Shown one piece after another: positions 1 through 26,138 of a stretch of DNA of 26,138 nt. Every line of letters begins with the position of its first letter. Positions within the stretch are counted from its first letter, which is position 1. The stretch covers positions 1 to 26,138 of the IMG/VR virus record IMGVR_UViG_3300049847_000717; one strand, 5' to 3'. Made by a program: the position numbers and the translations under genes. Below the pieces are notes generated by a model. That model searched no databases. It worked only from the letters and a program-made list of their open reading frames with translations, and was not told the DNA's origin. This DNA comes from a virus.

Positions 1-1
1 T

Positions 2-112
2 GTCAACAAGTTGGAGAATGTCAAAAAGAAAAATATCAACTCTCAATCGAATAATTACAACGAAGCGCGAAAACGCTTTTGTGAGGCATTTCCAGAGGAT
101 TGTCTAAAATGA
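2..112 (+). CDS. C-terminal end of an unrecognised protein (5' end outside window)
   Basis: One frame is open from the window edge and stops with TGA at 110-112, giving about 36 residues that end in a charged and aromatic tail (motif EAFPEDCLK). The stop overlaps the ATG of the next gene as ATGA, the coupling style used throughout this window, and this is the main reason to prefer this frame over the other two short open frames. Nothing in the remnant identifies a family. The call as a real gene end is tentative. Confidence 0.45.
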   Translation, partial: VNKLENVKKKNINSQSNNYNEARKRFCEAFPEDCLK

Positions 113-1131
113 ATATTAAACTCATTCAAATAGACGGCACAATACCAAATATTGCTTTAATGAAGCTCGCGCATTATTTTCGATTTGTAAAAGGCGCAAA
201 CATTCATTTTACGCGCACCATTAGGCGTGATTTATTTGAACCGAAATATGATTTAATTTTAGCTTCGGCAATTTTCAAAACTTCAATAGAGCGAATTGAA
301 TTACTAAAAGATTATTATCCTGATGCAATTATTGGCGGATCAGCAGTTCAGAAAAAACGTAAAGAAACAGTCGAGAATTTTTTAGGTATTGAGCCTGATT
401 ACAAATTTCTGGATTATTCCATTTACCCTGAATTTGAAAATTCAATTGGCAGAACGCAGCTTGGTTGCCATAAAAAATGTGGTTTTTGCACTGTTTGGGT
501 TTTTGAAGGCGAAAACCGTGCGACATCGAATATCAATGAAATCTGGCGCGGCGACAAACACCCCAAAAAATTATTGTTAATTGACAATGATTTTCAAACA
601 CGCGCCGGATGGCAAACTGTTTGCCGTGATATTATTGATGGAAATTTTGAAGTTGCTTTTATTCAAGGAATAAATATTCGTGAACTAACAGAAGAACACG
701 GCGAATATTTTCAACATATTAAATTTCGTGATAAAAATTTCAATCACAAAAGATTTTATTGCGCTTGGGATCACGAAGATGATAAACAAGAGATTGAAAG
801 AGGTTTATTAATTCTCGAAAAAGCGGGTATTTTTCGTTCGGCAATTACTCCGTATTTTTTATGTAATTATTGGCAAAAAGGTTTAACCGAAGATGTTTGG
901 ACTCGTTTTTTATTTATGGTTTCTCGCGGACTTCGCCCCTATGCAATGATTTTTGAGAAATGGAAACTTCCTAAACGCGATGATCTAAAGATTTTTCAAA
1001 ATTGGGTAAATTCTTATAATTGCTATGCAAAACCTACAAAAGAAGGTTTTGCAGAATATAAAAATTTTTATACTCAAAAAATAATTAAAGAGAAAAATGC
1101 GAATCAATTTTCGCTATTAACAAATATATGA
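109..1131 (+). CDS. Radical SAM protein with B12-binding-like N-terminal region
   Basis: A 340-residue protein with a Cys cluster C120-x3-C124-x2-C127 in the context GCHKKCGFC. This is the signature that binds a 4Fe-4S cluster and S-adenosylmethionine in radical SAM enzymes. The first ~100 residues, with the motif IDGTIPNIALMKLA and later IIGGSAV, look like the Rossmann-type region found in front of the radical SAM barrel in cobalamin-type and MiaB-like families. The barrel would cover roughly residues 110-320. The ATG at 109 is chosen over the in-frame TTG at 100 because AGAGGA at 94-99 lies nine bases before it. It overlaps the previous stop and the next start (ATGA, 1128), so it sits in an operon. 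The substrate is unknown; modification of nucleic acid, a metabolite or a peptide are all possible. The gene is noticeably A+T-rich compared with the structural genes. Confidence 0.85.
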   Translation: MNIKLIQIDGTIPNIALMKLAHYFRFVKGANIHFTRTIRRDLFEPKYDLILASAIFKTSIERIELLKDYYPDAIIGGSAVQKKRKETVENFLGIEPDYKFLDYSIYPEFENSIGRTQLGCHKKCGFCTVWVFEGENRATSNINEIWRGDKHPKKLLLIDNDFQTRAGWQTVCRDIIDGNFEVAFIQGINIRELTEEHGEYFQHIKFRDKNFNHKRFYCAWDHEDDKQEIERGLLILEKAGIFRSAITPYFLCNYWQKGLTEDVWTRFLFMVSRGLRPYAMIFEKWKLPKRDDLKIFQNWVNSYNCYAKPTKEGFAEYKNFYTQKIIKEKNANQFSLLTNI

Positions 1132-1487
1132 AAAAGTTAGTTTATCTTTTTATTTTAATTTTCCTTTTCGCGCTGTCGGCACACGCGCAAACGAACTGCA
1201 CGACGATTGAAGATTGCCAAAGCAAAAACGCGCAACTGGAAAAGAATCTTTCGCAAGCGAGTCAAATGATTCAAAAACTTTTGGACGTGAGCCAAGCAAA
1301 AACTGATGTGATTGCGGTCAAGGATGCGGAAATTGAATCTCGTAAAAACTTGGAAGCGATAAACGAAAGGCTACTCGCAAAAAAGGATGCGGAAATTGCC
1401 GATCAGCAAAAACTTATCGGACTTTTGCAGAAAAAAGCGCAACGAAAGTTTAGTATTTTATTCGGGTTAATCAGTTTAAGGTTTTAA
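1128..1487 (+). CDS. Exported coiled-coil protein, spanin-like in layout
   Basis: A 119-residue protein beginning with a clear signal peptide: MKK, a hydrophobic core of about 15 residues, and a probable cleavage site after SAHA at residue 20. Two cysteines follow (TNCTTIEDCQ), then a long charged heptad-like region (about residues 30-110) in which the KKDAEI-type segment recurs about 21 residues apart. At DNA level this is a repeated 16-mer near 1319 and 1382. The layout suggests an envelope-space coiled coil. Phage spanin partners are coiled coils beside holin genes, but there is no lipobox here and the signal looks cleavable, so neither standard spanin type fits well. The start overlaps the radical SAM stop (ATGA). 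Family unrecognised. Confidence 0.7.
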   Translation: MKKLVYLFILIFLFALSAHAQTNCTTIEDCQSKNAQLEKNLSQASQMIQKLLDVSQAKTDVIAVKDAEIESRKNLEAINERLLAKKDAEIADQQKLIGLLQKKAQRKFSILFGLISLRF

Positions 1488-1491
1488 GTTT

Positions 1492-1599
1492 ATGCGATGT
1501 CTTGCCGCTACTTCATTACTGATGATTCTTGCGCTTTTGGAATTGTGGCTGAATAATTATTTTAATAGAGATTTTAGAGCAAAAGATTTTAGGGAGTGA
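1492..1599 (+). CDS. Mini-protein with one membrane helix
   Basis: A 35-codon frame that fits exactly between the previous stop and the next gene. Residues 5-20 are hydrophobic (core LLMILALLELWL), followed by an Arg/Asp/Lys-rich tail. Its last codons contain the SD of the next gene, and its stop precedes the next ATG by two bases, so translation of the two could be coupled. An AAGG lies about ten bases before the ATG, which is only a weak ribosome site. Similar one-helix mini-proteins occur at 12285 and 13100, but the sequence is not clearly related to them. A holin, antiholin or chance frame are all possible. Confidence 0.45.
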   Translation: MRCLAATSLLMILALLELWLNNYFNRDFRAKDFRE

Positions 1600-1601
1600 A
1601 T

Positions 1602-1784
1602 ATGAAATTATCAGATGTAATCGGCAAACGAGTCGAGATCGAAATCGAGTTTGGCGAAATTATTCAAGGTCAGGTTTTAGGCTTTGAAAATGGCAAAGTT
1701 CAAGTTCAACTTGATGATCCGGCAAAACATTTTGGCAGAGGCTATCGGACTTTTGACATTAGCGAAATCAAACAGATTGTATGA
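1602..1784 (+). CDS. Small acidic protein, probably a small beta barrel
   Basis: Sixty residues with alternating hydrophobic and charged residues and central glycines (VEIEIEFGEIIQGQVLGFENGKVQVQLDD), typical of a small SH3- or Sm-like beta barrel. The ATG at 1602 is five bases after AGGGAG. The GTG at 1596 lies within that SD, so it is not the start. The stop overlaps the ATG of the secreted endonuclease (ATGA at 1781), so the two proteins are probably made together. Whether it is an inhibitor that protects the cell from the nuclease is only a guess from position. No family is recognised. Confidence 0.6.
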   Translation: MKLSDVIGKRVEIEIEFGEIIQGQVLGFENGKVQVQLDDPAKHFGRGYRTFDISEIKQIV

Positions 1785-2548
1785 GAAAATTACTCGCTTC
1801 AATTTTAATATTTTTTCTTTGCGCGATGTCCGTCACCGCGCAAATTGAAATTGTTCTTGGTAATCCATCGAACGCCGCCGCTTCGGACCCAAACAACTTT
1901 CTTGTCATTCATACGGGTTATATTCTTTCTTATAATAAACAGCGCGGCGCGGCAAATTGGGTAATGTGGCACGTCCAATCATCCGATTTGGGCGGACTCG
2001 ACCGCTCGAATGCTTTCGCGCCGGACGCTCTTTTGCCGCCAAATTCGCAAATAAAACCGCAAGATTATATCGGATCGGGTTACGATAAAGGACATCTTTG
2101 TCCGTCCGGTGACCGGACATCATCGCCCGGCGCGAATATTGAAACTTTTCTAATGTCGAATATGTCGCCGCAAACAGCCAAACTCAATCGTCAAACCTGG
2201 AAATCTCTGGAAGATTACACGCGGGCGGAAATCAAAAAGAAACAGGAATCCTATATAATCGCCGGATGCTACGGCAACGCCGGGCGCATCAAAAAGAAAA
2301 TAACTATACCGACAAACTGTTTCAAGATCGTAATTCTACTGCCCGAAGGCACTAACGATTTGGCGCGGATTACGGCAAAAACCCGCGTCATCGCCGTTGA
2401 TATTCCAAATTCAATTTCGGTGGATTCAAACTGGAAACTTTTCAGAACAACGGTTGACGCAATCGAACTGTCAACGGGATTCGATTTTTTTACTAAAATT
2501 CCAAATGATATTGAAAAGATTTTAGAAGCGAAAACCGATTCGCAATGA
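1781..2548 (+). CDS. Secreted DNA/RNA non-specific endonuclease (NUC1/EndoG type)
   Basis: A 255-residue protein with a signal peptide (MRKLLASILIFFLCAMSVTA, cleavage near residue 20) and the fold markers of the beta-beta-alpha-Me non-specific nucleases. The family's DRGH motif appears as D102-K-G-H105 followed by LCPSGDR. It is followed by N127-M-S-P-Q, N136 and W140-x3-E144, which match the family's metal-binding Asn and adjacent helix. H105 would be the general base and N136 the Mg-ligand region. DKGH in place of DRGH is seen in the sequence; its effect is unknown. The enzyme should act outside the cytoplasm. It is coupled by ATGA to the 60-residue gene before it and followed at once by membrane proteins. 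It could clear DNA at lysis or attack incoming DNA. Confidence 0.85.
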   Translation: MRKLLASILIFFLCAMSVTAQIEIVLGNPSNAAASDPNNFLVIHTGYILSYNKQRGAANWVMWHVQSSDLGGLDRSNAFAPDALLPPNSQIKPQDYIGSGYDKGHLCPSGDRTSSPGANIETFLMSNMSPQTAKLNRQTWKSLEDYTRAEIKKKQESYIIAGCYGNAGRIKKKITIPTNCFKIVILLPEGTNDLARITAKTRVIAVDIPNSISVDSNWKLFRTTVDAIELSTGFDFFTKIPNDIEKILEAKTDSQ

Positions 2549-2554
2549 TGGCTT

Positions 2555-3034
2555 ATGAAAGTTGTAGCTCCCATTTTCGGGTCTTTGATTTACAGTGTGT
2601 TAATAAGTTTATTCGCGCTGTTTCAGCCTGTTTTCGAGCCAAACCCGCTTTTTGTCGGTCTGGTGATCGGTTCGCTTTTCGGTTTACTGGCGCGGCTTGC
2701 CTTGGACGTTTCGCGCAACGGCAAACAAAAACTCGCTTCGGTCGCGTTCGAGTGCGGCGGCACGTTTTTTCTGGTGATCGGCTGCGGAATGATGGTCATC
2801 GAACTAGCTATGGATTATTTTAATATTCCAGAGCAAATTGCCGCCGGTCAGATGTCGAAAGATTTACCGCAATTTCTCGCCATCGGCGGAAGTTGTCTGA
2901 CGACTTATTGGGGATTGGACGGCATTAAATTTGCGTTCGGCATCATCAAAGTTATTATTCAGCATTTGGCGGGCGTCAAAGCCGATGAACTTTCGATCAA
3001 ACCGCCGCCGGATGACATTGATAAAGAAAAATGA
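2555..3034 (+). CDS. Holin-like membrane protein with four predicted helices
   Basis: A 159-residue protein with hydrophobic stretches at about residues 5-27, 31-48, 62-85 and 106-136, and a hydrophilic, acidic and lysine-rich tail (PPPDDIDKEK). The size, number of helices and charged tail resemble LydA-like and other phage holins, which form lesions in the inner membrane at the end of infection. I assign no specific family. The ATG at 2555 lies six bases after the nuclease stop with only a weak SD, and the stop overlaps the next start (ATGA at 3031). A longer out-of-frame reading from 2545 is a shadow. The alternative is an unrelated small membrane protein. Confidence 0.65.
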   Translation: MKVVAPIFGSLIYSVLISLFALFQPVFEPNPLFVGLVIGSLFGLLARLALDVSRNGKQKLASVAFECGGTFFLVIGCGMMVIELAMDYFNIPEQIAAGQMSKDLPQFLAIGGSCLTTYWGLDGIKFAFGIIKVIIQHLAGVKADELSIKPPPDDIDKEK

Positions 3035-3423
3035 CGAATAACGATTTATTTTGGGTAATAGAAAATTTATTGCTTTGCGTGGCAATCCCATTATTTGCGT
3101 TTTTACAAATCAATTCTTATTTATTTATTGCCGTCCCCCGCGCTGTTCGCTATTTATGGTTTGCCGTTATTGCCTATTCGTCAATAATTATCCTCGATTC
3201 GACCTTTGCGATGACCGAAGTAAACCGCTCGGTTTTTACGGCGGATTTAGCTGATTACCTGAATTTGAAAGTGCCGACATTTCGCACGTCCGGTATGGCT
3301 TTGTGGATTGTCGTTTATGTGATAATTTCTTTATGTTATCAGCATCGCGCCGAAGCGAAGCATTGCGAAGAACAAGAGAAGATTTTAATTAAAAAATTGA
3401 AGTGCGAGGACTCCTGCCGATGA
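3031..3423 (+). CDS. Membrane protein with three predicted helices
   Basis: A 130-residue protein with hydrophobic segments at about residues 7-28, 40-58 and 88-103, then a basic and acidic cytoplasmic-looking tail with three cysteines (HCEEQ, LKCEDSC). It is linked by ATGA overlaps both to the holin-like gene before it and to the coiled-coil membrane protein after it. Its position suggests an accessory role in lysis, such as a second holin or antiholin. No family is recognised, and the functional assignment rests on neighbours only. Confidence 0.65.
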   Translation: MTNNDLFWVIENLLLCVAIPLFAFLQINSYLFIAVPRAVRYLWFAVIAYSSIIILDSTFAMTEVNRSVFTADLADYLNLKVPTFRTSGMALWIVVYVIISLCYQHRAEAKHCEEQEKILIKKLKCEDSCR

Positions 3424-3917
3424 AAACATACAGTCTTGAAACCGATCAGATTCTTGAAGAAAAGATATTTGAAGAAGCGCAAAAAGCCGCCGCCAAGGAC
3501 GTTGAATTAGCCGAAAAACTTCTCGACCACGCGGAAAGACATCTTCCGCCGTCGCCGGAAAAATGGTGGAAATCAAAGTCTGTTTTGATAATTATTTCAA
3601 TCGTTTCATTCGCATTTTTATCACTTCAAAATTATTATCAGGGGCAACTAAATGCCGCTATTCGTGATGAACAAAAGGTTATTCGCGCCGAAAACGCCGA
3701 ATTAAAGCATCAGACAGATGCCAAACAGGCATATATGAATAAAGGTTTTATTGACCGCGCAAAAGCAATGGAGTCAGAATATTTTGAACTACGGACTTTC
3801 GCGCAAAGAATTGAAAACCATTGTTCAAAAATAAAAACCTGCGACTTGCCGAACGATCTGACGGTCTTGCCGCAACATCGGGAATTTGAATCTTTGGAAG
3901 CAATTTTGTTAAAGTAA
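3420..3917 (+). CDS. Single-helix membrane protein with flanking coiled coils
   Basis: A 165-residue protein. Residues 1-45 are strongly charged and helical, residues 53-69 form one hydrophobic helix (core VLIIISIVSFAFL), and residues 75-125 are again charged and helical, followed by a short segment with two cysteines (HCSKIKTCDL). The chosen start is the ATG at 3420, which overlaps the previous stop (ATGA), has GAGGA at 3406-3410, and gives a hydrophilic N-terminus. The in-frame codon at 3402 would overlap the previous gene without an SD. An inner-membrane helix plus a periplasmic coiled coil is the layout of i-spanins, but the long cytoplasmic part is unusual for them. Family unrecognised. 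Confidence 0.65.
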   Translation: MKTYSLETDQILEEKIFEEAQKAAAKDVELAEKLLDHAERHLPPSPEKWWKSKSVLIIISIVSFAFLSLQNYYQGQLNAAIRDEQKVIRAENAELKHQTDAKQAYMNKGFIDRAKAMESEYFELRTFAQRIENHCSKIKTCDLPNDLTVLPQHREFESLEAILLK

Positions 3918-3928
3918 AAGGGGAAATT

Positions 3929-4189
3929 ATGGCACACGAAATTATTATAATTATTGACGCAATAGACGAAATGAAGGGCAATGCGACCAGCGGGACTCTT
4001 GTTAATCTGAGAACGGCGGCGGCGGCAGTTGATACGGCAATCGGAACCAACTCTTATACTCAGGCGCAAAAGACGAAAATGCACAATAAATTAAAGCAAG
4101 TGCAAGATTTTTTGAAAACCAACGCTGGAAGTCCCGGCACTTGCACGCAGGTTGTCACTTTTACCAACGATTTGAACGGAATGTTATAA
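3929..4189 (+). CDS. Small unknown protein
   Basis: An 86-residue protein with a good SD (GGGGAAA) just before the ATG. It starts with a very hydrophobic run of isoleucines (EIIIIIDAIDEM), then has an Ala-rich helix and a C-terminal segment with one cysteine. The hydrophobic run is too short and too closely flanked by acids to be a clear membrane helix. It is the last gene before the tail-fibre block and could belong to either neighbourhood. I do not recognise a family. Confidence 0.6.
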   Translation: MAHEIIIIIDAIDEMKGNATSGTLVNLRTAAAAVDTAIGTNSYTQAQKTKMHNKLKQVQDFLKTNAGSPGTCTQVVTFTNDLNGML

Positions 4190-4200
4190 AAACTTTTAAG

Positions 4201-4212
4201 AAAACATGTTTT
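4201..4212. repeat. 12-bp perfect palindrome in the gap before the fibre gene
   Basis: AAAACATGTTTT reads the same on both strands. It lies in the 35-base gap between the small gene ending at 4189 and the fibre start at 4225. It could be a protein-binding site or a short hairpin, but a chance palindrome in A+T-rich spacer is equally possible. Confidence 0.35.
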
Positions 4213-4224
4213 AATTGAGCAAAT

Positions 4225-6357
4225 ATGGCAGACACTAAAATAAGCGCATTGACAGCCGCGACAGTCGTCGCCGACGCTAACGAGTTTGCGATCAATGAGG
4301 CGGGCGTCAGTAAAAAAGTGACTGCCGCGCAAATTCTCGGATACTCGAACATCATCAAATCCGCGATTACTTATTATGTCTGTCCTGCCGGGCAGACGAC
4401 GGCGAGTTATGACGGCGCGGGCGGCGTTTCCGTGACGCCTTCGGATTCTAATGACGGTCTGACGCCGACGACACCGTTTGCGACGATTCAAAAGGTTGCC
4501 GACACGATTCGCGGAAAGATTTTGCTTAACGTCGTAACCGTCCAACTGGCTGACGTTGATGGCAGTCACGCCTACCTGACTTCTAACGTCGTTTTTGAAA
4601 ATATTTGCCTTGGCGGTCCTCCGGTTTCCTTTTTCGATGTCGGCGCGGGTCCTGTTACTGAGACTTATCCGACCGGGTATATCTACCTCAAGGGAAACAC
4701 GACGACTCGCGCGAATGTCAAGGTGACGGGCGCGTCAACATTCAACGGCACGACCTCGACAGCCGTTCGCGGGGTTGTTTTTTCGGGTTGTAACGCGCGG
4801 GTTCGCGGAATTAAATTTCAATATTACGGAAACACTTTGAATGCTGCGGACTCGGGCGCGATTCAAGCGCATAACGGGCTTTTATATGCCGAAGATTTGG
4901 ATTACCAGTCAGATAAAAAAGGCACTCTGCTAATCGGATGGTATCACGCCGTTATTAAAATAGGCGGAACGTTCAATATCACCGATGGAAATTTAATTGA
5001 TGTGTTGGGCGCGTCAACCGGAGAATTTGCGACGCCGCTGACAACCGCGCTAACGATTGTTAATGTTTCGATGGCTTCGGGGTCTTATTTCAATGCTGTT
5101 GTTTCGGCAAACTCATTTGCAAAGATATTCCTTGACCACGCCGACTTTAGATTTTCGGGGTTGGGAACGTTTACCGCGTTTAACGCTTATGAAGGCGGCA
5201 ATCTCTATTCAAATGATTGTTTCGGCGCAAGCAAGCTCAAAATTGATTTCAATACCTGTTCCAATGCGACCTTTGTTGAGGCGTCACAAGGCGCGTCCGC
5301 ATTTTTCATCGTCGGCGCGTCAAATTCCGTCGGCACGCAGACGGGTAATATTTTACGAAATAACCTCTGCCGTAACGGCGCGTATATCGGACATCAAAAT
5401 CTTTTCACCGCGACCAATGCGGACACGATCACGAGCGGCGGACGGATCACAAGCGGCGTGTTTCCCGGCACCGATTCTTACGAAGCTAATTTTCGCGGAC
5501 AGTCGCGCCAAGCCGTGCGGTTTTTCGAGGTGTGCGGCTCGAATGCGTGGGAAAACGGGGTTTTTCAATTCAATCGTGGGCGCGGAACGCTTGCCAGCCC
5601 CTCGGTCGTGCAATCCGGCGACGATCTGGGCACTTTCAATTTTTGCGGTTGGAACAGCGCGAATTATGGAGCGGTCGCGCGGATTTATGCCGAAGCGGTT
5701 GAAACATTTTCGGGTTCGACAGGCGCGGGGCGGATCCATTTAGCCACGCAATCGCCGGGCGGCGTAGATAATCCGACAGATCGCTTTCGGATTGATGAGT
5801 TCGGTGAACTGACGGCGTTAGCGTCGCGGGGAGTTCAATCCGTTTGGATCGGGGTTGCAAATAGCAATGTGACTCCGGTAACGGTCAACGCGAATTCGAC
5901 ATCCGCACAAAACTTAATGTCTTGGGCTGTCCCGGCAGGAGGACTTAATAAACTCTTAAAATCTTTGCGGGTGTTTTGCAGAGGTCTTTACACGACGCAA
6001 TCGGCGCAAACTCCGACGATGACCTTTACGCTCAAACTCGGAAGTGTGACCCTTGCGACTTGGCTCACGACGGCGACAACGGCGTCAGTAACAAATCTCG
6101 CTTGGCAGATCGAAGCATGGCTCACAACGGCGACGATCGGCGCAAGTGGAAATTTAGAAGGGCATGGTCAGTTGCAAGTCAGATTGGGAACAGGCGCGGG
6201 CGCGTCAACGGATTTTCTCGATACGAATACTGCAGTTTCGTCAAATCTTGATTTAACCGCGTCGCAAACATTGCAGTTGACCGTAACTTTTTCGACCAAC
6301 GCGGCATCGGCAAACTCTTGCTCGCAAAGACAAATGATTGTCGAAGTAATGAATTAA
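4225..6357 (+). CDS. Tail fibre or tail spike protein
   Basis: A 710-residue protein. The N-terminus (MADTKISALTAAT, then FAINEAGVSKKVTAAQI) is of the kind that opens many phage fibre and appendage proteins and probably anchors to the virion. Residues ~70-420 are rich in Gly, Asn, Thr, Ser and short hydrophobic strands, with patterns such as GVVFSGCNARVRGIKFQYYG that suggest a right-handed beta helix, as in spikes and host-glycan binding proteins. Residues ~520-710 form a separate Thr/Ala/Ser-rich beta domain with a repeated WLTTAT motif. No catalytic residues can be assigned. No strong SD precedes the ATG. It heads a run of virion-surface genes, and receptor binding is the likely role. Confidence 0.75.
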   Translation: MADTKISALTAATVVADANEFAINEAGVSKKVTAAQILGYSNIIKSAITYYVCPAGQTTASYDGAGGVSVTPSDSNDGLTPTTPFATIQKVADTIRGKILLNVVTVQLADVDGSHAYLTSNVVFENICLGGPPVSFFDVGAGPVTETYPTGYIYLKGNTTTRANVKVTGASTFNGTTSTAVRGVVFSGCNARVRGIKFQYYGNTLNAADSGAIQAHNGLLYAEDLDYQSDKKGTLLIGWYHAVIKIGGTFNITDGNLIDVLGASTGEFATPLTTALTIVNVSMASGSYFNAVVSANSFAKIFLDHADFRFSGLGTFTAFNAYEGGNLYSNDCFGASKLKIDFNTCSNATFVEASQGASAFFIVGASNSVGTQTGNILRNNLCRNGAYIGHQNLFTATNADTITSGGRITSGVFPGTDSYEANFRGQSRQAVRFFEVCGSNAWENGVFQFNRGRGTLASPSVVQSGDDLGTFNFCGWNSANYGAVARIYAEAVETFSGSTGAGRIHLATQSPGGVDNPTDRFRIDEFGELTALASRGVQSVWIGVANSNVTPVTVNANSTSAQNLMSWAVPAGGLNKLLKSLRVFCRGLYTTQSAQTPTMTFTLKLGSVTLATWLTTATTASVTNLAWQIEAWLTTATIGASGNLEGHGQLQVRLGTGAGASTDFLDTNTAVSSNLDLTASQTLQLTVTFSTNAASANSCSQRQMIVEVMN

Positions 6358-6370
6358 GCGGTAAGTTAAA

Positions 6371-7477
6371 ATGGCATATTACCTAAATGAAAACGGAACC
6401 GACAGATTTCTACTCGAAGACGGTAGCGGTCTGTTAGTTCTCGAGGGCGGCAGTAATTTTACGCTTAATTTGGGCGGAGGCGCGACACCGGCGGGCGCAA
6501 TTTCAAAGGCGACCTCAACGACCAAGACCGGCTCAATCGCTTCGGCGGCAATCATTATCAAAGCAATGACGCGCTCGCTGACGGGCGCGATGACACCGAC
6601 CGGAAATGTCATCAAATTTATCTCGAAAACTTTCGGCGGATCCATTGCCTCGGCGGGCGCGATTCTCAGACAAACCGGCAAATCATTGTCGGGCGCAATC
6701 ACATCGGCAGGTGTCATCAAGCGAGATGTCACAAAGAATTTAGCGGGAACGGCGGCGGCGGCGGGTGTCGCAGTAAAATCAATATCACGAAGTTTGACCG
6801 CTTCAATCGCATCAAGCGGCGCGGCAAATGTCATCAAAGTTACTTTGCTTGCTCTGTCGGGCGCAATCGCGTCCAGTTCAACTATTGTTAAATCAGTTTC
6901 AAAATCTCTATCAGGCGCATTGACGCCGGCGGGCGCGGCGGTGAAATTTATCACAAGGTCTTTCGCGGGCGCTGTCGCTTCCGCGGGCGCGATTAAAAAA
7001 TTTATTTCAAAGACTTTTACAGCTTCGATTGCTTCCGCCGGCGCGATCTCGAAATTCATCTCGAAAAGCTTAACGGGCGCGGCAACGACCGCCGCCGCTA
7101 TTGTAAAAAATATCTCGAAATCTTTCGCGGGAACAATCTCAAGCGCGGGCGCAATTCAAGCCGTCCGCCAATTTTTCAAAAGTCTGGCGGGCGCGATCAC
7201 GCCGGGCGGCACGATCAGAAAATCAATTACCCGCAATTTGACGGCGACGATCTCAAGCGCGGGCGCGGCAGTTAAGAAAATCTTCAAAACCTTCGGCGGT
7301 CTGATTAGTTCAGCCGGAAATTTATTTACGCAGATTTTCGGGTTAGGCAAAAAAGCCGATGTGATCTTGACGGATTTTGCGGTAACAAAACTGACCGCCA
7401 AGGACTCATCAACCGTCTTTGTTAAACTATCGGATAAAAAAATAACCGAACTCGAACAGGAGGACTTTACAAGATGA
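6371..7477 (+). CDS. Repeat protein with sixteen ~18-residue units, probably virion-associated
   Basis: A 368-residue protein. Residues 1-34 contain a short motif (YLNENGTDRFLLEDGSG, then LLVLEGG). Residues 35-326 consist of sixteen head-to-tail units of 18 residues, two of them 20. The pattern is roughly [STA]G-[AS]-I-[AT]-S-A-G-A-I-x-K-x-I-[ST]-[KR]-[ST]-[LF], so a small Gly/Ala/Ser turn alternates with an aliphatic and Lys/Arg strand or helix. The last ~40 residues (ADVILTDFAVTKLTAKDSS) are a distinct acidic end. The stop overlaps the next ATG (ATGA), with CAGGAGG upstream. Its position between fibre and small structural genes suggests a virion appendage. The fold is unknown and I do not name a family. 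Confidence 0.7.
   Translation: MAYYLNENGTDRFLLEDGSGLLVLEGGSNFTLNLGGGATPAGAISKATSTTKTGSIASAAIIIKAMTRSLTGAMTPTGNVIKFISKTFGGSIASAGAILRQTGKSLSGAITSAGVIKRDVTKNLAGTAAAAGVAVKSISRSLTASIASSGAANVIKVTLLALSGAIASSSTIVKSVSKSLSGALTPAGAAVKFITRSFAGAVASAGAIKKFISKTFTASIASAGAISKFISKSLTGAATTAAAIVKNISKSFAGTISSAGAIQAVRQFFKSLAGAITPGGTIRKSITRNLTATISSAGAAVKKIFKTFGGLISSAGNLFTQIFGLGKKADVILTDFAVTKLTAKDSSTVFVKLSDKKITELEQEDFTR
6473..7348 (+). repeat. Sixteen degenerate tandem repeats of 54 bp (two of 60 bp)
   Basis: This is the DNA of the protein repeats described for the gene at 6371. The units keep reading frame and amino-acid pattern but differ in many bases, so the array is old or has been selected at protein level; it is not a recent microsatellite. 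The two 60-bp units are the seventh and thirteenth. Confidence 0.8.
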
Positions 7478-7767
7478 TCAACGTCTATGATGTCGGCGAT
7501 CTCGTCCGATGCGCCGCCAATTTCAAAAATACGCTAAACGTGGATATTGACCCGTCAACCGTGACTTTCAAAGTCAAACCGCCGACGGGCGCGATCATTA
7601 CTTACGCTTATGGCGTGGACTCGCAACTTGTCAAAGATTCCGTCGGGGATTATTATGTTGATGTCAACGCCAATGCTGAGGGCACATGGCATTGGCGGTT
7701 CTTTTCGACCGGAACGGGTCAAGCGGCGGCAGAGCAAACTTTTGAGGTGCAAAAATCTTATTTTTAG
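7474..7767 (+). CDS. Small structural protein, probably Ig-like beta fold
   Basis: Ninety-seven residues with a beta-rich pattern: YDVGDLVRCAANFKN, then VTFKVKPPTGAI, then GDYYVDVNANAEGTWHWRF, ending in AEQTFEVQKS. This is typical of small immunoglobulin-like proteins found next to phage fibre genes. The phrase pairing a polarity or source term with 'V.FKVK.P.G' is known to me from phage structural gene sets, but I attach no family name. The start overlaps the repeat-protein stop (ATGA) and has a very good SD (AGGAGG) inside the preceding gene. A virion surface role is inferred from neighbours. Confidence 0.65.
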   Translation: MINVYDVGDLVRCAANFKNTLNVDIDPSTVTFKVKPPTGAIITYAYGVDSQLVKDSVGDYYVDVNANAEGTWHWRFFSTGTGQAAAEQTFEVQKSYF

Positions 7768-7780
7768 AAGGGGAAAATTT

Positions 7781-8026
7781 ATGATTGGTGAAACGACATT
7801 TACAGCAATAGCGCGGCAGGGCGTCATTAAAGTTGTCGCGGTTTGCGAATACGGAAACCGGACAGTTTCAATCAGTGAGGAAATAACTGATGAGGCTTTT
7901 ACGCAAATAATTGATGAAATTTTAAATAAAGCGATTGAATCGGTTAAAGACAATCTGAAACAAAAAGCAATGATAGCGGCGGCAGAGTCCATTGTTGTCG
8001 CAAAAACATTAGGAGAAGACGTATGA
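7781..8026 (+). CDS. Small unknown protein
   Basis: Eighty-one residues: a beta-like N-terminal third (TTFTAIARQGVIKVVAVCEYG, shortened) followed by two amphipathic helices rich in Ile, Glu, Lys and Ala. The ATG at 7781 has AAGGGG eight bases upstream. The same frame is open back to 7610, but that part overlaps the previous gene and is a shadow. The stop overlaps the next ATG (ATGA at 8023). It lies in the virion-surface block. No family is recognised. Confidence 0.6.
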   Translation: MIGETTFTAIARQGVIKVVAVCEYGNRTVSISEEITDEAFTQIIDEILNKAIESVKDNLKQKAMIAAAESIVVAKTLGEDV

Positions 8027-8703
8027 AAATCGCAGGAAACACCGCAATAAGCGGCAACATTAGCTTTTCGGTTAATCGCGGCAACGCGGGCAACTCAAAA
8101 AAATATTTTTTCAGTAAAGTAATGGAAGGTTTACCGTTTTTCGGTAACACACGCGAAGTCAATATTTGGCGTTTGAAAAATTTCGTTAATTTATGGCGCG
8201 GATTATGGCGGGTTGCTTTTGCCCGAATAATAGGAATCCCGCATATTTACGGCGTCGTTTCGATCAAAGTCTTCCGCGCATCAGGCGAAGTTGTTGATTA
8301 CGGACTTGCATCTTTGCGCGTCGTTACGGATACCGGCGTCGGCTACATCGTTGACGCTTTCCAAAATATCGTCGAAGCCGAAAATATGAAATTTCACGGT
8401 TTCGGGACAGGTGCCGCCGCCGAAGCCGCCGGAAATACCGCGCTCGGAACCGAACTGACGACGCAATACGCGGTTGATAATACGCGCCCGACAGGTTCTA
8501 CGACGGAAGGCGCGTCGGCGAATATTTACCGCTCGGTCGGCACGCTTTCGCCAGATGCCAGTTGCGCGATCACCGAACACGGAATATTTTCCGCAAGTTC
8601 GGCGGGCGTTCTTCTTGATCGAAGCGTTTTCTCGGTGGTCAATCTGAGTTCCGGCGAGAGTTTGCAGGTAACCTATGATTTGACTTTTTCAAGCGGCGGA
8701 TAA
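8023..8703 (+). CDS. Phage structural protein, probably virion-surface
   Basis: A 226-residue protein. Residues 1-80 are basic with tryptophans and aromatic residues. Residues ~90-226 carry a conserved-looking segment (DYGLASLRVVTDTGVGYIVDAF, shortened; HGFGTG; TEHGIFSA; LLDRSVF; LQVTYDLTF) that I associate with a family common in phage tail and fibre neighbourhoods, without being able to name it. The long Ser/Gly/Thr-rich beta pattern fits a virion protein. It is coupled by ATGA to the gene before it and is the last gene before a 189-base gap and the terminase genes. Confidence 0.65.
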   Translation: MKIAGNTAISGNISFSVNRGNAGNSKKYFFSKVMEGLPFFGNTREVNIWRLKNFVNLWRGLWRVAFARIIGIPHIYGVVSIKVFRASGEVVDYGLASLRVVTDTGVGYIVDAFQNIVEAENMKFHGFGTGAAAEAAGNTALGTELTTQYAVDNTRPTGSTTEGASANIYRSVGTLSPDASCAITEHGIFSASSAGVLLDRSVFSVVNLSSGESLQVTYDLTFSSGG

Positions 8704-8892
8704 CCCATAAGTCTTTTGTAGCGAATCATTTTATATTTGCGCTGACGGCGTAAATGCGGGCGCGGGCGTATTGTCGGTCAACGGTTTGGGATTACCTTTC
8801 AGCCGACACGCCGCGCCTTGACGAATTTATTTTGAAAAGGGTGGCGGCGGCAGTTTATTCTTGAGGAAAAACCAAGAAGAAACCTAGAAATT
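8704..8892 (+). other. Gap before the terminase genes
   Basis: This 189-base stretch has no convincing gene. A 36-codon frame at 8754-8864 has no SD and no membrane or domain pattern. A small stem TTTGCG/CGTAAA (about 8736-8754) has no T-run, so I see no intrinsic terminator. The end (GAGGAAAAACC about 25 bases before the ATG at 8893) is purine-rich but poorly spaced as an SD. Confidence 0.5.
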
Positions 8893-9273
8893 ATGGGCAA
8901 CGTAGCAAACTTACAACCACAAAAATCGGGTGAACCGTCCAAAAACCCGAATGGTCGCCCGAAAGGCTCGCGTAATCGCTCGACGATTCTCAAGAAATGG
9001 TTGTCCGTCAAAACTTTAATCAAGCATCCGATTACGAAAGAAGACATCAAAGTAACGGTCGAGGACGAAGTAGTTTTATCGCTGATAAAAGAAGCTCGAA
9101 AAGGCGATGTCCGGGCGATCCGTGAAATTCTCGACACGATGTATGGCAAGATCACGGAGAAAACGGAATTGACCGGCGCGGACGGCGCACCGATCAAACA
9201 CAACGTAATCGGCGAAGTTTCATTTCTGATTAACGAGATTTACAGTGATGACAGCGAATCCGGCACTGATTAA
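8893..9273 (+). CDS. terS: Terminase small subunit-like protein (DUF5681 type)
   Basis: A 126-residue basic protein. Residues 10-30 contain the motif KSGEPSKNPNGRPKGSRNRS, the marker of DUF5681, a family usually encoded directly before a large terminase and taken as a small-terminase or DNA-recognition protein. A helical middle (KEARKGDVRAIREILDTMYG) and an acidic end follow. Its last 26 bases overlap the start of the large terminase in another frame, so translation is coupled. It would recognise phage DNA and present it to the packaging motor. The function is inferred from the motif and position. Confidence 0.75.
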   Translation: MGNVANLQPQKSGEPSKNPNGRPKGSRNRSTILKKWLSVKTLIKHPITKEDIKVTVEDEVVLSLIKEARKGDVRAIREILDTMYGKITEKTELTGADGAPIKHNVIGEVSFLINEIYSDDSESGTD

Positions 9274-11644
9274 ATTTATCAATCTCGCTCACGCGGCACG
9301 TCTTCCGAAAAGTTCACTCGAAAGATTTTTGTCGGCGGGTTATGTTCCGCAACCACGGCAACTTGAATTTCACGCCGCCGCCCGCGAATCCGATCATAAT
9401 GAATTATTAACAGAAATTTGCTACGGCGGGGCGCGTGGCGGCGGCAAAACCCATTGCATTTTTGCCGGTGTTTCGATAGATGATTGTCAAATGTTCCCGG
9501 AACTGAATGTTTTATTTTTGCGAAAAAAAGCGGGTTCGGCTGAGGAAAGCGTTGATAATTTGACGCGCCGGATCTTGAGGAACATCGCGCATAAAACAAC
9601 GCGCGGATTGGTTAAATTCGCAAACGATTCAAGAATAAAAATCGGACATTTTCAATATGAAAAAGATATTGACCAATATCTGTCGCTCGAATACGATTGC
9701 ATTATTATCGAGCAAGCCGAACAACTGACGCCCGCCAAACTGATAGATATTCTTTCGGTCAACCGAACATCACGATCCGATTATAAACCGCGAATGTATT
9801 ACTCGCTCAACTGGGGCGGCGTCGGTCACGCATATTTGAAAAAGAAATTTTATTTGCCTTATCTTGAAAACAGAGAAATTGAAACGCGATTTATACCGGC
9901 GACGGTTTATGATAATCGCAAAATAAATAAAGGCTATTTAAAAAATCTTGAACAGCTTGTCGGCTGGAAGCGTAAAGCATGGCTCGAAGGTTCGCCCGAC
10001 ATTGCCGCCGGACAATTTTTTACGAATTTCAATTCGGCAATTCACATTTTGCCGCCCGAAAATATTCCGTTTATGCGCTATGCTCAATTTTGGTGCGCAT
10101 TGGATTACGGCTACGGTCATTATACTGTTTGCTATTTGCTGATGAAATCAGACGGCAAAATTTATGTTTTAGCCGAACATGCCGACCGCAAACAGCCGGT
10201 TTCTTACCACGCGGAAATGATTCACGCTTTACTTGCCCGCTTTGATCTGACGGTTGACGATCTGACGGATTTCGTTGCCGGAACCGATGTTTTCGCGCAG
10301 CGCGGCGCGCGGGATGCGGAAACGATCGCCGATCAATACGAGGAATGCGGCATCAGACTGACCGAAGCGAATACCGACAGGATAAACGGCGCGGCAATGA
10401 TTCTCAAACTTCTCGGCGATGCGGAATTAAACATCGAACCGAAACTTTTCATTTCTTCAAACTGCGCTTATCTGATCGAGTGTTTGCCAACGCTTGAACA
10501 CGACCCGAAACGCCCGGAAGATGTAAAAAAAGTTGACACGGACGAAAACGGCAACGGCGGTGATGATGCTTACGATTGTTTTGTTGCTGGAACTTTAATT
10601 ACCACAATCAGGGGACAAAAACCGATTGAGCAAATCAAAATCGGTGAATTGGTTTTAACGCGAGAAGGTTTCAAACCTGTTTTGTCGAGTTGGAAAAAAC
10701 GAAAACTTCATACGGTTTTGAAGGCTGAGTTTTCGGATGGAACGCAGATAACAGCAACGCCGAATCACCCGCTTTGGTTGGAAGAAAAAGGTTTTACTTA
10801 TCTTGACTCGTTGCGATACGGTGATATAATAAATACTATATGGCAAAACAAGTATTATCAGAAACAATTGAATTCAATGGCATCAAATTCAGACGTTATC
10901 CAAACTCTACAAAATCCAACCATAGACGCTATTACAGTCCGGGCGGCAACCATATTAAACGAGGTGTGCAATCATTACACATTGAAATATGGAAGTCAGT
11001 TCACGGTGAAATTCCTAAAGGCTCTCAAATTCACCATAAAGACGGAAATCCGCTCAATAATTCAATCGAAAATTTGGAATGTCTTACTCCAAAAGAACAT
11101 AGTCAGGAACATTTTTCTAAAACTGAGCGACTTACAAACGCGCGAAAACACATTGAAACAATCAGACCTTTGTCATCTGCTTGGCATTCATCAATTAAAG
11201 GGCGCGAATGGCATTCCAAACACGGAAAAGAAGTTTTTGGAAACAGACCGCAAGTTTCAAAATCTTGTGAACAATGCGGCGCAAATTATTCTACAAAAGT
11301 TCCATATAAATCCCGTTTTTGCTCAAATAAATGTAAATCCAAATGGCGGCGCGATAATAAAACCGACAATGTTATTAAACAATGCGAACGATGTAAAAAG
11401 GAATTTTCGTCAAATAAATACGAAGATTTCCGATTTTGCTCAAAAATCTGTTCAGCCCGTTCGACTGCATTCTTTAGCCGAGAACGGCAAATCTGACGTT
11501 TTCGCTCTTTTTGTTGCTGATTGTCACGAATATTATGCAAACGGAATTCTCGTTAAAAATTGTTTGCGATACGGGCTAATGGTTAATATTTCAACCTATG
11601 ACGCGCCCGAAAGCGGAACACCCTACGACAGTTATTTTCAATAA
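9248..11644 (+). CDS. terL: Terminase large subunit interrupted by an intein
   Basis: A 798-residue precursor; the spliced protein would be 470 residues, a normal terminase size. The ATPase has Walker A G60-GARGGGKT68 and a Walker B-like CIIIEQAEQL around residues 151-160, where EQ replaces the usual DE. The nuclease domain shows D286 (CALDYGYG), D347 (AGTDVFA) and D443 (DDAYD), the spacing expected for the RNase H-like fold. The intein follows D443 directly, and the C-extein resumes with CLRYGL, so the joined sequence DDAYDCLRYGL matches the usual D-x-x-R-Y-G end of terminases. The ATG at 9248 is preferred; a GTG directly before it (9245) is possible. The protein packages DNA into proheads. 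Until splicing occurs its nuclease centre should be disrupted. Confidence 0.9.
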   Translation: MTANPALIKFINLAHAARLPKSSLERFLSAGYVPQPRQLEFHAAARESDHNELLTEICYGGARGGGKTHCIFAGVSIDDCQMFPELNVLFLRKKAGSAEESVDNLTRRILRNIAHKTTRGLVKFANDSRIKIGHFQYEKDIDQYLSLEYDCIIIEQAEQLTPAKLIDILSVNRTSRSDYKPRMYYSLNWGGVGHAYLKKKFYLPYLENREIETRFIPATVYDNRKINKGYLKNLEQLVGWKRKAWLEGSPDIAAGQFFTNFNSAIHILPPENIPFMRYAQFWCALDYGYGHYTVCYLLMKSDGKIYVLAEHADRKQPVSYHAEMIHALLARFDLTVDDLTDFVAGTDVFAQRGARDAETIADQYEECGIRLTEANTDRINGAAMILKLLGDAELNIEPKLFISSNCAYLIECLPTLEHDPKRPEDVKKVDTDENGNGGDDAYDCFVAGTLITTIRGQKPIEQIKIGELVLTREGFKPVLSSWKKRKLHTVLKAEFSDGTQITATPNHPLWLEEKGFTYLDSLRYGDIINTIWQNKYYQKQLNSMASNSDVIQTLQNPTIDAITVRAATILNEVCNHYTLKYGSQFTVKFLKALKFTIKTEIRSIIQSKIWNVLLQKNIVRNIFLKLSDLQTRENTLKQSDLCHLLGIHQLKGANGIPNTEKKFLETDRKFQNLVNNAAQIILQKFHINPVFAQINVNPNGGAIIKPTMLLNNANDVKRNFRQINTKISDFAQKSVQPVRLHSLAENGKSDVFALFVADCHEYYANGILVKNCLRYGLMVNISTYDAPESGTPYDSYFQ
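10803..10830 (+). promoter_or_regulatory. Predicted sigma70-type promoter inside the intein
   Basis: TTGACT at 10803-10808 (five of six consensus bases), a 16-base spacer, and a perfect TATAAT at 10825-10830 preceded by TG at 10822-10823 as an extended -10. Transcription would begin about 10836-10838, two to four bases before the ATG of the HNH gene. The sequence also encodes the conserved LDSLRYGD part of intein block B, so coding and promoter functions overlap. Activity is inferred from consensus only. Confidence 0.6.
10840..11496 (+). CDS. HNH homing endonuclease encoded out of frame inside the intein
   Basis: A 218-residue protein in a frame shifted against the terminase/intein frame. 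The HNH core at residues 47-91 has the pattern H-x2-I-W then GEIPKGSQIHHKDGNPLNN, IENLE and H87, with catalytic candidates H65/H66, D68, N70 and N78. It is typical of HNH_3-type homing nucleases. Residues 20-45 (YYSPGGNHIKRG) resemble the short DNA-binding lead segments of such enzymes. Two Cys4 zinc ribbons follow: C143/C146/C161/C165 and C182/C185/C200/C204. No good SD precedes the ATG, but a promoter ends ten bases upstream, so a near-leaderless message is likely. It stops just before intein block F. It would cut intein-free terminase alleles and so drive intein spread; that target is inferred. Confidence 0.85.
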   Translation: MAKQVLSETIEFNGIKFRRYPNSTKSNHRRYYSPGGNHIKRGVQSLHIEIWKSVHGEIPKGSQIHHKDGNPLNNSIENLECLTPKEHSQEHFSKTERLTNARKHIETIRPLSSAWHSSIKGREWHSKHGKEVFGNRPQVSKSCEQCGANYSTKVPYKSRFCSNKCKSKWRRDNKTDNVIKQCERCKKEFSSNKYEDFRFCSKICSARSTAFFSRERQI

Positions 11645-11649
11645 TCTGC

Positions 11650-11671
11650 AAAAATAATTCAAAAATAATTC
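11650..11671. repeat. Tandem 11-bp direct repeat after terL
   Basis: AAAAATAATTC occurs twice in a row, beginning six bases after the terminase stop, in an A+T-rich intergenic stretch. Its role is unknown; it may be a binding site or simple slippage. Confidence 0.5.
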
Positions 11672-11701
11672 GTTTATTTTAAGTTTTAGCCTGTTTTTAA
11701 C

Positions 11702-11730
11702 TTGCAATAATAATATATCTATGTAATAAT
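11702..11730 (+). promoter_or_regulatory. Predicted promoter for the small-gene block
   Basis: TTGCAA at 11702-11707, a 17-base spacer and AATAAT at 11725-11730 preceded by TGT, an extended -10 layout. It lies in the 131-base gap after the terminase gene and would start transcription near 11737. A short hairpin TACTC/GAGTA (11737-11751) and a good SD (CGGAGAG) follow before the ATG at 11776. Both hexamers deviate from consensus, so confidence is moderate. Confidence 0.45.
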
Positions 11731-11775
11731 TAGTCATACTCTAAATGAGTAAATAAAAAAACGGAGAGTAAAACA

Positions 11776-12234
11776 ATGAAAAGTTACGCATATTATCAGG
11801 AAAATGAAATGGTGCGGGAAGCTGGTTTGGCGATGGGTTTGGGGAACCACACAAAATATGAAAAAAATCAAAAAGTATTAATTGCCGAAATCGGCGGCGC
11901 ACAGTTTTTTTATGAAGTGCAAGCCAATAATGAAAAGGCTATTGTGATGAAAGAAAGTGGTTGCGATGCGCGAATCATTGCTCCAAGTGTGCCGCGATTT
12001 TCCGGTAATGAAGTGCCGGAAAATACTTACATTAAAACAGGCAAAGAAACTTGGGATAAACCACCGCTGGAATGTGTGAATTTGCCGGTTTCTTATTCTG
12101 ATGCATGCCAGATTGCCGAAGCCAAATTGGTAAGATTAGGCGATTCGGTGAAAGTTTCAATTGAAAGTGAATCAATTGAAAGTGAAGATGAAGATAATAC
12201 GCCTTACTTCAAAGGAGATGAGTTAGTTTTTTAA
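11776..12234 (+). CDS. Unknown acidic protein, first gene of the small-gene block
   Basis: A 152-residue protein with a good SD (GGAGAG) nine bases before the ATG. The first 40 residues are helical with Gly/Met (MGLGNHTKYEKN). The middle has beta-like segments (KVLIAEIGGAQFFYEVQ, then CDARIIAPSVPRF), and the end is very acidic (SIESESIESEDEDN). Two exact copies of a 15-base unit at 12157-12186 encode the SIESE repeats, a recent slippage event. It is the first gene behind the predicted promoter at 11702. I do not recognise a family and there is no signal peptide or membrane helix. Confidence 0.65.
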   Translation: MKSYAYYQENEMVREAGLAMGLGNHTKYEKNQKVLIAEIGGAQFFYEVQANNEKAIVMKESGCDARIIAPSVPRFSGNEVPENTYIKTGKETWDKPPLECVNLPVSYSDACQIAEAKLVRLGDSVKVSIESESIESEDEDNTPYFKGDELVF

Positions 12235-12284
12235 GCGAGAACGGGCGCAAATGTCCAAAACCGAATTTTTGGATAAATTACGAA

Positions 12285-12392
12285 ATGAAATTTCAAGGCA
12301 ATTTTAATAAATCAACCCGCGCAGACATCGCTTGCTTTATCGGCGCGATTCTGTTCGGGATTCTGGCGGAGATTTTAGCGAGGTTTTTATGA
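12285..12392 (+). CDS. Mini-membrane protein, copy 1 of a paralogous pair
   Basis: Thirty-five residues: a short basic lead (MKFQGNFNKSTRAD), one hydrophobic helix (IACFIGAILFGILAEIL) and the end ARFL. The same pattern occurs in the 36-residue product at 13100: R-[AT]-D-[IV]-A-C-F, then a helix, then L-[AT]-R-F-L at the stop. That conservation supports both as real genes although each is short and the SD here is weak. The stop overlaps the next ATG (ATGA at 12389). An 18-codon frame at 12251 overlaps in a different frame and is less convincing. Function is unknown; a holin-like, toxin-like or membrane-signal role is possible. Confidence 0.6.
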   Translation: MKFQGNFNKSTRADIACFIGAILFGILAEILARFL

Positions 12393-12628
12393 AAGAAGAA
12401 ATAGACGACATCATTCAAGAAATAAAAAAGAAACGAAAAGTTGTCAGTTCGTCGGACAATTATTCTGAAACCGAATGGCAAGCGATTGATTCATACAATC
12501 TCGGATTGACCGAAGCGATTGAAATTATCGAACGAAGAAATGCTAAAGATGATAAAGGTTGTCAATTTGATGGCTTTTATCAATCGGTTCTCAGCGAGCC
12601 GGACGAAGATTTTATGATGGGGCTTTAG
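12389..12628 (+). CDS. Small unknown helical protein
   Basis: Seventy-nine residues beginning with a charged helix (MKEEIDDIIQEIKKKRK), then SETEWQAIDSYNLGLTEAIEIIERR and an acidic end (SEPDEDFMMGL). The start at 12389 is chosen because it overlaps the stop of the mini-membrane gene (ATGA). The frame is open further upstream, but that part would run through the mini-gene. The pattern is that of a soluble helical protein. No family is recognised. Confidence 0.6.
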   Translation: MKEEIDDIIQEIKKKRKVVSSSDNYSETEWQAIDSYNLGLTEAIEIIERRNAKDDKGCQFDGFYQSVLSEPDEDFMMGL

Positions 12629-12631
12629 ATT

Positions 12632-12850
12632 ATGGCATCAACAACAAAAGCAAACTTGGAAGCGACTTACGGAGTGCCGGTTTATGTCCGTTGGCACCTT
12701 GTTCCGACCGACCTTCATCCGCGTAGTTGGTATGCCGATAAAGGTGTTAAAATTCCTAAATCAGCAAAACCCGATGCGGTCAAAGGTGGTGGTCAAAAGA
12801 TGGGAAAATCCCGAATAACATTTTTGTTTCGGGAATCAAAATGGTTATGA
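12632..12850 (+). CDS. Small unknown basic protein
   Basis: Seventy-two residues, basic and rich in Lys, Trp and Gly, with the segment YVRWHLVPTDLHPRSWYADKG and a C-terminal KSRITFLFRESKWL. It starts three bases after the previous stop, and its own stop overlaps the next ATG (ATGA at 12847). No membrane helix or known motif is visible. It belongs to the same co-transcribed block, and its function is unknown. Confidence 0.55.
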   Translation: MASTTKANLEATYGVPVYVRWHLVPTDLHPRSWYADKGVKIPKSAKPDAVKGGGQKMGKSRITFLFRESKWL

Positions 12851-12861
12851 AGATTAAGGAA
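12843..12861 (+). repeat. 19-bp direct repeat, copy 1, at a gene start
   Basis: GGTTATGAAGATTAAGGAA covers the start codon and first codons of the coiled-coil gene. The identical sequence recurs at 13096-13114 over the next start. The two genes then diverge, so this is a shared initiation segment only. Confidence 0.85.
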
Positions 12862-13095
12862 ATAGATAAAATAATTGCTGAACGTGACAAATGGAAACGC
12901 AGAGCAAAACTGTTTCAGGAAGCATATCGAGACGCAGATTTTCGCGCTCTTGCTTTAGAAATTCAAAAAATGCAATTGGAAGCACTGGGCACAGATAAAG
13001 TTACAGCAATGCAAAATAAACATTTACTTAAAAAACTAATATCAGTATGCGTAGAACGCAACGAATTAGCCGCTAGGCTGAAAAAGTATGAGTAA
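12847..13095 (+). CDS. Small coiled-coil protein
   Basis: Eighty-two residues, almost entirely helical and charged (KIIAERDKWKRRAKLFQEAY, later ERNELAARLKKYE), consistent with a coiled coil. The start at 12847 (ATGA overlap) is preferred to the in-frame ATG at 12841. The first codons lie in a 19-base sequence that is repeated exactly at the start of the gene at 13100. Function is unknown. Confidence 0.6.
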   Translation: MKIKEIDKIIAERDKWKRRAKLFQEAYRDADFRALALEIQKMQLEALGTDKVTAMQNKHLLKKLISVCVERNELAARLKKYE

Positions 13096-13114
13096 GGTTA
13101 TGAAGATTAAGGAA
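13096..13114 (+). repeat. 19-bp direct repeat, copy 2, at a gene start
   Basis: This is an exact copy of 12843-12861, again placing ATGAAGATTAAG at a gene start, 253 bases from the first copy. It suggests a local duplication or recombination between neighbouring small genes. Confidence 0.85.
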
Positions 13115-13210
13115 TTTATCAAGGTCTGCCCTTCCCGAACGGACGTTGCGTGCTTTAGCGCGGCGGTTGGGCTGGCAATTTTAGTTTGGATCTTGACGAG
13201 GTTTTTATAA
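13100..13210 (+). CDS. Mini-membrane protein, copy 2 of a paralogous pair
   Basis: Thirty-six residues: MKIKEFIKVCPSRTD, a hydrophobic helix (VACFSAAVGLAILVWIL) and the end TRFL. It matches the product at 12285 in R-T/A-D, V/I-A-C-F and the final RFL, and both genes end in the same DNA word CGAGGTTTTTAT. The first 15 bases are shared with the coiled-coil gene start at 12847, so the gene looks like a mosaic of two neighbours. It starts five bases after the previous stop. Function is unknown. Confidence 0.6.
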   Translation: MKIKEFIKVCPSRTDVACFSAAVGLAILVWILTRFL

Positions 13211-13215
13211 GCATA

Positions 13216-13407
13216 ATGGCAAAACTTGAATGTATAAAATGCAAAGAATATATCTATATTCCGAGAGCAGAACGCAACAAGGACGAGGAAATAGAATATA
13301 AATCATTCTGTTCTACGCATCAAGATCTTCCGTGTTATGTATGTTGGAAGTATCTCACAATAGAAGAAACAGATAAAATATTGGATGAAGAAATTTTAGA
13401 ATATTAA
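13216..13407 (+). CDS. Small zinc-ribbon protein
   Basis: Sixty-three residues with a four-cysteine layout: C-x2-C near the start (CIKCKEY), then FCSTHQ and CYVCW, the second C-x2-C. This would bind one zinc ion in a ribbon fold, with a possible extra Cys/His ligand. The C-terminus is acidic (IEETDKILDEEILEY). The ATG at 13216 gives the compact domain; the same frame is open back to 13186 but without an SD. It could bind nucleic acid or protein. No named family is assigned. Confidence 0.6.
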   Translation: MAKLECIKCKEYIYIPRAERNKDEEIEYKSFCSTHQDLPCYVCWKYLTIEETDKILDEEILEY

Positions 13408-13409
13408 TT

Positions 13410-13757
13410 ATGGCTATTGATATAGAAGGTCTAATAACTTATGAGGAATTTGACAATGAAAAAGGGAAATTCGTTAAAAAATTTCCACAACAAAAAGTTG
13501 AAATTATGAAAAACAAACTTGAATTAGAATCAATAATGATTGAGGGCATATTACCGATCTCGCAAATCTTTGCCCGCATCGGCGAGAAACTTTACCCGGT
13601 AACAGACGTTGAAAAAGCGGTCGGCGGCGGCAATTTGATCTTTACGGTCAATTACAAGCCGGGCAGACCTTTCAAATATGCTTCGGATAACGAACGCCGG
13701 GCGGCAAAACGAGAGTCTTGGAAAAAGGCGAATGCGCGGCGGAAAAAAGTAAAATAG
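13410..13757 (+). CDS. Small unknown protein with basic tail
   Basis: A 115-residue protein with an acidic and hydrophobic first two-thirds (IEGLITYEEFDNEKG, later YPVTDVEKAVGGGNLIFTV) and a strongly basic end (KPGRPFKYASDNERRAAKR, then KKANARRKKVK) that could contact nucleic acid. It starts two bases after the zinc-ribbon stop. No domain is recognised. The last ~70 residues have the GGC/GCG-rich codon style of the structural genes, unlike the A+T-rich first part. Confidence 0.6.
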   Translation: MAIDIEGLITYEEFDNEKGKFVKKFPQQKVEIMKNKLELESIMIEGILPISQIFARIGEKLYPVTDVEKAVGGGNLIFTVNYKPGRPFKYASDNERRAAKRESWKKANARRKKVK

Positions 13758-13820
13758 GGCAAACTTACCGAAACCGCGACGGGCAAACAATAGCGGTAAA
13801 ATAAAATTGAGGTAAAAACT

Positions 13821-14114
13821 ATGGAAAACGAATATAAAAAGCTATTTTCTATTGATGAAATTAGTAAAGAAATAGCGAGCGCTATTGAGGCACATCAAAA
13901 CGGGCAGGAAATTGATTGGGGCAAGGCTTACAATCAATGGACGGACGAAAATGGAAATCATACCCTAAAAAAGGGTGTGATTTATTTTGATAACTCCCTT
14001 ACAGGAGAAATTATTGATCTCATTAAAGAAGGTGAAGTTGTTGATGTCGCCAAATTGGCGCAGAAAAAACTGGACACAAGGCTTTCCAACTATTCTAAAA
14101 CCATTAGATTATAA
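13821..14114 (+). CDS. Small unknown acidic protein, last gene before a terminator
   Basis: Ninety-seven residues, helical and acidic (SIDEISKEIASAIEAHQNG, later EIIDLIKEGEVVDVAKLAQ). GAGGTAAAAACT gives a reasonable SD before the ATG. A strong hairpin terminator begins 26 bases after its stop, so it closes the transcription unit that starts near 11737. No family is recognised. Confidence 0.65.
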   Translation: MENEYKKLFSIDEISKEIASAIEAHQNGQEIDWGKAYNQWTDENGNHTLKKGVIYFDNSLTGEIIDLIKEGEVVDVAKLAQKKLDTRLSNYSKTIRL

Positions 14115-14139
14115 AGCCACAAATTCTCAAATAATTTCA

Positions 14140-14174
14140 AAAAGCCTCAGAGTAACATCTGAGGCTTTTCTTTT
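14140..14174 (+). terminator. Intrinsic terminator, probably bidirectional
   Basis: A perfect 12-bp stem AAAAGCCTCAGA/TCTGAGGCTTTT with a 6-base loop (14152-14157), followed by CTTTT. The A-run on the left gives the mirror signal on the other strand. It ends the small-gene block. Confidence 0.85.
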
Positions 14175-14211
14175 GTACTGGAAGCGTTAAAGCGCGAATT
14201 GTTAAAAATAA

Positions 14212-14481
14212 ATGAAATACGAAATCACATCAAAACTCGAAACTGTGCCCGGACATGGGTTGAAAGAAATTGAATATAAAGGCGTAAAACATTATATTCT
14301 CAAGACCGATTTCGGCTATTTTATCGAGTCAAGATTAATTCCGACGACTATGAGTTTTTCGGAAATTCAAGAATTGAAAAATAAAATCAAATATGATTTT
14401 GAGGTTGAAAAATTTATTTCTCTTAATGATATTAGCAGAATGGTTTTTATCGTATTAAAAGATAAAATTAATGATGATTAA
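14212..14481 (+). CDS. Small unknown protein between terminator and promoter
   Basis: Eighty-nine residues with a beta-like first half (KYEITSKLETVPGHGLKEIE, then HYILKTDFGYFIESRLIP) and a helical second half. It lies alone between the terminator at 14140 and the predicted promoter at 14491, with no SD and no obvious promoter of its own. It may be read from leak-through or be leaderless. The gene is A+T-rich. No family is recognised. Confidence 0.5.
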   Translation: MKYEITSKLETVPGHGLKEIEYKGVKHYILKTDFGYFIESRLIPTTMSFSEIQELKNKIKYDFEVEKFISLNDISRMVFIVLKDKINDD

Positions 14482-14490
14482 ACTATTTAA

Positions 14491-14519
14491 TTGACAACCC
14501 GCTTAAAATAAACTATTTT
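14491..14519 (+). promoter_or_regulatory. Predicted sigma70-type promoter before the head operon
   Basis: A perfect TTGACA at 14491-14496, an ideal 17-base spacer, and TATTTT at 14514-14519. The start of transcription would fall near 14525, exactly where the first arm of the closing stem of the structured RNA begins. It is one of the two best promoter matches in the window. Confidence 0.65.
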
Positions 14520-14522
14520 TAA

Positions 14523-14634
14523 GTTGAAAATCCAGTTGCGCTTTGCCCGAATTAAAGGCGCAAAACAAAGGCGACGACCATCGCTTAAGAAAAGCTGAAA
14601 GGCAATTCTTAAGCGATGGTTTTTTATTTTCAAC
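14523..14634 (+). ncRNA. Candidate structured RNA (three-stem) upstream of the portal gene
   Basis: Three helices can be drawn by eye. The closing stem pairs GTTGAAAAT (14523-14531) with ATTTTCAAC (14626-14634). The first inner hairpin pairs TTGCGC and TTT (14536-14544) with AAA and GCGCAA (14554-14563), with one bulged G and a 9-base loop. The second inner hairpin is a perfect 15-bp stem (14577-14591 with 14606-14620) and a 14-base loop, followed by a T-run. A predicted promoter starts transcription at its 5' end. It could be a stand-alone small RNA or an attenuating leader of the portal operon. It matches no RNA family known to me. Confidence 0.5.
14577..14630 (+). terminator. Intrinsic terminator or attenuator before the portal gene
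   Basis: A perfect 15-bp stem (ACCATCGCTTAAGAA with its complement at 14606-14620) followed by six T, A and four T. This is the strongest terminator-like hairpin in the window, yet it ends only ten bases before the portal ATG at 14640, so head-gene transcription must read through it or be controlled by it. Confidence 0.75.
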
Positions 14635-14639
14635 CTAAA

Positions 14640-16019
14640 ATGGCGCGAACCGCGAAAAAAATCACACCCGACTATCAGGACGAATCGGTTTCGACCGGGC
14701 GGATAATGTTCACTTCGCAATCTTTGCCGCAAAATCCGCGCGATGAAAACTTTCTAAAGCTCGATCTAAAATCGCTCGAATGGATGCGGGCAGACCCGGA
14801 AACACACGCCGCGATTGAATTTTTGCTTGACGCGATGCTGTCAGACGGAATTGAAACCGTCGGCGCGGTCTTTGAATCAGACCCGAATTTTGCCGAAGCG
14901 GAAGAATACGCCCGCTTTATTCGCTGCCAGTTCCACGAAACTTGCAAAACATTCAATCGTTCTTACAAAGAATTACTGCGCGGCGCGTTCACGTTCGGGC
15001 ATAAAGTCGGCGAAATTGTTTGCCGACTTCAAACCGAAGGCGAGGACGCCGGGCGGCTGGTTTTAGATCGCATCAAACCAAAACCGAACCGTTCGACCGC
15101 TTTTGTCGTGGATGAATTTTTCAACGTCCTCGGTCTCGTCGGCGTCCGGCGCGGGCAAACCGCCATCACGACCGGGCAGATCGCGCCCGAAAACGTCATT
15201 CCGACGGAAAAGTTTCTGATTCCGCGTTTTGAAGAAAAAGACGCCGATCCGCGCGGTGTGCCGCAAATTCGCGCCGCCTTTGATTCTGTCTGCGATAAAT
15301 CGGAAACGCGCCAGCAATTCAAGATCTGGCGCAAAAAATGTTCAATCCGTTCATTTATCGCAATGGCTGGCGAAAACGCCAAACCGATTCAAATCAAAAA
15401 TACCGACGATACGATCAAACTTGATTCAAACGGCGTGCCGGTCACGAAAACGCCGCTCAAAGCGATCTCGGAAACTCTCTCAAATATGCAAAACGATACG
15501 GTTGCTGCCTTCAATCACGGCACGACGATCGAGCCACTTGAATCGGACGGCACGGGCGAACAGTTCGAGCGCAGTTATAAAATAAATAATCAGGAAATCC
15601 GCAAGGCTATTTTGTTGCAATCCGGCGCGACAGGCGAAGCCGACAAGGGCGGTCTCGGCAAGGCGGGCAAAGAAGTTGACGAACGCGTATTGAATCGCCG
15701 CGTCAATTCATTCCGGCGCGACCGCGAAAAGGAACTTTATCAACTGGCGCGGACGTTGATTGCGCTGAATTTCGGCGCGGATAAAGCCTATTTAACGCCG
15801 TCAATCACTCTGGGCGATGCTGAAAAATCGGACTTTTCAGCACTTTTGGCGGCTTACGGTTCGGTCGGTTACGCGCTCGACAGCTCGCAATTCCCTGAAA
15901 TTGACACCGATCTCGGATTACCGAAACGCGACGCGCAAAACACGGCGGAAAATTTAGATCAAGGACAAAATGCCGCCGCCGCCAATCAGCAAACCGATCA
16001 AAATCAGGGGGCGACATAA
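14640..16019 (+). CDS. Portal protein (DUF935 / Mu gp29-like)
   Basis: A 459-residue protein. The opening MARTAKKITPDYQDE and the segment DPETHAAIEFLLDAMLSDGI resemble the start of Mu gp29-type portal proteins. Later parts include LLRGAFTFGHKVGEIV, the Pro/Lys-rich DRIKPKPN, and QSGATGEADKGGLGKAGKEV before a helical region, as expected for a portal wing, stem and crown. It forms the ring at one capsid vertex through which DNA passes. The ATG at 14640 has no SD; an ATG at 14616 lies inside the terminator stem and is rejected, and a later ATG at 14706 has GGGCGGA upstream and remains possible. The stop overlaps the next start (TAATG). It opens the head operon. Confidence 0.8.
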   Translation: MARTAKKITPDYQDESVSTGRIMFTSQSLPQNPRDENFLKLDLKSLEWMRADPETHAAIEFLLDAMLSDGIETVGAVFESDPNFAEAEEYARFIRCQFHETCKTFNRSYKELLRGAFTFGHKVGEIVCRLQTEGEDAGRLVLDRIKPKPNRSTAFVVDEFFNVLGLVGVRRGQTAITTGQIAPENVIPTEKFLIPRFEEKDADPRGVPQIRAAFDSVCDKSETRQQFKIWRKKCSIRSFIAMAGENAKPIQIKNTDDTIKLDSNGVPVTKTPLKAISETLSNMQNDTVAAFNHGTTIEPLESDGTGEQFERSYKINNQEIRKAILLQSGATGEADKGGLGKAGKEVDERVLNRRVNSFRRDREKELYQLARTLIALNFGADKAYLTPSITLGDAEKSDFSALLAAYGSVGYALDSSQFPEIDTDLGLPKRDAQNTAENLDQGQNAAAANQQTDQNQGAT

Positions 16020-17485
16020 TGAGCAGAGTTTTAGGATTTATCACATCTTCGATTTGGGCAATGCGCCGCCAAGAATTTGATACGATGACTTTGGTTGCCT
16101 TGCGTCAAACCGAAACTTTGGAAAAAATCGCGGCGGAAATGGACAAGCCTTTGCCGGAGACAATGATGACGCGGCGCGGTGAACGCCTTCAAAATACGCG
16201 ATATGTCGAAATCCGCGACTCGGTTGCCGTGATTGATGTCAATGGTCGGCTTTCAAAACGAATGGGATTTTTTGCGGAAATCTGCGAAGGCGGCACGTCA
16301 ACCGAAATCTTGCTCAAAGATTTTCAAACCGTTCTCGATAATCCGGCAGTCAAATCCATAGTTTTCAATATTGACAGCCCGGGCGGAGAAGCCTTCGGCA
16401 TCAATGAATTTGCGAATCATATTTTTAATGCGCGTGGCAAAAAACCGATGACGGCTTATGTCGGCGGTCTTGGTTGTTCGGGCGCGTATTGGATCGCGTC
16501 GGCGTGCGATGAAGTAGTTTGCGACAAATCCGCCTTTCTTGGTTCGATCGGCGTCGTTTCGGTTGCGATTGATGATACGCAAGCCTATAAAATGCTCGGA
16601 TTTGATAAGCGGGTCGTAACAAGTTCAAATGCGCCGAAAAAAAGACTTGACCTAAACACCGACGAAGGAATGGCGGAATTTCAGGCGGAACTTGACGCGA
16701 TGGAAAATGTTTTTATCTCATCCGTCGCACGAAACCGCAAAGTCAAACGCGAACAGGTCATCAATGATTTTAATCAAGGCGGCGTGCTGGTCGGCGCGGA
16801 TGCCGTTAAAGCGAAAATGGCGGATCGCGTTGGAAGTTTGGAACAGGTAATCCGCGAACAGGTCAGAGGAAATAAAAATCCGGCGAACGCAAAAACCGCC
16901 GAACACAAAGGAGAAATCAATATGTCATTCAAAGATAAATTTAGGGAATTAGCGGCGGCGGCAGGTTTTACAGTGCAGGAAACTGCGGCGGAAACGGTCG
17001 AAGAAACGCTTGAGACTTCGGAAATGTCGGACGCGGAAACCGTCAGATTGAAAGCCGAAGTTCAAGCGGCAAACAGTCGCGCTGAGCGTGCCGAAGCGGA
17101 AAAAGCTGCATTGCTCAAAGCGCAAGCGGCGGCAAAGGAAACGGCGATCACGGAAAAAGCGCGTGCCTATGTTTCAAAGGAACTGGCGGAAAGCCGTCTG
17201 CTTCCGGCGGAAAAAGAATCTTTCGAGGCAAGTTATTTACAAGCCTTAAAGGACGATGAAGCCGCGCCTTTGCCGGTTGGCTCGCGCGCCGCTTTGCTTG
17301 AAACATCGCAAGCGAAACGGACGCCGCATCTTTTTGCTTCGGAACAGATCGCGCCCGATGCGACTGCCCGCGTTTTGCACGGCGATCAGAGCGCAAGCGC
17401 CGAAGATCGCGCCGACGAACTTTTGCGACAAACGCCGCTCGGTCGGTCGGCACTAAAAATTGTCAAGGACAACGCCGCGAAATAA
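16019..17485 (+). CDS. S49-family prohead protease with C-terminal scaffold
   Basis: A 488-residue protein. Residues ~60-280 form a ClpP/crotonase-type S49 peptidase: VFNIDSPGGEAFG gives the oxyanion loop, S154 in GCSGAYWIAS is the nucleophile, and K207 or K208 lies 53-54 residues later, as in lambda gpC and bacterial SppA where the catalytic pair is Ser and Lys about 52 apart. Residues 302-488 are helical, Ala/Glu-rich and scaffold-like. An internal SD and ATG at 16922 produce that part alone. The protease matures the prohead and removes the scaffold. A good SD (CAGGGGG) precedes the ATG, which overlaps the portal stop. Confidence 0.85.
   Translation: MSRVLGFITSSIWAMRRQEFDTMTLVALRQTETLEKIAAEMDKPLPETMMTRRGERLQNTRYVEIRDSVAVIDVNGRLSKRMGFFAEICEGGTSTEILLKDFQTVLDNPAVKSIVFNIDSPGGEAFGINEFANHIFNARGKKPMTAYVGGLGCSGAYWIASACDEVVCDKSAFLGSIGVVSVAIDDTQAYKMLGFDKRVVTSSNAPKKRLDLNTDEGMAEFQAELDAMENVFISSVARNRKVKREQVINDFNQGGVLVGADAVKAKMADRVGSLEQVIREQVRGNKNPANAKTAEHKGEINMSFKDKFRELAAAAGFTVQETAAETVEETLETSEMSDAETVRLKAEVQAANSRAERAEAEKAALLKAQAAAKETAITEKARAYVSKELAESRLLPAEKESFEASYLQALKDDEAAPLPVGSRAALLETSQAKRTPHLFASEQIAPDATARVLHGDQSASAEDRADELLRQTPLGRSALKIVKDNAAK
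16922..17485 (+). CDS. Nested scaffold protein from an internal start
   Basis: The ATG at 16922 is in frame with the protease gene (codon 302) and has AAAGGAG at 16907-16913, eight bases upstream, one of the best ribosome sites in the window. The 187-residue product starts MSFKDKFRELAAAAG and is rich in Ala, Glu and Lys with a long coiled coil (AEVQAANSRAERAEAEKAAL). This is the layout of lambda C and Nu3, where the scaffold is the C-terminal part of the protease read from its own start. It would guide capsid assembly and be degraded later. Confidence 0.75.
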   Translation: MSFKDKFRELAAAAGFTVQETAAETVEETLETSEMSDAETVRLKAEVQAANSRAERAEAEKAALLKAQAAAKETAITEKARAYVSKELAESRLLPAEKESFEASYLQALKDDEAAPLPVGSRAALLETSQAKRTPHLFASEQIAPDATARVLHGDQSASAEDRADELLRQTPLGRSALKIVKDNAAK

Positions 17486-17519
17486 ACGGCAATTAATTTA
17501 ACAAGAAGGAGAGTATTTT

Positions 17520-17921
17520 ATGAGTTTAGTAACACAAAACTATACCGGAACAAAATTACAGCCGTTTATGGATCCGGAAGAAGCCTTGGTGGATTCCGTT
17601 CCATTCGGCAACAGTCTGACGGTCGCGCAAGGCACGGTTGTTGCGGTTAAAACGGCGGACGGCAAATGGTATGCTTATGCGAACGGCAATGCCGATGGCA
17701 CGGAAGTCGCCCGCGGAATTGCCGTCTATGCTTTTACGACTGACGGCTCGGGCAAGGTAACGATTGCTTCGGATAAGTCGGTCGTTTATGACGGCGCGCC
17801 TGTTTATTTGGCGGGAACGTTTCGGACCACGGAACTAACCGGACTCGACGCGCCGGGCGTCGTTGATTTAGGCAGAATTGTCGAAGGACAGCTCGCCGAT
17901 GGAGTTTTGCGCGTCACCTAA
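17520..17921 (+). CDS. Head decoration protein (lambda gpD-like)
   Basis: A 133-residue protein with a beta-rich pattern (SLTVAQGTVVAVKTADGKWY, then GIAVYAFTTDGSG, then GAPVYLAGTF) that fits the lambda gpD decoration family, whose trimers sit on the capsid three-fold axes and stabilise it. The order protease/scaffold, decoration, major capsid is the lambda C-Nu3-D-E order. A strong AAGGAG precedes the ATG. No odd features. Confidence 0.8.
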   Translation: MSLVTQNYTGTKLQPFMDPEEALVDSVPFGNSLTVAQGTVVAVKTADGKWYAYANGNADGTEVARGIAVYAFTTDGSGKVTIASDKSVVYDGAPVYLAGTFRTTELTGLDAPGVVDLGRIVEGQLADGVLRVT

Positions 17922-17952
17922 AGCGAGCGCGATTGATTAAAAGGAGAACATT

Positions 17953-18966
17953 ATGCCAAATTTTATTTATCCAACAAACGAAGATTTACAACTGATCGCG
18001 CAAACAAAGATCCACGCGCTCGCAATGGACGACCCGATTTTCGAGCATTTCCCGACCGTTAATGTGGATAGCCACGTTCTATCGTGGGAACAGCGCGATT
18101 CGTATCGCGGACTGGCGGCGGTTCGCGGTCTTAACGGTCAACCGAAGCGCGTCAACGCGGTCGGCGGCAACAAATTTACGATCGAACCCGGTATTTACGG
18201 CGAGTATATGACGATTGACGAAGCGGAATTGACAACGCGGCGGCAATGGGGAAGTTATAATACGCCGATCAATATCACGGATTTGGTTCTCGAAAAGCAA
18301 GATCAACTGCTTTCGCGGCGCATTGATCTGATCCGTTCGATCCTTTGGACGCTTGTTACGACCGGGACTTTTACGGTTGCCAACGAATTGACGCAAACGC
18401 AATATTCGGGAACATATTCGATTCAAACCTTTACGGCGGGCGTTTCTTGGGGAACACCGGCGACGGCGACGCCCTTGGCGAATTTCCGCGCCGTTCAACT
18501 GCTTTCGCGCGGTTTTTCGGTCAGCTTCGGCGCAGGCGCGCGAGCTTATATGAACCGCGTGACGTTCAACAAAATGATCTCAAATACCAATTCGGCGGAC
18601 ATTGCCGGACGGCGGACGTCAGGACTCAACACGGTTTTGAATCTTGGCGAAGTCAACGCGGTTCTTGCCGGCGAAGATTTGCCGATGATCGTCGTCCACG
18701 ATGGCGGCTATTTGAACTCGGCGGGAACTTTTGTTCCGCTTATTGCCGACGATAAAGCGGTCGTCATCGGTCAACGCCCGGCAAATGCGCCGGTCGGCGA
18801 TTATGCAATGACGCGCAACGCAAATAACCCGAACTTGGAACCGGGTCCGTATATGCGCGTCGTTGACGACGAAGACGATGTTCCGCGTCTGATTCAAGTC
18901 CACGACGGACACAACGGCGGTCCGCGCATCTATTTCCCGTCGGCGGTCGTTAAAATGAGTGTGTGA
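17953..18966 (+). CDS. Major capsid protein (lambda gpE-like)
   Basis: A 337-residue protein, the size of lambda gpE (341). The opening with FPTVNVDSHVLSWEQRDS, the segment YGEYMTIDEAELTTRRQWG, and the ends YMRVVDDEDDVPRLIQVHDG and YFPSAVVKMSV follow the Phage_cap_E family pattern. It forms the icosahedral shell with the HK97 fold. AAAGGAG precedes the ATG. The next gene is an HNH endonuclease that separates it from the head-tail genes, so the insertion lies directly after the most highly expressed head gene. Confidence 0.85.
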   Translation: MPNFIYPTNEDLQLIAQTKIHALAMDDPIFEHFPTVNVDSHVLSWEQRDSYRGLAAVRGLNGQPKRVNAVGGNKFTIEPGIYGEYMTIDEAELTTRRQWGSYNTPINITDLVLEKQDQLLSRRIDLIRSILWTLVTTGTFTVANELTQTQYSGTYSIQTFTAGVSWGTPATATPLANFRAVQLLSRGFSVSFGAGARAYMNRVTFNKMISNTNSADIAGRRTSGLNTVLNLGEVNAVLAGEDLPMIVVHDGGYLNSAGTFVPLIADDKAVVIGQRPANAPVGDYAMTRNANNPNLEPGPYMRVVDDEDDVPRLIQVHDGHNGGPRIYFPSAVVKMSV

Positions 18967-18971
18967 GGACA

Positions 18972-19024
18972 ATAGATGTAGTATAATTATTGTAAGTAAA
19001 ATTACAATAAGGAGCTACATCTAT
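18972..19024 (+). promoter_or_regulatory. Hairpin over the SD and start codon of the HNH gene, with an internal -10 box
   Basis: The outer stem is a perfect 10 bp, ATAGATGTAG (18972-18981) with CTACATCTAT (19015-19024), and takes in the first two bases of the start codon. The inner stem is 9 bp, TTATTGTAA (18987-18995) with TTACAATAA (19002-19010). The SD AAGGAG (19009-19014) is split between inner stem and internal loop. TATAAT at 18982-18987 fills the opposite side of the loop. No good -35 is seen. Confidence 0.7.
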
Positions 19025-19706
19025 GAAGCAATGTATCCAGTGCGGCGAAAACAAGTTCTTTGAACAATTCTATGTTAAGCGGAAATTGCCGGACGGCACT
19101 AACCAATATCAATCATATTGCAAAGATTGTTATGCGGAACGGCAAAAAAATCCTGAGACAAAGAAATCTCCTTTTAAGAAGGTGGTAATGACGGCGGAAG
19201 AGCGTCGGGAAAGGCGAAATGAGCAAGCCCGACTTTACAACCAGAAACCTGAGCGCAAAAAGTATATGAGTAAATATGCTAAAGAAAATGCGGATAAGGA
19301 AAAGGAAAAGGCAGTCCGATATTACCAAAATCATAAAAACGAGATTATTGCTAAAACAAGGCTTTACCGGAAATTAGAACCGGAAAAAGCGCGTTTAGCG
19401 GTAAAAAAATGGCGCAAAGCAAACGAGGATTATCTTGTTCCGCAAAACGCAAAACGCCGCGCAAAAGTGTTAAGCGTGATAGGTGTGTTTACTGCTAAAG
19501 AATGGCAAGAACAAAAAGAACGGCAAAATTTTATTTGCCTGATGTGCAAGCGAAAAGAACCGGAAATTAAATTAACTGCTGACCACATCATACCGCTTAC
19601 ATTAGGCGGAACAAATACGATTGACAACATTCAAGGGCTATGTAAATCCTGCAATAGCAGAAAACACAATAAAACACTTGATTTGAGAAATGAATTGATT
19701 AAATAG
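19023..19706 (+). CDS. Free-standing HNH endonuclease with N-terminal zinc ribbon
   Basis: A 227-residue, very basic protein. Residues 4-36 hold two C-x2-C pairs (C4/C7 and C33/C36) forming a zinc ribbon. Residues 50-165 are Lys/Arg/Glu-rich and helical. Residues 172-215 form an HNH domain with C172/C175, D187-H188 (TADHIIPLTLGG), N202 (TIDNIQGLC), C207/C210 and H215 (NSRKHN), the zinc-bound McrA/HNH type. It is probably a mobile homing nuclease that cuts phages lacking it; cutting near the capsid gene is inferred. It sits between the capsid gene and the next head gene, with a hairpin over its ribosome site. It may also assist packaging, as HNH proteins do in some phages. Confidence 0.85.
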   Translation: MKQCIQCGENKFFEQFYVKRKLPDGTNQYQSYCKDCYAERQKNPETKKSPFKKVVMTAEERRERRNEQARLYNQKPERKKYMSKYAKENADKEKEKAVRYYQNHKNEIIAKTRLYRKLEPEKARLAVKKWRKANEDYLVPQNAKRRAKVLSVIGVFTAKEWQEQKERQNFICLMCKRKEPEIKLTADHIIPLTLGGTNTIDNIQGLCKSCNSRKHNKTLDLRNELIK

Positions 19707-19714
19707 GAAGAAAT

Positions 19715-19951
19715 ATGGCAAAGAAATTTTTACTAAAATCACACATCATCGGCGCGGACGGCGCGTTGCTTACGCCGGAAACGGTGGTCGAATCGTCCGC
19801 GCTTGGCGACGGCGAAACGATCAAGCGTTATCTCGATCTGGAAGCAATCGCGCCCGAAAGCGAAAAACAAACGACCGGCGAAGTTTTGGCGGAAGTCGAA
19901 GCGGCGGCGGCAGTTTTACCGGCGGAAGAACCGGCGAAGAAACCTAAATAA
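19715..19951 (+). CDS. Small head-module protein
   Basis: Seventy-eight residues: a basic and hydrophobic start (MAKKFLLKSHIIGADG), a middle with GDGETIKRYLDLEAI, and an Ala/Glu/Pro/Lys-rich tail. AGGAAG gives an SD. Its stop overlaps the next start (TAATG). It occupies the place of lambda FI between the capsid and connector genes, but the sequence does not let me call it a homologue. Confidence 0.6.
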   Translation: MAKKFLLKSHIIGADGALLTPETVVESSALGDGETIKRYLDLEAIAPESEKQTTGEVLAEVEAAAAVLPAEEPAKKPK

Positions 19952-20451
19952 TGAACTGGATTTCAGTTTTCAATTTCAAGGCTGATTTTGCTATTGCCCG
20001 CGCGGCGTCGGACGCTCAGGCGACAATGGCAATCGAAGCCGCTGAAGATGAACTTATTACGATCATCGGACAAGCGGCGGTTACCGATACGCTTCTTGCA
20101 ACGCCGACGGATCCGGCGCGGGCGGCGCGGGTCGTTCGGGCGCATAAGTTTTTAGCGGCGTCAATTCATCTGCTTAATGTCCGCAACGTCAAAAAAGAGC
20201 AGGACGCATCAAGTCCGGCAATGGCGGGCAAAATGATCCAAAATGAATATTGGACGCCGGATGAAATAATGAAAATGCGCGAGAATTGGCGAAATCTGGC
20301 ACTTAAAGCTATCTCGCCTTATTTAATCGTTGACGACCCGGACGATGATCTTGAATTTGAGCCGGCATTTGAAACCGGCGTTTTGACAGTGGCGGCGGCA
20401 GATTGCGCTTTGCAGACCGGCAAGCCTGATTATTGTAATGATTGCGCTTAA
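19951..20451 (+). CDS. Probable head-tail connector protein
   Basis: A 166-residue protein, mostly helical (ARAASDAQATMAIEAAEDEL, then DPARAARVVRAHKFLAASIH), with PDEIMKMRENWRNLALKAIS and a Cys-containing end. The length, helical pattern and position after the capsid and before an HK97 gp10-like gene fit connector proteins that cap the portal. No signature residue is decisive. The start overlaps the previous stop, and the last 14 bases overlap the next gene in another frame. Confidence 0.55.
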   Translation: MNWISVFNFKADFAIARAASDAQATMAIEAAEDELITIIGQAAVTDTLLATPTDPARAARVVRAHKFLAASIHLLNVRNVKKEQDASSPAMAGKMIQNEYWTPDEIMKMRENWRNLALKAISPYLIVDDPDDDLEFEPAFETGVLTVAAADCALQTGKPDYCNDCA

Positions 20452-20884
20452 TGTTCATATCCGCGCCTTTGATTTCGGATTGATCGAAAAAGATATTGAC
20501 GTAATTTCCGAGCAATTAGCCGATCAAATCCAAATCGAAGCGCAAAAAATTCTGGAAGTGCCGCCGGCGCGACACGGCAGACTTTACCGGCGCGGGGCGA
20601 TCAAGGGCAGATTGACAAAAAAAGGTTTGCTTTCCGGTTTGAAGCAGTCAGGTAACCGATTGATTATCGGTCAAAATATTCACCGCGCATCGGCTCCGGG
20701 CGAAGCACCGGCGAAGGATACGGGGCGTTTGCAAAGCAATATCACCGTCCGCAAATCCGGGCGCGGGCGTTATCAGGTTCGTTTCGGTGCGCCGTATGCG
20801 GGTATTTTGGAATTTGAATTAAACCGCCCGTTCATTTTACCCGCGATTGACGCGGCGGTTAAAGCGGTATTTGAAAAAAGATGA
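20438..20884 (+). CDS. HK97 gp10-like / lambda Z-like tail completion protein
   Basis: A 148-residue basic protein. The marker is SAPGEAPAKDTGRLQSNITV, the common 'pGepPa.dTGrL..si' motif of HK97 gp10-like proteins, followed by a beta hairpin (YQVRFGAPYAGILEFELNR) and the RPFILPAIDAAV end typical of the family. It joins tail to head. It overlaps the connector gene by 14 bases and the next gene by ATGA. The ATG at 20438 has only a weak SD, consistent with translational coupling. Confidence 0.75.
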   Translation: MIALNVHIRAFDFGLIEKDIDVISEQLADQIQIEAQKILEVPPARHGRLYRRGAIKGRLTKKGLLSGLKQSGNRLIIGQNIHRASAPGEAPAKDTGRLQSNITVRKSGRGRYQVRFGAPYAGILEFELNRPFILPAIDAAVKAVFEKR

Positions 20885-21330
20885 TTTCACTCGACGCTCT
20901 GTATAATTTCATCGAATCGCTGATTGACGCCGCGGCGCCGCAAACGCCACTTTACGGCGCAATCGCCTTTCGGAATCTTCGCGGATCGGTTGACGAAACC
21001 CGCAAGATCGTTCGTTGCGAATGCTGGCAGGGACGACGCGCGAAAACTACTGACCCGGAATGTCAGGAAGTCGAGGTTAAATTCATTGTCGAGTTTTATG
21101 TGACGCCCGACCCGCCGGAACCGACCGCCTCGGAATTGCAGCAACTTGATGCGGCGCGGGATTTGAGTTTTGAAATGATGAACGTATTTTTTGAAGCATT
21201 GACGGACGGCGACGGTCCGACATTAAACAAAGCGGTTGATGTTGCCTACGGCGATGAATGGGAAAACGGCGAGGCGAGTTTTGGAACACTTTTGCGGGGC
21301 GCGACTTATTTTTACGGAAATATAAATTAA
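20881..21330 (+). CDS. Probable tail terminator protein (lambda U position)
   Basis: A 149-residue acidic protein with an N-terminal helix (ISLDALYNFIESLIDAA), a beta core (RKIVRCECWQG, then VEVKFIVEFYVTP) and a helical stretch (ELQQLDAARDLSFEMMNVFF). The size, fold pattern and place between the gp10-like protein and the tail tube fit tail terminators, which stop tube growth. No specific motif proves this. It starts at an ATGA overlap. Confidence 0.6.
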   Translation: MISLDALYNFIESLIDAAAPQTPLYGAIAFRNLRGSVDETRKIVRCECWQGRRAKTTDPECQEVEVKFIVEFYVTPDPPEPTASELQQLDAARDLSFEMMNVFFEALTDGDGPTLNKAVDVAYGDEWENGEASFGTLLRGATYFYGNIN

Positions 21331-21340
21331 TGAGGTGATT

Positions 21341-21553
21341 ATGCTGATTAAATTTAAGGATGATTTTACGGAATTTTCAGACAGCGGGCGCGTTTTTCTA
21401 AAAGCGGACGAGCCTTTTGAAGTTGAAACTGCCGCCGCCGCCGAACTTCTCGCGCTCGAAGTAACGACATTTTCCGGCGCGGGAAAAGACCGCGTGGCGC
21501 GGCAAACAACGATTTTTGAAACGGCCAAAGCGGATAAAAAAGAGGTGAAATAA
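21341..21553 (+). CDS. Small protein between tail terminator and tube genes
   Basis: Seventy residues, acidic in the middle (DEPFEVETAAAAELLALE) with a Lys-rich end. The ATG at 21341 is chosen with GAGGTG upstream; the in-frame GTG at 21335 is part of that SD. The last codons carry GAGGTG, the SD of the tube gene, so the two are coupled. Many phages have an unnamed small gene here. Function is unknown. Confidence 0.6.
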   Translation: MLIKFKDDFTEFSDSGRVFLKADEPFEVETAAAAELLALEVTTFSGAGKDRVARQTTIFETAKADKKEVK

Positions 21554-21554
21554 T

Positions 21555-22604
21555 ATGGCACTTTTAACAACGAGCTCAATGCTGACTTGGTTTTCGCGCT
21601 TGGCGGAGACCGCTTACGGAACAAAGGCTTTGGCGGCGGCGGATTATCGCCGTCTTGGTGAACTTAACCGCACGCTTTTCAATATCAAACCGACATTTGA
21701 AGCGGATATGGAAAACGCCGGATCGGATGAAGCGGCGCAAGCCTATATTTCGACCAATATTTTTCAGAACACGAACTTTCAGCAATTCTTTTCATTTCAG
21801 GATATTGGCTATTGGCTGCAAATGATCTTTGGCGCGTATAACAAATCCGGCGCCGGCGCGCCTTTTACGCATACCTTTACGCCGCTGAATAAAACCACAT
21901 CGCGCCAGCACCCCGTCCGCACGTTCGGGCAACGGCGCGGCACGGATATTTTTATTTATACTTCGATCGGCGTGCAGGAACTCTCGATCGAAAAAGATTC
22001 GGTCGGACGCCTTAAAGTTTCGATCACGCTGGACGGAATGGGCGTCGTCAATCTTAATCCGGCAAGCTACGCCGCGCCGGCGGTTGTTACCGATAGAATT
22101 TACGGATTTAACAACCAGGCGGCGCAAACCATCAACGACACGATTGCGACGGTCAATTACGCTTATCAATGCGAAGTTGAAAGTTGGAAATGGACTTTTA
22201 CAAACGAACGTATTGCCGATAGTTTCCGCGATTGTTCGGCAGAATTTACCGCCGGAAGTCCGAAGGCGGGAATTGTCCGGGCGGAAAATCTGACATCGCG
22301 CTATAACTGGAAATGGTCGGCGCGCGTCCGTTATGATTCGGCAAAGAACCCGGAAAACTTTTTGCGCGCCGGGAACCTCGTCACGCTGACAACGGCAATA
22401 ACTTCAAGTCAACTGATGACGGCGACGCCTTACTCGTTGACTATTTCCGACACTCAGGCACAAATCCTTTCAGCCGATCCGTCCGCCAAAGAAGGCGATT
22501 TTATTTTTTACGATATTGAAGGCGAATGCCGCGCCTCGAAATCTACCGGACTGCTTGGCGCGCAAGCCGTTCTCGTCAATGATGTGGCAAGTTATATTGT
22601 CTAA
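21555..22604 (+). CDS. Major tail tube protein
   Basis: A 349-residue protein with long beta strands and aromatic residues (FTHTFTPLN, DIFIYTSIGVQELSIEKDSVG, LKVSITLDGMGVV, YNWKWSARVRYDS). The N-terminal segment (WFSRLAETAYGTK) resembles tail tube proteins that start with 'ke.tyGt'. At 349 residues it is longer than lambda gpV (246) and probably carries an extra C-terminal or inserted domain. It stacks as rings to form the tail tube. Its SD lies within the end of the previous gene. A large hairpin follows its stop. Confidence 0.75.
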   Translation: MALLTTSSMLTWFSRLAETAYGTKALAAADYRRLGELNRTLFNIKPTFEADMENAGSDEAAQAYISTNIFQNTNFQQFFSFQDIGYWLQMIFGAYNKSGAGAPFTHTFTPLNKTTSRQHPVRTFGQRRGTDIFIYTSIGVQELSIEKDSVGRLKVSITLDGMGVVNLNPASYAAPAVVTDRIYGFNNQAAQTINDTIATVNYAYQCEVESWKWTFTNERIADSFRDCSAEFTAGSPKAGIVRAENLTSRYNWKWSARVRYDSAKNPENFLRAGNLVTLTTAITSSQLMTATPYSLTISDTQAQILSADPSAKEGDFIFYDIEGECRASKSTGLLGAQAVLVNDVASYIV

Positions 22605-22638
22605 AGATTTTCGCCCGTCGGCAGTTTCGGCGCGAAAA

Positions 22639-22730
22639 AAAGCGGGCGGGTTTTGCTTCTCAGTTTTTCCCGCCCCGCTTTGAATTTTGAAAATTGAGAA
22701 TACTAAATTTATAAAAAGGAAAACTGAGAA
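22639..22730 (+). promoter_or_regulatory. GC-rich hairpin whose loop is complementary to the next ribosome site
   Basis: The stem is AAAGCGGGCGGG (22639-22650) with CCCGCCCCGCTTT (22669-22681), with one bulged C and an 18-base loop. Loop bases TTCTCAGTTTT (22657-22667) are an exact complement of AAAACTGAGAA (22720-22730), which directly follows the AAGG of the chaperone gene's SD and precedes its ATG. On the + strand no T-run follows the stem, so it is not a normal forward terminator. On the - strand it would be one. Confidence 0.55.
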
Positions 22731-22731
22731 A

Positions 22732-23493
22732 ATGACCAAAAGAAAAGAAGTTGAAAAAGTCGAAACATTAGAGCATCTTTCGCTTGAACGCGTCGAGCAG
22801 ATCATTCCCGCCGTCAATGAATATGACGCGGACGCCGAGCAACTGATACCGCTTTCCATAACCAAAAATAAAAAATCATTCCGCGTTATTCATCGCCTTT
22901 TACCGCTTTCGGACGAGCGTTATTTCGCGCTTGAGCGGGCGCGCCGCGAAGTTCAAAAACGCCTCATCAAGCGCGGCGATCTCGGCGTTTTCAGTTTCGA
23001 TCCGAACGCCGAACTTTGGAACGATCTTGCTATTGAACGAATCGGCTATGCGCCGACGCCGGATTGGAAAGCGAAAACTTATTATTTGGATAAAACATCG
23101 GCAATCACGGCACTGCTTCACGCGCAAATAATTGACGAAACGGATGCGGACGATGCCGATGCGGACGAACTTCTCGGCGATGATGACTTTGAGGTTAACT
23201 TGCGCGTTCTTCAAAGCGGCGTTTTGATCGAAACGGCGCATTATTTCCGCGAAGAAACGAAAGCGGAAATGGACGAATTTCTTGCCATTATGTCGGAGAA
23301 ACCGAACCCGAACGCGCTTGCTTCGGCTACAAAACGAGAGGAACTTTCCGAACGCCTTTGCGCTCTTTATGACGCGATGGCAACCGGCTCCGAAGGCTAT
23401 GCGGGGCGCGTCCCGGCGTGGCATAAAGTTACGGCGGTTTCGACGCATCTTTCGCGTCAATTTGCCCGCTTGGGAAAGTCGTTGAGCGATTGA
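22732..23493 (+). CDS. Tail assembly chaperone (lambda G-like)
   Basis: A 253-residue acidic protein with helical segments (ERYFALERARREVQKRLIKRG, shortened; IDETDADDADADELLGDD; KREELSERLCALYDAM). It lies between the tail tube and tape measure genes, where lambda G is found, and ends with a GGGAAAG slippery site, which is the strongest evidence. It would bind the tape measure protein and recruit tube subunits. The ATG at 22732 has AAAAGG upstream at a rather long distance of 12 bases. The frame is open back to 22687, but only from a TTG without an SD. Confidence 0.8.
   Translation: MTKRKEVEKVETLEHLSLERVEQIIPAVNEYDADAEQLIPLSITKNKKSFRVIHRLLPLSDERYFALERARREVQKRLIKRGDLGVFSFDPNAELWNDLAIERIGYAPTPDWKAKTYYLDKTSAITALLHAQIIDETDADDADADELLGDDDFEVNLRVLQSGVLIETAHYFREETKAEMDEFLAIMSEKPNPNALASATKREELSERLCALYDAMATGSEGYAGRVPAWHKVTAVSTHLSRQFARLGKSLSD
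23472..23478 (+). promoter_or_regulatory. Programmed -1 frameshift site GGGAAAG
   Basis: The zero frame reads GGA AAG at 23473-23478, so the heptamer is G GGA AAG, the exact slippery sequence used by lambda between G and T. It is four codons before the zero-frame stop. Slipping by -1 enters an open frame of 142 codons. The frameshift is inferred from sequence, and its frequency is unknown. Confidence 0.8.
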
Positions 23494-23906
23494 CAAAAAG
23501 ATTGTTTCGTTTCGTTGCCATTGAATTTGGCGCAGAGGCGGCGGCGGCAGATGGCACAAGGCGAATTTGTCCCGGTGAAACGAATTGTTCGGATTTTGAA
23601 TCGGCGGCGGGCGCGAACCGATTGGCAAAAGAAAGAAATGCCTGTGCGGGATGCGAGCATTTCCCGACCAAGATCGCGCCCGAGAAAACCGCCGCCGCCG
23701 CCGTTTGGTTAGACCAGCGGGAATCGAATATAATCAGATTGTTTTGGGAAACCCGCGCCGGTTATCGCCCGGAAAAGTCGGAACTTTCCTCGGTTGAATA
23801 CATGGGTTTGGTATTCTTGGCGGAACAATGGAACCGCCGCGAAAGGATTTTGCAAATTGAGATTGCCGAACTTGCCAAGGCGATGTTGAAACGGCAGATA
23901 TTTTAA
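23478..23906 (+). CDS. T-like frameshift extension of the tail assembly chaperone
   Basis: This frame (142 residues after the slip) has no convincing start of its own: the first candidate is a TTG at 23490 overlapping the previous stop, with no SD. It is therefore best read as the C-terminal part of a 391-residue fusion made by the -1 shift at 23472. It contains four cysteines in two groups (CPGETNC and CAGCEHF), which suggests a metal-binding segment, then a helical end (EQWNRRERILQIEIAELAKA). In lambda the T part contacts the tube subunits while G coats the tape measure. The tape measure gene starts five bases after the stop. Confidence 0.75.
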   Translation, partial: VVERLTKRLFRFVAIEFGAEAAAADGTRRICPGETNCSDFESAAGANRLAKERNACAGCEHFPTKIAPEKTAAAAVWLDQRESNIIRLFWETRAGYRPEKSELSSVEYMGLVFLAEQWNRRERILQIEIAELAKAMLKRQIF

Positions 23907-23910
23907 GATT

Positions 23911-26138
23911 ATGGCAGACGGACGGACAGTAAAAGTTGTCGTGGATGTCGTCGCAACGAGCGCGGCAAAGGCGTCGGATACCGTCAAAAATGAAACTAAA
24001 AAACTTGCCGATGAAGTAAAGCGCATCAATCAGCAAACCGCCGAAGACGCCAAACGCAATCAAAAAGTCATCGAAGACGCGACCAAAGCGCGTCTTCACG
24101 AAGAACTTCAAGCCGAAAAACGATTGGAGCGTGACCGTAAAAAAATTGCGGCTGATTTTATTCAATCGGTCAAGCAAACGACGGATGAGGCAAGCGCGTA
24201 TTCAAAACAAGGCGCGTCGGCAATGAACGGTTTTCTCGGCGCGTTTGCCGGCGGATTTACCGGCGCGGCGGTTTTCGATGTTATTAAAAACGGGTTGTCT
24301 TCAATTATGAATCTTGCGACGGGCGCGGCGCGTTCGCTTTGGGATTTGCTTAAATCGGCTTCGGATTTCGGCTCGCAGATCAAAGATTTTCAGGACAAAA
24401 CCGGTCTGGCGGCGCAAACTATTTCAACCTTAAAATTTCAGGCGGCGCAAAGCGGCATCGCTTTTGACGCGCTTGCGACGCCGGTTCGCAAAATTACCGG
24501 ATTGCTTTATTCGGCGCAACAGGGTTCGGAAAAGGCATCGGACGCGCTTGCCAAATTCGGCATCTCGAAATTCGATACGGTTGACGAAGCTCTGACGAAA
24601 TCCATCAAAAAGATTTACGAAGGCAAAGACGCGACCGAACAACTCGGAATCGCAACCGAACTTTACGGCGCGAAGAATGCTCAAGTAATGGTTGCTGTCG
24701 CCAAAAACACCGAAGGAAATTTAGGCGGCGCAATCCAAAAAGCGAAAGAACTCGGCATCGTGCTTTCGCAAGAAGACGTTGACGCGGCGGACAAGTTCGG
24801 CGATACGATGGGTTTGCTCGGTCTTCAAGCGCAAAGTTTAGGCGCACGTTTTGCGCTACAACTTGCCCCGTCAATTACAAGTGCGATGGAGAAAATCTCG
24901 GATGTTCTCGCTAAAAATCAAGTTCAATTCGCTTTCTGGGGCGAAGTCGCTCGCGGCGCGTTCATCGGTCTGCAAATCGTTGCCGGTCAAGTCGTAACTG
25001 TGATTTCAGCCGTTTTCAATCGCATCAATGACGACATTACTTTGATGACCGGCGGTTTAGTGAATTTAAGCCGCATCGCGGGCGGCATTTACGGGCGGTT
25101 TGAAAAAGATTATCTAAATAACGGAACGGGTTCTGTAACAGCGGGCGCGACCATCGGCGGCGTCAATATAATGTCTAAAATGCCGACCGGCGCGATTGAC
25201 GATCTGACAGGTGGCGGCGGCGGTGGCGGCGGCAAAACGCCGCGCGTCAAAAAACCTTCGGGCGGCGTTTCGGACGAACTCAAAAACGCACTTTCAAAAG
25301 TGCCGGATAGTTTGAAAAATCAAATCATTGCCGCCGCCGCCGCTTACGGTATTCCCGAATCTCTCGCTTTGGCGCAAATCTTCGCCGAATCAAGTTTCAA
25401 AACCGGCGTTGTTAGTTCGCAAGGCGCAGTCGGTTTAACGCAAGGAGTGCCTGGCACGACCGGACAATCACGTTTCGGCGGTTTCTCTCCGTCGCAAATG
25501 AAAGACCCGAAAAATGCGCTGACATTTTGGGGCAAATATATGACTTATCTTTACGACCGTTATAAAGATTGGGATTTGGCGATTCTTGCCTATCATCAAG
25601 GCGAAACAACGGTTGACGCCTATGTTGCGGCAATTAAGGCGGGTAAGACCGGCGGCGGCATCATCGGACCTAAGGGCAAGGCATATTTAGCGCAAATTCG
25701 CAAAAATACAAGTGGTATTCAAGGTTTGGGTATTACTGATGACGAACTCGGTATTAAAAGTATTGAAACCATCAAAGATAAGTTTCTCGGATTTGAAAAC
25801 ATTCTCGAGCAAGTCGGCGCGACCGTTAAAGATACGCCATTACAATCCTTGGCAAAACTTCTCGATATGGATTCGGAAAGCGCGAAACGGTTGGCGGTAG
25901 CAGTCGGCACGACGGTTGAGAAATTAAAAGAAATGACGTTTTCAGCCGCCGCGCTCGAGCGTCTTAAATCAATAGTTATTCCCGAACGCGAAACCGCAGG
26001 GCGCGGCGCGGCAGATGAAAACAATCCGTTTGAAGGATTAAACCCGCCATCGGTGACGGTCGAGGGCAATTTCGAGGAAATTCCTGTTGTCAAATCGTGG
26101 AATAATTTCTTTGACGTCGTAAATTTCAAACTCAAGGA
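23911..26138 (+). CDS. Tape measure protein with lytic transglycosylase domain (3' end outside window)
   Basis: At least 742 residues, still open at the window end. Residues 1-95 are charged and helical (coiled coil). Residues ~105-150 contain hydrophobic Gly/Ala-rich helices (GFLGAFAGGFTGAAVF), and residues ~320-345 form another hydrophobic stretch. An eight-glycine linker at about residues 434-441 leads to a transglycosylase-like (SLT/goose lysozyme type) domain: IPESLALAQIFAESSF with E493 as the catalytic acid, then GAVGLTQ, and AYHQGETTVDAY in the place of the usual 'AYNaG'. It sets tail length and would open the cell wall during DNA entry. It follows the chaperone genes as in lambda G-T-H. 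Confidence 0.85.
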   Translation, partial: MADGRTVKVVVDVVATSAAKASDTVKNETKKLADEVKRINQQTAEDAKRNQKVIEDATKARLHEELQAEKRLERDRKKIAADFIQSVKQTTDEASAYSKQGASAMNGFLGAFAGGFTGAAVFDVIKNGLSSIMNLATGAARSLWDLLKSASDFGSQIKDFQDKTGLAAQTISTLKFQAAQSGIAFDALATPVRKITGLLYSAQQGSEKASDALAKFGISKFDTVDEALTKSIKKIYEGKDATEQLGIATELYGAKNAQVMVAVAKNTEGNLGGAIQKAKELGIVLSQEDVDAADKFGDTMGLLGLQAQSLGARFALQLAPSITSAMEKISDVLAKNQVQFAFWGEVARGAFIGLQIVAGQVVTVISAVFNRINDDITLMTGGLVNLSRIAGGIYGRFEKDYLNNGTGSVTAGATIGGVNIMSKMPTGAIDDLTGGGGGGGGKTPRVKKPSGGVSDELKNALSKVPDSLKNQIIAAAAAYGIPESLALAQIFAESSFKTGVVSSQGAVGLTQGVPGTTGQSRFGGFSPSQMKDPKNALTFWGKYMTYLYDRYKDWDLAILAYHQGETTVDAYVAAIKAGKTGGGIIGPKGKAYLAQIRKNTSGIQGLGITDDELGIKSIETIKDKFLGFENILEQVGATVKDTPLQSLAKLLDMDSESAKRLAVAVGTTVEKLKEMTFSAAALERLKSIVIPERETAGRGAADENNPFEGLNPPSVTVEGNFEEIPVVKSWNNFFDVVNFKLK

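Follow-up and report, generated by a model that had tools for sequence, protein, structure and literature searches.

What does an intein in a phage terminase gene amount to when the DNA of its central linker also encodes, in another reading frame, a complete endonuclease? This question is raised by the large terminase gene (terL) in the window analysed here, by which we mean the whole 26,138 bases of an IMG/VR virus record. The reading we favour, at a probability of roughly 84%, is that of a phage intein with a separate HNH mobility gene written over its linker in another frame (Table 1).

Table 1. Features of the terminase locus and of the gene nested in it, in positions of the window
Feature	Position	Strand	Evidence
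Probable terminase small subunit (DUF5681), context gene	8893..9273	+	Pfam PF18932, E=9e-10
TerL N-extein (large terminase), up to nuclease motif GGDDAYD	9245..10576	+	PHROG terminase large subunit, E=1e-19; 45-56% identity to intein-less TerLs L052-L059
Intein, 328 aa, Cys1 to C-terminal Asn	10577..11560	+	Hint_2 / Intein_splicing; AF2 HINT fold; Foldseek gp41-1 intein; clean empty site
N-terminal splicing part (blocks A and B)	10577..10843	+	HMM and tblastn matches, ~200 loci
-35-like box TTGACT, in intein codons Leu-Asp	10803..10808	+	Promoter scan, 11 of 12 together with -10; class-wide enrichment
-10-like box TATAAT, extended TGA, in intein codons Asp-Ile-Ile; 16-bp spacer, ends 9 bases before HNH ATG	10825..10830	+	P=0.01 for window, synonymous null
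Nested HNH endonuclease gene, 218 aa, ATG start, -1 frame relative to TerL	10840..11496	+	Pfam HNH_3; phrog_15471; alignments A1/A6; AF2
Intein linker in terminase frame, overprinted by HNH gene; without stop, predicted mostly disordered	10844..11497	+	
C-terminal splicing part (blocks F/G, ...CHEYYANGILVKN)	11498..11560	+	AF2 strands 308-327; C-block HMM
C-extein from +1 Cys (CLRYGLMVN...), TerL end with stop	11561..11644	+	Alignment to intein-less TerLs

The TerL ORF (9245-11644) is a single open frame throughout, so that the host gene is unbroken in the window, and Pfam matches to Hint_2 (2.8e-7) and Intein_splicing fall within this frame. Cys1 is present, T61 and H64 of block B are conserved, and the insert ends at the junction ...ILVKN|C with the +1 Cys at 11561-11563; both N328 and C329 are near-invariant in the alignment of intein class members (A5). 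An AF2 model made from an alignment of class members folds a splicing domain out of residues 1-80 and 308-329, with pLDDT mostly 92-97, and leaves most of the linker below 50. Searching solved structures with this model in Foldseek returned the gp41-1 intein as the best match (E=4e-7), and DnaB inteins were also matched. Furthermore, the site is found empty in eight TerLs, 45-56% identical over the N-extein, which run through the insertion point without an insert. The earlier note had read the intein blocks as intact in the terminase frame, and the Pfam matches and the HINT fold bear this out. With an N-terminal Cys and blocks A and B, a C-terminal Asn followed by Cys +1, a HINT fold and an in-frame insertion in an intact extein, the insert is an intein by sequence and predicted fold, and one that would be expected to splice. 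An RNA (group I) intron was rejected, as an Rfam scan of the window gave no match and hence no known RNA family of that kind. A canonical intein with an in-frame homing endonuclease was likewise rejected, the HNH lying in the -1 frame, as was a split intein or fractured gene, which is found at L014, L022, L029 and L072 but not in the single open frame of the window.

Read in the HNH frame, the same DNA matches Pfam HNH_3 (E=8e-17) and PHROG phrog_15471 (1e-35). The predicted protein holds the catalytic core at HH residues 65-66, Asn 74/78 and His 87, all of which (H65, H66, N74, N78, H87) are invariant in the HNH alignment, followed by two zinc ribbons (C143/C146/C161/C165 and C182/C185/C200/C204), and the alignments retain catalytic and zinc residues across the relatives. 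Its AF2 model reaches a mean pLDDT of 94.3, from DNA whose intein-frame reading scores mostly below 50. The gene starts at about intein residue 88 and stops at about residue 307, coinciding exactly with the linker, and this agrees with the earlier description of a complete HNH protein with two zinc ribbons between blocks B and F. Across the HNH gene, the remaining frame holds 23 stops, as expected for AT-rich DNA. Comparison of the HNH profile with solved structures gave no match, nor did a DNA-level search of the phage collection. Having the core residues of the HNH homing endonucleases, the protein is a candidate for a homing role. Two other genes of the window may be recorded here: among the structural genes, at 19023-19706, lies another free-standing HNH endonuclease gene (HNH_5), unrelated to the nested one, and near the left end (100-1131) a 343-aa ORF with a Cys-rich motif, CHKKCGFC, that by eye resembles radical SAM enzymes.

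The layout is that of a class, as the earlier note had suspected. With only the HNH as query, 50 viral loci were retrieved, and in most of them the HNH lies in frame f-1 relative to intein blocks in f. Further scans, with E-values that are relative to the candidate sets searched, led to a non-redundant set of 149 contiguous inteins at 90% DNA identity, in which 141 carry the HNH in -1 and one in +1, five carry distant HNH relatives in frame (L184, L186, L213, L221 and L222, all cellular contigs) and two are mini-inteins. Whether the HNH frame is routinely broken in homologues, a point on which the earlier note had made its claim depend, was also looked into: the ORF is unbroken in 140 of the 141 -1 loci, and its start codon is ATG in 128 of 138 assigned starts. 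When loci were sampled by the C-terminal splicing block instead of the HNH, 77 of 78 complete loci had the HNH in -1, one was a mini-intein and none had it in frame, in a sample whose search pattern was derived from class members and in which one clade dominates. The exceptions look like decay as expected, with a stop inside the nested HNH at L010 and, at L047 (1970-2242), a lost HNH core in a still open intein frame, which we regard as a decay intermediate. In L042, L043 and L046 the C-terminal zinc-ribbon region of the nested HNH has no match to the class profile, and L042 has a repeat-like W[RK]xxNPEL... stretch in its place.

The host genes are TerLs of many PHROG families, mostly with the insertion at the nuclease motif (...DNH|C...N|CxDAxRY), and nested layouts are also found elsewhere in TerL, in a portal gene (L182 Asaia, L321-L325) and in a DNA methyltransferase gene (L048). 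Two inteins share one terminase gene at L028 (1953-4151), L169 (1730-4132), L295 (1791-3557) and L306 (1683-3071); both are of the nested type in the first three, and in L306 a mini-intein comes a few extein residues after the nested intein. Another mini-intein is that of L063. Among deposited phages the layout is present in Tetrasphaera phage TJE1, Acinetobacter phage Highwayman and Rhodobacteraceae phage LS06-2018-MD07, where the annotation over the HNH reads only 'terminase large subunit'; TJE1 is the only actinobacterial phage of the phage collection among full-length matches to the window intein. PHROG phrog_30251 ('terminase') aligns over the whole intein, the overprinted linker included, so the layout is already hidden in family databases; the earlier expectation that such linkers would be met in terminase entries has thus been confirmed.

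The absence of stops from the intein frame exceeds what the HNH coding sequence would give by chance. Synonymous codons were shuffled within each HNH gene and stops counted in the intein frame: 91 non-redundant -1 loci have 0 stops against 2.26 expected per gene, and as these loci mostly share ancestry and are not independent trials, no combined probability is given. For the window alone, shuffles of its own codons give P=0.012. The equivalent frame of free-standing HNH relatives has 5.9 stops against 6.0 expected, and that of split relatives 8.1 against 8.0. A second clade (L307-L320, L332-L335) has the opposite frame relation, with the intein at +2 of the HNH, and here too 0 stops were found in the intein frame in 10 of 10 non-redundant members tested, where 5.0-12.1 were expected in each; the frame used by the main class carries 8-14 stops in this clade, which represents an independent solution or a frame switch. 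Judged from the free relatives, about 6 stops would have to be lost for nesting in -1 and about 15 for nesting in the other frame, and the bias to -1 therefore fits composition. One free-standing HNH gene, that of Pseudomonas phage PAE1 (L069, 2222-2812), has 2 stops in its +2 frame against 8.7 expected (P=0.001), which may be a trace of earlier nesting.

Substitutions indicate on which of the two frames selection acts. In nested pairs they fall 29/25/45% at HNH codon positions 1/2/3, and in free or split relatives 28/22/50%. The third position of an HNH codon is the second of an intein-frame codon, so the linker is altered by most of the changes that were accepted. Nested pairs average 59% identity in the HNH frame versus 44% in the intein frame. 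These substitution patterns show that selection maintains the HNH protein, with the linker as a passive filler that need only avoid stops, which supports the earlier view of the linker as a by-product of the HNH.

The two components also appear to travel together. Between the window and L041 the N part of the intein is 57% and the HNH 56% identical, and the TerLs 39%; other locus pairs show HNH identities of 55-68% versus 25-28% for TerL. Intein-less TerLs, for their part, are up to 56% identical to that of the window. These identities point to joint transfer of intein and HNH between divergent TerLs. Free-standing relatives of the HNH lie beside terminase genes in Pseudomonas phage PAE1, Acinetobacter phage BP10, Exiguobacterium phage vB_EauM-23 and Salmonella phage Shemara, and others lie between the halves of fractured TerLs with split inteins (L014, L022, L023, L024, L029, L072, L154, L168, L172, L173), mostly in Firmicutes phages and prophages, including Lactobacillus phage CL2 (L072). 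In all of these fractured genes the C half keeps a +1 relation to the HNH and begins near or inside its 3' end, and the frame of the N half varies.

Three other explanations have to be weighed against an overprinted mobile intein. The displaced frame could be an artefact, with an in-frame endonuclease shifted by two sequencing or assembly errors or reached by programmed -1 and +1 frameshifts, and the HNH does sit where canonical inteins hold their endonuclease domains, just as the distant relatives in the cellular contigs are in frame. Yet the out-of-frame state recurs with an open intein frame in 141 non-redundant loci, including the three deposited phage genomes, and the second clade uses the other frame; these loci and this second frame refute sequencing or assembly error, which the earlier note had named as a threat to its own claim. 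The HNH has, moreover, its own ATG and its own stop, and a stop in its frame usually lies 0-5 codons upstream of that ATG, so that a programmed frameshift into the HNH would have almost no space, if any, and is unlikely. A displaced frame of either origin is, in our judgement, highly improbable. Much the same low probability attaches to the HNH frame being a decaying leftover and the intein linker the functional product. The stop in L010, the missing core of L047 and the mini-inteins (L063 and the second of L306) would suit such a history, but the HNH ORF is unbroken in 140 of 141 cases, changes are most frequent at HNH position 3, where they are non-synonymous in the intein frame, identity is lower in the intein frame than in the HNH frame, and the linker is predicted to be disordered.

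It is also unlikely that the HNH is a packaging-associated protein, similar to HK97 gp74, which came to be nested in TerL by chance and is not a homing enzyme. HK97-type HNH proteins assist the terminase in cutting DNA, as discussed in PMC10448857, and the free-standing relatives adjoin terminase genes, both of which would fit such a role. Against it stand the nested forms in the portal gene (L182, L321-L325), the DNA methyltransferase gene (L048) and several TerL sites, the close relatives that lack the entire element and have a precise empty site, and the joint movement of intein and HNH between divergent TerLs.

A candidate signal for expression of the HNH lies within the intein codons upstream of its start. 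In the conserved LDxLRYGDII, Leu-Asp gives TTGAC and Gly-Asp-Ile-Ile gives TGATATAAT, which in the window amounts to a sigma-70-like TTGACT-16-TATAAT. Against a null that keeps the intein amino acids and draws synonymous codons, consensus-based matching in 137 loci found exact TATAAT in 19.7% versus 6.8%, and an extended -10 in 24.8% versus 7.5% (p=3e-10); control positions in the upstream extein showed no excess (4.0% versus 4.0%). The boxes lie mostly at about -15 or at -25 to -45 from the HNH start, and strong ones are present in only about a fifth of the loci. Simple promoter matches in the window number 3, versus 2.9 expected in shuffles. Shine-Dalgarno-like sequences occur at 31% of HNH starts versus 16% of control ATGs, are not above the synonymous null (p=0.12) and were for this reason rejected as a general HNH signal. 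We put at about even odds that one DNA segment carries three layers, namely the intein protein, a sigma-70 promoter in LDxLRYGDII and an independently expressed HNH gene. Such a promoter would uncouple the endonuclease from late terminase expression, and would let it arise apart from the late terminase from a nearly leaderless or short-leader mRNA.

We propose the following model for the overprinted intein. Translation in the terminase frame would yield TerL with its 328-aa intein, which, given its intact blocks, its fold and the +1 Cys, should excise itself and restore the terminase nuclease domain. In the -1 frame, translation from the HNH start codon would yield the 218-aa endonuclease as a free protein, its mRNA coming, as the enrichment of promoter-like boxes suggests, probably from the internal sigma-70-type promoter in LDxLRYGDII. 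The HNH should then cut intein-less terL at the insertion site, to which the empty sites, the horizontal transfer and the nuclease family all point, and repair of the cut gene would copy both intein and HNH into it. Selection, as the substitution patterns show, maintains the HNH sequence, and its one demand on the intein frame is the absence of stop codons. As to origin, the HNH tree mixes nested, free and split forms; most split forms fall in a single clade, and the second-frame loci form a clade with few other members. A plausible path is one in which a free HNH gene cutting terL invades a mini-intein, the stops are removed, and fracture follows in some lineages.

With canonical mobile inteins, which have an in-frame LAGLIDADG or HNH endonuclease, the element shares the HINT domain, an endonuclease region between blocks B and F, a conserved active-site motif as the insertion point and the logic of homing; it differs in that its endonuclease is encoded in another frame, between a start and a stop codon of its own, and would be made as a protein apart, untied to splicing. 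In 2009 Dassa et al., under a title that names a new endonuclease family, reportedly described fractured genes in which split inteins are accompanied by a separate gene for an endonuclease. There, as here, splicing parts and endonuclease are separate products of the same place, and relatives of the window HNH do lie between TerL halves (L014, L022, L072 and others), a link between nested and split inteins through relatives with fractured terminase genes. Unlike those genes, the window intein is contiguous, its HNH overlaps it fully rather than lying between two pieces of the host gene, and the enzyme is of the HNH family and not of the new family of that title. Among published cases the ShiLan element comes nearest: a phage methylase holds an HNH out of frame, no intein splicing motifs, fold or known intron were found, the host protein is thought to tolerate the insert, and expression of the HNH was left open, with leaderless initiation suggested (PMC11855218). 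The window shares with it an out-of-frame HNH in a stop-free insert. Here, by contrast, the HNH lies inside a complete intein splicing domain, in most cases within TerL, and such loci make up a much larger class, found across divergent phages. Overlapping frames in phage inteins may also be the subject of a 2025 preprint by Gosselin et al. on "non-canonical" inteins of actinobacteriophages, to go by its title and by the way PMC11855218 cites it. Full-text searches of the open literature, which did not extend to this preprint, turned up no paper on an intein that has an HNH gene written over it in another frame.

An intein fully overprinted by a separate gene would stand beside in-frame and split inteins as a third way to combine splicing and mobility, and one that is used at scale. 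Because the HNH is nested in this way, it goes unnoticed in annotation pipelines and PHROGs, where the overlap appears simply as terminase, and the putative internal promoter suggests an answer to how such hidden HNH genes get expressed. Furthermore, overlapping genes can be studied in this class as a natural experiment, since both possible frames occur and free-standing relatives serve as controls. Finally, the overprinted linker, predicted to be mostly disordered, suggests that the splicing domains of this class can accommodate linkers of any sequence, a property that would be of use in engineering.

Follow-up and report, generated by a model that had tools for sequence, protein, structure and literature searches.

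How could an endonuclease gene that lies wholly within the coding sequence of an intein, in a different reading frame, be expressed? The question is raised by a 26-kb IMG/VR virus record (IMGVR_UViG_3300049847_000717; 26,138 nucleotides, hereafter the window). We propose, at a probability of roughly 0.7, that a promoter located in the intein sequence drives a nested HNH homing endonuclease gene in the -1 frame, giving a message with little or no leader; the gene may also be autorepressed. The host gene encodes a terminase and is immediately preceded by a DUF5681 gene.

9245-11644, plus strand: terminase large subunit ORF interrupted by an intein in the same frame, from the ORF list and PHROG terminase matches; start GTG at 9245, or ATG at 9248
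10577-11560, plus strand: predicted intein, CFVAGT...VKN, which splits the nuclease motif of the terminase between DDAYD and CLRYGL

The prediction of an intein is based on sequence motifs and a modeled HINT fold. The splicing blocks CFVAGT, TPNHPLW, and DCHEYYANGILVKN followed by C are present (N-terminal Cys, blocks A/B and F/G, and Asn then Cys), and C1, H64, and N328 are invariant in the alignment. Pfam Hint_2 matches above the cut-off, Intein_splicing below it, and TIGR01445 (NCBIfam) just below it. An intein profile matches solved inteins (E 7e-16). In the AlphaFold2 model, residues 1-90 and 291-328 of the intein form a HINT fold with pLDDT mostly >90, and the top Foldseek match of the model is the gp41-1 intein (E 4e-7). 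A group I intron was considered in place of an intein and rejected, as there is no Rfam match within 9000-12500. The left end of the record carries a radical-SAM-like gene (phrog_9298; 100-1131) and a secreted-looking nuclease (phrog_14168; 1781-2548).

The HNH gene is entirely contained within the intein, and the intein frame is open throughout the overlap.

10840-11496, plus strand: HNH endonuclease gene (product of 218 aa) nested in the intein, in its -1 frame; the predicted N-terminal peptide starts MAKQVLSETIEF or AKQVLSETIEF

The gene matches Pfam HNH_3 above the cut-off (E 8e-17) and PHROG 15471 (E 1e-35), and its product carries two CxxC...CxxxC motifs in addition to HNH_3. In an alignment of 34 sequences H66, N74, and N78 are invariant, and the window protein retains the invariant residues and the cysteines. 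AlphaFold2 folds the HNH frame with a pLDDT of 95.3, versus mostly <50 for the same DNA read in the intein frame, between the HINT parts. The overlap is therefore structured as HNH and a linker in the intein. PHROGs 30251 and 35162, which match the terminase ORF (9245-11644), cover in their alignments the HNH overlap as read in the intein frame, and so include linker that the nested gene has shaped. Foldseek returned only weak matches for the HNH model, with I-HmuI at rank 4 (E 0.95). We regard the nested HNH as a putative homing endonuclease; cleavage of intein-less alleles is suggested indirectly by the co-variation of a motif with the extein described below. An unrelated second HNH gene (Pfam HNH/HNH_5; 19023-19706) directly follows the capsid gene, has a good Shine-Dalgarno sequence (SD; aaggag), and is of the free-standing homing type.

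The arrangement is not confined to the window. A search with the HNH recovered about 230 related virus loci (numbered L010, L185, etc.), and in 137/161 non-redundant loci the HNH is read in the -1 frame relative to a host frame that is itself open. Start codons in these loci were assigned by rule, as the first ATG in the 60 nt that precede the HNH match, or else GTG/TTG. A search with the N-terminal part of the intein, which is blind to the HNH, gave 78 loci, and a nested HNH is present in about 70. The intein frame is free of stops across the HNH in 117/117 loci; synonymous shuffling of the HNH keeps it open with a mean probability of 0.057 per locus. The cultured phages TJE1 and Highwayman have the same arrangement in records annotated only as terminase, and free-standing HNH relatives adjoin terL or terS. 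In TJE1, a Tetrasphaera phage, the nested gene is apparently of the leadered type. Several loci depart from the common form. L028 (1155-4373) is a single open frame with two inteins, each containing a nested HNH of the family. The only relative found with a nested HNH in the other alternative frame is L034 (1866-2420). In L014, L022, L029, L030, and L036, all of proviral or bacterial-isolate origin, a stop ends the N-terminal half of the intein and is followed by an HNH gene with SD and TATAAT; the inteins appear to be split, with the endonuclease gene separating their two parts.

Among loci scored from the intein-based search the nested HNH is always in the -1 frame, as would be expected if programmed -1 frameshifting from the intein frame produced an intein-HNH fusion. 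We consider such a fusion very improbable. An unsystematic look upstream revealed no obvious slippery heptamer, a TGA (10822) and an ATG stand at the start of the HNH frame in the window, and the relatives have their own ATG and often an SD.

The proposed source of a separate message is a promoter-like site immediately upstream of the HNH start codon.

10803-10808, plus strand: -35 hexamer TTGACT, in codons CTT GAC TCG (intein L D S)
10822-10823, plus strand: TG of an extended -10, from a sequence scan
10825-10830, plus strand: -10 hexamer TATAAT, formed by the third base of GAT plus ATA AT
10836-10838, plus strand: predicted transcription start, inferred as 7 nt downstream of the -10, with a leader of 2-4 nt

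The initial annotation had described TTGACT, a 16-nt gap, and TG-n-TATAAT overlapping the codons of the LDSLRYGD segment, and all of these were found at 10803-10830. It had ranked the site as one of the two best promoter matches in the window. The site is indeed top-scoring, but it stands alone as the only 11/12 sigma70-like match on either strand, with runner-up sites at 10/12. These scores use a sigma70-like consensus, from which the sigma factor of the host may differ. The gap between the end of the -10 and the HNH ATG at 10840, previously given as ten bases, is nine nucleotides (six in many relatives), and a start seven nucleotides past the -10 falls at 10837. The reported lack of an SD before the ATG holds in the window: the sole SD-like string, GGTGAT (10820-10825), is too far upstream. 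The window by itself is insufficient to establish a promoter, because a Markov simulation of its sequence gives 0.53 sites scoring at least 11/12 per 26 kb over both strands by chance. What lifts the predicted promoter beyond chance is its position just before the nested start and its conservation in relatives.

To assess conservation, we scored the strongest promoter within the 66 nt that end at the HNH start and compared it with a null of sequences encoding an unchanged intein protein, with codons drawn according to local usage. Promoter strength exceeds this null in 118 non-redundant loci (mean Z 1.04, se 0.10), versus Z of 0.14 and -0.30 in control windows from the same inteins and terminases. 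Sites scoring at least 11.5 number 19, compared to 4.0 expected. An additional 45 loci, drawn from the intein-based search, served as a replication and gave the same result (Z 1.53, se 0.16, vs. 0.01, se 0.10, in the control), with seven sites scoring at least 11.5 where 0.8 are expected. Individual codons follow the same pattern. The Ile codon after GD, which builds the -10, is ATA in 15/18 relatives against an expectation of 3.3. Preceding the first Asp, the codon that sets up TTGA has T as its last base in 19/42 (8.1 expected). It had been stated that the promoter should be abandoned if the hexamers were lost, at synonymous positions, from relatives retaining the HNH frame; the codon counts go in the opposite direction. 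A perfect TTGACA-16-TATAAT lies six nucleotides before the ATG in L185, L121, and L305. Inteins lacking the HNH are too few to serve as a negative control: L293 and L300 are without a -10, and the mini-intein L273 keeps TATAAT.

These hexamers could instead be a by-product of the intein motif LDxLRYGDII, with no promoter present and ribosomes initiating internally on the terminase mRNA to make the HNH. The general intein motif of GD followed by a hydrophobic residue favors GAT A....T, and the synonymous-randomized sequences also peak at six nucleotides, where they put 19.7/118 best sites. Part of the promoter-likeness does stem from this protein motif and shared descent. The codons are nevertheless biased toward the hexamers beyond what the protein needs, and controls in the same inteins are unbiased. 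The SDs found in some relatives would serve on a long mRNA, but the window and most relatives with a near promoter are without one, although that lack could itself reflect constraint from the intein motif. On balance we find an absence of any promoter unlikely, and a sigma70-type promoter within the intein coding sequence is, judging from the sequences compared, very probable.

Given such a promoter, the distance to the start codon bears on how the message would be translated. In 26/45 replication loci the best -10 is exactly six nucleotides before the ATG, and the usual +1 therefore falls on the A of the ATG. An SD is present in only 4/34 loci with the promoter 4-10 nt from the start, versus 41/68 with the promoter at least 18 nt away (p=2e-6); the replication loci split in the same manner (6/27 near vs. 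10/11 far, p=1.5e-4). Examples of the leadered kind are L103 (TTGACA-17-TACAAT, 21 nt from the start, GGAGGT) and L071 (TTGATA-16-TATAAT, 36 nt, AAGGAG). Leaderless and leadered labels are scattered over the HNH tree. The SD split weakens once phylogeny is taken into account: the nine supported independent pairs, few as they are, agree with it in direction (5.3 opposite vs. 0.1 same, median p 0.06). The window, with a predicted leader of 2-4 nt, is grouped with the leaderless kind. The earlier suggestion that the parts fit a leaderless mRNA thus gains support from relatives that have the -10 six nucleotides from the ATG and no SD, while displaced starts more often have one. From the spacing, the HNH message in this window is probably leaderless or nearly so. 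Its translation would depend on how well the host tolerates leaderless mRNA.

The nine-nucleotide spacing also admits an ancestral promoter with a leader, the start codon of the window having since moved and its HNH being poorly expressed or not at all, i.e., a decaying gene. Two near relatives, L137 and L066, have TATAAT at the same codons as the window with the HNH start further downstream, and in L066 the ATG is preceded by a CAGGAG SD; both would be leadered. Decay does occur in the family: in L010 (2377-2994) a stop breaks the HNH frame and the intein frame remains open. In the window, however, both frames are open and the HNH keeps its conserved residues and cysteines, which makes decay there quite improbable.

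The spacer of the promoter contains a second signal, a copy of the homing-site motif that the initial annotation overlooked.

10811-10821, plus strand: homing-site-like 11-mer TTGCGATACGG in the promoter spacer, identical to 11564-11574; putative operator/target mimic
11564-11574, plus strand: extein copy of TTGCGATACGG, directly after the intein; presumed homing site of the HNH/intein

Across the family the internal motif tracks the extein of its own locus. Internal/extein pairs include LVDG/LVDG (L011), ISY/ISY (L180), VF/VF (L205), VW/VW (L256, L265, and L278), SG/SG (L305), and VY/VY (L108). Whole-region nucleotide similarity between the internal region and its own extein is significant but small in effect; a register-specific motif test took its place. 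Over three residues in 84 loci the internal motif matches its own extein 161 times, versus 122 in permuted pairings, and 0/20000 permutations were as high. In the 19 exteins without RY there are 30 motif matches, where permutation predicts 8.9. The extein copy lacks the -10 (register score +3.55 vs. -4.03). Synonymous and third codon positions show no excess match between the internal motif and the extein; the mimicry is confined to non-synonymous positions. A wobble-tolerant homing enzyme would explain this lack, but a protein-level cause may also account for it.

We tentatively interpret the spacer motif as an operator through which the HNH may bind its own promoter and repress itself. I-TevI of T4 offers a precedent, with a homing-site-like operator over its promoter and demonstrated autorepression (PMC2988022). 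The autorepression step has a competitor, in which the motif is a relic of the invasion of the intein by the HNH gene and not an operator. The flanks of intron endonuclease genes can be similar to the sites these enzymes target (PMC3984707), as are those of I-TevII, which are cut when fused, and the free-standing relatives beside terL or terS would suit such an invasion. Against a relic, the motif follows its own extein (VW, SG, VF, VD, and SY pairs) and seems maintained rather than decaying. An origin as a relic is somewhat doubtful, if less so than the other alternatives above.

The mechanism we propose draws on the presence and conservation of the promoter, the start spacing, the SD split, the dual coding, and the co-variation of motif and target. 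A long terminase mRNA would yield the precursor of terminase and intein, and the part of it that overlaps the HNH would be only a disordered linker. A short mRNA from the intein promoter, with a predicted transcription start at about 10837, would provide the HNH by leaderless translation from the ATG at 10840. We infer further that the HNH would cut intein-less terminase genes at the LRYG-coding site, leading to homing, and that it would bind the copy of its target motif between the -35 and -10, leading to autorepression as in I-TevI.

Parts of this scheme are familiar from other mobile elements. I-TevI, I-TevII, and I-TevIII of T4 likewise have their own promoter just upstream of the endonuclease gene within the element, overlapped by a homing-site-like sequence. 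Theirs is a group I intron, whereas here the element is an intein and the gene overlaps a translated frame; their genes have a leader and SD under RNA control, whereas here the promoter abuts the ATG without an SD. The autorepression of I-TevI is experimental, and the likeness here is one of sequence. Full-length inteins (LAGLIDADG or HNH) also hold an endonuclease between the N- and C-terminal splicing regions, but there it usually shares the intein frame and is released by splicing, and is not encoded by a separate overlapping gene. In collaborative homing, or endonuclease invasion of introns (PMC3984707), the endonuclease is similarly pre-adapted to the insertion site of the element and free-standing relatives adjoin the same host gene; the present case would be the intein version. 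A further parallel may be drawn with the ShiLan paper, in which hidden out-of-frame HNH genes were found in methylases and leaderless translation was guessed (PMC11855218). The hidden HNH of the ShiLan domain in a phage methylase also occupies another frame of an open host frame and lacks an SD. No intein and no promoter are described there, while the present family, of well over 100 loci, shows splicing blocks together with a conserved promoter and target mimicry. Our literature search, in a limited collection, revealed no description of an intein that houses both an out-of-frame endonuclease and a promoter for it.

How hidden out-of-frame HNH genes are translated was left as an open question (PMC11855218). 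The answer offered here is a promoter of their own that begins the mRNA at the AUG or close to it, with an SD taking over where a leader exists. An overlapping gene and its regulatory signal would then be kept inside coding sequence across many viruses, the operator idea of I-TevI would extend from introns to inteins, and the family would provide a natural, testable system for leaderless translation. It is conceivable, though we put it forward with reserve, that these loci represent a widespread class of phage inteins with an overlapping -1-frame endonuclease, its own leaderless promoter, and a spacer operator mimicking the extein target. If true, a short segment of DNA would have three functions at once: encoding the intein, launching the endonuclease mRNA from its AUG, and allowing the endonuclease to turn off its own expression.

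Follow-up and report, generated by a model that had tools for sequence, protein, structure and literature searches.

The combination of a promoter, a nearby terminator and a factor is a design in use, as lambda Q, AlpA and GafZ illustrate (PMC6606751, PMC11150451). Com of phage Mu is a translational activator, of mom, and it reportedly recognizes CC(N)2-3GAG within a hairpin loop that a C-G pair closes (PMC6483171). According to a 2018 review, com-like genes are found ahead of bacteriocin genes and, in certain strains, ahead of the lytic enzyme in the lysis cassettes of tailocins; their general role was still to be explored (PMC6240691). In the open-licence papers on Com, Com-like families, late antitermination leaders, put and structured RNA near portal genes that were searched, the leader described below does not appear. 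The anatomy of this leader, its recurrence, its presence in two copies per genome and its covariation are read directly from the sequences, and from them we infer its transcription, its termination and a regulated read-through.

The window, that is, the whole stretch of DNA that was analyzed, is a virus record of 26,138 bases and is a fragment. The unit lies before the portal protein gene (14640-16019, + strand), which codes for a Mu-type portal (PF06074, 5e-22; phrog_113) and is the first gene of the head operon. The promoter scan bore out the TTGACA with a 17-base spacer of the original prediction: the -35 hexamer TTGACA is at 14491-14496 (+), the -10 hexamer TATTTT is at 14514-14519 (+), the spacer between them is 17 nt, and together the two hexamers agree with the consensus at 10 of 12 positions. 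Relatives have TTGCAA, TTGAAN or TTGACA at the equivalent place of the -35 and TAGAAT, TAGACT, TACATT or TACAGT at that of the -10. Six nt after the -10 is a GAAAAT box (14526-14531, +), recognized by eye among the leaders; GAAAAW follows the -10 at a distance of 6-8 nt, again by eye, in the window, in both prophage copies and in 4/4 lysis copies described below. The box is near the presumed transcription start and is a possible -10-like pause element. The hairpin P1 (14535-14566, +), placed by alignment of the covariance model R2 to the window, has an outer helix GUU/AAC, an inner helix GCGC/GCGC and an AA bulge on the 3' side. The terminator hairpin P2 (14577-14620, +) was found by scan and by folding, and its arms (14577-14591 and 14606-14620) form the perfect 15-bp stem that had been predicted, followed by the T-run TTTTTTATTTT (14620-14630, +; T6 at 14620-14625), which runs into the start region. 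Nucleotide similarity to the acidobacterial prophage in genome G405 is retained in the stretch of T-run, ATTTTCA and ATG. We agree that the portal ATG has no visible SD. The portal frames of the window and of the G405 prophage are open upstream to an in-frame ATG within the terminator hairpin, which in the window is at 14616 (MVFYFQPKMAR...; G405 counterpart MFSRRFAFSPEMAQ...).

The original prediction enclosed these hairpins in a closing stem. Its arms, GTTGAAAAT at 14523-14531 and ATTTTCAAC at 14626-14634 (+), are able to pair, and when extended to 14517-14531 and 14626-14640 they are 93% complementary, but this pairing is specific to the window and is not conserved. Among 14 leaders an unusually long closing helix is the window's own only (P 0.023), the P values of the other 13 being at least 0.127, and the closing stem as functional core was rejected because 13 of the 14 lack an unusually long helix there. 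The second arm is downstream of the T-run, so that a terminated transcript would be without it, and the first arm is better read as the GAAAAT box, which is conserved close to where transcription would start. The distance from the end of the unit to the portal ATG had been given as six bases; the second closing arm stops 5 bases short of the ATG at 14640. The RNA from 14522 to 14637 folds at -45.8 kcal/mol compared with -23.2 +/- 3.2 for 200 shuffles (z -7.2), none of which was as good. The reverse strand of the leader folds equally well (z -7.3), and thus fold energy alone is silent on which strand is used. In the window, promoter-like sites (29 vs 23.1 by chance) are hardly above the chance number and terminator-like sites (27 vs 35.8) are below it, and therefore the weight rests on the comparative evidence.

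Upstream of the leader are the gene of the terminase large subunit with an intein (9245-11644, +) and, by the ORF list, a stretch of small ORFs (11645-14481, +), whereas in many relatives the terminase abuts the leader or the portal directly. A perfect 12-bp bidirectional terminator-like hairpin (14140-14169) lies between two of the small ORFs. Inside the terminase intein and out of frame is an HNH endonuclease (10840-11496, +; PF13392, 8e-17; phrog_15471, 1e-35); the terminase's own frame is open through it and it is flanked by Hint and intein-splicing matches, whereas the out-of-frame HNH insertions described for the ShiLan domain in PMC11855218 are presented there as being without intein splicing domains.

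Direct searches of viral contigs with the window's own peptides, for portal, terminase and capsid, gave no close relatives. The exact terminator pattern was not found in viral contigs, a two-row capsid alignment found nothing in viral and genome contigs, and no phage matched the element or the portal in a search at the nucleotide level. Degenerate DNA patterns, two for capsid motifs and one for a terminase motif, were then made by hand and gave 26, 46, and 35 stretches in viral contigs, some contigs recurring; portal genes were present in 22/27, 25/38, and 3/29 of the records searched per pattern. The same degenerate pattern gave 1 real relative among 37 loci in genome contigs. A portal relative, at 42%, was present in one of 396 genomes from the phylum to which G096 belongs; this is G405, and its acidobacterial prophage has a capsid 79% identical to that of the window, a decoration protein 67%, a protease 48% and a terminase 24% identical. 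The relatives of the window terminase at 40-51% are mostly beside other portal types, which shows that these phages are mosaics, and in contigs with the same terminase family and another portal type no leader was seen at that place on reading. The small ORF at 12632-12850 of the window (...YGVPVYVRWHLVPTDLHPR...) resembles by eye a stretch at about 72336-72572 of G405:C6 (...FGVPVYTGWHLVPKNLHAR...); the window ORF is between terminase and portal and its look-alike is upstream of lysis genes.

In many relatives, both by eye and by scan, a promoter is followed after about 70-160 nt by a strong hairpin with a T-run and then by the portal start. In a count of 42 related portal loci, which left out L003, L142, L086, L088, L133, L135, and L136 as distant or near-duplicates and L076, L081, and L089 as truncated and does not include the G405 prophage, a promoter and a strong terminator were directly before the start in 13; if the terminator is the sole requirement, the number is 16. 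The other 29 of the 42 are without the leader, often because terminase and portal abut. Among 990 control ORFs of at least 150 codons from the larger loci, 105 had a terminator and 16 had both elements, and 11 of these 16 were portal genes, while the other five look incidental.

The covariation alignments were fitted to the structure and did not include the window. With nine copies, 13 of 22 pairs had changed on both sides and 96.7% of the cells were paired, and 0 of 500 shuffles was as high on every measure; with eight copies, 10 of 22 pairs had changed on both sides. Compensatory changes are seen in relatives in both P1 and the terminator stem P2, including both-side changes in 3 of 4 pairs of the P1 outer helix; the inner GCGC helix of P1 hardly varies and is little informative. 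P1 is hardly more stable than its shuffles (mean z -0.55, Stouffer -2.0 over 14 leaders). Covariation in relatives had been proposed as a check on all three stems, and it favors P1 and P2.

With model R1, built from four leader copies, the portal leaders of L131 (E 4e-18) and L134 (2e-11) were added to the set, and the same contigs also yielded second copies (G034, 5e-7; G061, 4e-6; G037, 4e-4; and weakly G051, 0.07). Model R2 was built from nine copies in relatives, with no window or prophage sequence among them, and was run unfiltered. In 76 kb, made up of the window plus 50 kb from G405, its best hit was the portal copy of the prophage (E 4.9e-5), followed by the lysis copy of the prophage (4.3e-4) and the window element (6e-4, 21 bits), with the next hit at 0.041; these E-values are rough. 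Across the 396 genomes R2 gave four hits, all of them unrelated terminators above the 21 bits of the window, and it is thus unspecific at genome scale, so that the place of a hit matters. These four were counted as chance and not as leaders, their flanks being without phage genes, and the G405 prophage copies were not found again in this run because only 10 of the 2082 candidates of that genome were scored. One chance R2 hit, at about 1440-1610 of L216, is by eye in a classic-looking attenuator with a Phe-rich leader peptide and a terminator before a prephenate dehydratase-like gene.

Five genomes have two copies of the leader, one before the portal operon and the other before lysis/terminase genes. 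The second copies carry their own promoter. In 4/4 group-A contigs that cover the region they precede a gene for a small membrane-like protein or another small gene upstream of TerS-TerL, and in the G405 prophage the second copy is before an endolysin gene with peptidoglycan-binding and M15 peptidase domains. The P1 stems of the two G405 copies differ by a paired change, GCCC/GGGC vs GCTC/GAGC, as judged by eye. A portal copy only was found in G024, G055 and the window, which have a shorter upstream reach or a different arrangement; no second copy was found in the window record. The start of the portal leader of L137 (G061) seems by eye to be doubled, with two TAGACT -10-like hexamers and a similar sequence after each.

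Upstream of the lysis copies, and overlapping the promoter, is a small ORF for a zinc ribbon. Three of the four lysis-copy ORFs match a PHROG "translational regulator" (8e-5, 7e-4, 0.007) and the remaining one hardly does; two of the three also match gpCom (0.004, 0.026). The zinc-ribbon ORF of L078/G006, which ends inside the TTGACA of the portal leader, matches gpCom at 2e-6 and Zn_ribbon_Com at 3e-4, the latter below the cut-off. The Pfam cut-off for Com (PF10122) was reached in 0 of 58. Genes that looked Com-like by eye in L141, L150, L071 and the G405 prophage were not confirmed by PHROGs or Pfam. CC-N2/3-GAG hairpins were found in 8 of 20 leaders compared with 0.62 expected, and, the four lysis copies being mutually related and L068 and L139 too, the eight perhaps amount to about four independent cases; the 20 were counted from 22 leaders after the near-duplicates L142 and L087 were taken out, and L074, which the portal-locus count does include, is not among them. 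Profile A7, built from five Com-like proteins, matches 7 of 44 records, five of them by construction. The two new ones, G005 (7e-10) and G031 (5.5e-9), are exactly the two other records with a hairpin in the portal leader, and against PHROG Com their proteins give only 0.11 or no match. Among 16 leader-bearing records, Com and hairpin occur together in seven (5/7 by construction), the hairpin only in one (G024), Com only in none and neither in eight (P 7e-4). This co-occurrence suggests a Com-family RNA-binding regulator in the relatives. In the window, neither PF10122 nor A7 gave a match and the Com motif is absent from the leader, and in G405 we found neither a Com gene nor a Com hairpin, the prophage leaders having no Com motif. 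A small ORF of the window with CxxC...CxxC (13186-13407, +) has no convincing match to Com or another family.

The most likely explanation, to which we give a probability of roughly two in three, is that the unit is the promoter of the late head operon with a leader in which transcription would terminate close to the promoter, similar in logic to lambda pR'-tR'. The late genes probably share it as an on/off gate. Host sigma70 RNA polymerase would start near 14525 and make a short RNA with the GAAAAT box, P1, and P2; that it pauses near the GAAAAT box is speculative. By default it would stop at the P2 terminator, 14-20 bases short of the portal ATG. A factor encoded by the phage would, late in infection, let polymerase pass into the portal, protease, capsid, and tail genes, acting as lambda Q does at pR'-tR'. 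Since in relatives the same leader is also before the lysis/terminase genes, one factor could switch both late operons. The original prediction of an attenuator that has to be overcome for head-gene expression, possibly by a protein bound to the RNA, thus gains support from the recurrence, the duplication and the covariation. In those relatives that have it, Com is the best candidate for the factor; for the relatives alone, we infer that the factor may be or include a Com-like zinc-ribbon protein on the leader hairpin. A fuller version, in which a Com-family protein would read the loop of the duplicated leader RNA and let polymerase past the built-in terminator at both the lysis/terminase and the head operons, the window being a diverged member with factor and loop changed, is tentative and we think it unlikely as a whole.

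The explanation that denies the RNA a role, a sub-case of the preferred reading, is antitermination of the Q/AlpA/GafZ type by a factor bound to promoter DNA, with P1 as mere transcribed spacer. A promoter with a close terminator is the Q arrangement, in which the first part of the transcribed region carries a -10-like sequence (PMC6606751; for GafZ, PMC11150451), and the GAAAAT box, which by eye follows the -10 at 6-8 nt, may be a pause element of this kind. A mere spacer, however, would need neither the both-side changes in three of the four P1 outer-helix pairs nor the Com motif that the P1 loop carries in several relatives, and we regard this explanation as possible but rather unlikely. 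It is improbable, in our view, that the leader is instead a translational switch, the portal start being freed when a Com-like protein attaches to the leader hairpin, in the way Mu Com acts on mom, and the hairpin with its T-run beside the AUG being inhibitory and no terminator. Com activates translation in Mu (PMC6483171), Com-like genes co-occur with Com-type leader hairpins, and the starts come close after P2 without a visible SD. But the portal AUG of the window is outside P2 and adjoins the closing arm without being within it, neither the window nor the prophage leaders have the Com motif, and P2 with its T-run has the shape of a textbook terminator in all scanned leaders that carry them. 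The leader RNA might also modify polymerase itself with no protein needed. HK022 has two put sites, and the present leader, too, occurs twice per genome in relatives. The pair of RNA hairpins that directly follows the promoter is likewise put-like (PMC9378689), yet the conserved leader itself includes the strong terminator, and we regard this explanation as very improbable.

That the unit is a gene for a stand-alone small RNA which is before the portal by chance would agree with its own promoter and terminator, its length of about 100 nt and its strong fold. The original prediction had allowed for such an RNA, but a leader is the likelier reading, since the copies stand directly before the first genes of two different operons, and the distance from T-run to start is short; we consider a stand-alone RNA quite improbable, although a short terminated RNA could arise as a by-product. 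There is equally little probability that P2 is a plain terminator of the upstream genes with a chance promoter, the portal being expressed by leaky read-through. The near-chance number of promoter-like sites in the window and the several relatives without the leader would fit this, but order, sequence, and structure are conserved in relatives. A mobile repeat or MITE was rejected, the record having one copy only and the second match being the hairpin's own other strand. As the original prediction had held, no known RNA family fits: no Rfam family, including phi29 packaging RNA, reached the gathering score in the window or in 7 related stretches, and a packaging RNA is also at odds with the presence of leader copies ahead of lysis genes. 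A retron, considered for its shape, was set aside as no reverse transcriptase was noticed among the window ORFs.

Little is known of late-gene control in phages whose hosts, like the Acidobacteriota, are poorly studied, and the leader, present twice per genome, is a defined element that lends itself to testing. It also offers Com-like proteins a concrete role beyond mom; if this is true, the Com family, so far tied mainly to the translation of single genes, would coordinate both late operons through RNA.

Compared with the described systems, the leader shares with lambda pR'-tR' and Q a sigma70-type promoter, a short leader with a possible -10-like box and an intrinsic terminator, here within about 200 nt of the promoter, before late genes. 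It differs from pR'-tR' in that it has a covarying P1 and a terminator that abuts the portal gene, and in relatives it is repeated at two late operons. With AlpA of the P. aeruginosa alp genes and GafZ of the Caulobacter gene transfer agent it would share a polymerase carried past a downstream terminator before phage-like genes, by a factor that in those systems is thought to load at the promoter; in the gene transfer agent, as PMC11150451 describes it, the terminator is downstream of gtaT, whereas here it is within the leader. In the relatives, as with Mu Com and mom, a small gene for a CxxC...CxxC zinc ribbon is near a leader whose loop carries CC(N)2-3GAG. Unlike mom, however, the leader is before lysis and portal operons, a promoter is between the com-like gene and the leader and the start codon is not inside the hairpin, and the window has neither motif nor gene. 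HK022 put also has RNA hairpins immediately after the promoter that act on downstream termination, as is proposed here, but the present leader serves late and not early operons and the terminator is part of the conserved unit.

Follow-up and report, generated by a model that had tools for sequence, protein, structure and literature searches.

In the switch that operates in phage T4, early and middle read-through transcripts are silenced and late ones are freed. Hairpins over the ribosome-binding site, with promoters so placed that the genes' own transcripts escape them, have been described for the nuclease genes I-TevI, I-TevII, I-TevIII (an HNH enzyme) and segB, and for mobE of Aeromonas phage Aeh1 (PMC2988022, PMC3014915). 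Reduction of translation by the RNA structure has been shown for the free-standing mobE of Aeh1 and implicated for segB (PMC3014915); the hairpin control of mobE is the work of Gibb and Edgell (2007, 2009), as cited in PMC2988022 and PMC3014915. The late-promoter switch of T4 gene e is also documented (PMC3014915). Hiding of phage homing-type nuclease genes by a hairpin, free-standing HNH genes included, is already known, and the locus described here most likely adds a further case. The initial annotation of this DNA had put forward the occurrence of such a hairpin with an HNH gene as a new, convergent form of control; as a novelty this does not stand, given the published precedent of Aeh1 mobE (PMC2988022, PMC3014915).

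The window, that is, the whole stretch of 26,138 nucleotides that was analysed, is of viral origin (IMG/VR record IMGVR_UViG_3300049847_000717, positions 1 to 26,138). A two-stem mRNA hairpin lies between its capsid gene and an HNH gene, at the coordinates that had been assigned to it. The features of the locus are as follows.

17953-18966, plus strand: major capsid protein gene (Phage_cap_E, lambda gpE family; Pfam PF03864, E=4e-13; PHROG 29, major head protein), with its stop codon TGA at 18964-18966
18965-18981, plus strand: SD-like GAGGA (18965-18969) overlapping the capsid stop, then ATG-TAG (18976-18981), a putative start-stop mini-ORF inside the 5' outer arm (from the sequence)
18972-18981, plus strand: outer stem, 5' arm ATAGATGTAG (RNA fold, inverted-repeat arms, pair probabilities)
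18982-18987, plus strand: TATAAT between the 5' arms, a possible but unsupported -10 element (from the sequence; found in 19% of shuffles)
18987-18995, plus strand: inner stem, 5' arm TTATTGTAA (RNA fold, inverted-repeat arms, pair probabilities)
19002-19010, plus strand: inner stem, 3' arm TTACAATAA (RNA fold, inverted-repeat arms, pair probabilities)
19009-19014, plus strand: Shine-Dalgarno (SD) sequence AAGGAG of the HNH gene, paired at both ends, with GGA in the internal loop (sequence, pair probabilities)
19015-19024, plus strand: outer stem, 3' arm CTACATCTAT, which extends by two bases into the HNH start codon (RNA fold, arms, pair probabilities)
19023-19706, plus strand: free-standing HNH endonuclease gene, 227 aa, with a zinc-finger-like N-terminus and a C-terminal HNH domain (PF14279, HNH_5, E=1e-14; PF01844, E=3e-13)
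19715-19951, plus strand: next gene of the structural operon, 78 aa, with its own SD AGGAAG at 19705-19710 overlapping the HNH stop (from the sequence)

The stretch between the capsid and HNH genes is 56 nt long (18967-19022). Folding of the RNA from 18960 to 19040 gave a minimum free energy (MFE) of -22.9 kcal/mol (z -4.7), and none of 200 shuffles folded as well. The outer stem (18972-18981/19015-19024) is a perfect 10 bp, or 11 bp with a U-G pair between 18982 and 19014, and the inner stem (18987-18995/19002-19010) is a perfect 9 bp closed by a 6-nt loop; the two are stacked and separated by an asymmetric internal loop. Pair probabilities are about 1 at 18973-18982, 18987-18995, 19002-19010 and 19014-19024. 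The stems flank the SD, whose GGA (19011-19013) stays mostly unpaired inside the internal loop, and the AU of the start codon (19023) is paired at the end of the 3' outer arm. This start codon is secure, with an in-frame TAA at 19008 and Met1 invariant in the homologue alignment. Fold and pair probabilities confirm the earlier proposal of a 10-bp outer and a 9-bp inner stem that take up the start codon and part of the SD. A search of Rfam returned no match.

The protein behind the hairpin exceeds the curated cut-offs of HNH and HNH_5 and carries a homing-type nuclease domain, in which H188, N202 and N211 as well as C172, C175, C207 and C210 are conserved. The gene has a G+C content of 0.39 between flanking genes of 0.53 and 0.54, in surroundings of 0.50-0.54, and the intergenic stretch has 0.27; these low values fit an insertion. 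The capsid gene and the 78-aa gene are both intact beside it. From domain and context only, we infer that the HNH gene is a mobile (homing) element. The motif AGGA-N6-ATG occurs on both sides of it (18966-18978 and 19705-19717), each time overlapping the preceding stop, and the upstream one may be what remains of the start that the 78-aa gene originally had.

The strength of the start block was measured as the opening cost, i.e. the energy needed to unpair the initiation region from -15 to +3 of a start, and compared with 2000 shuffles of the intergenic stretch that preserve its dinucleotides. The HNH start costs 18.3 kcal/mol to open. The shuffles averaged 4.8 (sd 2.1) with a maximum of 17.0, and 0 of the 2000 reached 18.3. 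The hairpin is more than a product of chance. No other start in the window is blocked as strongly, except for a portal start at 14616 that was mis-called; the apparently stronger block there was rejected, because the site is an intrinsic terminator (stem 14577-14620 with a run of T) and the portal gene more likely starts at the in-frame ATG 14640. In a set of 81 starts of HNH-family genes and 237 control starts, drawn from related loci, the HNH start of the window had the highest shuffle-corrected z (6.3). The opening cost went down to 12.5 when the fold was started further into the capsid gene, from 18870.

Calculated by the same method, the opening costs of T4 starts are 14.5 for I-TevI, 13.0 for I-TevII, 15.6 for gene 49 and 17.3 for segB, and 0.9 and 3.2 for mobD and mobE of T4, for which, to our knowledge, no such hairpin has been described. 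I-TevIII was discarded as a yardstick, because the annotated T4 ORF is a remnant that lacks part of the gene, and its cost of 5.9 is uninformative. By these calculations, the predicted strength of the hairpin in the window matches that of known start-blocking hairpins. The window also shares with I-TevI, I-TevII, I-TevIII, segB and Aeh1 mobE a nuclease domain and a predicted sequestration of the start on read-through transcripts, and by prediction its hairpin works like theirs.

The likeness differs from one system to another. Like the window, Aeh1 mobE is a free-standing HNH gene in a phage operon with an RBS hairpin that reduces translation (in the window, by prediction), but it belongs to a T4-like phage, lies within nrdA and has a late promoter in its arrangement; we compare the two by description only. 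The I-TevI gene of the T4 td intron resembles the window in having a hairpin over both SD and AUG (14.5 vs 18.3 kcal/mol), which would be relieved by a promoter whose transcript lacked the 5' arm. However, it is intron-encoded, is of another nuclease family (GIY-YIG) and has a known late promoter in its 5' arm, whereas the window has a bare TATAAT between the arms. The T4 segB gene is a free-standing homing gene between other genes and has a similar opening cost, but it is of the GIY-YIG family, lies in the tRNA region and has a late promoter. The RBS hairpins of the T4 late genes e, soc and 49 impose the same block on read-through mRNA, although these genes are not mobile elements. The initial annotation had likened the arrangement to the established logic of I-TevI. 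The anatomical part of this analogy agrees with our results, but the gene in the window is inside a structural operon and the early/late logic of T4 therefore does not carry over; a hairpin on an HNH gene in this position would damp expression, not delay it.

We suggest that the hairpin is probably a cis-acting translational damper of a mobile, free-standing HNH gene that was inserted behind the capsid gene and ahead of the next head gene. In mRNA read through from the capsid gene, the hairpin would bury the start codon and cage the SD, such that few 30S subunits would start on the nuclease although this rides on probably one of the most abundant mRNAs of the phage. The 78-aa gene, which has its own free SD and an opening cost of only 3.1, would escape the block. 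Mostly there may be no relief at all, a low leaky expression being the point; after this we would rank the termination or re-initiation of ribosomes at the capsid end, and then an internal promoter. Transcripts begun at or after about 18990 are predicted to escape the hairpin. Its formation and repressive effect in vivo, as well as the way in which it is relieved, are inferences.

Some observations stand against a damper. The lower cost obtained with the longer fold is one. A terminating capsid ribosome, which reaches to about 18976, would lower the cost from 18 to about 11, and a heavily translated read-through mRNA may thus be less blocked than the fold alone suggests. The earlier claim that capsid transcripts translate the nuclease poorly is supported by computation as far as the burial of the start and of part of the SD is concerned, and it is this terminating ribosome that may weaken it. 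No comparable hairpin was found in 80 related HNH ORFs, some of which lie directly 3' of terminase or portal genes, and these relatives as a group had no excess of structure at their starts (p = 0.14). A search of viral contigs for the outer-stem pattern gave 50 matches, none of them followed by an HNH gene; these fall into groups of nearly identical copies of a small number of unrelated sequences and were dismissed as chance. The region ahead of another HNH gene (L068, 2850-2960) contains short hairpins and, as an impression only, group I intron-like motifs.

Other relatives bear on the region behind the capsid gene. We found no close relatives of the capsid protein, the portal protein or one downstream protein in viral contigs, nor of the HNH or capsid proteins in genome contigs, and therefore neither an empty site nor a comparison of covariation or conservation in the stems was available. 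Two loci with relatives of the protease (L054, 60%; L055, 51%) have different capsids, and a Microcystis phage (L056) has a capsid relative with 30% identity; these loci are too distant for the junction of the capsid and 78-aa genes to be aligned. None of the three has an HNH gene after the capsid gene, which speaks for a damper on an inserted gene. Stem-loops occur directly behind the capsid stop in all of them (L054, 9594-9664; L055, 9507-9600; L056, 3524-3572, the last resembling an intrinsic terminator), clear of the next start, which is open at a cost of 2.6-3.3. The stem-loops, however, count against the damper, as the hairpin in the window may in part serve a different role as an element that follows the capsid gene.

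An independent parallel, in favour of the damper, was found in a further virus, IMGVR_UViG_3300002097_000234 (L072), which has a start-blocking hairpin in the region 2310-2410. There, a major head protein gene (PHROG 14242, E=2e-18) is followed by a 20-bp hairpin over the next start, a 124-aa ORF and an HNH gene, whose protein is 49% identical to that of the window over the matched C-terminal stretch. The hairpin stretch has an MFE of -37.1 (z -8.8), and the start of the 124-aa ORF has an opening cost of 17.7 (z 5.4), the highest among the control starts. The G+C contents of the consecutive genes are 0.48, 0.35, 0.28 and 0.47, i.e. two low-GC genes, the second being the HNH relative, and then a return to an ordinary value. 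The two loci have in common a head gene, a start-blocking hairpin, and a low-GC ORF with a related HNH gene; they differ in that the hairpin of L072 covers the 124-aa ORF, not the HNH start, and is a single 20-bp stem of unrelated sequence. As one post hoc case, this suggests a tendency for cassettes located behind capsid genes to acquire a start block. We consider it unlikely, but worth stating, that HNH cassettes behind the capsid genes of unrelated phages repeatedly acquire a post-stop start-blocking hairpin as an insulator from the strongest operon of the phage; each 5' arm might then also contain a promoter for an independent, lower expression.

The hairpin could alternatively be one half of a T4-type switch, in which TATAAT is a working -10 element and the nuclease is translated from transcripts that begin at about 18994, devoid of the 5' arms, and not from those read through from the capsid gene. 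The hexamer is at 18982-18987, between the two 5' arms as had been noted earlier; it is perfect and in the right place, and the layout is that used by T4 I-TevI, segB and Aeh1 mobE (PMC2988022). A start at 18994 would leave RNA with no notable structure and drop the opening cost from 18.5 to 2.5, as expected from the proposed freeing of the start region. In L072, TTGAGC-N17-TATAAC (2327-2355) lies partly on the 5' arm, and for a transcript begun near 2362 the cost would be 6 instead of about 18, although this site has only 9 of 12 matches. However, the missing -35, already conceded when the idea was raised, is real: the best candidate matches 3/6 at a spacing of 15 nt and 2/6 at 17, with no spacing above 3/6. 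There is no extended -10 either (no TG one base ahead of the hexamer). TATAAT arose in 971 of 5000 shuffles (19%) of the 56-nt intergenic stretch, and is thus not more than expected by chance; it has 16 copies in the window on both strands. A scan for promoter-like sites did not pick out 18982-18987 and gave 17 sites in 12000-26138, against 16.4 expected. Since the gene is already inside the structural operon, no early/late switch is implied. The promoter idea is coherent but unproven, and with one chance-level hexamer we regard such a switch as unlikely. Somewhat less unlikely, in our opinion, is translational coupling. Ribosomes that finish the capsid gene, or that start anew at the GAGGA-N6-AUG-UAG mini-ORF (18965-18981), would mask the 5' arm and thereby expose the HNH start, and the output of nuclease would scale with translation of the capsid gene. 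Coupling through the unfolding of RNA is an accepted model (PMC12548453), and the capsid stop is 5 nt ahead of the outer stem. With the RNA blocked to 18976-18978 by a terminating ribosome the cost is 7-11, and it is 3.5 with the RNA blocked to 18990 by a ribosome on the AUG at 18976. Against this, the AUG-UAG, which is itself paired, simply complements the CUACAU of the 3' arm and could thus be fortuitous. Structure just 3' of the stop lowered coupling in one library screen (PMC12548453), and the hairpin of L072 begins 33 nt past the stop, beyond the reach of a terminating ribosome.

It is also conceivable, though we think it quite unlikely, that the structure is mainly a stem-loop that protects or processes the 3' end of the capsid mRNA, as a block to exonucleases or an RNase III site, and that it overlaps the HNH start only because of where the gene landed. 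Strong stem-loops after the capsid stop in L054, L055, L056 and L072 speak for this. However, the 3' arm ends exactly in the HNH start codon, whereas the next start is open in L054-L056, and a role as an intrinsic terminator was rejected because there is no U run on either strand. Finally, the 24-bp inner palindrome TTATTGTAA-N6-TTACAATAA might act as a DNA operator, either for a dimeric repressor or for the HNH nuclease. The palindrome is perfect and autorepression by I-TevI is a precedent (PMC2988022), but no second copy was present in the window at up to 3 mismatches, and an operator would leave the outer stem and its exact match to the start codon unexplained. An operator of a repressor with multiple sites was discarded on account of the single copy, and we consider an operator of any kind very unlikely.

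Elsewhere in the window, the region ahead of the portal gene (14491-14640) contains a promoter-like site, TTGACA-N17-TATTTT, a structured leader (z -6.3) and, just ahead of the gene, a strong intrinsic terminator with perfect 15-bp arms (14577-14591/14606-14620) and a T run; the portal gene probably starts at 14640 rather than 14616. A perfect 12-bp inverted repeat at 14140-14169 (AAAAGCCTCAGA/TCTGAGGCTTTT) has T-rich tails on both strands and might, in front of the structural genes, serve as a terminator in both directions.

If the fold between the capsid and HNH genes works as a translational damper, the translational hiding of mobile nucleases extends beyond the T4-like phages with their late-promoter system, and would also be found in a phage whose capsid is lambda-type and whose portal is Mu-type, in the middle of a structural operon. 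Simple reporters could then be used to test how costly a nuclease gene is within a strongly expressed operon, and how selection tames it.
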